From: Antitrichia curtipendula
Lineage: Eukaryota > Streptophyta > Bryopsida > Hypnales > Leucodontaceae
Direction: 5' to 3'
Assembly (NCBI GenBank): GCA_951230915.1
Contig: OX579633.1
Location: 1,116,001 to 1,180,000 of the forward strand
DNA: 64,000 nucleotides
Of this stretch, positions 1 through 64,000 are shown one piece after another. Below the pieces are notes generated by a model. The model saw only the letters and a program-made list of their open reading frames with translations, was not told where the DNA came from and ran no database searches. How positions within the stretch are numbered: position 1 is the first letter of the stretch; every line of letters begins with the position of its first letter. The position numbers and the translations under genes are program-made.

Positions 1-278
1 AAGCAATAAAACCGACTAAATGTCGATTTTGGTCGCCAAGTCGTGGACTTGGTCGACTGGTTTCATACGTCGGTGGTTAACCGACCGGTCCGCGGTTCGA
101 TCCTCGTCGGCCTCGTTGACTGATTCGGGAAACCCGCGGTTTGGCATGCTAGTGAGGCAGGAATAACAGTCGACCCGCTATCCCAACTCTAAGCTGTGAT
201 GTGACAAAATGCAGGACACCCCAAGATGGTTAACAAGCTCCAGCATTGAACCCCAAACCGTGGTTCTCACCACGACCC
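1..278. other. Unassigned sequence beyond the copia element
   Basis: No convincing coding frame is visible. This stretch lies just beyond the polypurine-like tract of the copia element (279-290), where the 3' LTR should begin. It shows no similarity to the LTR at 9455-9678, so the 3' LTR has been lost or replaced here. Confidence 0.5.
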
Positions 279-496
279 CACCTTTTGCTATTTGAAAATT
301 TCCATAGTCTTAAAGATTTATAATTGTTGCCTCATTAAAACCTTATCTGGGAAAACCTTGGTTATATTCAAGGATAAAACCACAGATGAAGGAAAAAGAG
401 TACAACTCCTTTATCAATCCATTCTCATAGTAAAACTCAATGGAAAAAAATCTATGGTAGGATATCAAAAGGATCAATAAATTTCATAATAAAAAT

Positions 497-1440
497 CTAT
501 TGAATTTCTTGTTCCAAAATGCTAAGCCGCCGCATTCCAATGTCTTGGATAAGTCGACGATGAGTAGATGATGGAAGAGCCTTGGTAAAAAGATCAGCAA
601 GATTATTTGCTGATGCAATTTTCTTAATTTCAAGTACTTTGTCGGTAATCAAATCATTAGTATAGGTGAAGTATTTTGGATCAATATGCTTTGTGCGATC
701 ATCTTTAATAAAATCTGCTTGCATTTGAGTAACACAAGCACTATTGTCTTTGTATAAAACGGTTGGAAAATTATCATAAAATAATCCACAGTTTGTTCGA
801 ATGAACTTATCAATCGATCTTAACCAGATGCATTCTCGAGATGCTTCATGTAAAGCAATAATTTCTGCATGATTTGATGATGTTGCAGTAATAGTCTGCT
901 TTACAGATTTCCAAGATATTGCAGCTCCATGTCGTAAGAAAACATAGCCCGTTTGAGATTTAGATGTTGCAGGATCAGATCTATATCCAGCATCAGCATA
1001 TCCAACTAATGTTGGATCCATTGATCGAGAGTAATGTAGTCCCAAATCTTCAGTTCCTTTCAAATAACAAAAAAGATGTTTGATACCATTCCAATGTCGT
1101 AGTGTAGGTCGGGAACTATGCCTTGCTAGGACACTAACTGCAAATGCAATGTCAGGCCTAGTAGACGTAGCTAAATACAAAAGTGCTCCTACCGCTGCGA
1201 GGTATGGATATTGTTCACCCAATGTTTCCTCTTCCTCCTCGCAAGGGCAATAGGGATCATCTTCTTTTGCACTACGGCCAACCATAGGTGTAGACAACGG
1301 ATATGCGTCAATCATATTGAATCTTTTGAGAAACCCACTAGGTTTAGGTCATCAACATAAACGGCAATAATAACAAACCCATCTTTGTCTTTTTTAATAA
1401 AGAGATATGGGAGTAAGGCATCATTTATAAAACCATGTTC
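497..1440 (-). pseudogene. Copia pol, reverse transcriptase remnant and RNase H
   Basis: The 1316-1440 part encodes the end of the reverse transcriptase with the YVDDLNL active-site segment. The open frame 497-1315 is the copia RNase H and connection region, with landmarks such as RYLAAVGALLYLA-like, SKSQTGYVFL and the KHID segment typical of plant copia polyproteins. Normally it degrades the RNA strand during reverse transcription. A break near 1315 separates the two pieces, and upstream the palm and fingers of the reverse transcriptase are missing, since the sequence jumps from the post-integrase linker directly to the C-terminal RT segment. The product is therefore not functional. Confidence 0.88.
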
Positions 1441-3071
1441 AATAAGAAATTGCCGGAGTCGTTGATACCACATACGTGACTAGTACCGGAGTACATCACA
1501 GATAATTCTGTGTTCAATTTTGACATTTCTTCTTGAGAAGTAGACGGATGAGTAAAATTAGCAGTGGTTGCTGTAGGTAGAGAAGGATTAGAAGCATCAA
1601 AGATTGTCTTGCGTTTACGTGGTTGTTTATCTGGTCCATGAGTCCGTTTGCCCATATGTTGAGGAGTAAGTATGGTTGTAGTCTCTGGTACAAAAACTCG
1701 AGCTGGAAGATTTTGAGCTTCATTCAATGGAGTTTTTGTAATTCGTGACGCATCATTAAAACCATCAGGTATCTGATTCACTATCTTTTGCAAATGCAAA
1801 ATTTTGGCAATTTCATTTTCAGCCAAAGATGTCCATGGATCAGGATTTGATGTAAGTGTTTGAGGTGCTTGAAAAGTAAGACTTGTAGAAGTTTCTTGAA
1901 TAGATGTTGCTCCTTTCAAAGATGGAAATACGTCTTCTTCAAACCGGCAGTTTGCAAAACGCGCACGGAGTAATGTACCAGTAGAAGGGTTGATATAGCG
2001 AATAATGCTGGAAGAGTCGAATCCAACATAGATGCCTTTCTGGCGATGAGCACCAATAGTACGACGTTGAGATTCTGCAATTGGAACCCAAACACAACAT
2101 CCAAAGACTCGCAAATGGGATACATTAGGAGCGCGTCCTAAAAGAAGTTCTTGTGAAGAAGCAATCTCCACAGATGAAGGACGGAGTCGAATTAAAGTTG
2201 CAGCATGTAGAACTGCATGTCCCCACATGTATGCGGGCAAATGTGCATGAAGAAGCAAGGGCCTTGTGATGAGCTGGATCCGTTTGATAAAAGACTCCGC
2301 TAAACCATTTTGAGCATGCTCGTATGAAACGGAATAAGTTAAGTCAATCCCCGTAGCAGTACAATAATCTTCAAAAGATTTTGACCGAAACTCTTGAGCA
2401 TTATCCATTCGTAATGTTTGGATTGGATAATCAGGGAAATGAGCTTTGAAACGGATCAATATAGAAAGTAAATTGGCAAAAGCCAAATTTCTAGATGATA
2501 ATAACGATACATGCGACTGTTTGCCCGATGCATCCACCAAAACCAAAAAATATCGAAATGGTCCAGACATAGGTGATATTGGGCCACAAATATCACCTTG
2601 TAGTCTAGATAGCATCGGTGGCAATTCATGGAGAAGTTTCCATGAAAATGGCCTAGCAATTAACTTGCCTTGTACACATGCATGACACAATGTCATAGAA
2701 TTGACATCTGCTGGCTGCAAATTATGGCCAACAACACAAGGAGTAATTTTTCGAAACTAAGTTGAGCCTGGATGGCCCAATCTTCCATGCCAAAGGGAAG
2801 TTTTATTATCTTTAGAAGATACATGAAAACTAGATACATTTGGTGGTTGGATTGGAATCTGATACAAGCCACTTGCCGCAGCAAAGGCTGTTTCCACTAC
2901 TTTATTGTTTTGTACAAAAATCAGAGCCTCTCGCCTATCTATAGTTTTGGTCGAGAGATGAAAACCATTGGTACGGATATCTCAATAGCTGATCAGGCTT
3001 CGAGACGCAGAGGGAGAAAACATTGTACGCATGCATGTTATGGTGGTGCCCTCAGGCAAAATCACCTTTGC
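1441..3071 (-). pseudogene. Copia integrase and linker, disrupted
   Basis: The minus-strand frame 1441-2720 contains the integrase core: the CHAC zinc-binding half, then GDICGP, then RMDNAQEF and the ENGxxE-like segment NGLAESF, followed by the GRAPNVSHLRVFGC motif diagnostic of copia elements. Upstream, 2721-3071 carries the pre-integrase region (KVILPEGTT, SRSLIS, then LWHGRLGHPG) in the same sense but with stop codons. The integrase would insert element cDNA into the genome. The first codons abut the nested insertion at 3072-3076, so the protein is cut off from its protease. Confidence 0.88.
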
Positions 3072-3076
3072 AGGTC
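3072..3076. repeat. Target-site duplication AGGTC, left copy
   Basis: AGGTC here and AGGTC at 7471-7475 flank the nested element. Removing the element and one copy rejoins the copia frame exactly between the protease and the pre-integrase region. Confidence 0.85.
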
Positions 3077-4829
3077 TGTGAGCTCCTAATTTGTCACTTG
3101 AGACTCGTAGAATTATTTTTTTGGAAATTTGCAATTTAAAGTTAAGAAAAATATACAAAAAACCATAAAAAGAGTGTAGAATCAAAATAGGGTTGTACCA
3201 TAACCATTATAATATTTGGTCTAGATTTGTGTTTAGACTTAGAATCCCACCAAACCGGGCCCAAAAATAGGTAGAAAGAACGAAACGGTTGGATTTGTAG
3301 GATTCAAGTCACATAGGCTCAAAAGGGCTAAATCCCATCATGAATGTGGCAATTGATGGCTAAGTCGGTCCGAGGGATCCACAACGAGGCCACTAGGTCG
3401 GATCCTAGAGTTAGGTTTAGAAATTCTCCAAACCCCGATTGTTAGCATGTAGGAGCCACTAACGCAAGACCGAACCGTAGAGGAATCCACAGCCCAAGGA
3501 TGGTGTCCTAGGATAAATCCCATGCCAGAAGTCCAACGACAAAATCGATTCGTCAAGATTCCTCTATCTGCAAAAGATTCCCGCACCATCGATAAACTCA
3601 AGGAGATGGCCAATTCATCTCCACTGACCAAGTATGCCAGGTACGGAAATGCACCTGCACATCTTTCATATGACCCAATGAGAGGTCTTGTGAAAAATCC
3701 CGTCATCTTTCGACTTGCAGAAGAACCTTTTGTGGATGGTCAACCCTGGTAACCTCCAACGGGAATTTCATGGAAATTACGCAGGTTGCCAGAAAATCTC
3801 ACTAAAAATTAGACTAGTTTTTTTTATATTAATAATGCGCTCCGTGAAGTTTCGCGACATTCCGATAGCGGCAAATACCCGAACCGGCGAGATTCCTTGA
3901 GAATTAATCACGTGGCGAGGTCCCCACCACGTTGACCGGCACTCCGGGACCATACGACGGTGGAACGAAGTCAACCAAGAGTCTTTTCCGACTCCCTCAC
4001 ACCTACCAGAGACCCTAAGCTATTTACATTTCTCAAAATAAGAGACCCCCAATATCTAGGATTTTACCATGGTTTAGTTTTTGAAACTAAATTAGCCTAC
4101 GATGGTTTTTTGTTCTCGGTACGGAGGGTAGGGGGACTTCTGGACTAAACACGGCGCTCTGGAGCCAATGGCGCAATTTGTTTGACGATTGGAGTAATTC
4201 TCCAAAAGTTAGGAGGTTGGTCCAGCATAGATAGATAAAAGTAGTTTTTTAGGGATTAGGATGAAAATCTTTGAAGATGAGGATGAAAATCCAAGTTGAT
4301 AAGGTTACTTTAGAGCTCTTGAGGGGAAGGTGGGGCCTTGGAAACCTATTTAAGGTCCCCATTTTTCTCTCTTGAACACCCCCAAAATCTTGTCAAGACC
4401 CCCAAATCTTATTTTGGGTCCGTGGGTCCAACTTATGTTGGGATTTTTGGCGTTTTAGCTAAGAAACCTCTACGGTGTTTTTGGAGCACTTTTGGCTCCA
4501 TTGTTGCTTATTTTCAAAGCTTTGAAGGTCCTTGGAGGTCCTTTTACCTTGCTTTGTGTACTCTTTTGTGAAGTTTTTGGTACCTTGTTGTAAGGGGAGA
4601 GCTTCTCTCTCTCTCTTGTATGTGTTGTGGTCTAACTTGTGAAGTGTTAAGAGTCTTCTTTGTATCTTGTACTAATCCTAAAGTCACCCCCCACCGTACC
4701 TTGGTGATGCCGCTTTGGGGGGCCTTTAGCATATGAGCTTTGTGTTGCCACGTGGCCTAACTTGTGTGTTTTCTCTTTGTGTTTTTTCTTACACCCTCTT
4801 CTAATCTTCTCTTTGTTGAGTGGACCCCC

Positions 4830-5166
4830 CTCCGGGACGGCGAAGCTTTGAACCTCTTTTGTGCATGTTTTCTAAAAGTTATCACAACCCTCTTCTAATC
4901 TTCTCCTTCTTGAGTGGACTCCCCTCCGGGACGGCGAAGCTTTGACCATGTGTGTGTTTTCGTCTTTAAAAGTTTAGTTCTTTTCCCTCTTCTAAAGTCT
5001 CTCCCAGTGTGTGGACCCCCTTTGGAAACGGCGAAGCTTTGAACTAGTGAGAAAGTTGAAGTCCTAAAGCATGTGTTAAAAGTGTAGACGGCGGAGCTTT
5101 GAACCCCCGAGGTGTCAAGGAGTCCTAAAGTTGGTGTTAAAACCAACTTAACGGCAAAGCTTTGCA
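4830..5166. repeat. Five degenerate copies of a GGCGAAGCTTTGAACC motif
   Basis: The motif GGCGAAGCTTTGAAC, with variants GGCGGAGCTTTGAAC and GGCAAAGCTTTGCAC, occurs near 4839, 4932, 5031, 5088 and 5152, usually preceded by a CCYTC..GTGGAC segment. Spacing is irregular. It lies within the nested element. Confidence 0.6.
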
Positions 5167-6529
5167 CTTCCCCCGTGTTTAGTTCCAAAGTCTAGTTTCC
5201 AAGACCTTTGTGGAAACCTCTAGAGTTTAGCTTCCAAGATATGTAGATTCCCTTGCATTTAGTGAAGTTTAGCTAATCCTAAAGTTCTCTTAGTTTAGTT
5301 GTTCCCCAAGTGTTTAGTGAGTCTCCGTGTTCCCCAAGTTTTAGTGTGTTTAGTTGTCCCCCAAGTTTTTAGTGAGTCTAGTTATTTCCCAAGTCCTATT
5401 TCCCTCAAGTCCTATTTTTCCTAAGTCTTATTTTTCCCAAGTGTTATTTCCCTCAAGTCCTATTTTCCCCAAGTATTTTCCTTTAGTTCACCAAAAATCC
5501 AGTTTGCCAAAAATTCAGTTTTCCCTTAAGTAGTCAAGGTCCAGAGCCAGAATAGACCAGATCAGTTGAGAACCAAACAGACCAGATCAATCAAGAACCA
5601 AACAGACCAGATCAAGTCGAGAGCCAGAACAGACTAGGTCACGTCATTAGAAATCACAGACCCGACCCCCCAACAGCTAGCCAGCCAGCCGAAAGGCCAG
5701 GCTTGGTTCGGCAGGCAGTTGGGGCCCCAGTTCGGTCCCCATTTCTGGACTCCTTTTTTCCTGATTTTCTTTGGTTTCTCTCACATTAGGACAAAACAAA
5801 GACAAGCTAAATAAAACAAAGGAGAATGGGGGTTTGACCTATTGCTAAGTAGGGATTGGGGTAGAGATTAGGGTCTAAAATCAAAGAGGGAAGGGGGAGG
5901 AAAGGATAAGTAGCACCTCCATACCTGCATCAAACAACTCTCAACTCTCACCAAAATCACACCCACACACAATGGAGGGAGGTTAGTGAATCATACAATT
6001 AAATAGGAGAAAGGGGAGAGAGACGATAAATAGTGCCCTAGGCTTAGCTAAATAGGTGTTAGAAGGGAAATCTCGAGAATTCATAGTGATCATTAGGAGG
6101 TAGGATTAGGATGACACGAAGAGAAGGTTGTGTAAGAGAGTAGGAGGAACATTAAACCTTCTTGGGGTTTGAATCTATAGTTGTAAGACACCCATCAAAG
6201 CTTAGGTAGAATAGTGTTAGTGTAGAAAGAGAGAAAGGGAAAGAAAAGGAGAGAGAAGGAAAGAGGAGGGAAAGAAAGAGGTTAGATTGCACGGGTCCTA
6301 ATTTTCGAAACATAAGTGGTGAAATTGGGAAAGATCCCACCACCCAAGGGCCACCATGGAGTATGGGAATGTACGCACGAATGCGGACGAGTGTATTTCC
6401 GACACCGGAAGTGACGAGGTGAGTTCTTGAATCCATACTTGGTGTTGTGTTTTTTCCTCTTTAGCATTGATCTTCTTAATTAGCCCTTTCCACGTGAAAA
6501 GTACACCGTGATAAGAAAAGGTAAAAATT

Positions 6530-6975
6530 AGAAATAGAAGTTAAAATTTAGAGTTAGTGTGGGAAGTAAAATTTGGAATTAAATTTCGGAGTAATTTTAG
6601 AGCTAAATTTAGGAGCAAATTCTAGAGTTAAATCTAGGAGTAAATTTTAGAGTTAAATTTAGGAGTAATTTTAGAGTTAAAGTTAGGAGTAAATTTTGGA
6701 TAGAAGTTAAAATTTAGAGTTAGCGTGGGAAGTAAAACTTAGAGTTAAATTTAGGGATAACTTTTGGGGTTAAATTTAGGGGTAAATTTGGGAGTTCAAT
6801 TTAGAAGTAAATTTTGGAGTTAAATTGAAGAGTTAAATATTAGGAGTAAATTTTAGAGTTAAATTTAGGAGTAAAACTTTGGGGTTAAATTTAGGAGTAA
6901 AAACTTTAGGGTTAAAATTAGGAATAAAAGCCTAGAATTAATTTAGAGGTAGAATTTAGAGCTAATTTACTCATG
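6530..6975. repeat. Degenerate short tandem repeat (AGGAGTAAATTTTAGAGTTAAATTT-type)
   Basis: A roughly 20-25 base unit alternating TTAGGAGTAAA and TTTAGAGTTAAA is repeated many times with substitutions across about 450 bases. It is non-coding, AT-rich satellite-like sequence inside the nested element. Confidence 0.65.
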
Positions 6976-7470
6976 AATAAAAAATTCAAAGGTAAACAAA
7001 TTCAACCATAGAGTCAAAAATCTAGAGTTACAATTAGAAGTTAGAGACTAGAATAAAGACTAAGCTTAGGATTAGCCGTAGGATTAAAGCTCCCGAGAGA
7101 AGTGTCAAATCTCCAAATATAGTCTTTGACACTCATGAAAGGAACGTAAGGGTTCCCCATTCACATAGTTAGGGACGTTAGAAATGACGCCAATTACCCA
7201 GCCAACCCTAGACATAGGATAGGTAGTTAGAGGGTTAGGAATTACCATCACCTTTGATCATCACAGTCAGCTTGTTAGTTACCCATGCATTTCTAATAGT
7301 ATTCGCTGCCATCCACAACACTTAGAAAACGTTAGCACAAAAAGATCCATTGCTTGGAAGGCACAGTGGACCGCGCTCACAACACCCCCATATATTCAAA
7401 AGGTGGATAAAGGCATAGAACCTGGTCGGTGTTCGCCCGATTACCGAGGGTGGGTAATCTGGCGCCCACA

Positions 7471-7475
7471 AGGTC
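7471..7475. repeat. Target-site duplication AGGTC, right copy
   Basis: This is the right-hand partner of 3072-3076. It marks the exact point where copia sequence (the protease side) resumes. Confidence 0.85.
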
Positions 7476-8676
7476 CCTCCTGGAAACGAAACACATTCGA
7501 TCCAGCCATAGTTATAAAATTTCTGGTTTGCCAAGTTGAAAGATTATCAACATCAAAAAATTGTTTATTCTGTAAAATAGTATGCGTAGTTGCAGAGTCA
7601 AGGAGCGCATCGCAAGACTCACCAGTGGAGGTATCCTCAGCAACATGTGTTTCAAACTCTTCAGCTCCAAACGGGTCCATAGACGCGTCCATGGTATGAA
7701 TTTCACGACCCTGAGCTCGAAGTTTCTTGTTTTCTTGGAACATCTTGACAAAATAGTCTGATGTACGGCAAACATTTGCCAAGTAGCCAACTCTATCACA
7801 TTTGTGACAAGTACGCGTCTCTGACTGACGCTTATCATGGTTTTGAGAAGAAGAATTAGTATTCTTCTCGTGCGCATGACTATGATCATGAGATTGTTTG
7901 TAACGATGTTTCTTGAACTTATGTGTCCTAGGTTTGATATGAGAAACCTTGACAGCATGAGACTCAGGAACTGTAGTCCCAATAAGGCGGGCCTCTACAT
8001 TGCGCAGAAGGATCTCGTTTTGTTTTTCAGCAAGAAGTAATAGAGACATGAGATCTGAGTGATTCTCAAATTTCATGTTTCTATACTGCTGGGCAAGTAC
8101 AACAGAAACTGGTGGAAATGTTGAGAGAGTTTTCTCAATCATTTCATGTTCGGTAATAGATTGACCACACAATCGTAATTGTAATATGATGCGGTACAAT
8201 TCATTGTTAAAAGCAACAAGTGTTGGAAAATCCAACACTCGTAAATGCGTCCAATCGTGGAGAGCTCTAGGAAAGAACATCATTTTCTGATGGTCAAAAC
8301 GAGACTTGAGCTTCTGCCAAAGCTCATCTGGTTTTTCTATCTCTAAATACTGATGTTGTAATGCAAGAACAACATGGCGACAAAGCAAAAGTAAAGCTTT
8401 CCAGGAAGTGGAAGCAGAAACTGTGACAGCAGGTACAGTGGAACCTGTAGTAGTAGGATCAGTGGCACTTACAGTGGGAATAGGGTCAAAAACAATAGCG
8501 TCTGATAATCCCTCGGCAAATATATGTGCTTTGACCGTCCTCGCCCATAATAGATAATTGCTGCCGTCAGCTGCCAGTTGTGTAAAAAGAAGAGGTTGAA
8601 GCCTTGGCGGCTCAATAATAGTAGCAGCCATCGGTATAGTCGTAGATGTAGCGACAGAAGATGTCGAAGTAGTCAT
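7476..8676 (-). pseudogene. Copia gag with zinc knuckle and N-terminal protease
   Basis: The frame starts at an ATG at 8676 and runs about 400 codons. It has the gag core (the YLLWARTVKAHI and LWQKLKSRFDH segments), then a CCHC zinc knuckle (CHKCDRVGYLANVC) near residue 290, then the aspartic protease motif LLDSATTHT near residue 360. Gag packages element RNA and the protease cuts the polyprotein. The frame runs off into the nested insertion at 7470 and picks up a few foreign residues, so the natural gag-pol junction is broken. Confidence 0.88.
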
Positions 8677-8694
8677 GATGTAGAATGAAAATGG

Positions 8695-9040
8695 CTTCGT
8701 GGAGAAGATAGGGTTTGAAAAGAAAATTAGGGTTTAAGTAGGAAGATAAAGATAAAGATGAAATTGGAAATAAAGATAAAGATAAAAAAATAAAAATAAA
8801 AAATAAAAAAAATAAAGAAAAATAAAATAAAATAAAAATAAAAGATAAATTAGTAAATAGTAAATAGTAAATAATAAATAATAAAAATAAAATAGAAAGT
8901 AAATATAAAGATGAAAGATAAAGATAAAGAAAAAGAGAAGAATAAATATAAAGATATATGAAATATATATATATAGAAAATAAAATTATAAATTATCTAT
9001 CAAAAGTCAAAAATAAAATTAAAATAAATTAAAATAAAAC
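8695..9040. repeat. A-rich low-complexity tract (GATAAA/AATAAA)
   Basis: This is a long run of GATAAA, AAATAAAA and AGTAAAT units in the copia leader between gag and LTR. I see no gene in it. Confidence 0.8.
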
Positions 9041-9082
9041 GCTTGGGGTTTGGAGTTGGAAGAGACAAGCAAAACACAAAGC

Positions 9083-9365
9083 TTAATGCAAAGGGGAAGG
9101 AAGAAGAGATGTGTAAGGGAAGGGGAAGCGGCAACGAAAGGAAAGGAAAACTAAAAGAAAATATTGAAGCGGCAAGGAGGGCAACAGGTGGTGAAAGGAG
9201 GTGGGAGGGCCTGGAGTCGGGGGAAGTCCTGGAGGCGGGGGGAGCCAGGGGCCAGGCGGGGAAGGGCCAGGGGAGAGGCGATGAGTGAGGGGGAAGGCGG
9301 GGAGGCAGGGAGGAGTGCCTGTGGGGGAAGGGAGAGCGGGAGGGGGGAGGGGGGAGATTGATAAT
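9083..9365. repeat. G-rich, purine-biased low-complexity tract
   Basis: The + strand is dominated by GGAGGCGGGG-like and AGGGGGGAGG-like runs. Open frames here on both strands are by-products of the base bias. Confidence 0.75.
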
Positions 9366-9454
9366 CTTCCTCCAAAACCAAAATCAAAACAAAATCGGAA
9401 TTGGATATGACTAAACAACAAAAAAATTCAAAGCGGAAGCACATGCTGATAACG

Positions 9455-9678
9455 TGTTGAGAGTAAAATACGAAACAAAAACACAAAGCAATAAGAACAC
9501 TCAAAATACACTCAAAGAATACTAAACTTCATTAGGGAGTTTGAAGTATATACAATGAAGAAAGAAGAGAGACAATGAATAGTTGTCTTCTCCTATTGGT
9601 CATGAGGAATTCTCCTAATCCTCATGACACGTGTCACTCACCATATTATGGTGAGCGTTCACACTATGATTCTTAACA
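9455..9678 (-). repeat. Copia LTR (5' LTR in element sense)
   Basis: On the + strand it begins TGTTGAGA and ends TCTTAACA, so its ends are inverted TGTTRAGA. It is 224 bp, a usual size for a plant copia LTR. Next to it, 9443-9453 holds a GCTGATAACGT segment that is a decayed tRNA primer-binding site read on the minus strand. Only one LTR is present in the window. Confidence 0.75.
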
Positions 9679-10168
9679 TTTTTTATGATTTAAAATGAGG
9701 ATCAATAGCATTGGGGGGGGGCAAGGAAATTCTACTTCAGTAGTTTGACTTTCAATGAATACTTTTGGATTTTTTTAAACCAATGATTCATGCAATATCT
9801 AAAATGGATGATTTCCATAGTCACTAATCCGTCTTTTAAGGGTTAATAAAGCAAATTGATGACATTGGGGGGATCAAATTAATTTTATTGAGACAAGGTA
9901 GGGGTCTGTAAAAGTGACTTGTCTCTAAAAGCAACTTCTAATACGGAGGTACATTTTACTTTCTTCAATGTACCAACATTGTACATTTCAGGAGAGGCTT
10001 GCGTTTAGAAACCACTGCGTTTCAACTTCAAAAATTTGTAACTAATTCCACAAAGGTCCAAAAAATATGAAACGACTTGGATTAGATGCCAATTCCATTT
10101 TTCTTCCTAGAAAAATTTACTGAAAATTGTTTCAAGTAGTTTAGCTTCCCTGAAAATGCAATCAGCTC
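9679..10168. other. Non-coding, nothing recognised
   Basis: AT-rich sequence with a short G run near 9712. A fragment ending TTTTAAGGGTTAA at about 9845 may be a lone end of a TTAA-type element (compare 10169-11145), but no partner end is clear. Confidence 0.5.
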
Positions 10169-11145
10169 TTAACCCCAAAGTGACATTCAATTTTTGGTGT
10201 TCAAAAACATCATTGCTTTTGAAGCTTTATAGATGTAAATGTCTTCAAGTTATACAAATCTCAACCGTACAATCTTGTAGTGTGCATGTTGTAGATGACA
10301 TGTATAAAATTGAAGTCATTTGACCACATAGATTGCAAGATCATAATGTTTTAGTGTTGAAAATGGATGCTGAAATTTTTCCAAAAACACATTTAGAGGT
10401 GAAACTTGATATCTAGACCTACTCAAATGAAAAAACTTTATACTACAAAATGATTCAAAACTAGTATACAAACACATTGGTGGAAAAAAAATTAATTAAA
10501 TTGACTCATTGTGTTTACAAAATGACTTTGAAATGTATAAAATCAACAAGAAAATTTGCAAAAAACACATCTAAAGCTGAACCTCCTTCTACTAGAATGC
10601 TTCTCAGTCACTCATTAATTCTTGGATTATTACGAAATTTTAGACACACAAACTAGACTAGTATGTGCAACTTTTCCAAAAAGAGTTATCCAAAATGGAC
10701 TCTGTATGAAGAAGAAAGAAGCCGCCAAAGTTCACTGCACTCCAAAAATGGCAAGATTTTTAACTTCGAATTGCTCCCAAGCATTCAAAACAACTTGGAT
10801 TGACATGAAAATTTTATCACAATAACTATACTTCTAGGGGAGAAAACCCCAACAAATTTTATTGAAAATGAGCAATAGATGAAGTAGATACAAGGCCCCG
10901 AAGTTGCAGCCCTAAAATTCAGCTTGGTGAATTCAAATTGAAGCTGTAAACTTCGATTGGCATCCAGAAACTCAATTCATCTTGGATTGATCTGAAAATT
11001 TTACCACACAAACTAGAAGGGAGAAAGAAGCTTTTCCAACAAGTTTTATTGAATTTGGACCTTGGATGCAAAAGTTACAACACTTTGAACTAGACTTGAA
11101 ACTGTGTGAGGACACTTTATGTCCTCTTTGTCACTTTGGGGTTAA
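10169..11145. mobile_element. TTAA-bounded inverted-repeat element (TTAACCCCAAAGTGAC type)
   Basis: The left end reads TTAACCCCAAAGTGAC and the right end GTCACTTTGGGGTTAA, an inverted repeat of about 16 bases including the TTAA. The length is 977 bp with no coding capacity. TTAA target plus CCC...GGG ends is the signature of the piggyBac superfamily. This is a different family from the copies at 15963 and 29362, whose ends read CCCCTAAAGG. Confidence 0.65.
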
Positions 11146-11842
11146 AGGATTGCTTTAGCAGCCTCCTACCTTAGACGGCTGGGGTTTTGTTGAGTCAAGG
11201 CAGAAACAAGGCTGCCTACCACTTTTGGGTGCATAGTCAGTTGTTTTTGTTGGATTTCAAATCTGCCAGGTGAAATTTTCTATATTGATGAAGATGTGTG
11301 ATTGTCTGATTTAAAAATTATATTTTCACTTTTGTTGATTCCCATTCTTAGTGGTGCACCGTTTCATTTCATTTAGAGTCAATTGAAATGAAGGCGGAAT
11401 GGATGTTGGGCTTAGAATAAAGCTTTGTTTTTGGAGGAGTAAGTGTTGGATTTACTTCACTTTAGGTAATGATTCAAGTTCAAATGTTGTAAGGAACTCA
11501 TGATTTTATGTAATATTGAAGTGCTTGAGAAAATAAGAACTTTATGTCAAAATAGACAATGGTTCATAATTGTTTGGTTTTCTATTGGATCAACTTTATT
11601 TTGAACCAGGGACTTTTACCATTGTTGGCCAAGTATTGGCTCAAGACATGAATCCAACAATTTCTTCTGGCTAAACATGCATCTTGGCTCTCTTTTTGTT
11701 TAGAAAAGTCTAAAAATGGATAGAGCAAATTTTGCACTTGGGAGTTTATGTGACACTGAAAGTGAAAAAAAATTCTTAAGTACAAGTGTAAAACACAAGC
11801 AACGCCTCAAAATGTTAACTTGAAGAAAATGAGTTTTTTTAC
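11146..11842. other. Non-coding, nothing recognised
   Basis: No conserved coding frame, RNA gene or repeat end is apparent. The short frames are of random length for this composition. Confidence 0.5.
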
Positions 11843-12967
11843 CACTACACTATGCAACTAGTTTTTTAGTTGCATAGGACACTTGCGATTGGTTTGCAAT
11901 TAGTGATAATTTGGAGACTTGTAGTCGCAGTGGACACCTTAAAATCTAAGAAAAAAGTAAAGCAATTGCAAAAGTCACACCATGTGTGTGACTCATTTGC
12001 AACTTGTAGATTTGTGGATTTAAAAATATTAATCTCAATGATTTGTAGATTTCAAATTTTCATATCTACCTTTGTCTAAATTTTTGAATTTTAAAACTAT
12101 TTTTTTCTAGATTTTTGAATTTCAAATCTACTTTCTTCCTAGATTTCAAAATTTCAAATACTGATATTTAATAGATTTCATTGGTTTAGGATACCTTACA
12201 ATTTCATAGATTTTCAAATTTCTTGGATTTTAAATATTTTTTAATTTCTATAGATTGTAGAAATCTACAAATTGTAGAAATCTATAATCTATAGAAATCT
12301 AAAAATTGTATAATTTTTAGAATTCTATCAACAAAATTCATTGCACAAGATTACAACAACTTACAAGTCTTATATGCCCAACCTAATGGTACTCTATACA
12401 ATTGATATATGACAATTAATATAAGACAAATAGGAATGAATTTTGGAAGCAACTAGGAAACAACTAAAAATCAACTAAGAAACAATTAGTGTACGACTTA
12501 AGAGTGACTAGAAAGCGTTTAGGAAATGACTAGCTTCACTATTAGAAAATTAAACTTTTTGTTTGATTTGGTCACATTCATTTGGTTCACTTTTCTATTC
12601 TTTTCTATTCATTTCTATCCAAATCAACAAATTATTCTCCAACTCAATAGAAAAATGAATCAAATCTATGCAACCAAATCAACAGAAAAGTTGAATTTTC
12701 TAGTACTATAGAAACAACTAGTGTACTACTAAAAAATGACTAAGAAATAACTATGGTCATTTTACAGTTGTAGTCTTTTCCTAGTTGTTTTATGCAACTA
12801 CAGATTAATTGCTTTGCAACTAAAACAATATATCAATGATATAAAACAAGACATAAAACAATTATGTTAGATTTGATGCTAGTAGAAAGGATTACAATTG
12901 CAGGATTGTTGTATAGGATACTAGTTGCATAGTAGTCGGTTGTGCTGGACATGTTTTTCTTCTAGCG
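11843..12967. mobile_element. Possible CACTA-like miniature element
   Basis: The left side reads CACTACACTATGCAACTAG; the right side in reverse complement has CGCTAGAAGAAAAACATG and, further in, ACTATGCAACTAG. The shared inverted ACTATGCAACTAGT segment, the CACTAC start and many internal CAACTAGGAAACAAC-like subterminal repeats suggest a non-autonomous CACTA-like element. No 3-bp target duplication is clear, and the ends are only partly matched. Confidence 0.35.
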
Positions 12968-13405
12968 GTTGAACCTATTCTATCAACATTTAAATCTTGT
13001 AATCTATTCCAACTTTTGAGTAAAGGTGAAATTTAGAACTGACTTGTGTAAGTGAAGAGAGTTCTAAGTCATCCTAGCCCACAATGCAGAATAGCATAAT
13101 CATTCTTTGAACATTGTTGTGGGATTTTAAGAAACAAATCATTCATAGAAATGTCAATTCATGCATGTAATATTTTGTGAGACAAGAAGTTGTAAGCCAA
13201 ATTTAGCCTTTTGTTGGTGTCATATTAGACAAATGAAAAACTCCAAGCGAATAAAGAGCAATTTGTCGTTTTGGACTCTCCTTTTGTACCAAATTTTATC
13301 TTTCAGATGCATCCATTAAACAAGGAAGCAATGTTCATTTTACAAATGCTTCTTAGTGGCACATCTTTGAATTTGATTTTGGAAAGAAAGAAGTGAAGGC
13401 AATTT

Positions 13406-13490
13406 TGAAGATTGCTCTTAAGAGTGCATTGAAGATATGTCATTGGAAAGGCCAAGCATGTCTGAGGTGGTGAAGCAAATGATTGAGCCC
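13406..13490 (+). pseudogene. Kinase-domain relic (C-terminal lobe)
   Basis: One frame reads EDMSLERPSMSEVVKQM at about 13431-13481, the RPSMSEVV motif found at the end of plant receptor-like kinase domains, preceded after a 2-base frameshift by an IALK helix. It is a short broken fragment, with nothing else of the kinase nearby on this strand. Confidence 0.5.
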
Positions 13491-14360
13491 ATTAATTATA
13501 TTGCAATATTTTAACCAATTTTCAATTAAAATTATTTTAAAATGGACACTTTGAAGATTGTTTTGACAAACTATGAGAAGACTAGTTAATCATGAGGAGG
13601 TGAAAAGAGGACTTTGCTATGGTTGCGCAATGCAAAAAGCATCCTCAATTTTGAAGTTGTGTAGAAATCCCATGATCAATACTTCTACACACCTAAGCAC
13701 AATATATATCTATAGAAGATTACCTTGAGAAAAGCTTAATAGGGGTTTTCCGATTCTAAATTTTCTCTTATACTTTACCTTAAGGGAGGCTAAGAGAAAT
13801 CAATCACATTATGTCCACAAGCAAAAAGACTATACCCTTTCTGCAAAGTAATCAAATTTGAACTTCTCTTTACTAGACAAAATTTGACTATGAAGGTTAG
13901 AATTCCAAAACAAAACATAGGGGCTTTGAATGGGATCATCCCTCTATTTTTTCTAAAACCTTCTCTACCTAGCCTTCAAATATATTAAACAATGAAACAA
14001 ACAATTTCAAAGGAAGCATTAAAGATTTACTTTTAAAAGATGAAAGATTTTAGGTGTTAAAATATAATTAAGATGAGCGATATTTTATGCCCCTAGAATT
14101 TGTGAAGAACATTTAGTACATATGTTTGTCAAAAAATAAATAAAATGAAACATAAAAGAGGCTATAAATAATCTATTCAAAATGGCTCAAAAAATATGAC
14201 ACCCAAATTGGAGATCTTGGTCTTTTAAGAATTATAAGGAAACTCCATCAAACCTTCCATGATCAATCTCCCCATGACTTTATCAAAACATATTGAAATT
14301 GTAAAGTTTTACTAAAAACCATACTACTTGCAAATCGATTGAATATTGCAACAAAATGGA
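13491..14360. other. Non-coding, nothing recognised
   Basis: AT-rich sequence between two kinase relics. No exon, RNA gene or element end is supported. Confidence 0.45.
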
Positions 14361-14452
14361 CTCACCAAGGTCCTCCAACTAGTTCACTATCTCAAGTATA
14401 CTCGGTCTTTCTTCTGAAATGTCTTTAACACACACAAGAACAATCACCAAAA
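14361..14452 (-). pseudogene. Kinase-domain relic (C-terminal lobe), minus strand
   Basis: The minus-strand translation gives CVKDISEERPSILEIVN followed by a stop and LEDLG, again the terminal helix and RPS motif of a receptor-like kinase. With 13406-13490 and the RLK' exons from 15 kb it shows that this side once held several related kinase genes. Confidence 0.5.
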
Positions 14453-15072
14453 ACACTTGCAACTCTTCCTTGAGAATGTCAACAACTACAAGGTCAAGCA
14501 ACTCTTCAAAGACTTTATCTTGTTTTTATTGTGGCTCCAAAGTTATGTAGCTTTTTTCATGCTAGGAACTAGAGTTCAATTTTAGAGTAGCACCAAATGT
14601 TGTATGGAGTACATAAGAACTTACTCAACATCTCAAATTTCTCCACTTTGATGTTGGATAGAACAACTATACTACCTAAATTGTATCCCTTCAAAATTAA
14701 TCAATGCAAAAAGGTCCAATGTCAATATGCATGATTCAAAGGTTAAAAACAACAAGTTAGATTACACCATTTTTAACCTACTCAAGACAACCAAGGTGAA
14801 CTGATCCCCTTGCTTGTCCCCAAGGAAAAATGCTGAAATTTTTTGTTTGCCACACATAAAAATGAGCAAATTTTGATTTTATATTTGCAATCAGAGCCCC
14901 CCAAAGTAGATGAATTATAGAAGAGAAATGAATCAAGCACAAAATAGGGAGTCTTTTTTTTAAATGCACCTACGGAATGACTTGGAGAGGACAAGCTAGG
15001 CCCTTGGACTAGAAAGCTCTCTTCATCATACCTTCAAGAGATGTCAAAATCTCCAAAAAAGAACTACAGTGA
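14453..15072. other. Non-coding, nothing recognised
   Basis: Flanking sequence of the RLK' gene 3' side. No supported feature. Confidence 0.45.
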
Positions 15073-15178
15073 CTTCGCAATTGGCCCTACTTCTATTGTC
15101 TAAGCATCTTGAAGCTCTTGGACCACTTCGCAATTGGCCCTACTTCTATTGTCAAAGCACCTTGAAGCTCTTGGACCA
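15073..15178. repeat. 53-bp direct tandem duplication in the last RLK' exon
   Basis: 15073-15125 and 15126-15178 are near-identical copies with two substitutions. Because 53 is not a multiple of three, the second pass in minus-strand sense is read in another frame. Confidence 0.85.
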
Positions 15179-15962
15179 CTTTTGCCATTGTAGGCCTTTG
15201 CTCACCTGTAAATTTTATACTTTGTATGGCAATGTTTACAACTGTCCATATTGCATCCATATTAGGATTTGAAGCTTTCACCATAGGAGCTAATATTGAA
15301 TCAATGTCATCGTTTTCGAATCTCTCTAGAACCTGTAAAACAAATATATATGACAATTAATAATGTAGTTCAATATAGATATAAATTTAGTTCTTACATG
15401 CTCTAAGAATACTATTACTACATTAGGTGTCTGATAGATTATGCATGCCACTTTCAAGTGTTGTCTTAAAGTACTCCTATTTTATATGAAAATAGATTTG
15501 AGTGACTCACACAAAAGATTGAAGAGTTAATATTCAAATGCTAAATGAATTTACTAAATGCAATTGTGAGTAGTTACTTATGCCATTAAATTTATTAGAC
15601 ATGTGGATTGAATTTCATCTCCCCTATCCCCTCCACTGTGAAAACATGCAAATTTGGCATGGATCCATTTCGACAAAAAAATAAATATAACATTCATTCT
15701 CTAAATAAATCCCTATAAAAGATGGTTTAATACAACATGTATACTCCAATCATCTTTTAATATTTTAGGATAGATTGGAGGGCTACCTTTGTAATTTATC
15801 TTAATCTCATATTTATAATAATGGCACACAATATTTCCACAAAATTGTAGTATTATTCACTCAGCTGAAACCTCACATTTATAGCAATCCTAGTTTCTAG
15901 AACAAAGGGCACTGGAGCATCATTTTGACAAATATGATCATGCTACAAATTGAAATGACAAA

Positions 15963-16914
15963 TTAACCCCTAAAGGTTTTTGACTATGTTTTCACAAAAA
16001 ATGCTCCCAAACTGCCATTTCTAGTACAAGTACCAAATTTTGAAAAAAAACATTTTTGGAAACATGTAACCGTAGGATCCTGTAGTAAACTAGTTTGAGA
16101 AGATGTGGAAAAAATTTCAGAAATTTCCACCATGTAGAGTGCAAGATATTAGCATTTGAAGTGACAAAAACCCTTTTTTTGTCCCTGCGAAAAACCGGGC
16201 AGCTGCACTTCACATGGTCACATTTGTATGAAAAAATGTCCAAAATGGTGGTAACTCTTTGGATTCATTCTTCAAAGAAAGTTAGCTACATGCTTGAAAA
16301 ATTTCAGATCATTTGGAATTGTACAACATATAGGAAAAAAATAGTAAGTAGAAAGAAGTAGAAAATGTTTCAAAACACTAAATTGTTAAGGATTTAATTA
16401 TGGAATTGAAAAATGCCAATCCAAACGATTGTAATGTTGTAATAAACAATCTACACCTTGTGTTTATATTTTTTTCCCAAAATATTGAAAATTGAGTTAA
16501 ATAATGGACTTCAAAGTTTATTTTAGAGTAGAGATTCCATAACTACCTGCAAACTACCCACAACTAAAATTCCTCATAACTTTCATCTCATAAATCAAAG
16601 TGGAATGATTCAAAGCTTTCCTTGTGCACATAAATCTAGAGAACCAATTTCAAATTTTTATTTCTCTAGAAAATGATTTTTAAAGAAGTTTTTTTTGTTG
16701 CCCGGGCTACCCACCGAACAATGAAAACTACATATCATACCATAACTTTTTAACCATGTGGGCAAAAGTTATGAAAATTGTTGGGCCCTAAAGCTACTCC
16801 TCAGGCACATCTTGTGTGAAAATTTCAAAGAAAAAAAATAAAAATTCCATTCGTGGTGAGCTGCCCAAAAACGCTATGTTGTCAAAAAACGGTGTTTGGT
16901 CCTTTAGGGGTTAA
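15963..16914. mobile_element. TTAA-bounded inverted-repeat element, family 1, in an RLK' intron
   Basis: Left end TTAACCCCTAAAGG, right end TGGTCCTTTAGGGGTTAA, 952 bp, no coding frame. The interior matches 29362-30290 in the opposite orientation, including a GCCATTTCTA...CCGTAGGATCCTGTA segment near one end and a GGGCAG segment near the other. It lies between the kinase exons at about 17000 and 15332. Confidence 0.75.
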
Positions 16915-19375
16915 AGGATAATCTCTAATTTTTTTGCATAACTCTACTTGCCAACTAATATTGTGAAAAAACAAATTGTGCAGGATAAAGAGTTAGCAAC
17001 TGACCCAGGAGACCATACGAATATCCTGCATGGATGGATCGAAGGGCAGCCTTCCGGTGATCAGTTCCAAGAGAACAACTCCAAAACCATATACATCAAT
17101 TTTGGTAGATACATGTCCATATCTCAGGTACCTGCACACCACAAAATCTTGACATGCAAGTATTTGGAAGACATGAAGACATACTAATTTGAAAAAGATG
17201 AACACATATGTACTTCACTCTTCATTTCTTCCAACAATTCTACAAAACAGCCCATCTAATATACAGCATAACGACACTTGTAACTGTAAGAATGATTGTG
17301 TCATGGAACTACCCCATTCCTAGCATTCAGGCTTAAGTTACAAAACAAAGAAGGCAATCATTGATGCAAGGAGATCTCTAGATAACTTACTCTGGATCCA
17401 TGTCGCCTCCTGTGCCCACGACAACACTCGTGGTGCTGTCGTCTTCAGTTTCGCTCATTAAAATGGCCAGTTCGAAGTTCGCCAGTTTGGCATCAAATGC
17501 AGGAGTTAGCAGAATGTTTCTGCACTTCACATCCCTGTGAATGATAGTACTTGGACTACACCCTGTATGCAGATGCTCTAAGCCTGCACAGTCACTAGGC
17601 ACTCATCAACCTGGATAAACTGACGTCTTATTGACGTCTGCAATTATCAGGTTGAATACTTTTAAGTGCTATATATATACATGGAGGTTGCGGTGGGCTT
17701 TCTTTTCTGGCGATACAGTCAACAACAAAGCCCAATGAATGGCAGTCCATTTGGAGCGACTTGTCATCTACTGGCCCTAGTTGTATGTTTGCCTTGTCAA
17801 AAGAAACCCAGGGCATAATCTGCAAAGCCCTAGCCTACACATGATTGTGGCATGGAACATTCACACAATAGAGCTGACTCAGAGCCAATTCACTGAGCAA
17901 CGAACACAGATGACGACTTGGTAAGCGCATGCCCTACTACCTTGTGCTGCATTCAGGGCAATGTGAAGGCGCCTCCTCCAATCGAGCGTGCTCCCTTTCA
18001 CCGAAGTGCCTGTATTATCATTGGATCCGATTGTCAAAGCTAGTCTTCCTCAGTGATCTTGGAAGTCGATCAGACTTAGGATGCACGTTCGAAGGTGGGG
18101 TGATCACAGCTTATCGTCCTTCTAAGCACACCTCACATCATTTTTCAGTAAATTCTCCTTGAAAGATGAGAAGAAGCTTCATCTTGCCCTTTTAGAATCA
18201 TATTTTTGAGACTCTTATTGAATTACTTATGAGTTTTTGAAGTTGGAATTGGGGGTGTTCCAAAATCATCCCCACCTGAAATGTTCAATGTTCACACACA
18301 GTGTACATTGAAATTTTCAATACGTACCCTTGAGTTAGAGGATGCATTTAGAGCATGCATAGATTTAGCACACACCACCTTAATCCTACATCAACTCCAT
18401 ACCCTTCAGCAAGCATAACTACAGAATGAAAGCTCAAATTTCTTGTTAAAGTTCCCAGATCAAAGGTTTGAAGCTCACCATGTAAGTGATCGAATAAGGA
18501 ACAATTGTCTGGGTACTCATAGATTAGGATTGGGTTGTGTTTTAGGCTGTATCCCATCGGGGCCGCTACATATTTGTGGGGTAACCGGGACACCACCTCT
18601 ATCACTTTGAAAGCTTCAAAAGCTACTTTGGGAGACCTGGGTATTGCAACTATGACATGTGTGCCTGCCTGAATACCCTTGTATACCTGCTTAAGCTCAC
18701 ATACACATAACTAGTTAACATGAAAATCATGAAAATATACATGAAAGCACCTGCACAATACAAACTATGTAAAGGACTTACAAGCCCACTTTGTTTTGTC
18801 TTGAATTCGGACAGGCTCTATTGGCTTCACATTTGGGAAAATTTTCACTTGATTTCACGGGATAACTCCAAGTGAACTCATTGTACTCTATATGTGAAGC
18901 TTTGTTTCACAACATTCCAATAAGTATTGCAAAAGATATTTAAAAAAAAAGTTTGGATGTCAAGTGGGGAAGCTAAAATAGACTTTTAAAATAGATTAGT
19001 GAATTTTAATTTTTATGTGCTCTTTATGTAATTTGATATATTGATATCTACACAAATGTTTGAATTCACTTTTTTTAAATTGCCAAATATAAACAATAGC
19101 ATACGATAAATATTGCTTCCTAGAAAATTCTTACCATTGGGATTTGCAATTCTCAATTTCTAGCAAAAGCTAATAATCATTAGGTACCACCTTTTGGTTA
19201 ATTTTTTTTGCAGAAAGATGAATATGAAAAAATTTTGAATTAAATTATTTCTATGTATTTTCAACCCATTTTCCAACATGTTTTTCCAACACATATTATA
19301 GGAGTTTTTCCAATGTCTTTTTTTTCTCTAAAATTTTTGAAAGACAAAAGCTTTGCCTTTGAAAAGGGCCATAAA

Positions 19376-19950
19376 ATCCTTTTTTGGAAGTTAAGATACA
19401 TGAGTCTTTTTGTATTGTAACCATAAAAATTCAAACTAGGCATGTTATAGATCACATAAGAAAAAAAAATACAACAATATCATTTAAAGATTTAAAGATT
19501 ATAATATTTGATCATAAGGATGTTAAAACTGTGAAAATCTTTCAATTCTCTTTTCAATTGGCATGTCAAATCTAAAAAATTGGTCACCAAAAAAAACTAG
19601 GTTGAAGGGCCTAACATGCATAACCCCAATCAATTTATGGCTTCTCAAAATCTACTCTACAATTTTTTAAAGGAATTTCTGATGTGATTTTTTCTCCAAG
19701 ATCTAGTGTATTTGAGGCTCATTTCCAAGAGCCAAAAAGTCAAGATCGCAATGGACACCCTTGCACAAAACCTTGAATAGAAAAATCATAATCATTCATC
19801 TTTAAAATCAAATTTTTGATGCTAAAACTAGACTTCAAAAAGAATGTCAAAAATATAAACTACTAAAACTATAAAACTATAAACTTAGTTTCATCTTATT
19901 TAACTTCAAAGTATTGTCGACACCAGTATTCGGTGCCTCGGGCATTCAGG
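19376..19950. mobile_element. Degenerate TTAA element, family 2, in an RLK' intron
   Basis: This is alignable by eye with the two halves of the outer element at 29026-30604: TTTGTATTGTAACCATA... at the left, the CTCCAAGATCTAGTG segment in the middle, and GGTGCCTCGGGCATTCAGG at the right, where the good copy has GGTGCCTTGGGCATTTAGG. Its ends are decayed and the left end is lost. It lacks the nested copy present at 29362, so it serves as an empty site for that insertion. Confidence 0.6.
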
Positions 19951-21138
19951 GATCGAAGAAAAATTAAAGTTGGAGATTGTAGCCTTTTGGTAAAAGTATT
20001 TTCAAGCACTTTGGGACCTCAAAACACTGCAGAGCTTCCTCGACCATCTTAGCAACGGTCGTGATGCATAATTCAGCCGATTGAAAGACAATTCCATGAG
20101 TAAATCAACATATCCCAATGCTTTATAGTCTACATGTTTCTTGCATACTTGCAGGATTTCATTCGCAGATTTCAGCACGGTAAGAAACAACCAGACTTGA
20201 CTGCTTTAAAACAGCTCCACAGCAATAGATGATATTAGAAACCCAGATAAGAGTTGGCTAACCGTGGTGAATCTTCCCTGATATCTGATGTTCTCCTCCT
20301 TGAAATTATCTGTCATTCTCATAATGTCGGAATAAGAGACCCTATGAAGTGCTCGGAGATCGGGAGGTCTGCGTTTCAGCTTGTCTCCATAAAATTTCGT
20401 AAAGGTTGAGATGTCTTCTTTTTTCTTCTCACTGCTCGTACTCATCATTTTCCGTATAAAACTGCTAATAGATGAAGCTTTCCCACCCATCCTTCGTTGT
20501 TTGAGAACAAGTGTTCCCTTGGAACTGTCTGCTGTAGGCGAAGGCATATGTCAATAGTAAGATTTTGTTATCGAAATGAGCAATGACATTTGAACTTCAC
20601 AACTAGCGAAGGATCATCCTAATATCTACATTGTTCAACTAATAAACCAAGGTGGATACTGGAAAAATGTCCAGTCCAGGAAAACACTGCCGATAAATGT
20701 TCACTACAAATGAAAAATATCGTAACTCGAAACAAATCTATTAAAAGGATACTATTAGTCTCCATAGGAAAATAGTAATACAGTCTAATGTACAATGTTC
20801 CATTATAAGAATCACCTTGAATGTCCTTGTTCGAATGCTCCTCGTGCCCAATAGGTACGTCAACTGTCTGATGGATTTTCTGTGCTGATGAACTCTCTGG
20901 TCCTCCACCAGCTTGCCCAGAGGCTGCACTATGTTCAGGAACCAGCTCAAGTTCAAAAGAATCTATTCGTGAGGAAGATGACTCGTTGATATTTTTCTTG
21001 TAATTCACCACAGTATCTGGTTTGACATGACAAACAAAAACAATGTTTAAGATCGTCCATCTAAAGCGGTTTCCGCCACAACGTGGTTAGAACTCTCATT
21101 CTTATCGTGCATGATATATACATCACAAATTCAATGTA

Positions 21139-22416
21139 TCAAAAATGAGGTTCCAGCAGAGCTCCTGATCTTGTGAGCGATGCTTGCAGGTCTTTCAGCT
21201 CGCTGAGTATGCCTTCAAAACTAGGTCGTTCAGTCTTTTCGCCCCAGCATCTTTTCAGAAGGTCCCTAAGTCGTGCAGGGCATGTAGGTGGCAATTCAGG
21301 TCGCAAACCACCCAGTATTCCTCTCACCAAGTCATTCAATCTCAACTCTGGATATGGATCCTCGCCAGTCAAAATCTGTGAGCATGTTAAAGCTAAATTG
21401 TAAATATCAGCCCTTGCCATGTCCTTAAAAGTGAGCTTCTGAAGGAGTTCACGAATCATTTCGTCACTTGAATCTAAATCCCAATCCGAGTCCGTGGAAG
21501 ACTCGTGCTCGTCCTCTCTCAGCCCTGTCAACTTTAAAAGCTCTGGCGCTCGCCATCGAGCCAGTTCCAAATTCCTTGACCGCCGTGAAACCAAAGTCCT
21601 GCTCCTCATCTTCGTCCGAAACAGACCAAAATCAGCCACCTTAAAAGTCATATTTCCGTCGAAAGAGCTTGAAGAGACTTTTCCATTCGACGTGACTAGA
21701 ATATTTATCGGTTTTAGGTCACCATGTGCCACTCCTTTGTCGTGCAGGAACTTCACGCCTTCTGCGACTTGCACCATAATTTTAAGTGCTTCTGGCAGGT
21801 CGAAAGGATAAACAAGTGGCGCCGCAGCAGCAGACTCTGAAACAGTAGCTGTTGAAGCGTTTTTGCCGTCCTTAATGAACTTGTGGAGATCGATGAAATG
21901 GGTCGTCTGAGAGGCAGAACCTGAACCAGAAGATTGCTTTCGCCGTGAGTCCTTCATCTTTTGCATCAAATTTAGAAGGTCATCGTCCATCAATTCTACG
22001 ACAAGAGAGCAGCTTCCTTCGTCAACAGTCCAGCCATATGTTCGCAGAACATTCGGGTGATCGAGACCTACGAGAGCAGCTGCTTCTCTTTTAAAGATAT
22101 AGCTCGGTACTCGTAGAAAGTCTTTCCTGGCGTAACTCTTTCCTTCCAACGTCGTCTCATACACAATGCTAGAAGGACCTTTGCCAATGAGACACCCACT
22201 TTTCAAATCTTTCGATTGTACGTTCTTCATGGACCTTGAAATATGCTCTTCCATCCCGCCCTGACCAGAAGAGGAGGCCACAGCTCCATAAGTTTCGTGG
22301 TATACATTATCCCTGGGCGTACTTACATAACTCGCCATCGCAACGCCGTCCAAACTCACGTCCCAGTCGGATGTCTGCGAGGAGTATTCATGGGATGTAT
22401 CTGGAAATTCAAGCAA
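21139..22416 (-). CDS. Kinase A': TKL-type protein kinase
   Basis: Probable serine/threonine kinase of a plant TKL type. From the N-terminus: a Ser-rich leader, glycine loop IGKGPSSIVYE, the ATP lysine in YARKDF, catalytic loop HGDLKPINIL, DFG in VADFGLF, activation-segment RWRAPELL and a C-lobe ending RCWGEKTERPSF. An acidic DSDWDLDSSDE insert follows the APE motif. The open frame starts just after a CAG that could be a 3' splice site, so upstream exons are likely. The first in-frame ATG codons are those of MASYVST and MEEHIS, the latter aligning with the start of kinase A at 60351. No inactivating change is seen. It lies head-to-tail just upstream of RLK', as A lies upstream of RLK at 60-63 kb. 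Confidence 0.85.
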   Translation of the reverse strand: MLEFPDTSHEYSSQTSDWDVSLDGVAMASYVSTPRDNVYHETYGAVASSSGQGGMEEHISRSMKNVQSKDLKSGCLIGKGPSSIVYETTLEGKSYARKDFLRVPSYIFKREAAALVGLDHPNVLRTYGWTVDEGSCSLVVELMDDDLLNLMQKMKDSRRKQSSGSGSASQTTHFIDLHKFIKDGKNASTATVSESAAAAPLVYPFDLPEALKIMVQVAEGVKFLHDKGVAHGDLKPINILVTSNGKVSSSSFDGNMTFKVADFGLFRTKMRSRTLVSRRSRNLELARWRAPELLKLTGLREDEHESSTDSDWDLDSSDEMIRELLQKLTFKDMARADIYNLALTCSQILTGEDPYPELRLNDLVRGILGGLRPELPPTCPARLRDLLKRCWGEKTERPSFEGILSELKDLQASLTRSGALLEPHF

Positions 22417-22799
22417 CTGATGGGATGGATATGCTGCTACTCGGTTGGTGTGGTGTTGCTAGTCGTAGTAGTCTCTGCGAAGTGTGCAACAATTCCAAAC
22501 TCAATTCACAAATTCACAACAACTAGAAAGATGAAATTCAACGTGCCGTGATCATGATCAGGTGTTCATGGAGAGATGAAACTATGGCGTGCTTACCGGT
22601 TGAGGTTTGAAAGTGAGAGGGGCGGATGTGGCCGCCGGGTAGTCCTAAGGGCTCGTCAGAGCATAGTGTGTCACGGGGTACCACAGGGTTGTGATTGAAT
22701 GCATTCTTGAACAAAATTCTACAGTCATGAACCAAAAATATTAGATTCTTGTGAAATTCAACAAACACGTCTCTGAATCTTCGAGGAGATTTGACGGCT

Positions 22800-23060
22800 A
22801 AGGTTCTTACATGCAGTGTCCGAGAAGGTCATCGCCCGCCACTGTTTCCTTGCTGTAGATCTGAACCCTGAGCTGATTCGTTATAAGATCAACTTGGAAT
22901 TCAAACTTTGTGACGAAGACTGGATGGGCGCCACCCTCCACAAGTGCGCAACAAAAGGTGAGTTCGAAAAGGTGCTTCAACTTCCAGTGACAAAGAACTT
23001 CACGGGAGAAATCATCAATTAAATCTGCCAATACTGAGTGCCTCGTCAGCTGTAATGAAG
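22800..23060 (-). pseudogene. Possible C2-domain fragment
   Basis: The minus-strand frame contains HPVFVTKFEFQVD and LRVQIYSKETVAGDDLLG, which resembles the middle of a plant C2 calcium/lipid-binding domain (usually KFEF, then LxVxVxDKDT and DDLIG). Flanking sequence shows no clear continuation beyond an AG acceptor-like CCTGTTGCAG upstream. It could be one exon of a gene or a chance likeness. Confidence 0.3.
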
Positions 23061-23394
23061 CAAAACCAACTGGTATCACAAGACCAAAATCTTGATGAGC
23101 ATATCACAGAGCGAGTTCCCGTAAGAAGTGGGTTGAAAGTGAACCTGCAACAGGAGGGTACAATACGAACTTCCTTTCCTGCACCCAACCAAAATATCTT
23201 TCCTCAAATCTCCTCAAATCAAATAAGAAAACAGACATTCACCTCTCCTCACTGCATAGATTTCAGTTTAAGGTGATCGCAGACATGGTGATTCTGAATT
23301 ATACTTTACCCTCAGAATGGACTTCACAACACCTAAATATGGCGTCAATCAGACTCGGCTAAAATTCCCGTAACTCAACCTGAATTTTGAGCAA

Positions 23395-23560
23395 GAGATT
23401 TTATAGCAAATAGCTACACTATGAGAGTCTCTGTCCGTGTAACACTGGCCCACTTTTCGAGTAAAGTAGCTACTCAAAAGTCGTAGCTTCTGTCGATTCA
23501 AAGCCTCCTCCCCTTCGGTCCAGACCCAATAAACTAAGGTTCGTGACATTAGCTACAGAG
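23395..23560 (-). repeat. Dispersed repeat shared with 55140-55290
   Basis: Both copies contain CTTTTCGAGTAA, then GTAGCT-like and TACTCGAA-like segments, then GCCTCCTYCCCCTTCGGTCC and AGAMCCAATAAA in the same orientation. The minus-strand translations share WTEGE. Function is unknown; it may be a small mobile sequence or a conserved 3' region. Confidence 0.5.
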
Positions 23561-24274
23561 TCTTCACTGTCAAATCTCGTCGAACACTTGTCCCTCACGT
23601 TATCGTAGCTGTAGGCAAACTGGGTGGGAATAACTCTAGAAATAGATACCGAAATGTAGAGAATTATTTTTTGTGTCTGGAGAAAATAGAACCTTACAGA
23701 ATATTTTCATTTTAAAGAATCTGCCAGGCTTATTTCTCTAAAATACATAAATATTCAGTAGGATGAGCCCTGCCCTCCACTTAAGGTATGAATTTTAGAT
23801 TTCACAGCATCATGACTTGAAAAATGCCAAAAAGAAATCTAATTGCAAATTGGTTTAATCCGTAATCGGTGAGGCTTCGCCCGACTGAGCACCTGAAATA
23901 CGTCCGATCGCCAACATGGGTCCCTGAAGTCCTCGCAGACCATCTTCCTCTCCTCAGGCTAGATTAGATCTTTTAAATTCGAAGGCTACACCCTCGTCTT
24001 AATGATAGCCACAATTGGTGCCTGCCGTTGTGAATGTAGACCAACTGAGAGTTGATAAAACAAGCCACACATGCATGAGCATTTCATACCATGTTATTTC
24101 CAAACCCAGGCACAGTCAGGGAAGACATGATATTCATAATGAAAGGGCTCCCCAATCCACGCAACTCGGCACCTGAACCCAAGAATGACACTGACGGCAG
24201 ATTTTGAACCACCTGGTAAGCTCAATCCGTACAATCTTCAGAGCTTACCTGGCCCAATCCGTACAATCAAATTT

Positions 24275-24434
24275 GATGAAATTTTTACCACATGATTTCA
24301 GACAAGTGAAGTACAAGATCCTATGATTAGATTCTTAAAAAAAATGTTCTTTTTCCTTTCTTGGGTGAATGCATCAGAAATACAGTTTTGAGTGTTTTTT
24401 GACAGAAAACTCGCCTTGGGACTTTAGGGGTTAA
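24275..24434. mobile_element. Truncated end of a family-1 TTAA element
   Basis: It ends GACTTTAGGGGTTAA, preceded by AGTGTTTTTTGACAGAAAA and, further in, AAGATCCTATGATTAG, matching the right end of 29362-30290. The other end is missing. Confidence 0.6.
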
Positions 24435-25228
24435 AATCCGGAATAATTAGGATCTCAAGAAACGTACGACAGTATACACATAACATTATTCACCTTCCCT
24501 GGGGACTTCCCTTTTGCTCCCCGCAACATCAAGAGTCCCCAGCGACTGCCATTGGGGAACTGTTGTTATATCTGACAGAATACAAGAAAATACTGTGAGC
24601 CCAGCCAATCCAACTCATTGGATTTAAACTAAATTCTCCCCCCAGGTATCCAGGGGGGATTATACCTCATGTCAGAGGATCATGCTGAGCCCAGTTAACA
24701 ATGTGCCGGGCACCTGGGTTTGAACTATTTGTCTAACATGACGGTGATCCAACTTACGGTACGCAACACTCGCCAATGGTCAGAAGACCCAGGATCTCGC
24801 ACTGGTCATAGCGGACCTCACACTCTCAGATTCGCACTTTGTTATTCAGTCAAAGGGGAATCGATTCGTACGCTTAGTCGCTTACCATTTAGGATTTGCA
24901 TGGAATATGTTTTATATGGTGAGGCCTGGGGCTAGACCGTAGAAAGTAGTAAATCAGGGAAAGCCATAGCTGGCAGATGCCGCCAGGTGTCTACACTAGT
25001 TATATTCGAATGCAATGGAGGAATTGCTTTCTATTTTCACGATCAAGAGGCTTGACTAGAATACTTGTTAGATCCCAGACACAATAGTCTCTCGCACATG
25101 CGGCTCCGGAGCCGTCTGGAGCCAATGAAGTGGATGAAACTCGTTCGGAGATGCCGCAGCAGCCGGCTCCGCTCAAAGCTCCCAGAAAATCAGAGCCGGC
25201 ATCAGCCAAGTCGAAGCGAAGAGAGAAA
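24435..25228. other. Intergenic sequence with one exon-like stretch
   Basis: Most of this holds nothing I can identify. At about 25083-25228 the + strand has an open, Pro/Lys/Ser-rich frame (QQPAPLKAPRKSEPASAKSK) ending in AAAG|GTAAC, a possible donor site. It could be an exon of a gene interrupted by the Harbinger element, or part of that element's leader. Confidence 0.35.
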
Positions 25229-25510
25229 GGTAACACTGTTCACGTGCGGGGTTCACCCCTGGTAAGTTTGCGACTACAAAGCAGGGACGCCGGAGACTCA
25301 CTCCAGGGACTGCGAGGGCTTCTATCCAGGGACTCCAGGGACTGCAAGGGCTTCTCTCCAGGGCTTCTCTCCAGGGCTGCGAGGCTTCACTCCAGGGACT
25401 CTCTAGAGACAGCGAGTCTTCACGGAGAGCACTGAGGTTTAGGGCAACTTCTGAGTTTAGTTTAGTATTAGTTTTGAATTTTTTTTTGAACTCTTTCTCC
25501 AAAGATTTGG

Positions 25511-26356
25511 ATGACCAACCCGGGCTTCTTGGCAAACATGATACTTGAGAATGAGGAAAGTGAGGAATATTTGTCAGAGGGGGAGTTTGAGGGGGACAGT
25601 TCTGAGGACTCTATAGACACTCCAACGGAAGTGCCACCAAACGCTACTGCCACTCCATCCTCGGCATTACCCACGAGTGCTCCAATTTCCACACATCGTG
25701 AATGGGGTAATGCCGAGACACAATACTTGTTGGACATGTTGAGGGAGTACATTGTGGAGTTGGGACGGCAGTCTTTCCGGGCCAAAGATTGGGCTACAAT
25801 GCGTACCCGTTTGGTTGCTCAGTTCCCGTTGGAGGCAAGTCGTCAAGGGGTGCATCTGAAGGACAAGTGGACCAAAATGCGACAGCATTACTACCGTCAC
25901 AAGAAGATGTACAATGTCTCTGGGGACAACTCTGGGCTTGCTAGGTGGACATGGTATAATGCCATGGATGCTATGTTGAGTGAGACGGCAAAGGCCAATG
26001 GTGTTCCTGGCGCAAATGATCAAGGGGCACCTGTCATGGGCACTGAGCCTACCCAAGAGGACATTGACGTCAACAATGCAGCAATTCGTGCCAGTAATTT
26101 ACCAGGAGTTCGAGGAGCACCCGTAAAACGTCGGAAGCTCAACATTGAGATGGCGAGTGTATTGGATCGCTTCACCGAATCGTCAGCTCGTATTGAGCAA
26201 ATGAAGATGGAGACTGCGATTCAGCTTCAAAGAGACAACAAGAAGTTCGAATTGGATGTTCTGCAGGCAACACAAGCTTCTCAGGAGCGTGTAGCTGCTT
26301 TATTTGCAGATGTCATTCATAGTCAGAGAGCAGGAAAGGATCATGTACAAGAGTAA
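25511..26356 (+). CDS. Myb/SANT-like DNA-binding protein of a Harbinger element
   Basis: 281 codons. After an acidic N-terminus (EESEEYLSEGEFEGD) and a Thr/Pro-rich linker, residues about 57-140 form a trihelix/Myb-SANT-like domain: W in HREWGNAETQYLLDML, then RQSFRAKDWATM, then LKDKWTKMRQHYYRHKKM. A basic KRRKL patch near 200 may be a nuclear signal, and the C-terminus is a helical coiled-coil-like region. In PIF/Harbinger elements such a protein binds the element and helps the transposase enter the nucleus. The frame is intact, unlike its transposase partner. The listed start is an ATG (MTNPGFL). Confidence 0.8.
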   Translation: MTNPGFLANMILENEESEEYLSEGEFEGDSSEDSIDTPTEVPPNATATPSSALPTSAPISTHREWGNAETQYLLDMLREYIVELGRQSFRAKDWATMRTRLVAQFPLEASRQGVHLKDKWTKMRQHYYRHKKMYNVSGDNSGLARWTWYNAMDAMLSETAKANGVPGANDQGAPVMGTEPTQEDIDVNNAAIRASNLPGVRGAPVKRRKLNIEMASVLDRFTESSARIEQMKMETAIQLQRDNKKFELDVLQATQASQERVAALFADVIHSQRAGKDHVQE

Positions 26357-26898
26357 AAAAATTATATGGACTTCTAAATATGCAATAAAAAAAATATATA
26401 TTTTTGTTGCAATTCTTGGTATTTTTTTATATTCCATAGTGTACATGTTCATTTATAACCAACATTACATTTCTCATTTCAACAATTCATTTACAAGTGT
26501 CATTGAAATTGTTGTTGTATAAATTTCTTTCACTTACTTTCATAATCATAACACCTTTCTGATTAAACATTATAATCTTTCAATCCATTGGTGATGCAGT
26601 TGTGCTATTTTTTTCTGTGTGATTTCTAACATGCCTAGTTTGCAGACCTTTATATAGATGAGGTTCAATCCAATGAATTGTAAGAGCAAAATAATTTTCT
26701 TCAAATTGAATGAACTAAAAAATTTCAAAAACCATAATCAATTAGAAAGAGAGGAACCATGAAAGCTATGAAATATGTGTACTCCATAAAATAAAAAAAT
26801 AGTACAATCACACAGAACGATGAAATCATATAAAAAAAAAGAAGAACAATGAACTGAAATTCAAAAAATACAAAAATACTATAAACATAAAAAAATAC

Positions 26899-28212
26899 CT
26901 ACATACTAGGGTTGCTTGCTAACCAAGCTCCGTATAAAGCCCTACGCATACATTCCCCAGCAAGTTTTGCGCCATCTCCATCATTCGGCAAACGTTGTGC
27001 TCCACGATGTCGGCCAGCATATGGGTCCGCTCTTTGTCCAAGAATCTCTGGTGCAGGAAGTCTTTCACCATGCAGCTCGCAATAGTTATGTAGCACGCAG
27101 CAAGCAATTGTGACAGTCCCGCACTTGTCAACGTTGCCACCAAAGCTCTTTAGAATCCTCCACTGATTCTTTAGAGCGCCAAATGCATGCTCGATGACAA
27201 CCCTCCCTGAATTGATAGAAGCATCGAACCTCTTCTGATCACGAAATGCCGGGTTCGCTGGCTTGTAATTCTTCAGAAGATAAGGGCGGCTTGGGTATGC
27301 CGTATCTCCAATCAAGTATGGTTGTACTTGTACACCTCTGACCACAATAGTAGGATTTGATAAAATCCGACGTACATGCAAATCTTCGTACAAAGAGGAC
27401 CAACGGAATTGCCCTGCATCGTGGACCCCACCTGGCTGCCCTGCACAAACATTCCAAAAGATTCTATCCATATCGCAAACCCCCTGCAATACAACACTGT
27501 GGAACTTCTTTCTATTAAAGAAATCTGCAGCGACGGGTGTGATGTGGCTACTTGGGCGTCGAGAAAGAGGAATGTGGGTCCCGTCTATGGCTCCACAAAT
27601 GTTTGGCAATCCCGTAGAATTTCTGAATCTCTCCATGATGTCAAACAGTCTCTCCCCAGTCGGAGTGTGAATGTATGTAGTAAAAAGACCTTGGTTTCGA
27701 CTACTGAATACTCTACAAACTCTATCCGTATACTTACGAATTGTAGATGCACCACATCCATACTAGTCATTCATCTTTTCACATGAATGACCACAAGCTA
27801 ATCGATAAATTACCAATTTCACCTGTTTGCGAATTGGTATGGGGGCCCGAACAAAATAAGGCACACGAGATTGTAAAAATGGGGTCAACTCTAATACCAA
27901 TTGTTCAAACGCCAAAAACGACATCCGAAATGTATCAAAATATTTTTTATCGAGCATGTCATGGGACGTATGCCAAACATCGTCTTCTACGACATCGTGG
28001 TACACATATTGACGAGGCTCAACCCACCAAAAACGTCCATCAAAGCGTTGGAGCTATGCCGCAACAACTACGAACGGCAACGCTGCTGCACCTGCAGACA
28101 ATTCTAGAAGATCTACCGATGGCGGAAGACGCCTTCGTTGAGGTACAACTGCCAGAAAAATGAAAAAGAAAGCTAGAAGAAGTAAATTTGCTTCATCTTC
28201 ATCCAGTGCCAT
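26899..28212 (-). pseudogene. PIF/Harbinger DDE transposase with two nonsense codons
   Basis: A single reading frame runs from the ATG at 28212 to 26899. An N-terminal helical part (SFLAFEQLVLELTPFLQ, CGHSCEKMND) is followed by YGCGASTIRKY (helix-turn-helix) and the DDE nuclease: GAIDGTHIP (first D), GDTAYPSRPYLL (second D) and RVVIEHAFGALKNQWRIL (the E). It is interrupted by in-frame TAG at 28054-28056 and at 27763-27765. The catalytic part downstream of the second stop (27762-26899) is fully open and keeps all three acidic residues. One or both stops could instead lie in introns, but no good GT-AG pair is obvious. Confidence 0.8.
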
Positions 28213-28884
28213 GGTTCACTACATACACAAACTACTAGAGAAACCGCTTGAAAAACAAGTAAGGTTCTCCCATATTTAAACTTTCCAGAGAGACTCAAAA
28301 AAACTCCAAGGCGGTGTGAAAACAACCATTATTAAATATCCGTATTATTAGTTTGTAGGATTATTTAAAATAAAAATTAATATTATATATGACAATGACA
28401 AGGGGTGAAGGTTAGTGACGCATGCATTATTAGAGAAATTATTAGTCATGGCCATAAATTCCCACCTAAATTCGGACATTAGTCAACAAATTCCGAATTA
28501 TTAAGCATGGCCATTAATACTTATCTAAACCGCTAGCATTATTGTAAGACTTTAGAATTATTGAGCGTTCCATTAAGACTTACTAAACCATTAGCATTAT
28601 TGAAAGCCTTGAATTATTGGACTCACCTAAACCACCACCATTAATTGCCTTTGTCCTTAGTTTTAAAACAAAAGAGAATAAAAAAAAGGGGAGTTACCAT
28701 GCCCTGGAGGCATGGCATCAGGCTTTGCAAAGCCTCTTGTGCGTTGCAGGTTGCGGTGCCACTGCTTTGCCGCATCTACCTCGGGGAATTCCCGAAAGTA
28801 CCCCCTCCCAGCTCGCCACCTGTCCTGGCCAGATTCTCATCCCCAGCAGCCGGCACTGCTGGGTGCCGCATGTGCGAGGGACTA

Positions 28885-29025
28885 ATGTTGCACCACCTTG
28901 AGCTTGCCCAAGGTTCAAGAAGAAGCAGAGTATCACTCGGCACTCCTAATTTCACTGACAGTAGTCTGAGCGACTATGCAAAATCCTGCATATTAAGTGT
29001 TTAGGAGATGGAGGTTGTAGCGAGC
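28885..29025 (+). pseudogene. Kinase C' pseudogene, fragment 1 (N-terminus)
   Basis: Starting at the ATG at 28885 the frame gives HHLELAQGSRRSRVSLGTPNF, the N-terminus of kinase C (58413 on minus), then diverges with frameshifts but keeps the nucleotide match GGTTGTAGCGAGC up to 29025. The match to paralogue C resumes after the TTAA element at 30605. Confidence 0.85.
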
Positions 29026-30604
29026 TTAACCCCTAAATGCCCAAGGCTTGTTTTGAGCATCTTGACATTTGCTCTAAATTGAACAAAAAGACAACATTTT
29101 GATAAGTTGTATCTATTTTTTTTGAATTGTACCCATACAAATTCAAATTAGACATGTTAGAGATCTCGTAAGAAAAGAAAATATAAAAATATCACATATG
29201 GAGTGAAAGATTATAATGTTTGACCATGAGGGTGTTAAAACTACAAAAGTGATGTGAAGTTTTTCAATCCTCTTTTCACAATTCAAATCTAAAAAGTTGG
29301 TGACCAAAAAATATGAAGTTAAAGGGACTAACATGTATAACCCCATTCACTTTATGTTTTTTTAACCCCTAAAGGACCATTGTCCCCTCGGGGGACAAAT
29401 GGGTTTTTGGGCAGGTACCTACGAGCTGAAATTTTCTTCTGATTTTTTGAAATTTTTTTTGACGTAGAAAATCTGATTAGCTTTATGGGAATATAATTTT
29501 TTTCACAATCGGTGCCCAGGAAAAAAAGTTATACCCAAATAAGCTCAAAATAGGGGTCGAGGGGCAGCAAAAAAAATTTGCAATTTTTTTTTTTTTTTTT
29601 TCTAATTTTTTTTCTTACAGATTATATTTTTGTCTATCTGAAAAGCTTTTATTCATTTCATTTGGATTTTTTATGAGAATGTTATGGACAAGCTTGTTTT
29701 CAGGCACTTAGAGCATCTTCTTGAAAAAATAACTTGTAGGATTCATTTCTGAATGTAATTTTTATAATTTTTCAAAAAAAAAAGTTCCACAAGGTTTAGT
29801 TTTTTTGCTAGAACAATCTCACCATTGGAATTAGTGCTTTTTAATTCCATATAAAAGATATTAATATTTTAGATTTTCTTTCTATCTTGTACCTACTTCT
29901 ATTTAACAATTTTTTTAATAATGAGAATTAAGTTTTTTGGATTTTTTTTTTTTCCCTAGACTCTCAACTCAATTCTCCACTATAAAGATTAAACGCTCAA
30001 AACTCTGTAGTGCAAAACATTTAAGTTAAAAATGTTCAAAGTCATAAAATCAAGTCCCGCAATGTGCTGAAAAACTTGTTTTTTTCACTTTAAACGCAGA
30101 TATCTTGCAATCTGTGCAGTCAAAAATTCTGAAATTTTTTCCATAAATTTTCATACTAGTTAGGTATAAGATCCTACGGTTAGATGTGAAAAAAACAAAA
30201 CAATTTTCAGTTTTTTTTACTCTTTGCTATAGAAATGGCAGTTTTGAGTGTTTTTTGGCAGAAAAATGGCCTTGGTCCTTTAGGGGTTAAAATCTCTTTT
30301 ACATTTTTTTTGAATGAATTTTGAATGTGATTTTTTCTCCAAGATCTAGTGTACTTAAGGCTCATTTTCAAGACCTCTCAACACCACGAGAAGTCAAGAT
30401 TGCAATGGGTACCCTTGCACAAAATCTTGAATAGGAAAATCACTATAATTTATTTTCAAGGTCGGATTTCTGATGCTAAAACTAGACTTCAAGAAGAACT
30501 TTTCAAAAATATAAAATACTAAAAATAGCAATTTGGGTAGGTTTTATTTAACTTCAATGTTTTGCAAACACCAGATTTAGGTGCCTTGGGCATTTAGGGG
30601 TTAA
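29026..30604. mobile_element. TTAA-bounded element, family 2, with nested family-1 copy
   Basis: The ends read TTAACCCCTAAATGCCCAAG and, at the other side, CTTGGGCATTTAGGGGTTAA, a near-perfect inverted repeat. Without its 929-bp nested insert it is about 650 bp and non-coding. Paralogue C has a single TTAA (58271-58274) exactly where this element sits in C', so the TTAA is the duplicated target. TTAA duplication with CCC...GGG ends is the piggyBac signature. Confidence 0.85.
29362..30290. mobile_element. Family-1 TTAA element nested in the family-2 element
   Basis: Left end TTAACCCCTAAAGGACCA, right end TGGTCCTTTAGGGGTTAA, 929 bp, non-coding. The degenerate family-2 copy at 19376-19950 is continuous across this position, which supports insertion after the host element was in place. 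It contains GTCCCCTCGGGGGAC near the left end, an internal palindrome also present in the copy at 36225-37148. Confidence 0.85.
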
Positions 30605-30773
30605 TGGCTCTCAGTTTGTGAGGCTGTCTCAAGAACTAGAAGAGTGCGGTTTTCCTAATTTAAGAGGGATGCAGGTGCAGCGCTTGAAAGATCTTTGTCT
30701 AGTTGCAAATCATTCTGAGGAACTTTTTCTAAGCGTTTCCAAGCACCAGTGGCTAAGAACAGTTATCACCTGT
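30605..30773 (+). pseudogene. Kinase C' pseudogene, fragment 2
   Basis: Reads on from fragment 1: sequence for SQFVRLSQELEE, then LRGMQVQRLKDLCLVANHSE and WLRTVITC, matching kinase C residues around 60-125 with small changes. It stops at the CTGT at 30770-30773, where the 20 kb element begins. Confidence 0.88.
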
Positions 30774-30800
30774 AAGGCCATATTCATTAAAACGAGACGA
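30774..30800 (+). repeat. Left terminal inverted repeat of the giant element
   Basis: Begins AAGGCCATATTC and ends ACGAGACGA. A second, shorter inverted relative (ATGAATATGCC) lies at 30883-30893. It differs from the right repeat by one C/T. Confidence 0.88.
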
Positions 30801-31607
30801 TTTGGAATCTCATTTTGTTCATGACCCTAAATTTAGTATGCAAAAGAGTTGATTAAATTGAGACAATTCAATAAACTGAGACATGAATATGCCAATAGAC
30901 TTATTAATTTAAGCATGTACATGAAATTGCTTACCAATTTTGGAGTATAGACAAATTTTGAGTAATGATTTTAAAATTTGAAGTCTAAAATCGTCAATGA
31001 GTAAATATTGAACTTTAAGATCAAAGCAAAAGCTTGTGGCATATGCTTAGGATTTAGGGTTTATAGAAGAATTCATCATACAATGTGGTAATGCATCTAC
31101 TCTTACAAACCCATAGTGATGAACACAAAAAATACAACTTACAAACTGGAGAATACACAATGCAATATATAAAATAATAAAACATATTAAAAATATATTA
31201 TAATGCACACCAATTACAACATTAAATTCTAAAATACCAAGAATAATAAATGAACATAATGGACTAAAATAATTTGCGGACTAAATCTAGTTCTTCTTTC
31301 CAACCCCTTTCTTTATCTTTTTTTTTGTAAACATATTTAAGAAAAACACCTCTACTACTACAAGTACTTCAGTTACATTTTTTTTCTTAAAATATAAGAA
31401 AATACACTACAAACTTCTAATCACTTCCCTAAGCCTACAGTCTATCCACCTTCACTCAGAAGATGCATTGTTGTCTTCTCCACACACATAAGCCTCCACA
31501 GATGCCTTGATTATAGCAATTTGATTTTTGGGAATTTTGATTCTTGGATCAGAAGTCCCTGTTCTCACAAGTGGCTTCCAAGCAGTCATGATACAGTCCG
31601 TGTGCGT

Positions 31608-34295
31608 TCAGCTCGGAGAAATTGCCTTATCCTTGCACCAAGAATTCCCTTGTTTTGTATCCCAACCTCCGTATGTATCCTCCATAACGTGTTGAAAAGA
31701 TGAAGCTGTCCAATATTGCAGCTCAATTGAATTGACATGCCCTGGATCTGGATTAGGATTAGTAAGTGCACGAGCAAGCCAAAATGGGCGAAGGTCACCA
31801 TCAGCAGGTCGCACTGCAACAAAATAACCCGCATACACATCACGGCCAACACGGAATGAAGGTGCTGGACGGTCACGCCTACGACCAACAAATGGTGCAT
31901 CTTCTGCAAATTCTTCACGCATTTGACCATCGTCAAGGTATTGGTCTTCCACTTCCTCAATGATTTGAGAATTTGGCCAAAATCCATCCCGCAATTTCTC
32001 ACGCATCACGAGGGGTGCGTTCAGAGCGATTCTGACACCTTCCCAGTATTTCCGCACTGGCTCATTCTTCCTTCGGAACTCTCCAGACAAGTCTTGATTA
32101 GCCATTGCACCCCACAATGCAATATATCCTTCTAAACCCTTGCAAACCTCATCAAAACAACGCATCTTCTGTGGAGCCAAAGGTGGAGGTGTACCCCTTG
32201 GCACTTTAGGACCTCCATCTGTTGTCTCCTTCCACAAGCGAATGCCTCCACCTTCCTTTGGCAGCCAATCCACATCAGTAAACAAGATCTTGTACTGCAT
32301 CAAGGGCCATCCACTAGAATCCTTGTAAAATTTGAATTGCTGCACTTGAGAATGGCCCAATAAAGAATCATCACCTGTATGCAAATACCCCTCTATGAAA
32401 CACTTGAAATCAGGAACCTCTTCAATGAGATGAGGAATCACAGGCTGTGTTTCGCAATCCATGAAAGACTTCATTAACCTTGGAAGTGTAGGGTAATCAT
32501 TTGTCTTCAATTTGCTACTCCATCGACCGAAGAGAGCATCAATGTCCTCATGAGTGTGTCCGACAATGAGGAAATTGATGTAAATCTCTCGAAAAATAGC
32601 TCTATAGACTAGAAGAGAGCAAAATGCAAAAACCCAGCGGTTCTTGTTGTCACCAGAAGCATTATCAAGTTGAAGAGTCAATGTTGGAGGAAGGGGTTTA
32701 GCTTCCACCAACTCATCTGGGGGTGACTCAAGAGAGTCCGTACAAGTTTGTGAGCCTAATAACAAAGCCTTTGTCAATTCAGAACGATCCCCTCCTGCAA
32801 AAAGTTCACGAGATGAATGCTTCAGTTGCACTTCCAAATCTCTTAACAATTTTGCAAGTGATCCTATGGTATGGTTGGAATCTGTGGGGAAGATGTCTAA
32901 GCCATAGTGTGCATATCGCACATCTCCATGCCCATGAGCAATCATGCCCGTAACTGCCACGGGCATCTTCATGAATGAATCGTTTCCTTTGCTCTTGTGA
33001 GAGAAATGGGGAGAAGCGGTTTTTGAGTGATCCATCTTATCATGGATAATGGTCAAAACTTTGTCAGGAAACATCTCTGACATTCCACGATTTCCATAAT
33101 ACAAATCCCTATGCGCCTTCTGTCCATCAAGGTGCGCCTTCAATTTATAGACCCACACTTGTTGAGCTCGTGAACCAGGAGTGCAAGCACTCTTCAGCTG
33201 CTTTAACCTATCACAATATCCGCAACGAGCAAAACTATCACCCCTAGCCTTTGGAGCAAACTCTGGAAAAGATTGATGTCGAATGTTGCTCAATCCACTA
33301 GCTGAAGTATGTTGCAATTGAAATGACGAATTCACATTGTTAATCTTCGGTAACTTGTCTTTCCAGTGAAATCCAGATGGTAAAACCATGGAGGGAACTT
33401 TCTCCCCAGAGTTAAGGGTCTTTGTTTTGTGCGGCATTGCGTTAGCTTCGTTGTCTACCAATAATCGAAGAGTGGCCATTGCTTGTAAAGTGTGGGTTCG
33501 AGGCTTCTTCATCCCCAGATTACCATGATGCTCTGGTTTGTCCTCCTTCTTGGCTTTCCCTTTGTATCTGTAAAAAGTAGCCCTTGATACTCCATGAATA
33601 TGGCACCAAGCCGTGGGACAAACTTCATGTTTTGACAAGGTGATCATATCCCTCCCATTTTGATCATGGTAGATTTGCCCGTGTACATCAAGCAAACGAG
33701 ACTTCCGAGTGTATACACCTCTGTCAACATACATTACGGACCGAATGGCTTCAATCTGCCCACGTGGAAATGGTTGTACACAATTCTTTGTGCAACACTC
33801 CTTGCTAGACACCTCAGCCACTGACTGCGGGGTGAGAAGGACATCTTTTCTCGGGAGGCTGTTTGGCTCCTTCCTCTCTCGCGAGCTTTCATAGGAACGA
33901 ACTCCAATTCGTTTTCGCCGCCCGGTCCCGTTCAGAGCGGATCTGTACAAATGCGTTTGCTCATGATCATACAAACTAGCACCATTCAAATAGACCCTTG
34001 AAATGGGCCACGAGTGCATTGACCACATCCACTCCGAAGGAACTTCTTCTTCGCATAAAGACTCTGCAATATGAATAGCGACGCGATCGTCACCAAGGGG
34101 CTCCCCGTTCATGTCGATGACAAGATCCGCATCTATGTTGTGACAAATCCCTTTAGCCACATCCACCGAGCTTTCATTTCTAAGGATGACACACTTTGTA
34201 TACCAAGAACCACGTGGTATTCCCTCGCAGGGTGCAACACCCTTGGGCAAAACTGGCACCGGAACTGTAAACTCGTTGACATCATGAGTATCCAT
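31608..34295 (-). CDS. Transposase-like protein of the giant element (DUF7869-like)
   Basis: 895 codons, uninterrupted. An AttCTTGCAG|G 3' splice site lies immediately before the ATG at 34295. A matching GTAAGT donor at 35531-35536 (minus sense) gives a 5'-UTR intron of 1240 bp. A helix-turn-helix-like stretch (HGVSRATFYRYKGK) is near residue 228 and a Cys motif (CGYCDRLKQLKSAC) near 355. LQLDNASGDNKNRWVF lies near 543 and VGHTHEDIDALFGRWS near 575. The D-N and GHTHxDID motifs are those I know from proteins annotated as DUF7869, an RNase H-like, transposase-related family in plants and animals. It is the best candidate for the enzyme that moves the element; no activity is shown. Confidence 0.75.
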   Translation of the reverse strand: MDTHDVNEFTVPVPVLPKGVAPCEGIPRGSWYTKCVILRNESSVDVAKGICHNIDADLVIDMNGEPLGDDRVAIHIAESLCEEEVPSEWMWSMHSWPISRVYLNGASLYDHEQTHLYRSALNGTGRRKRIGVRSYESSRERKEPNSLPRKDVLLTPQSVAEVSSKECCTKNCVQPFPRGQIEAIRSVMYVDRGVYTRKSRLLDVHGQIYHDQNGRDMITLSKHEVCPTAWCHIHGVSRATFYRYKGKAKKEDKPEHHGNLGMKKPRTHTLQAMATLRLLVDNEANAMPHKTKTLNSGEKVPSMVLPSGFHWKDKLPKINNVNSSFQLQHTSASGLSNIRHQSFPEFAPKARGDSFARCGYCDRLKQLKSACTPGSRAQQVWVYKLKAHLDGQKAHRDLYYGNRGMSEMFPDKVLTIIHDKMDHSKTASPHFSHKSKGNDSFMKMPVAVTGMIAHGHGDVRYAHYGLDIFPTDSNHTIGSLAKLLRDLEVQLKHSSRELFAGGDRSELTKALLLGSQTCTDSLESPPDELVEAKPLPPTLTLQLDNASGDNKNRWVFAFCSLLVYRAIFREIYINFLIVGHTHEDIDALFGRWSSKLKTNDYPTLPRLMKSFMDCETQPVIPHLIEEVPDFKCFIEGYLHTGDDSLLGHSQVQQFKFYKDSSGWPLMQYKILFTDVDWLPKEGGGIRLWKETTDGGPKVPRGTPPPLAPQKMRCFDEVCKGLEGYIALWGAMANQDLSGEFRRKNEPVRKYWEGVRIALNAPLVMREKLRDGFWPNSQIIEEVEDQYLDDGQMREEFAEDAPFVGRRRDRPAPSFRVGRDVYAGYFVAVRPADGDLRPFWLARALTNPNPDPGHVNSIELQYWTASSFQHVMEDTYGGWDTKQGNSWCKDKAISPS

Positions 34296-34296
34296 C

Positions 34297-35536
34297 CTGC
34301 AAGAAATGTAACTGACATTAGTATATAATGGAAGATCACATCCACGAGTCCAGGATACACCATATATGATATTCTATAAAATCATTGCCAAATTATCTTC
34401 GAGCCGAAGATATGATTTTATACAAATCAAAATACAATGATATGAAGTGTCTCACTAGGGAGAGACGAATACAAGGTGAGTGTCCTCACTATCCAGAACC
34501 CATGAAATCCACAAATCCTAAGTAAGCTACTAATAAATAATTATTATATAAAAATCATTCAAATAACCCATCACACAGACAAGTCAGTAAAATATTAAAG
34601 CTTGTAAATTTACCATCTAATCAAACATAAACATCTAGAGAACAAGAGATATGATTTGATTGAAAGGTCTATGCCTGAAATACAATCGCCAAAGACGAAA
34701 TCCAACCACCTTACAAATACTCAAAGTTAATGAGAAGGATCATTTTATCCTCGACCCGAAGAAAACTAATATGTCAATAATTGTCAAAGAGAATTACATC
34801 CGTATTTCATACTAGACTATAAACCAAACACGCAACTAATACATTAAAAATATATTATCTTCGATACGAAGATAATTGCTTACAGAACATTTACTACTGA
34901 AATCCACTATAAATTCTAACTTAAATCATCCGGAAATCTTATCCGCCCGAAAACTTATCTTCGATCCGAAGATAATAATCAGAATACAAACATGATGAGA
35001 ACAGTTCCATGACTGAAAACGAAGAATAAACCGGTGTATATTCACTGCCGGAATAGTCTATCCAGAAATGAGTATCTACTATATTATTTATCTTCGCCCC
35101 GAAGATAATTGCAAAATAATCCAGCAAGTACATTTTGGTCTCATCAAGTTTTACATTATCTTAATCATCATAATGTACATTATCATAAGCTAATGACACT
35201 TATCTTCGACTCGAAGATAAATAGTATAGGGGTTGGTGTTCAAGATTATCCTCGAGCCGAGGATAAATATGATCATTCCGGTATGGTACTGACGATGTCT
35301 CCGGGTTTTCCGGCGTAGAAGTAGGGAAGTTCAAACCACGTTAAATTCTACAGTGACCTTGGAATCTATGTCGTCCGAATGCTTACTGCTCAAGACTATC
35401 ACTTGTAGGTGACGGATGGAGAACAGAACACTGTACCTTGTACAACAACACGGTTTAAAATCAAACAGGTCTCAGTGAATGACACCAAACACAGACACTT
35501 TGACAAGAAATAATGAAAAAAGAACCTGGAACTTAC
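34297..35536 (-). other. 5'-UTR intron of the transposase-like gene, rich in palindromes
   Basis: Donor GTAAGT (rc of 35531-35536) and acceptor TTGCAG (rc of 34297-34302). It contains palindromes at 34393-34412, 34745-34765 (weak), 34855-34875, 34955-34975, 35088-35108, 35200-35220 and 35246-35266. The 5' exon would lie above 35537 in a GC-richer stretch with the likely promoter. Confidence 0.55.
34393..35266. repeat. Seven dispersed 21-bp palindromes (TTATCTTCG arm type)
   Basis: Arms TTATCTTCG and CGAAGATAA around variable centres (ATA, ATC, CCC, ACT, AGC). The copies at 34855, 34955, 35088, 35200 and 35246 are perfect in both 9-base arms; 35246 uses the TTATCCTCG arm. Spacing is irregular. 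Confidence 0.9.
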
Positions 35537-36074
35537 GAGAACTCAAGCGATACTAAGCCGCGAGCGAACTACTAACTTCGCAAAGACAAAATGAAATGAA
35601 AATCCAGTCATTCAGAGGCCGCGCCGTAACAATGCATGCAGGAGGCAAAGGAGGAAGGAAAGACTGGAAAGCAAGAAAATGAGACGATATGGGGAGCTCA
35701 TGAGAGAGAGACGATGAAGGAAGTGGCGGGATGGCAAAGTAGGAAATTTGAACGATCATAAATTTCAGGAACTAGGGGAGGAGTATCTCCCTGCTTTTTG
35801 GGCGTTGACATTCCTACTTTGCAACTGGTGCTAACGAGGTGGAATGGAATCCAAGGTTCCACCAACATTTATTTTTATAAATAGGCGGAATTTTAAAAGC
35901 CGAGTTAATGACAGCCGATTCTTGTCAGGAAATGAAGACTTTACAGAAATACAGCCACATGTCATATGTCACGGAAAGTGAGATTTTCTTGGATTGGAAT
36001 CTCAGATTCAAGAGATCCTTTATTTTGGAATTTGATTTCCGTGAAATATTTTTAAAAGTTATTGATAAAACTGT
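35537..36074. other. Probable 5' exon/promoter side of the transposase-like gene
   Basis: No long conserved frame. The minus strand from about 35700 down to 35537 is GC-richer and ends in a good donor site, consistent with an untranslated first exon. Confidence 0.4.
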
Positions 36075-36130
36075 TTTAGGGTTTAGGGTTTAGGGTTTAG
36101 GGTTTAGGATATAGGAATTAGGGTTTAGGG
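36075..36130 (+). repeat. Interstitial plant telomere-type repeat
   Basis: Four perfect TTTAGGG units (36075-36102) followed by degenerate units to about 36130. TTTAGGG is the common land-plant telomere repeat. It lies inside the giant element. Confidence 0.85.
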
Positions 36131-36224
36131 ATTTTGGGGTTCAGGAGCAAAAGCTAAGCCACACAAACCTCAAAATAGTCAAGCTTGGGCAACCAAAAAT
36201 ATCATATGGACCTGAAATTTGAAA

Positions 36225-37148
36225 TTAACCCCTAAAGCCCCGAGGCCTTTTCTCCATCAAAACACACTCAAAAATGCCACTTCTATTGCCAAGAGCAAAA
36301 GACTATAAAAACAATTTTTTTTTTTTTTCATATCTAACCATAGGATCTTGTACTAGACTAGTATGAGAATGTGTGCAAGAAATTTCAGAAACTTTGACCA
36401 AATAGATTGCAAGATATATTTTCATTCAAAGTGAAGAAAACAAGTTTTTTTGCACCTTGTTTGACTAGATTTTTGGCCTTTGAACCTATTTAACTTAAAT
36501 CTTTTGTATGGTTGATTTTGATTTTCTAAGTTTTTATGTTGAATACTTCAGTTCAGAATCTAGGAAAAAAATTCCAAAAAAAAAACACTACATTTTTACT
36601 CATTAAAAAATTGTTATGGGTTTAGGTTTAAGATTGAAGGAATAACTAAATTGTTAATACTCCTAAGACAAAATTGAAATACCATAATCCCAACGTTGAG
36701 ATTGTTTTAGCCAGCAAGTTCAACCTTGTCTAACAATTTCTTTTCTGAAAATTGTAAAAATTGCATTAAAAAATGAATCCTAAAAGTTATTTCTTCAAGA
36801 TGCTTAGATTGCCCAAAAAATTAAGATTGTCCATAACTTTTTTATTATTAGTCCAAATAGAATGAATCAAAGCTTCAAATGTAGACAAAAAGACATAGAT
36901 TTTGAAAAAAATATTTAAGAAATTTATTTTGACTTTCTGTGACTTTTTTTTGTTGCCCGCTTAACTCTATTTCTGGCATAACTTTTTCTGGCGGGAACCA
37001 AATGAAATAAAAATTATATATCCACAAAGCTCTTGCAGAACCGCACTACCTCAAAGAACCTCAAAAAAAATCTCTACAAATTGAGGTCAGTGGAACCTAC
37101 CTGAACCCAATTGTCCCCCGAGGGGACAAACGGCCCTTCAGTGGTTAA
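36225..37148. mobile_element. Family-1 TTAA element inside the giant element
   Basis: Left end TTAACCCCTAAAGCCCCGAG, right end ACGGCCCTTCAGTGGTTAA, 924 bp, same orientation as 15963-16914. It has the AACCATAGGATCTTGTACTAG segment near the left and GTCCCCCGAGGGGAC near the right. Non-coding. Confidence 0.7.
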
Positions 37149-37693
37149 AAGATAAATTTGTTATACATTATATTTTTGACTATATGTGGAAAGATTGATT
37201 CATTTCATTTGGATTAGTATTGAGAAGGTATAGAGCATCTTTCTTTTGGAGCAGTTATAGCATCTTTTTTGAAAGAACTTCATATTAGATCTTTTTTGTA
37301 GCTTTCAATTTAATTCTTCAATATGATTTTTTATTAAATTCAAAGTTTATAGTGCAAAAATTTAAAGTTGAGGATTCAAAGTCTATTTAGCTTCTGTAGT
37401 AAAGTAAGAAAACTAAAGCTTGTTTTTATTAAAATATACTATATTGAATAAAATACGATTTTAGAGGAATTGACAATTACATTATTTGAACACATATTAA
37501 CACCATATATGATCTAAGACAATTACAACCTATATCAAGTACATTGCGAGTATTTGCATTTAAAGTGAAAAAGGTTTGTTTTTCCATCTTGCTACAATAA
37601 ATTATAAGACTTTGAATTCTCTTTAGCTTATAATTTATGCAAATGAATACAGATTTTGAATTAATTTTTTTAATGAAGACATGAATTGATATT

Positions 37694-38281
37694 TTAACCT
37701 TTAAAGGACCAAGGCCATTTTGGGGGTCAAAATTACTCAAAATTGTCATTTCTATTGCATTCATCCAAAAAAAATTACATTTAAAAGAATCTAATTGTAA
37801 GATCTTGTACTGCACTTGTTTGAGATTGTGTGGTTTTAATTGCATAAAGTTTGACTATACAAACTGAAAATTATCAGGACTGAAAGTTGAGTTTTTTTTT
37901 TTTTTTAAACATTGATTTGCAACTCTAGAAGAATTTGACTACTATTTGTGGAATTTCTTTTTGGTATCTAAACTTTGAATTAATAAAATGATTGTGATAA
38001 GTAAAAGATTTGATAGTCTTGGAATATTTTTTCAAAGAACACCCACTTGATTTTCATTCTTTTAAAAATTGTTAGGTAGAAGTAAGTTTACAATTGAAAA
38101 AGAAACTAAATTACTAATAGCTCGAAGATGGGATTGAAACACAATAATTCCAATGGTAAGATTGTTTTAGCAATCAATGTTAATCTTATTAAACATTTTT
38201 TTTCAAAAATGATAAAAAAAATCGTTCAAAATGAATCTTCCAAGTTAATTTTTCAAAAAGTTAGATGCCTACGATTGGTGT
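37694..38281. mobile_element. Partial family-1 TTAA element
   Basis: Left end TTAACCTTTAAAGGACCAAG with the usual GTCATTTCTATTGC and AGATCTTGTACT landmarks. The right portion is lost near 38281, where another TTAACCCTTTAGGG start appears. Confidence 0.5.
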
Positions 38282-38754
38282 TTAACCCTTTAGGGCCTAA
38301 GGAGCCCCAAGCAACCTCTTGAATTATTTGGGAATCAAATTTGCATCTTAAAATTTTATAATTTAATATAAATTATTATTTTTCCACATATAATCATTTA
38401 TATCTTCTATCTGATCTGACTTTTTGATATTTTTCCGGAAATAAATGAAATTTATAAGATTTTTTAGAGTTTCTATCTTTGAAAAATTATAGTAATTACA
38501 AAAAAGCTGAATTGAATACCATGAAATTTTGGTAGAAAATAGAAGAAATTATAATGAACATTATGATGAAGTTCGCATGCTCTCTTTAGTTATACACAAA
38601 TAAATTTGATAGAAAAACATGTTGCACAGTGCATTTTGAAACTCTAGAAATCCCAACTTCAAATTGCCATAGACAAATCATTATTGCTCTAAATTTAATG
38701 GCCATTGGCTCATTGGATGAAAATTACATTTTTACTCATTAAAAAATTGTTATA

Positions 38755-39625
38755 GGTTCCTGTGACCTCAATTTGTAGAGAAATTTTTTGGGATTTTTTG
38801 AGGTTGTGCACTTCTGCGAGAGCTTTGTGGATATATAATTTTTATTTCAATTGGTGCCCGAGAGAAAAAGTTATGCCAAAAATAGAGTTTGGCGGGCAGC
38901 ACAAAAAAATCACAGAAAGTTAAAATAAATTTTTTAAATATTTTTTTCAAAATCTATGTCTTTTTGTCTACATTTGAAGCTTTGGTTCATTCTATTTGGA
39001 CTAATAATGAAAAAGTTATGGACAGCCTTATTTTTTCGGGCAATCTAAGCATCTTCTTCAAAAATTAACTTTTAGGACTCATTTTTTAATGCAATTTTTA
39101 CAATTTCCAGAAAAGAAATTGTTGGACAAGGTTGAATTTTCTTGCTAAAACAATCTCACCGTTGGGATTATGGTATTTCAATTTTGTCTTAGAGCTATTA
39201 ACAATTTAGTTGTTCCTTCAATCTTGAACCTACTTCTATTTAACAATTTTTTAATGAGTAAAAATCTAGTGTTTTTTTCTTGAATTTTTTTTCCTAGATT
39301 CTCAACTGAAGTATTCAACATATAAACTTAGAAAATCAAAATCAACAATACAAAAAATTTAAGTTAAATAGGTTCAAAGCCCAAAAATCTAGTCAAGCAA
39401 GGTGCAAAAAATTTTTTTTTTTTCACTTTGAATGCAAATATCTTGCAATCTATTTGGTCAAAGTTTTTGAAATTTCTTGCACACATTCTCATACTAGTCT
39501 AGTATAAGATCCTATGGTTAGATATGCAAAAAAAACAATTTTTATATTTTTTTGCTCTTTGCAATAGAAGTGGCAATTTTGAGTGTGTTTTGATGGAGAA
39601 AAGGCCTCGGGGCTTTAGGGGTTAA
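38755..39625. mobile_element. Family-1 TTAA element, left end truncated
   Basis: Right end CGGGGCTTTAGGGGTTAA is intact. At the left the match to the reverse complement of 36225-37148 starts inside the element (GACCTCAATTTGTAGAG), so about 55 terminal bases are missing. A 30-base segment just before 38755 also derives from this family, suggesting a rearrangement. Confidence 0.6.
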
Positions 39626-40850
39626 TTTAGCATGAATTTGATTACGCCATCTGTGAAAGGTTACATCTCTTGGTGTTTATGAGTTTTCTGAGTTTTTTTG
39701 CATGATATGTATATTTGAATGTTTTGTAGTTTCTGTATGTAGTTTCATAATTATGTCTCATAACTTTCATATTGAATTCTAAATTTATTTACAAAACAAT
39801 TTTATATAAGATACATGAAGACATCATTCATATTAAAAGTGTAAAACTATGGGGAAGCCATTGACTTCAGCACGACAATGGATCATACCTGAGGTTGCTT
39901 AAAGCTCTTCAAATTATTAAATTGATTAGTAGTAAATAATATTATTAAATCCAATCATTAAACAAATATTTTTATTAAAAGCCACTATTCATGCCAAGTC
40001 TTTTGTAAATATTAATGATTTCGATGCAATTTTATTCTTGTAGAATTTGTTCTCCTTACATCCATAAAAATGTTATTACACTTTGCATTCCAAACAATGT
40101 AGTACTTCACAAGTCATGATGATAATAACTAAAATCCAAAAGGAATCAATTTGAGAATTAGGTGAAGTGCACATTTTCATATCAAATGGCCAATGTTCAA
40201 ATGCATGGGATGTCTTTTATGAATCTATTATTGCATTTACTTGACTATTTGATTGATATTATTATGGAAATTTAATCATTTGTCATGCATCTAGAGTCTA
40301 AGACAAACAAATTTGTTATCTATTAAAAAATCAAATGAGCATTATATACTAGAGCAATACTTCATATATGCAATAATATTAAATATTTTTATTGGCATTA
40401 AGTCATTAAATATTGTATTGGCATTAAGTCATAAAATATATACAAATTGGCATTCAATTTGTGTGGCATAGCTTTTCCTCTAAGATTATTTTAATCCAAC
40501 AATTAGCAAGGTGACAAAACAAATTATTTTTCCAATGACCGACCCGTCGTTCAATTCCCAAAACCAAAATTTAAAGTAGTTCACTTCATTATTGAGTAAT
40601 ATGTAGCGTAGTGTGGTGCAATGTTCGGGAAGAACTGGCGGCAAAATCAAAGTTAGCCGGTGGAATTGGAAAGAAACCCAGTAACAATTTGAAACTATTG
40701 ACTAGAAAATGGTGAAAATGTCTAAATTCTTTAAATTCTGAATGGAAAAAAGAGAAAACAACCGGACTTGGTACTTGAAAAACCGCTTTAGTATAGAAAT
40801 TGGAGGAAATTAGTCGGTAAAACTAAAAATACTTCCCGAAGAGAAGGAGG
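39626..40850. other. Non-coding, nothing recognised
   Basis: AT-rich stretch between TTAA elements and the GC-richer upstream region of the cargo gene. No supported feature. Confidence 0.45.
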
Positions 40851-41872
40851 TTGGGATTGCAGGTTCGGGTTCCCAGATTACAGATTTGGAACTGGTCCGG
40901 GAGGTCAACAGGAGGTCAGGTGGGAGGTTCGGCTCAGGTTCGTGGACAGGCTCGGGACCAGGATCGGGCACAGGCTCGGGAGGTCGTCACTCCCGTTTGG
41001 AGGCGCGGCGAGGGTGTTCCGGCCATTTGTGTTTCCAGGTTCTCTCCTCTATGGGTTTCGGTGCACCTTGTCTTGAAGTTTGATTGCGTACTTCCTTGTT
41101 TGTATAGGGCTTTTTCGTTGTATTCTACTTAGTGCTGTCTGTAGGGTTTAAGGGTTTTGGTGTGTGTTCTGCGAGAAGGCCGAATTTGGAGAAGGTCGGT
41201 GGTGGTCAATTTGGAGAAGCTCCGCGACTGCTGTGGAACTTGTGGCGCAATTTGTGGCGCGCGAACTGGGGTGGCGACTTCTACAACTTGGGCGAGTCGT
41301 GGCGCAGCGAGGTCGAAGGTGCGCATTCGGTTGGAGGTGTCACGAGCAGCTCCGCAACAGGTCGCGCGCAAGATCGGGAAGCTTGTAGGTGGTGTGCTCG
41401 CTCCAAGGTCGCGATCGAGAAGCTCGCAGGTGGTGCTTTCTGTAAACCACTCCGCCCTGTCATTTGCTTAGTCTTCGTTTTCGGATTCATTAGCTTGTGA
41501 ATGCTTGATGCTAGATTTGTGTTTGTTGCGTGGGTTCGTTGGTTCTGCTTGTGAATGCTTCATGCTAGAATTTAGTTTGTTGCGTGGGTTCGTTGGTTCT
41601 GCTTGTGAATGCTTCATGCTAGAATTTAGTTTGTTGCGTGGGTTTTCAGTTTGTTGCGTGGATTTTCAGTTTGTTGCGTGGATTTTCAGTTTCATTCCTA
41701 TGTTCAGTTTGTGCAAATTGTGGTTTAGTTCTCAGTAGTTTCTGTTACTTCTTTCTTGAATTTATGTTGATTATGATTTAATTTCTTACTTTCCAAGTAC
41801 TTCCAATGTGCAGATTTTGAACTCTAGGAGAATTAGGCTGCGATTGTATATTGTCTGGAAGACGCACTGACA
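40851..41872 (+). promoter_or_regulatory. Putative promoter and untranslated first exon of the cargo gene
   Basis: GC- and CpG-richer than its surroundings, with G-rich and GGTTCGG-type runs at 40855-40990. It ends in a strong donor CAG|GTAAGG at 41870-41878. The matching acceptor is TTTATGCAG ending at 42955, 12 bases before the ATG at 42968. The open frames here are in conflicting phases and probably not translated. Confidence 0.45.
41493..41700. repeat. 54-bp tandem repeat and a 21-bp TTGCGTGGATTTTCAG repeat
   Basis: The unit GCTTGTGAATGCTT... starts at 41493, 41547 and 41601 (period 54). It is followed by three copies of CAGTTTGTTGCGTGGRTTTT. The open frame across it is a by-product of a period divisible by three. 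Confidence 0.8.
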
Positions 41873-42109
41873 GGTAAGGAATTTTTGGCTTCAATCACTT
41901 TCCCGCATTCTTTTTTGTTTTTTGTTTCCAGTAAACATGAATGTCTGCTTCGAAATACAGTTGTATGATGCGTTGTTTCAGCTACCAGACCAGAAAGAAT
42001 CTAGTTAAACGAATACCTCAGATAACGAACTCTTAATTTAGGGTTTTTGACAAAATATCCACTTCCACAGAATCCAGACTGCCTGAAACGATGATGGAGC
42101 GAAGTATAT

Positions 42110-42382
42110 TTATCCTCGGGCCGAGGATAAACATACAGAACCCGAGGATGTTTAACCTCGGCCCGAGGATAAAAATAAAGAACCCGAGGATGTTTATCCT
42201 CGGCCCGAGGATAAACATATAGAACCTGAGGATGTTTATCCTTGGGCCAAGGATAAACATACAGAACCCGAGGATGTTTATCCTCGGCCCGAGGATAAAC
42301 ATACAGAATCCGATGATAAGTACCCTAGGGATCTGTATGTTTATCCTCGGGCCGAGGATAAACATCCTCGGGTCGAAGATAA
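42110..42382. repeat. Palindrome array with 42-bp (2 x 21) period
   Basis: 21-bp palindromes start at 42110, 42152, 42194, 42236, 42278, 42341 and 42362. All offsets are multiples of 21. The 21-bp spacers (ACATACAGAACC, then CGAGGATGT) resemble half palindromes. At 42236 both arms change together (CCTTGG and CCAAGG), keeping the symmetry. This lies in the 5'-UTR intron of the cargo gene. Confidence 0.92.
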
Positions 42383-42481
42383 ACATTATACAACTCCAGG
42401 ATAGGCACTAAAACATAAACCACAAATAAAAAAACCAGCCAAAAGCTAACAGAAGCATCCGGAAGCAAATCCACAACCATA

Positions 42482-42502
42482 TTATCCTAGACCCAATGAT
42501 AA
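42482..42502. repeat. Degenerate 21-bp palindrome copy
   Basis: Arm TTATCCTAG, then CCC, then AATGATAA. It is out of phase with the neighbouring arrays. Confidence 0.5.
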
Positions 42503-42566
42503 ATACAGTCAATAGAATAAACTCGTAGAGATCATAAGCAACAGAGAACCATGAAAAGTAGTGTAA

Positions 42567-42671
42567 CTATCTTCGGTCCGAGGATAATTATCCTCGGACC
42601 GAAGATAATTATCTTTAGATCCAAGATAAGTATCCTCGGACAGAAGATAATTATCCTCGAACCGAAGGTAA
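42567..42671. repeat. Five head-to-tail 21-bp palindromes (105 bp)
   Basis: Copies at 42567, 42588, 42609, 42630 and 42651 abut without spacers. Arms vary between TTATCCTCG, CTATCTTCG, TTATCTTTA and GTATCCTCG forms. Further single copies are at 42799-42819 (weak) and 42895-42915. Confidence 0.92.
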
Positions 42672-42967
42672 AAACCAAAGCGACAGTTAACCACAAAGAG
42701 AAAACTAGCTGAAACGTATTAAAAAACAACAAACATACAGAGAGACAAACAAACTAAACCAAGTACTTCTACTGTACGCCTAAAAAAGAAGAAGAAGGTT
42801 ATCCTCAACGCAATGATACTCATAAGCAATGAACGCTCTACGGACATAAAAAAAACAATACAAGGGATGACAGATGCTAATGCAGAGGCTACAATTATCT
42901 TTGGGACGAGGATAATAATAAACACTAATCTAAACTGGTGAATCAATTTATGCAGACTCTCCTAAAA

Positions 42968-45942
42968 ATGACAGAGGGTACGAGCTACGACTATTCAGCC
43001 ACCGCCCCGTTTCTCGAGCCATTCACAAAATGGACGGCGGAGGAGCCATTCATATACGACTGGCCGGAGCTCTACGGCGACCTTTGGCAATTCAATCCCA
43101 TTGTAGACTCCTGGACCTTCGGAATAAACCGGTCAAAGGACTATGTACTTCTACGCCACAGGGTTAAGGATTCAGGAATCTACGTGAACTGGAACCTCGA
43201 CGAGAAAGCCGCCCTCGTAGAGCTCCACCAAGAGAAGTTCATTGTTCTAACACTTCACGCATGCGACCAATCCGGAAAAGACACAAACCACAGCCACTCC
43301 ATTGTCCTGCATGAAGAAGACAATGTGAGGGTGTTCGATCTGGATAACCTCATACGTGGATTACACGAGGGAAATCACGATGAACTGGCTGATGAGTTCC
43401 AAAAGAGATTCCATCCATGGATCCGTAAAAACGCCATCTACATGGCGAGAAGGATTGGCTACATGTTCAGCAGATTGAAAGACTATGCCAAAGAACATGT
43501 AGACAAGCAATCACGTAACAGCTTGGGCCGTGGCCAAGTCAGACGCAAAGCTGACGCCGAAACGAAGTCAGTATCCAGAGCGCGTGCCCGAACCGGGAGC
43601 AGAGGGAGTGGAAGGGGGACTACGCGAGCTCAGCTTCCTAAACGGAAGAACCCGGATACAGGGGCCGTTGAGGTCATAGAGAAGCGCCAGAAACCCGTGG
43701 CAGACAGTCGGGCAGGAACTATTGGAAGTTCAGGCTCCGCGCTAACAAACGTTCATAACGGGAAGACGGGCGAATATGAGCCCATCCAGAAATTCGAAGT
43801 CGTCGGGGCATATCAGAAGGATTTCTGGGACAAACATGCGTCATGCTTCATTTTTGATCCTATGACATTCAAGGTCAACATCTCCAACTGCCATTTGGCC
43901 CCTCCAAGATACATCATTCGTAAACTGGAGATGAAGATTGTTGAAGAAATGAAGGAGACTCTTGTCCATCTTGGGTCCGTCCAACAAAGGCAACTAGTAT
44001 GCCTGACTCCGGTTGACGCCAACAGAAGGCTCCTCAAGGAACGTCCTTCGAAGTGGGATGATATTAAGGATGGGAATTTCTATATTATTAATGGACAACA
44101 TAGCATCACTGCCTCTAAAATGCTGCAAAGTGGCGGATGCTGCGAGTCTCGAAAGGTAGAGTTGCAGACGTGGAATGCAGCGATCGTCTATACGCTTGAC
44201 GCGAGAAAGCTCACAGAAATATCCAAATGGTACAACTCCTCCAATCACCTTGTTCATAGTCAACCGACATGGGGAAACCAGATTTCAGCTTGCAGGCAGG
44301 TGTGGAAGGAACTGAAGCGGCCAACAAATGTGGAACGTGAAGGACTGGCAAGACTGAACAATGCCATCTGCAATTCAGCTGTTTACAAGGTATGCACCGT
44401 CTCTCTGATTATCTTCGAGGCGAAGATAAATTGTAGCTACTACTTATATGAAATGGTGCATAGTTCTTCAGTCGTGTAATTTGATTGTAAGACAACATCG
44501 GAGAGTGTGACTATGATTATCATCGGGTCGAGGATAATTTGCTCTACCTCCTGCTCTCCTAATGCCTCGGAACTGACGAATGTCTCAATGATAATATTGC
44601 CCTGCAGGAATTCGTAGACGCTGTGCTAATTCGATATTCGAGCATTAACCCGGACAAAGAAGGTGCCAAGGTGAAACTCGCTTCCGATGTTAAGAATGAA
44701 ATTAGAATCATTACATTGGCAGACGAGACGTACCAGTTGTGGGAGGAGTTTCTACGGAAACACACTGACGGAGAACTGGTGGATCCGGTGACGTGCACTG
44801 AATATAAGGTTTCCACAAAGAACTTCAACCCCAAGAACTTCTCACTGAAGAGAGAGTTCTTCAAGCACATGGGGCATTTCACGGACAAGGACCTCAAGGA
44901 ATATGTCCTCCATCTTCTTGGAAGAACAGAAGGCCGCACCCGCGATTACCCAAAAGTCTCCGTGACTGCTGCAAGGATTTTGTGCGTGGACAACTATAAG
45001 GCTGAGCACTGGGTGGAGCGGAGAAAGCGCAAGAAAATTGTCATAGAGGAGTTCATGGCTCTCGACAAGTCCTTAAAGTTCCGGGACTCACAGGGGGAAG
45101 TGATCAATGTTGTATGGAGAAAATGGAAGCGCACGAACAAATTTACTTCTGCCTCGTGGGACTTTATCCTGACTGTCCCGCCCAATTCCTTTTTTGTGAA
45201 ACGTCTAACGAACGAAGCCAAAAAGAAGACAACCGTAGACTTTAAGGACCACCCGAAACTGTCCGTGGTCTATCCCATCTTCAAGATATTCTTGAAGCTG
45301 AAGAAGCAGATCGTGGAATCCGCTGGAAGTGTGTACATCCGGGGGCACCAATGCTATCCGCAGGCTCTTGTCACGAGCCACCAGTGGCCCTACGCCAGTA
45401 GAAAACTTCGGCTGGCCGTCATAGACTTCCGCATCCTGCCTCGACCGACAGCCGGATCCTCTGATGGTCCTCCGTGTTCTCCACTTTTGAATTACTTGGC
45501 TGCTCATTTAAAGCCCGGAATTACTACCCCGGACGCCTGGTTATGGATTGTGGGAAGTCAATATGACTTGGAGGTGACGAAAAAATTTGCAGCTTCACGG
45601 TTAAAAGACTACGAGGTCAAGGTGTCGACGTACCAGCCCAGCAAAGCTGAAAGGTTGGATAACACCACGACACGAGCCACGCCTTCCGTGGTGAAGCTTG
45701 TATTCGTGTTGAAGAAAGGGACAGATGGCGAGCCCAAAAATCTGGATGCTGTGAAGAGAATCTACTCGACGGGCGATATCCCTTACTACAATGAATTCCA
45801 GAAGAATACGGAGGCCAAGTATAGGATGCACGCCAGTGAGCTGAGGATGGAGTTTTACATTGACATTCTTCAGAGCTTCTGTGTAAAGGGAGAGAACGTC
45901 ATTGGCATCTACACGGGATCAAAATTTATGATTGCCGCAAAG
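42968..45942 (+). CDS. Cargo gene, exons 1-2: protein with ParB/sulfiredoxin-like motif
   Basis: Exon 1 is 42968-44389 and exon 2 is 44608-45942 (donors AAG|GTATGC and AAG|GTAGTA, acceptor CCTGCAG; all phase 0). The ATG at 42968 follows a good 3' splice site at 42955. Residues 1-165 form a globular domain I do not recognise (YDWPELYGDLW, HSHSIVLHEED). Residues about 185-260 are very basic and probably nuclear-targeting (TTRAQLPKRKN). Residues about 340-390 read LVCLTPVDANRR...YIINGQHSITASKML, close to the ParB/Srx-fold core, although the usual Arg after GQH is Ser. Exon 2 is all coding with no known motif. The intron holds palindromes at 44409 and 44517. A nuclease, a NTP-binding DNA clamp or a structural role are all possible. 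Confidence 0.7.
44409..44537. repeat. Two palindromes in cargo-gene intron 2
   Basis: 44409-44429 has perfect arms TTATCTTCG and CGAAGATAA around AGG. 44517-44537 is TTATCATCG, GGT, CGAGGATAA. Confidence 0.9.
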
Positions 45943-45967
45943 GTAGTACTCTAACTCCTGCCACCCA

Positions 45968-46130
45968 TTATCCTCGAGCCGAAGATAACACCCTGAATCC
46001 GATGGTTATCTTCGGCTCGAGGATAACTATCCATGATACACAGTTAATATCCATGTAGACCTCCTAGTCTTTTTCTTACTACAATTGTTGTTTATAGACT
46101 GTTGAATATTTATCCTCGACCCGTGGATAA
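45968..46130. repeat. Three palindromes in cargo-gene intron 3, two forming an exact inverted pair
   Basis: 45968-45988 and 46006-46026 are exact reverse complements of each other (arms TTATCCTCG/CGAAGATAA against TTATCTTCG/CGAGGATAA), separated by 17 bases, so they can form a 21-bp stem. A third copy is at 46110-46130. Confidence 0.9.
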
Positions 46131-46200
46131 CCGTGCTTGAGTATAACTCCAAAAATTCAATGTGAAAATTAGGTGCTAACTTGTCGTCTTGGTCCTGCAG

Positions 46201-47586
46201 ATGTATGGCCTCTTCTACTACGGCATTACCGAACGACATCAATCCGAGAAGCATCAAGACATGGCAAAATACGGCAGTTCCTTAGACATCAGGGACTTCT
46301 GCCATGAGAACTCGCCTTACCTTCCAGGTTATGAACGTCCAAGCAACCTATCAACTCCGAAACTAGATTCCGAGTCCACGTCGTCCTTAGCTGATACCAT
46401 CAAAATTGCAGAGAGGGAAGCCGAATTCCGTGGCCACGGTGGTGCCTTGGAACTCGGAATAAATGAGTTCGGGGCGAACACCGAGATGGTCGGCGGCGAC
46501 GACCTGGATGTTATCATTACGGATGTCGAGGTAGAGAATCGGTTTCCGGTATTGAAACCAGTCGAAGTTCAGGAAGAGGCAGAGGACACGGAGCAGGTGG
46601 AGGTGATGGTCGCGGCAGAGAAGAAGATAAGTAAGAAGGGCAAGATGCCCATTGAGGGGTCAGTAGCTATTTACGATCTGAGTGAACTCGAGGAGTCCTA
46701 CTCAGATCTGAATGACATTGACTACGGGGATGCGGAGGTCGACGAAGGGGGGCCCTCAAGTGCCAACAATGAAGTCGAATCAGCTTTGGAGGTGCGACCT
46801 AAGCCTACTGCGGAGTCCGTTGCCCCATCAGTTCAGGGTCAAACGAGTCTGCTTCCGGTGAAGCAAGAGAACAAAGACTTCTGGAAGCATCGTGCGGAGA
46901 GGAAGGCCCTGAAGAGGGCAGAAGAGGAAGCCAGATGGGCAGAGCAGCAGTTGGAGAAGGACATGTTGAAGGCGAAACTAGAGAAACTCAGGAAAGAGAA
47001 TGACTCTCTCAAGACACTGACGCAGGACCCGTCAGTCTCTCGGTCCCTTCAACAAATGAGTTCCGGATCTCCACAGGGCTCCGTTCAGAAGTCAACTTCG
47101 GCAAACATCCAGCATTATCCTTGAGGCGAGGATAATGCTGCGTCACCTCGGACCCGTGTGCAGCGAGCAACCTCGGCCGATACCCCGAAGGATCTTTGCG
47201 TCCAAGATAACGTTGTATCTCATCCTACCTTGGATGAGGACAGTACCAGACCCACTGCTGGTGAACCTGTACTACCGGATGTTCAACGGGAGGAACAAGG
47301 GCATGACGAGATCCCGGACCAGACTGGACCAGCAAGACCTGAAGCTGAATCGGGTTATCTTCAATGCGAAGATAACTTGAGCCGGCTCGCTGATGTCGGA
47401 CTCCAAGGGGAGTCAGTGCTAGAGACGCAAGAGGAAGGTGAGATTCCGGCGTATCCGGTACCGCTTGCGATTGCCTCTCCGGATCACAAAATGGTGGTTG
47501 AATTCGAGAACCCGCCTGACGAAGAGGAGAGCTTGGACTACGGGGATTACATGGACGAAGAAACGCCCAACATCGATCTCGGTCAG
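46201..47586 (+). CDS. Cargo gene, exon 3: acidic, coiled-coil segment with an in-frame TGA
   Basis: The acceptor GGTCCTGCAG ends at 46200 and the donor CAG|GTACAG is at 47586. The frame continues exon 2 in phase 0. It begins MYGLFYYGITERH, then is acidic (YSDLNDIDYGDAEVDEG). A heptad-like coiled coil follows near 46890-47020 (KALKRAEEEARWAEQQLEKD). A single TGA at 47122-47124 lies inside a 21-bp palindrome; downstream the same frame stays open for 154 more codons to the donor. CGA in the palindrome consensus would be Arg, so the stop looks like a C-to-T change. Either the protein ends here or this copy is a recent pseudogene. Confidence 0.6.
47111..47139. repeat. Palindrome in coding exon, extended to 29 bp, containing the stop codon
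   Basis: The core 47115-47135 is TTATCCTTG, AGG, CGAGGATAA, and four more bases pair on each side (AGCA...TGCT). The TGA at 47122-47124 lies inside it. Other exonic copies are 47190-47210 (weak), 47355-47375 (TTATCTTCA, ATG, CGAAGATAA) and 49654-49674 (weak). Confidence 0.8.
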
Positions 47587-48117
47587 GTACAGTCTCCAGC
47601 ATCTTCAGATCCCTACGATTATTCATGAGTCTGTCCATTGGGATGTAATGGATGTTCGTGTTGTGGGTTTCTCATGAGGGATCTCTTATGTCGATTCATT
47701 CTGATTGACAGGAGGGAATGGGCAGTCTCTGATTGTTTGGCGTCGACAATCTGCTCTTTGTGACTTCGTCTTGTAGGATAGTGTACATACTCGAGCGAAG
47801 TGTAGTGAATACTGTAACCAAATTAAATAGTAACTCATCAAAACCGGTAGACCGGATGTATCTTAATTACTTGAGAAATATATATACGGGGCACTCTTCT
47901 TTCGGTGAATTTCGTGTCTAATGGATGCATTTTGACCAAGCTTGTGCTCAGCGCAAAAAATATATGAGTGTGCTTCGACCGTTACCACTCAAATTACCTC
48001 TTACTAGAGGGGTTCTGCAGTCGCTTAGTGGGGTTAAGTACTGGTCGCCGTTTTATGAGTCACCTGATTCCGCATTTCAATAGGTAACTACATATCTTTT
48101 CTGTTTTGTTTGATCAG
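47587..48117 (+). other. Cargo-gene intron 4, or intergenic gap
   Basis: Donor GTACAG and acceptor TTTGATCAG fit a phase-0 intron joining exon 3 to the FCP1-like exon. Unlike the other introns, it contains no palindrome that I can see. If the splice is not used, the exon 3 frame ends at the TGA at 47626-47628. Confidence 0.5.
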
Positions 48118-48960
48118 GAAGTAGCAAGGAAGCGCAGAGAGAGAGTGCCGCGGAGTGTGTCCACGCTAGTTCCTCAACCGCGGCAGAAGTGGTTGAACCT
48201 TGTATTTGATTTGAACGGAGTACTGTGTGAGTGCTTGTTTCAAAAGTCATTTTTGGAACAACGGCATCACACAGTGCACGAGAATATATTTTCCGACCGA
48301 ATCCCCACCATCATTGAGCCCAAGGCCGTCTTCGTTCGTCCCAATATGAGGGAATTCTTAGACGAGCTTTCTAGGATTACGAATCGCATTGTTGTCTGGA
48401 GCTCCATGTTGAAGAAGACTGTGGAACCTGTCGCTGGTTTCCTGTTCCAAAACAACAAGGCGCCCTTCGATATCCTAGGCCAAGAACAGTGCAAGACGAT
48501 AGAAGTGTCCAAAGGGCAACACCTTAAACAGATTGGGAGCCCTTGGAAGTACCTGCTTCTCAAAGTGCTTGAAGAGCAATTGTTCTTAGACCCGGATGAT
48601 CCAACGTCCTTTAACAAGGACAACACTCTTCTCATTGACGACTCTCCGCAAAAGAGCATCCTCAATGAGAACGGGAATGCAATATTCCTTGAGAGTTGGA
48701 ATCATGAGATCCGTGGGGACAAAGTATTGTTGGGCAGTTTAGTTCCGTGGTTGAAACGACTTCATGAGGAATTTCCACTTGGTTGCTTGCGCGAGTTCGT
48801 TGATGCGAACCGCATTGGCATGCCCCCCTTGTCTCCTGAGTCCCATCATGCGTATGGACTGTTAGGCGGCATGAAGAAGTCCGCCAATAATTTTGGGTCC
48901 CATTTCGTCTTGCCGGGGATGAAACTAGTGATTGAGCTGGAGAGACGTAGGAAGAAATAG
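48118..48960 (+). CDS. Cargo gene, exon 4: FCP1-like HAD phosphatase domain
   Basis: 280 codons from the acceptor at 48117 to TAG at 48958-48960. The HAD/FCP1 fold is clear: motif I LVFDLNGVLCE, then FVRPNMREFLDEL, motif II IVVWSSM and motif IV LLIDDSPQKS. FCP1-type enzymes dephosphorylate proteins such as the RNA polymerase II tail. Here the second Asp of the DxDG motif is Asn (DLNG), which occurs in some plant HAD proteins and may reduce or abolish phosphatase activity. A basic N-terminus (RKRRERVPR) precedes it. It may be the C-terminal domain of the ParB-like protein, or a separate gene if exon 3 ends at its TGA. Confidence 0.75.
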   Translation, partial: EVARKRRERVPRSVSTLVPQPRQKWLNLVFDLNGVLCECLFQKSFLEQRHHTVHENIFSDRIPTIIEPKAVFVRPNMREFLDELSRITNRIVVWSSMLKKTVEPVAGFLFQNNKAPFDILGQEQCKTIEVSKGQHLKQIGSPWKYLLLKVLEEQLFLDPDDPTSFNKDNTLLIDDSPQKSILNENGNAIFLESWNHEIRGDKVLLGSLVPWLKRLHEEFPLGCLREFVDANRIGMPPLSPESHHAYGLLGGMKKSANNFGSHFVLPGMKLVIELERRRKK

Positions 48961-49270
48961 TACTTCTGTGTATACTCGTTGGTCGTAGAAAGCGTTGTAC
49001 ATACTGTCAATACAAATTATTATGTAAATTTCATTCTTGGGTATTAGTAAAATTTTGAAGTTTCATTTTGATTCTATGTTTTGTCTATGTTGAGTTATCT
49101 TTGGGTCAAGGATAAGTTCTGGTCTTTGAGATCTTGTTGTTTTTGGTTGGAGAATAGTTGTGGAGGCTTTGTCTTATCAATGAATTGAAGATATTAACTA
49201 TGCAAGTAGTTTGTTATCTTTGGACCGAGGATAAATTGTGTAAGGGTAATGTACTCTCCGTTTTCTTCAG
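48961..49270 (+). other. Gap with two palindromes between exon 4 and the next coding stretch
   Basis: Palindromes at 49095-49115 and 49214-49234. A polypyrimidine tract and TTCTTCAG acceptor end at 49270, so at least its right part is an intron. No matching donor is obvious before the 48958 stop. Confidence 0.55.
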
Positions 49271-50215
49271 GTCGGAGGGTCCGTATTGCACCTGTTGCAA
49301 CAGAGACAACCGCTCACCACTAGGAGCTTGTTGTCTGAATCGGATGCACCCATGTCTAGGAAATCCGAGTCGGCTGGAGCGAGCTTCTTGCCGTTCTCTT
49401 ATCCTAGGCCTTCTCTTCTCGGCTCTGCAACTAACGCGGCTTCCGCAGCCATCGACTTCTCAAAGGGGAATGTGGAGGAAGGCGTGGTCGACAGCCCACC
49501 CAGTAGAGGATCATTGAGGACCCCGATTTGCTCGCCTTCACCTATGAAGAAGAGTGACTTCATTCCTAGTCGATTGCGCTCGCAATCGCCAACGCTACGG
49601 ACTTCAAACACCCCACACAGGAAACTATATGTAGATGAAGAACAACAAGCGGTGGATCCTCGCCTTGAGGATGGACTAAAATCACCTGCAGCGGTTGCAT
49701 ATCACCTTCTATAGGGTGATGATTACAATACAGATTCCACAGGGAGAGGTTGCAAGAGGAAGGTCCCATCAGGTGCATGCAATGCAGGTCAGGTCCCATG
49801 CATCGCACAGATTATTGACTCCATTCCCTCTAAATCTGTGGGAGGCAGATCTTCGCCTTCTGGAGTACCTACATCCCATCGAACAAGTCTTCGAAATTTT
49901 CGAGGGTCAAATTACACACGATCAACAACAACTGCTGATCCGTATATAAGTACTATCAATAGACCATTTCCAAAGCCGCCTTGTCGAAGTTGCAAATCTC
50001 TTTCTAATGATGGTACAGCCGGAAGTGAACGCAAGCGACGAAGAGAAGTGAAGGAACTAATGCTGATGGGCATGTTTGGCCGTGTCCTTTCTGCGAGTGA
50101 AGACCCAAGGCCTTCTCGACACGAGGATATCCTTAGAGGATTGAGCAAGTTGAAAGCAGTAGAGGCAACCAATGAGGCAGCAAAAACTTGTTCTTCCACC
50201 AAGAATGATGGCTAG
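49271..50215 (+). pseudogene. Third coding stretch of the giant element, one in-frame TAG
   Basis: A frame opens at the acceptor at 49270 and runs to TGATGGCTAG at 50215. It is broken only by TAG at 49712-49714. The first half is Ser/Pro-rich (SPSPMKKSDFIPSRLRSQSP); the second has a basic, Cys-containing end (PFPKPPCRSCKSL, SERKRRREVKELM). No domain is recognised. It contains a weak 21-bp palindrome at 49654-49674 read as coding. It may be the 3' end of the cargo gene or a separate gene; an unnoticed intron around 49700-49770 could remove the stop. Confidence 0.5.
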
Positions 50216-50711
50216 TGGATTAGTTCCCTTTTGGAATGCAATGAATTTTGTATAGCATCCATTACTATTAATAGAATATTCATTCACATACATTTTTTAG
50301 AAAAGGCAAAGGCTTCATGTGCACATGGCCTTCATATTTTTAGACTATCACATTCAATCATTAGAATTACAGGAATGATTTCATTTCCTAGGCATTACGG
50401 TATATATAAATGAGATAAATTGGTTCATATGTAGATGGCATCTTAAGTAGATTCATTTTCTTCAACGTAAATTGACCACTTCAGTTGTTATAAATGTTAC
50501 ATACTTTTTGACACCCTATGTGGAATTCCATTTTGTATTGTTTGAGTTTGTGATTGCTCTAAGCAATTCTATAAACCCACAAAAATATATCTTCATGACC
50601 AATTTAAAATAGTAATCTCCTCATTAACTGTTGGTAAGGTTATCCATATTTATCTTTGCCTCCAACAACTTATCTTTGAAAAGAGGGACTTAGGTTCTCA
50701 TTTTGACCAGT

Positions 50712-50738
50712 TCGTCTCATTTTAATGAATATGGCCTT
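50712..50738 (-). repeat. Right terminal inverted repeat of the giant element
   Basis: The reverse complement of this segment begins AAGGCCATATTC and ends ATGAGACGA. It matches 30774-30800 at 26 of 27 bases, and the match continues loosely for a few bases (TGG). Confidence 0.88.
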
Positions 50739-50820
50739 CTGTAACCTAAGGCTTTCTTTTCCAATGAAGCGATCCAGCAACCGTGTACCACACAAATCTC
50801 GAGCATCACCATTCGTATTA
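50739..50820 (+). pseudogene. Kinase C' pseudogene, fragment 3
   Basis: After the CTGT duplication the sequence for PKAFFSNEAIQQPCTT and SSITI resumes the match to kinase C. A 7-base deletion lies near the junction (C has CAAGCAT there). It ends at TA (50819-50820), where a miniature element is inserted. Confidence 0.85.
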
Positions 50821-51233
50821 AGGTAGGAGGCTCTGAAAGCAAGCGGGCATTTAGAACTACCCATATAGACTTGCCTGAAATGGATGTAAGGTGGTCTTTA
50901 AATGGACCTTATGTAGTCATTGAATGGATCGGTAAAAAAAATATTATTTATTGCAAGAGCCAATCATTCTCTTTGTTTTTCCCCATTTTTCTCTAGAAAT
51001 TGCATGTGAAGGGTTTATGCAAAACCTAAGGTCATAAATAGGGACCTATGACTCATCACGTTTGAAAATTCATAAGTAATTCAAAAATGCTTCAAAAAAT
51101 ACAAAACAACTTGTGTTACAATCAAAATCTATTTTTCTTTGTCTGAAAAATGAGCTATAAATAATCCCATCCAAGAAACCACATGAAAAAGGCAGACCAG
51201 CCCTTAGATGCTCGCTTTCAGAGCCTCCTACCT
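50821..51233. mobile_element. 413-bp miniature inverted-repeat element with TA duplication
   Basis: Terminal inverted repeats AGGTAGGAGGCTCTGAAAGC at the left and GCTTTCAGAGCCTCCTACCT at the right, flanked by TA. Paralogue C has a single TA (58020-58021) at the matching point. TA target use fits Tc1/mariner-type miniature elements. No coding capacity. Confidence 0.85.
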
Positions 51234-51352
51234 TATCATTGTGCCATGCCATCCATACTGGCTGAAGCTCCAAGCCGTTCGAGATGAGGCGGCTAGTGAA
51301 GTTGCAAGCAAGAAGTTGTATTTCCCTTCGAAATTTCTTAAGGCTACAGTAT
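51234..51352 (+). pseudogene. Kinase C' pseudogene, fragment 4
   Basis: Encodes IVPCHPYWLKLQAVRDEAAS and KKLYFPSKFLKA, matching kinase C residues about 130-170. Similarity stops near 51352, so the kinase domain itself is absent. Confidence 0.85.
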
Positions 51353-54320
51353 CTGTGCTTATTGCCTCTGTCAAGATAACTATTGTACACCTAAAATTGT
51401 ACGCTTCCTAAAATTGCACTTTACATATTTTCGTCTAAAATGTACTCTCACTATTTATGAGAGTCTATGATCACTTTTAGGAACACCTATTTTCAGCACT
51501 TTGAAAATTTGTAGTTTATTCATATGGTGTTCAAAAAATGCATTCTAAGAGAATCCATAATCCCCAATTCACTACCAATAAGACTCTACAAAAAGTTTTC
51601 CAATATAATAATGGGAACTATGATGAATTGCTTATTTGTGCAATTTTAGGTGTAGTTACCTTAGTCACACACCCTTCGACCCCTAGATGATTCTCAAAGA
51701 TTTGATGCATAGTGCTCTCTTTGTGGTTTTCAATGGCTTGCGGAACTCTCAATCATTGAGGTTTTGGAACTGCCATTCTTTTTGCTCTGGAGGTGAAGAA
51801 ATGGGTTGGAGAATGATTTTCTTCAACAATTTTTTACTTCACCCCCCGAGTTCAATCTTCCTTATAAGTTGCTTGCACCACCTACGTTCTGCACCACCTG
51901 CATGCATTTATGATAGTGAATTAGTTGATTTTCCAAGAAAACCAAGGTGCTCACGTTCAGAAGGGAGGTCACATTGCCTTTTCACTCATCAGCTTCCCAC
52001 TATTCCTCTTATCTCTCACCACACTAGTATTCTTCAAGAAAATTAGCTTCTCGGAAAGGAGGTGACTCCCCTACTATGGCATCAATTCTTTGGTTTGTGA
52101 ATTTGAGTTTCCAAATCCTATCTAAGTATAACCGTATCCATACTACACAATGAGGTAGTAAATATGGTTAGGGTTTGGTTGGAGTAGACAAAGCCTCATG
52201 GTTACACTGTTCTTGTTTGAGTCTCCATTTTCAAAGATTACAGTGATTGCAATTTCCTTTAATTTTTAATTTTTTTTCTCTACTTTTGATGATTGGGCAT
52301 GTACAACTTATTGAAAACTTGCTCAAGAATCTTGATGATTGTATTTTAAACCAAATGAAAACCAATCCTCAAATAGATGTGATTAATTATACTAGCGTAA
52401 AAATCATGCATCAAGTGTAGCCTATTAGTTTTTTCCTATCCCCTAAACTAATCATTGTAATATAAAGTTTTTTTATCCCACAATAGAGCAAAGTCATAAA
52501 AATGAAAGAGAAATTTATATAAGCACTCTTGCAAATAGATGTTGCAATGCAATAGAACAAATCTGACATCGTGCAAAGCATCCTTTCTCTTGAATAAAAT
52601 TGATATAGATGCAGAACAAAACTTACTCTTTATTAAAAATGCAAGAGATTATTCTTAAATTTTGATGTTGGAATAGACTATTATTTTTTCTAAAAAGATT
52701 GTTGTTCTATGTGGGAATGTGGGATAGGTCTTGCTCGGAGTTCAATCAACAAAAGTAGGCAACAAAGATGAAGGTTATATGATATCGGCCAATTCTAAGG
52801 GTGGAGTTAGAAGAGGGGAAAGCTTAAGCAGAGACTAGTATACAATCTGCATGGAAGCATCATTGAAGCCATTTGGTATACGGATGGGAGAAAAAAAAAA
52901 CACTATATTCTCATGGGAAGGCATACCTATATGAACAAGCAAAAATAGATTTATGCAGGAGAACAATGTTCAAATTTATGGAGAGATAATAAAAAAGAAA
53001 GTTATTATCCCAACACTAGCAGAACCTCATTTGGTGAAGTACATTGCAATGTAGGTAGAGGAGTTGGACAATGAATGATTGCATAATGACATACTTACTA
53101 GCATACAAAAGTAAAATATTACTTTTCTAAGGACTTAAAGGAGTAGTGTATTAAATGCAACACCATGCATTGTAATAGTAAAATTGAGTTTGGCCAAATA
53201 GAATATATGAAACTTTGAAGCAATTTATAATTGCAAAGAGAAATTGTAATATTAGTCTAGAATATTCAATTTTATATTGAAATGTGTTAACAAAGTAATG
53301 AAGTTATAAATTAAAAGAGCTAATTTTCATTTTACACCATAGATGACAAAAAATTGATGTTTCATTTTACAATTTTGTACCATATAAAGAAAACAAAAAT
53401 GGGTAGTGCCCTCCTCAACTGGTGATGAGGTCAATTTTGCTTGTATAGTTAGTAAGTGCAATTTTATATGCCCAAGTGCAAAAATTACAAATTGAGTTTC
53501 TAAAGCTCCCTAAATAATCTTAAAACAATTATTTGCATAGACAACTGACAAGTTAGCACCTTTTGTGCCACATTGTCATGTACACATTTCTTTGTGTCAT
53601 GAGTCAATTTCAATTGATTGTCCCTAAATCATTGTGCTTGTTTGTTTTGATAATGCAATTAATGCTACTTAGAGAACAATTGGGGGACATTCCAAGGGGA
53701 AATATTTTTCATCTAATAGAACTACATTAAAAAATTGTTCAAAAAACATTCTCAATGCAATTGAAAATATCTTATATATGATACTTGCTAAAATGAGTGA
53801 AAAAAATAAATATAAACTTCTTTGTTATAAATTTGTATTTTCCATTATATTTTTTGAGTTTACCAAGAGCATTGAGGCATTCATTACCATTAAGTTTAGA
53901 AGAGTTCTTATTCTTGTACTAGGAGAAGAATGAGGCCTCTTAAGGGCCCTCTAGGTCTACATTAGCAGTTAATTCAACTATTTAATAAAAAATCTAATTT
54001 AAAAAACAAACCCTTCCGCAATTCAATGTAGAAAATTGTTGTCTAAGTCAGATTGCAATTTTTTTAGATATATATATATTTTAAATATAAAAAAAATAAA
54101 ATTATTTTGTCACAATTAATTGGTGAATTTAGTTTTTGAAAGGGAGGAGGCTAAATGAGGCCCAATTTTTTTCTAATGAACACCGATTTACATATGATGG
54201 AATCTTATCTAACATTCAATCTATATATTATGGCTTTGGATTGGTTCACCAAATATACACTGAAGCACATTGAAGATGCTCTAACTTTTACCTCTAAAGT
54301 CATTTTTACTATCTCTTTAC
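51353..54320. other. Non-coding, nothing recognised
   Basis: AT-rich sequence with short random frames. I see no exon, RNA gene or bounded element. Confidence 0.45.
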
Positions 54321-54620
54321 TTAAATTCATAAAACTATGATTTCAAAATATTTAATGAATTGGATCATTTTCACAAAGTTTTGAACCATTCTACAAACAT
54401 TTGCATTCAATTCATGTCAAGTTATTTAATAGCTTGCTACTCAATTTTTTTATAATTTATGCCATAATTTTTAAATTCATAAAACTATGATTTCAAAATA
54501 TTTAATGAATTGGATCATTTTCACAAAGTTTTGAACCATTCTACAAACATTTGCATTCAATTCATGTCAAGTTATTTAATAGCTTGCTACTCAATTTTTT
54601 TATAATTTATGCCATAATTT
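54321..54620. repeat. 150-bp perfect tandem duplication
   Basis: 54321-54470 and 54471-54620 both begin TTAAATTCATAAAACTATG and end TTTATGCCATAATTT. I see no difference between the copies, so the duplication is recent or an assembly artefact. Confidence 0.85.
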
Positions 54621-55139
54621 ATGCCATAATGATTTTAGAAGTAATGATTTATGCCATTTCTATTATTCATTTGAGTCATATGACATACAACAAATATTTT
54701 TGCTTAAGTCATGTTGAGTTAGTGGTTTCTGTAGCACGATCTTTCTTACAATCCATGTCATTTCTAATATCTTTCACGGTGACACTAAAAAGGCACAAAG
54801 CCCTAAAAATATCTTGAGCATGTCTACAAGAAACATTTACAAGTATAGTAGTCAGGATCAAAATAAGATGGCATGGTGAATGACATGAGTGAATCCTACA
54901 AAGGTGAAAAAGAGACCCAAGTCACCCAACAATCTAGGAGATGGGGCTACACTGGTCTTTTCACATAACATTCTAGAACTTCAAGAATTCATTCCATTGA
55001 CTGGGATGGATTGCAACCCTCTTTTACTACCAAAAACTGTTGCAAATCTTTAGTTGCAAGCTCCTCCCGTGGCACAACAACAAGTTTATTCCATACTATA
55101 GAAGCTAGGGAGACCTCAAGAATGATATACAATCACAAA
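54621..55139. other. Non-coding, nothing recognised
   Basis: No supported gene or element. Confidence 0.45.
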
Positions 55140-55290
55140 CAAGCAGCTAAACTTCAAGAGGCTCTGTCCTTGTAGCACTCGCTTGCTTTTCGAGTAAGAT
55201 AGATACTCGAACTTCCTCACTATAGTTTCTGTCAATGCAAGGCCTCCTTCCCCTTCGGTCCAGAACCAATAAAAAAAACACGTCAATGTG
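55140..55290 (-). repeat. Dispersed repeat shared with 23395-23560
   Basis: Same orientation and same CTTTTCGAGTAAG, GCCTCCTTCCCCTTCGGTCC and AACCAATAAA landmarks as the copy at 23.4 kb. Since the kinase blocks are inverted relative to each other, this shared orientation suggests a dispersed repeat rather than part of the duplication. Confidence 0.5.
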
Positions 55291-55643
55291 GGTGCCTGCA
55301 TCCACCGGTAAAAGAAAAAGTTCCCAATACTATTGAATCTTTTTCAATATAACCAGTGAAACGTTCCCCATCACTGGCCATGCACCCTCGAATGTCAGTC
55401 GATGACATTCCCCGGTGATATGCGGGCACAGCTTAGCATTTTGAGGAATCTAAATCCCCTCTTTCGGGAACCTGTCTTTGACGTATCATGGACGCTCGGA
55501 AGGCTGGAGACCTGATCAAGCACAGAAAACAAGCGCCCCCCCAAGAATTACGCAGGGTCAGGCGAAGGACTTTAAACGGAAATGATATCCTAGCTCCACC
55601 AAAACTCTTGTACGGTGGACTTCAGAGTTACCGCTATCGAACA

Positions 55644-58413
55644 TCAAGCTGAAACGGTAACACAAAAACAGAAAACTGTGAACGAGTTCGCTTCTAGATC
55701 AGGCAATCTATTCTGATTTCGCCCCTCAGTCAGTTACCTACACAAGGGCAACCTCCCCCTCACGTATATATGACGAGACTTAAACCTGCTTTACTCGGAC
55801 AATTCTAATTCAATTCTGATTCATTTTCTGGACATTCTTAACAGCTCTGGACGATTGCTGGAGCAGCTCAAATGATGCACAAAAGATTTGTAACTAGTGA
55901 GGGAAGAATGTGGAAAAAATACCTGAGGTCCATCATTCACTGCAGTCACTGTCACATTCGTTTGAGGTTGCGGAAAGGCAGGTGTTCCGACACTTTGGTT
56001 CTGAAATTCGCAGAAGATGAGTTAGAGCAGACTAACTCCAGATTTACCCCCCAAGTGACCAAGTGACCAACGTGGTTGATTTCATGTCTTTAGGAGTTGG
56101 AACAAATCACTCAGGAAGTTTCAAGGTTACCAAATGAAAGTAGAAATTATGTCGTACACTTTTGTAAGTTCCTATAATCCACTATTAGCTTCCAAATTGA
56201 GAATTTTATTTTAATTTGGGCACTGAAGAAATAAATGAAGACCTCTTGCGTGGCACTTGATCTGAACGAAGGTTGACCACACTTGATATTCTAAATTTCA
56301 ACCAATCAAATACCACCCTAATCAGATATCTCCAAAAACAGTGCGGGAAGCAAGTGCTAACATACCTGAGCCAGTCCGTCATCAACCGCACTCACTTGAG
56401 CCGGGGGAACGACATATGCTCCAATTATCGTATCCTGAGAATCCGCAGAATAACAGAGTTACACAAAAACTTCCCTCATCAATTAAATTGAGAACTGAAA
56501 CCTATTCATTTTCAGCTCCACTATCAACCAACAGATTCTGATTTCTCCAGCAACAGCGAGGGAAGAATGTGGCAAAAATACCTGAGAAGCACCATTGATG
56601 GCATCTGCTTCAAGTGTCTGTGCTGCGATTCTAGGATTATGAGATTACATTGGAACGCAACCATAGAAGAAATTACATTAGAACGCCATTCAGAAGAAGA
56701 GCTCCTTCATCATTCTATATGGAGATTGAAAAACAGAATTAGGTTGAATTTCGACCTAGTCATTCCGCAGTTCACAGATTTTTAAAACAAATCTCGGACT
56801 CAGTAGTGAAAGGCGTATCTGATAAACTGGTTTACCTGATTTAGCGAATTGTAAATGCTTTCGAGCCGAGTGGTGACATCTGAGAACTCGGGTCGAGCGG
56901 AAGGCTCACTATGCCAACAACTCTCCACAAGTCTCATCAAGTCCGGGTCGTTCCAAAATTTAGGTCTGCTGCAAGCTTCTCGGAGAGGCGGTCTCAAATT
57001 GCCTGCTATGACGCCCTCCTTTAAAGCTTGACGATTGGAAACGCCTCGGTAAGGTACAAGCCCTCGGACGCCCTCCTTCGCAACACGAAGACTTCGAGAT
57101 TTTTCATAAGGCACGAGCCCTGTGAGAACCTGAAATGCTAGAATGCCGAAGCTGTACACGTCGGTTTTCTTAGGAAATGCGATTTCCACATTCTTCTCAG
57201 GGAAAAGTTTTTTCTCCAAGAGTTCCGGTGCTTCGTAAATAGTAGTCCCTTCGCCCGGATTGAAGGCAGAGCTGGAATTCAGTTTCAGGATCCTGGCGCT
57301 ACCAAAATCGGCAACCTTGACAAGGAACTGACGGACATCTCCTAAAACCTCACACTCGCTTACAAGGATATTCTTCGATTTCAGATCCCCGTGTATCACA
57401 GGTTCGGCCAAGTCATGCATGTGTACCATGGCCCTTGCAATCTGCAGTAAAATGTCGAGCGAATCCAGGCGGGAAAATGGCGACTCGCTGCGACCTCTCT
57501 CACGGACTCTATCTTCAATCAAAAGATGAAGATCGCGATCCAGTAATTCCATCAACAGAGAGAGCTGTTTCTCATCTGTGGACATGGACATCCCAAAGCT
57601 GTACACAACGTGCGGATGGGAAAGCCTTAGCACAACTTCAAGTTCTGTGTCGAAGGTGCTTTTTCTGTTGAATAATTTTCTGGCAAACATACCTCCACGC
57701 CACGATATCTTCCAAACATCCGCTTGGCTACCTCCTCCAAAATTGCGGTTCTGCACCTGGACATCGTCAGGTCGGATATTCCAAAATGGTCTCGAACTCG
57801 TCTCTTCGTCACCATCTGTTTCGTGCAACTGGTTGGCAATGGCACATTCTGCTTCTCTCTCCTCCCACTCGTTCAACTTCTCGACCAACAACTTATCTTC
57901 AACGACTGCAGCCTCAAGAAATGTCGAAGGGAAATACAATCTCTTGCTTGCAAATTCACGAGCTGCCTCATCTCTAAGGGCTTGGAGCTTCGGCCAGTAC
58001 GGATGACATGGCACAACGATACTACGGATGGTGATGCTCGAGATTGGTGTGGTACACGGTTGCTGGATCGCTTCATTGGTAAAGAAAGCCTTAGGATGCT
58101 TGTTACAGGTGATAACTGTTCTTAGCCACTGGCGTTTAGAAACGCTTAGAAAAAATTCCTCGGAACAATTTGCAACTAGGCAAAGATCTTTCAAGCGCCT
58201 CACTTGCGTCCCTCTCAAATCAGAAAAACACTCTTCTAGTTCTTGAGACAGCCTCACAAACTGAGATCCATTAAGCTCGCTACAACCTTCAACTCCTAAC
58301 CACTCAATCTGCAGGGTTTCGCATAGTCGCTCACTACCGTCGATGAAATTAGGAGTGCCCAATGATACTCTGCTTCTTCTTGAACCCTGGGCAAGCTCAA
58401 GGTGGTGTGACAT
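55644..58413 (-). CDS. Kinase C: TKL-type kinase with an N-terminal helical region and 3' mini-exons
   Basis: The main exon is 58413-56836, ending CAG|GTAAAC. The ATG at 58413 (MSHHLELAQGS) is preferred over the GTG-initiated extension to 58551. Residues 1-215 carry SRRSRVSLG and PCHPYWPKLQALRDEA. The kinase domain runs from about 220: loop GGGSQADVW, lysine in FARKLF, HGDLKSKNIL near 336, VADFGSA near 363, YEAPELL and DVYSFGILAFQVLTG near 415. It is followed by phase-0 mini-exons 56617-56582, 56434-56366 and 56000-55923 (12, 23 and 26 codons), and probably a last exon 55712-55644. All catalytic residues are present. It shows the pre-insertion state of C'. Confidence 0.8.
55880..56620 (-). 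repeat. Triplicated mini-exon/intron units of kinase C
   Basis: Three mini-exons end in a Gln codon CAG followed by GTATTT or GTATGT, and the intron starts share GAGGGAAGAATGTGG (plus sense, 55902 and 56559; GCGGGAAGCAAGTG at 56342). Exon ends translate as NDGPQ, DDGLAQ and NGASQ, so they are likely duplicates of one unit. Confidence 0.65.
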
Positions 58414-60350
58414 TGCGTCTGGGATCTGACAAGTACTCCGGTCAAACCTCTTGATCGTGAAATATAAAGCAGTTCCTCCCTTGCGACTGCTCACTTCGGA
58501 ATAGGCGAGATCTGAGGACGCTAGGTTCCATCTCGCCGTAAGGGCGCGCACCGGAATCTAGGGCACATTTGCACCATAGCAAAGGGCTCAGAGAGCGCAT
58601 CGAAATAGGAAATAGCGCAAGGAAATAGCAATCGAGAAGGAAGAGGAAGCGCGCAGTAACTGAGCGGGATAAACCGAGAGGAGCCAAGCTGGACATCCAA
58701 GCAAATTGACGTCTAAACTGACGGTTCAGTCCTTATTTGCAAGCATTTGAACAACAACAAGCGGCATCTGCGAGTTATCGCGTTCCCTGATTCACTTCTT
58801 GCTGTCTCACCCTAGCTAAGCTTACCTTATAAAATACACTTTGTTCAAAGCCTAAATGGTAAGCTCCGCGTTGGCAGATACTGTTCACCTTAAAGTGTTG
58901 ACGTGAGTCAGGTCCGCATCTAGGCATCATTGCGAGGTCGACGAGAATTGTTCGAAGTACGTTTGGTCACCGTTTTTCGTTTCTCGGGATCGTGCATGCC
59001 TTGGAGTATTCGGGACCTCAAAGTCGAGAGCATCCATCTTCTTACTACTTGTCTATTGCAGATAAGTTATGGGCACAGTTAAGACATCGGAACTTGGAAG
59101 TTCTTCATCGTCTGGAGCTCTCCGAATGTTGCAAGCTCTGAGCAGATAGAGTCTCTTCCGAAGCATGTACACCGGGACGCGTCTAGCTGATCTTTCCACG
59201 GTAAGGCTTCTACGGCAAAAGTTCTCTTATTGATGTACTGTACAGTACAACAGTGCGTTTTTGAGGGTTGATTTTGTAAAATATTCTGGTTTTGTTGAGG
59301 ACTTTGTTGTATAGAAATTTGTTGTCGTCTTTAGAACGTCTTAGGGTTGGAAGTTGGCACAAGCGGCTGTTCTAGGTGTATGTAATCTCTCACCCCGATT
59401 GTGTTATAGAAGGAGAAGCATCGTTACGAAGAATGCCAGATGTTCCAGATTCGATTGTTTGAGACTGCGTTTTTGCTAACTAGTTTTTGCATTTTTCTCT
59501 GTTTGTTATTGGCATCCTCTGTTCTAGAGGTGTATTCTCTCAAATGTAATTGGAAATCTTTTGGAAAACGTTCAAGTTGACGTTGAGCTTGAAGGTGAGA
59601 AAATTCTCAGACGCCGTTCTTTGGGACTATGAGGAGAACACACGTTGTCAAGGACATGAACTGAGAGTTACGGCAAAGTTTTTGTGCTCTAAAGCAACGT
59701 TAGGGTTTGTTTGACTCAGATAGGGTTTGCTTTAGCATCAAGGATGTAAACTTTAGCCCCGTGCTATGTGATGGCGTCTGGCGGAAGGCAAAACAACTCA
59801 TGTACTCTAAACAGCCACTCACAACTTACATTGATAGACGATTCCGCTTACGTCGATGGTTCAATGACTGCTGGAAGTATCATTCTTGGTTTCATGTGGA
59901 GAATGAATTGGTGATCCTTTTCAAAATGGTTATTATATCTGCACTGAGTACTCCTGGTTTTAAGGGATAGATTTTGTTGTAGGCACACAGCTAGGGTTTT
60001 GAAAGAGTATGGAGTGTGAAATTCTGACGCACATGTGGCTTGTTTTGTTAACTCTCAGATGGTCTAGATTCAGAACGGCAGGCACCGATCGTGGCCATGA
60101 TAAAGACGTGGGTGTAGACTTCGTAAGTAAAAGATCAACCTTAGTCTGGGTCAGGAAGACGGTGGAGTTGATCTGTGACCAGCTTTTTCTCTGTTGTGAA
60201 GTCGTCGTGCCAATCTAGTCTAGCTGACGGGAGTTTGGTGGTAATCTCTGGTGACCAGCAGTTAGGTTTTCGTTCCGGAGAAGGGTCCCCGGAGGTTGTG
60301 AATTAGCAGCTTTTTCCTACCAATTTGATGGTAGACAGTAGGACATAGCG
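58414..60350. promoter_or_regulatory. Divergent intergenic region between kinases C and A
   Basis: Kinase C leaves to the left and kinase A to the right, so both promoters must lie here. Short frames (for example 59707-59970) have no recognised domain and may be 5'-UTR or noise. The corresponding space in the other block (22.4-28.9 kb) has been enlarged by the Harbinger element. Confidence 0.45.
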
Positions 60351-61460
60351 ATGATGTTGGAGGAGTATATTGTATCCATGAAGAAGGTACAATCGAAAGA
60401 TTTGAAAAGTGCGTGCCTCATAGGGAAAGGCTCTTCTAGCGTTGTGTATGAGACAACGTTGGCAGGGAAGAGGTACGCCAGGAAAGACTTCCTACGAGTC
60501 CCAAGGAACATCTTTGAAAAAGAAGCAGCTGCTCTCGTAGGTCTTGATCATCTGAACGTGGTGCGAACATTTTGCTGGACGGTTGACGAAGGAAGCTGCT
60601 CTCTTGTCGTGGAATTGATGGACTATGACCTTCTGAATCTGATGCAAACGAAAATGGACTCGCAGCGAAAGAATTATCAATCTTCTAGTTCCGCTACTGA
60701 GAGGAGCCATGTGATCGACCTCCACAAGTTTCTGGAAGTTCGAAAGAGCGTTACTGGAAATACTGCTTCTGAATCTGTTGCGATGCCATTTTTTAAGCCT
60801 TTCTCCGTGCTTGAAGCCCTCCAAATCATGCTGCAAGTCGCAGAAGGCGTGATGTACCTGCACGACAAAAGAGTGGCACATGGTGACCTAAAACCGAAGA
60901 ATATTCTAGTCGCGTCGAATGAAACGGTCTCTTCAAGCTCTTTGGACGGAAATATGACTTTTAAGGTAGCTGATTTTGGTGTGTACTGGACAAAGATGAA
61001 GAGCAGGGCACTGGATTCACGACAGGCAAGGAATTTGGAACTGGCTCGATGGCGAGCGCCAGAGCTTTTGGAGTCGACAGGGCTGAGAGAGATCGAGTCT
61101 TCCACGGACTCCGATTGGGATTCAGATTCAAGTGACGAGACGATTGGTGAACTCCTTCAAAAATATACTTTTAAGGACATGGCAAGGGCTGATATTTACA
61201 ATTTTGCTATAACATGCTCACAGATATTGAGTGGCGAGGATCCATATCCAGAGTTGAGTTGGAATGACTTGGTGAAAGGAATACTCGGTGGTCTACGACC
61301 TGGATTGCCACCTACATGCCCTGCACGACTAAAGTCCCTTCTGAAAAGATGCTGGGGCGAAAAGACTGAACGACCTAGTTTTGAAGTCATATTCAGCGAG
61401 CTGAAAGATCTGCAAGCATCGCTCACAAGATCAGGTGCTCTGCTAGAACCGCATTTTTGA
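60351..61460 (+). CDS. Kinase A: TKL-type protein kinase
   Basis: 369 codons from ATGATG at 60351. Glycine loop IGKGSSSVVYE near residue 24, ATP lysine in YARKDF near 45, catalytic loop HGDLKPKNIL near 176, VADFGVY near 206, RWRAPELL near 232, acidic DSDWDSDSSDE insert near 250, C-lobe RCWGEKTERPSFE. The stop is followed by a 3' region (61480-61540) that also matches the region below A' at 21050-21120. It is the paralogue of A' and lacks that protein's longer Ser-rich leader, which may lie in an upstream exon. All key catalytic residues are present. Confidence 0.88.
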   Translation: MMLEEYIVSMKKVQSKDLKSACLIGKGSSSVVYETTLAGKRYARKDFLRVPRNIFEKEAAALVGLDHLNVVRTFCWTVDEGSCSLVVELMDYDLLNLMQTKMDSQRKNYQSSSSATERSHVIDLHKFLEVRKSVTGNTASESVAMPFFKPFSVLEALQIMLQVAEGVMYLHDKRVAHGDLKPKNILVASNETVSSSSLDGNMTFKVADFGVYWTKMKSRALDSRQARNLELARWRAPELLESTGLREIESSTDSDWDSDSSDETIGELLQKYTFKDMARADIYNFAITCSQILSGEDPYPELSWNDLVKGILGGLRPGLPPTCPARLKSLLKRCWGEKTERPSFEVIFSELKDLQASLTRSGALLEPHF

Positions 61461-61590
61461 TACATTGAAATGTGATGTGTATATCATGCACGATAAGAAT
61501 GAGAGTTCTTACCCCGTTGTGGCGGAGACCGCTTTAGACTGATGATCTTGAGCATTGTACTAATTGTTTGTGTTTGTCATGTCAAAACAG

Positions 61591-62862
61591 CTTTTGAGTC
61601 TGAATCTTGTTTACAAAGGTTTGATTCTTTTGAACTTGAGCTGGTCCCTGAACATAGTGCAGCCTCTGGGCAATCTGGTGGAGGACCAGAGAGTTCATCA
61701 GCACGGGAAATCCATCAGATAGTGGACGTACCTATTGGGCACGAGGAGCATTCGAACAAGGACATTCAAGGTGATTATTATAATGCATCATTGTACAGTA
61801 GATTGTGTTACTATTTACCTATCAGGGCTAATAGTATCCTTTAATAGTTTTGTTTCGAGTTACAATACTTCTCGTTTGTAGTGAACATTTCTCGGCTCTG
61901 CTTTCATGGAGTGGGCGTTTTCCAGTATCATATTGGTTTCTTAGTTGTTCAATGTAGATACGAGGATGATTCTTCACTAGTTGTGAAGTTCAATGCCATT
62001 TCTCATTTCGATAACAGAATCTTTCTATTAATTCATGCCGTCACCTCAGCAGACAGTTCCGAGGGAATATTTGTGCTCAAACAACAAAGGATCGGAGGGA
62101 AAGCTTTAGGTCTATTACGGAAGGCGAGAAGCAGTTTAATGCGAAAAATGATGAGCAATGTGAGCATTGAGAAGAAAGAGAAAAAAGGCATCTCAAGCCC
62201 TACAAAATTCTCTGCATATGAGCTGAATCGCAGACCTCCCGGGCTTTATGTACGTCATGGCTTCTCTTTTTTCGACATCAAAGGAATGACAAATAATTTC
62301 AACGAGGAGAACATCATATGTCAGGAAGGATGCATCACGGTTAGCCACTCTTATCTGGGTTTCTAATATCATCTGTTACTTTGGATCTGTTTTAGAGCAG
62401 TTAAGTGTGGTTGTTTCTTACCGTGCTGAAATCTGCTAGTCAAATCCTGCTAGTATTCCAGAAAAATGTAGATCAGAAGCACTGGGATATGTTGATTTTC
62501 ATTTGGAATTGTGTTTGAATTGGGCTAAACCAGGCATCACAACCATTGTTTTAAAAGGTAGTCTGCATTGTAGGGGTTTCTTCTGTCATATTTGAATGAA
62601 ATTATCATTAACTAGTTGTATGTATATGAGCTTGAGCAGGTGTACAAAGGTATTCAGGCGGGGACAGGTGCCACGGTTGCAGTAATGAGGTTGCGAAAAG
62701 GTTCCAAAGGAGCTTTTAAAGTGGTCAAATCGGAGGTAGCGATGATGTCACGGGTACACCACAACAATGTGATGGGCCTTGTTGGTTTCTGCTGTGAGAA
62801 GACAGAGAATATTCTTGTGTATGAGTACCTGTCGAATGGAACATTGAGAGACTGGCTTCATG
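61591..62862 (+). CDS. RLK: receptor-like cytoplasmic kinase, 5' exons (continues past the window)
   Basis: Exons 61591-61770 (FDSFELELVPEHSAASGQ), about 62050-62339 (KQQRIGGKA, RHGFSFFDIKGMTNNF) and 62640-62862 (VYKGIQAGTGATVAVMR to LVYEYLSNGTLRDWLHG) are bounded by AG and GT sites (GTGATT, GTTAGC, GTGAGT). They encode a cytoplasmic N-terminus and the N-lobe of a plant receptor-like kinase: the VAVMR lysine position reads Met-Arg, so the ATP lysine is not evident. Catalytic exons are not seen before 64000; the following intron contains a TTAA element. It corresponds exon by exon to RLK' at 15-21 kb. No transmembrane segment is seen. Confidence 0.75.
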
Positions 62863-62958
62863 GTGAGTATCAGACTTGCTCGATGGTTTTGAATGTCACC
62901 ATTCTATTCTGAGGGTGGATGCGACCAGCTCCTGTATATCGACTAATATGTACTTTAC

Positions 62959-63961
62959 ATTAACCCTTAAACGGCAAAGCATGTCTTCATCTGGTCGAAT
63001 TTTCATGATTTGCCTACATTAAAACATATGTTTCAAATATTTGGTGTTTTTTCAAGTAAAAATCTGCATTTTATATTTCTTTTAACTTTGTTTGATTAAA
63101 ACATAAAAAATGAAATGCATGTGATTTTCTGAAGTATTTTCTTTATTAAAAATGTAGTAATTACAAGAACGTTCAAAGTAGCATGAAATTTTAAGCAATT
63201 GCGGAGGTAATACTGATAATCAATATGGTCTAATTGGTATACTTCTTGAGATCATATCAAGAGAATCTGATAGAAATTTTTTACACGCAATGTAGTAGGT
63301 GGGCTTCCCATTATAGCCCATCAACGAATTGTGTCGCTATCTACATCTTTTCAATATTTTTTATATACAGAAAACACCCAAACTCCTCAAAAATAAGCAA
63401 TTCAGCATACTTGGAGGCACCTTTTTCAAGAAAAAACAATTTTGTAGTATTAGCAATTGAAAATAATGAATTTTATATAAAAAATATAATTTTGGATAAA
63501 ACATGTAATTACTATAAATTTTCAAAGTATAAGCTCTCTAGGCCACTATAACCGTCACATAGCCTAGTTATAAAATTGAAATCTAAAGAATCAATAGTCA
63601 ATCAATTGCAATGAAGTAAAGGAATAGTTCAAATGCACTTTTGGGGACACTTTCCATATAAGTCTACTTGTTAGGAATAGGTACATGGATGGTTCCATGG
63701 GTTTTCACCTTTGACAAAAATAGATAAGGATGCAATTGAGTTGAGGGTCCATAATGGACATGCATACTTTATTGGGTTTCAAAAGATTTGCAAAACTCTA
63801 AATTCTAATTTTTGGAAGAAATTCAAGAGGAACAAAAAAAAAGAAGTAAATTATTGATTCTACATTGTTTTTGTTGAATTTAATTGCTTTTAAAAATTAA
63901 GGATGAGCTGAAATTCAGTAATTATCTTTGAAAAAGCCTTGCAATGTCATTGAAGGGTTAA
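62959..63961. mobile_element. TTAA-bounded inverted-repeat element (TTAACCCTTAAACGGC type) in an RLK intron
   Basis: Left end TTAACCCTTAAACGGCAAAG, right end in reverse complement TTAACCCTTCAATGACATTG. The ends match over the first nine bases and loosely beyond. 1003 bp, no convincing coding frame. Confidence 0.55.
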
Positions 63962-64000
63962 CACAGGATCATAACAAAATTTTGTATTCATTTAGAAATG

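Follow-up and report, generated by a model that had tools for sequence, protein, structure and literature searches.

A 20-kb, probably Sola-type DNA transposon with a ParB-fold cargo gene and repeated 21-bp palindromes in a moss genome

A single large insertion in a kinase-like gene

The window analyzed here, a 64,000-nucleotide stretch of contig OX579633.1 from the moss Antitrichia curtipendula, contains an element of 19,965 bp (30774-50738) with the termini AAGG..CCTT. Its 27-bp terminal inverted repeats, located at 30774-30800 on the plus strand and at 50712-50738 on the minus strand, are identical at 26 of 27 bases. When the 27-mer was searched at up to three mismatches, the 64 kb yielded two matches, both of them the element ends, and 100 shuffles yielded none. 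The tetranucleotide CTGT lies directly outside each end (30770-30773 and 50739-50742) and occurs once, at 58105-58108, in a paralogous stretch of a kinase-like gene (58020-58274, minus strand) that reads GTTATCAC-CTGT-AAC without a break. The joined flanks aligned to this paralogue as a single BLAST piece over the insertion point, with 228 of 258 columns identical (88%); read from the letters, the seven bases just past CTGTAAC in the paralogue are missing from the right flank. The end pair, the CTGT on both sides and the contiguous paralogue thus identify the element as one insertion of 19,965 bp into a copy of the kinase-like gene. The preliminary description of this DNA, which had claimed inverted ends with one mismatch, flanking CTGT, an empty site and a single mobile unit of this length, is borne out on each of these points for the one copy examined. 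It had left the target-site duplication at 4, 6 or 8 bp; the letters of this copy fit 4 bp and nothing longer, ruling out the two larger sizes.

Pfam matches placed kinase-like frames at 21139-22458, 56800-58557 (the paralogue with the empty site) and 60342-61460, which, together with the interrupted copy, suggests a kinase gene cluster. Elsewhere in the window, a Myb/SANT-like frame (25490-26356) adjoins a DDE_Tnp_4 transposase frame (26899-27762) by Pfam, a pair that we take to be a PIF/Harbinger element, and integrase-like and copia-type gag frames (1425-2756 and 7441-8733) look like the remains of an LTR retrotransposon.

Inside the element, a fold-back element occupies 36222-39628, with arms at 36222-37099 and 38753-39628 that share 90.6% identity. 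It is apparently a later nested insertion, foreign to the original unit, and accounts for ~3.4 kb of the 20 kb, leaving ~16.5 kb. Its arms, read from the letters, terminate near TTAA; its CpG ratio is 0.30, compared with 0.78 for the whole 20-kb element; and diverged relatives (~70-76% identity) occur in the window at 29360-30290, 15947-16179 and 24255-24438. Eight repeats of TTTAGGG, the plant telomere unit, stand immediately before it at 36075-36130, and tandem repeats of 54-bp and 20-bp units lie within the element at 41493-41692.

The DUF7869 gene, a putative transposase

The minus-strand gene at 31458-34295 was assigned to DUF7869 (PF25273; Pfam E-value 1.7e-45), with further evidence from homologues, tblastn matches and a structure model. 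The predicted structure is of the RNase H type. In an alignment of 55 of the 102 homologue matches, D445, D570 and D610/D612 are conserved, the assignment of the third catalytic residue not being fixed. A Foldseek search with the model returned no convincing match (best E-value 0.21); its rows were mostly ribosomal and other unrelated chains, with the Tn5 transposase among them at an E-value of ~1, and were set aside. Sequence searches of solved structures likewise gave no credible relative of this protein, and a literature search found no paper on DUF7869. The DUF7869 protein, with its predicted RNase H-like core, is probably the transposase that would move the unit between the 27-bp ends, which suggests a transposase role for this domain of unknown function.

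The open frame stops at 31608, 50 residues short of the end of the homologue P0006, and the homologues are without this stop. As read from its sequence, the transposase frame of this copy is broken, and any further movement would depend on transposase supplied by another copy.

The ParB-like cargo gene and its probable association with the transposon family

On the plus strand, opposite to the transposase gene and divergently transcribed from it, lies a cargo gene of three predicted exons. Exon 1 (42968-44389) encodes a weakly PH-like part, a basic linker and a domain of the ParB/sulfiredoxin fold; it is followed by predicted intron 1 (44390-44607), exon 2 (44608-45942), which ends within the first part of a methyltransferase-like motif, predicted intron 2 (45943-46200) and exon 3 (46201-47628). 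The best ParB-like match in Foldseek had an E-value of 1.8e-3, none being at or below 0.001. In the alignment of the ParB-like domain, which includes all 36 matches, NGQH is invariant in 37 of 37 rows and is followed by S in the query. GERR is the nucleotide-binding motif of ParB; it is absent from the cargo protein, where GQHS stands instead. Pfam scans of 37 ParB-like proteins did not converge on any family, and sequence searches of solved structures revealed no credible relative.

The methyltransferase-like end is in the right register, with an hhalign probability of 3.7%, an hmmsearch E-value of 1.2 and motifs that are not canonical. Neither a consistent family nor a methyltransferase was detected by Pfam in 58 exon-2 proteins or in a 255-residue piece spanning exons 2-3, and PHROGs likewise gave no consistent family for the exon-2 proteins, one member matching a methyltransferase family at an E-value of 0.17. 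The available matches support a gene for a ParB-fold protein, for which a methyltransferase-like end is faintly indicated. Two more plus-strand frames follow. The first, at 48088-48960, has a NIF/CTD-phosphatase-like domain (PF03031; 1.4e-16) and is a candidate member of the transposon family, with no match at an E-value of 0.001 in a sequence search of solved structures; the last, at 49250-50215, has one internal stop and is without a Pfam match.

To relate the cargo to the transposase, the size of the longest contig was recorded for each protein match (96 distinct sizes for the transposase, 36 ParB-like matches and 67 exon-2 matches, 57 of the latter being aligned). Transposase and ParB-like matches have the contig sizes 46150, 556257 and 460842 in common, and transposase and exon-2 matches share 46150, 493283 and 80586. 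Between the ParB-like and exon-2 parts of the cargo, five sizes are shared. In total, five contig sizes carry both a transposase and a cargo homologue; contigs were equated by size alone, and equality to the base by chance is unlikely for contigs so long. On the strength of these five shared sizes, the cargo appears to accompany the transposon family. The shared sizes, and the related locus L001 described below, are also indirect support for the unit's possible presence at other loci.

Repeated 21-bp palindromes

At up to three substitutions, the palindrome TTATCYTCGRNYCGARGATAA occurs 30 times in the element and not once in the 44 kb of the window outside it; of ten shuffled windows, eight contained no copy and two contained one. 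The preliminary description does not mention this motif. The conserved stretch is 21 bp long, with little information in the flanking positions. A scan for symmetry only, independent of the motif, placed all six perfect 21-bp palindromes of the window inside the element; with one mismatched pair permitted, 15 were inside and 6 outside.

Of the 30 copies, twelve are arranged in two tandem arrays and the other 18 are dispersed. Upstream of the transposase gene there are seven (34393-35266), upstream of the cargo gene fourteen (42110-42915, including the twelve of the arrays, with units of 42 and 21 bp) and before the last plus-strand frame two (49095-49234). Five more fall within the two predicted cargo introns (476 bp in all), two in intron 1 and three in intron 2, and two in exon 3, at 47115 and 47355, the former containing an in-frame stop. 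Predicted coding sequence thus holds 2 of the 30 copies, though it makes up 53% of the element without the nested insert (the ends of the last two plus-strand frames being approximate). The binomial probability of such avoidance is 7e-8 for all 30 copies and 2.5e-4 for the 18 dispersed ones. In addition, a half-site-like sequence, TTATCTTTG, occurs twice at 50650-50678, no more than 90 bp from the right end, and was not seen near the left end.

Relatives were sought in viral and genome contigs. None was confirmed in the scans of viral contigs. The genome contigs yielded a single related locus, L001 (4,327 bp), with a transposase 47% identical, on which the DNA comparison rests. It is filed under a soil Synechococcales MAG (CADCWO010000071.1), yet its transposase is moss-like, and the contig is probably a eukaryotic contaminant of that MAG. 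L001 contains a palindrome of its own, TTTAGCTCGANTCGAGCTAAA, also 21 bp long and different in sequence from the window's motif; using this pattern, derived from L001 itself, five copies were found at up to three mismatches and ten at up to six, compared with averages of 0.0 and 0.18 over 40 shuffles. All ten lie outside the matched transposase stretch (658-3264). A pattern-free scan of L001 found three palindromes with at least nine of ten pairs, compared with 0.2 expected, and no excess at eight or more pairs (4 vs 2.1 expected). The L001 core, CTCGANTCGAG, is one form of the window motif, and the outer five bases are TTTAG in L001 vs TTATC in the window. With a shared core and differing outer bases in two elements, such palindromes seem to be characteristic of this kind of element, the recognized sequence apparently shifting from one to the other.

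Relation to known systems

Sola transposons have 4-bp target duplications, DDD transposases and terminal inverted repeats of 11 to 1124 bp, as described in PMC10741241; they can be longer than 15 kb, and the moss Physcomitrella is reported to carry them (PMC10741241; table of PMC9033089). In the present copy, CTGT stands on both sides and singly in the paralogue, and the 27-bp repeats fall within this very broad range. The 4-bp duplication, the predicted transposase fold and the moss host point to the Sola superfamily, to which we tentatively assign the element from its plan, as distinct from a sequence comparison with Sola1. The Physcomitrella elements resemble it, by description, in host, duplication, repeat length and, as far as predicted here, DDD-type transposase, and differ in that the relevant parts of PMC10741241 and PMC9033089 describe no ParB-like cargo or palindromes.

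The closest counterpart is Sola1-1_Ec32 of the brown alga Ectocarpus, according to its account in PMC12477816 a 21.5-kb Sola1 element whose ParB-methyltransferase gene and transposase are encoded on opposite strands. Both are ~20 kb units with a ParB-like accessory gene in this orientation; the algal protein is reported to have an N4/N6 DNA methyltransferase domain, which is weakly indicated here, with motifs that are not canonical, and the algal element's host is a brown alga, not a plant, the two being likened by description. Among the papers listed in our literature searches, PMC12477816 was the one found to describe a eukaryotic transposon with a ParB-like gene. Because its length, the orientation of its genes and its ParB domain agree with those of the Ectocarpus element, we read the moss element as a variant of this giant Sola1 kind, the kind being already known and the variant new. 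The preliminary description is supported as to a large inverted-repeat element with a transposase and ParB-like cargo, and its statement that such cargo was not known from plant transposons needs qualifying in the light of the Ectocarpus element (PMC12477816). Similarly, its claim of very large size stands at 19,965 bp, with the reservation that ~3.4 kb are nested insert and that Sola elements of >15 kb appear in PMC10741241.

Other systems resemble the element in part. Bacterial ParB, Noc and KorB share the ParB/sulfiredoxin fold and have repeated palindromic sites over the replicon, those of KorB being also at promoters; the moss gene, known from sequence, differs in having GQHS for GERR, a 21-bp site and a eukaryotic, intron-bearing structure. 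Fungal Starships are likewise large units carrying cargo genes. They use a tyrosine recombinase, encoded by the captain gene, whereas the element has inverted ends and an RNase H-like transposase model; no tyrosine-recombinase Pfam domain was detected in the eight element frames scanned, and a Starship was rejected. An EnSpm/CACTA (CMCT) element was also rejected, the termini of that group being mostly 5'-CA..TG-3' (PMC12730594) and those of the element AAGG..CCTT.

Discussion

Together, our results favor, with a probability of roughly 70%, a giant, Sola-type DNA transposon that moves by cut and paste, with a DUF7869 transposase, a family-owned ParB-fold cargo gene and palindromes bound by a protein of the element. 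The transposase would cut and paste at the 27-bp ends. We propose the palindromes as candidate sites for a protein that the element encodes; this protein, probably the ParB-like one but perhaps another product of the element, may bind them as a dimer. Loaded close to the two promoters and within the introns, such a protein could coat or mark the element's own DNA, and this marking might set the expression of the element's genes and perhaps shield it from host silencing. More tentatively, the arrangement may amount to a nuclear partition-like system, in which a ParB-fold protein acts on a family-specific, repeated 21-bp palindrome and site and protein co-diverge between elements. If true, ParB-parS or KorB-operator would have a counterpart in eukaryotes, with a giant transposon coating, regulating or marking its own DNA.

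We consider it rather unlikely that the palindromes are instead read by the transposase or by a host factor and that the ParB-like protein has another role. The palindromes of L001 flank its transposase gene, and no ParB-like gene, which was not specifically sought there, was seen on its 4.3 kb; the half-site-like TTATCTTTG near the right end also speaks for this explanation, and the outer TTATC/GATAA resembles a GATA-type site. Yet the copies cluster at promoters and in introns and avoid the termini, where transposase sites usually lie, and the difference between the palindromes of the two elements is more readily explained by a reader encoded in the element than by a host factor. A role of the palindromes as RNA hairpins, in introns and leaders, is much less probable. 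In its favor, the motif could fold into a 9-bp stem closed by a 3-base loop, and five copies lie in predicted introns; against it, covariation of positions 6 and 16 (9 C-G, 8 T-A, 6 C-A, 5 T-G, 2 other) was not detected in a low-powered test (Fisher P 0.45 on 28 copies), which speaks for a DNA site bound by a dimer rather than for an RNA stem. We give hardly any credence to two small elements or unrelated ends that bracket a chance assembly of genes. One copy was seen, with at least one nested insertion within; the empty site contradicts this explanation, CTGT lies outside both ends of what is contiguous in the paralogue, no further copies of the ends occur inside, and it was rejected.

For the preferred reading, a transposon whose palindromes are bound by its own protein, the algal work provides the nearest precedent: the discussion of giant DNA transposons with prokaryote-like accessory proteins in PMC12477816 proposes that these bind and mark their own DNA, and that discussion names no binding site; the word "palindrom*" is absent from the main text of the paper.

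If the moss palindromes are the marking site, a mobile element that brings along a system for marking its own DNA would be known from a land plant as well. The algal proposal of self-marking would then become directly testable in mosses, among which Physcomitrium is a genetic model.
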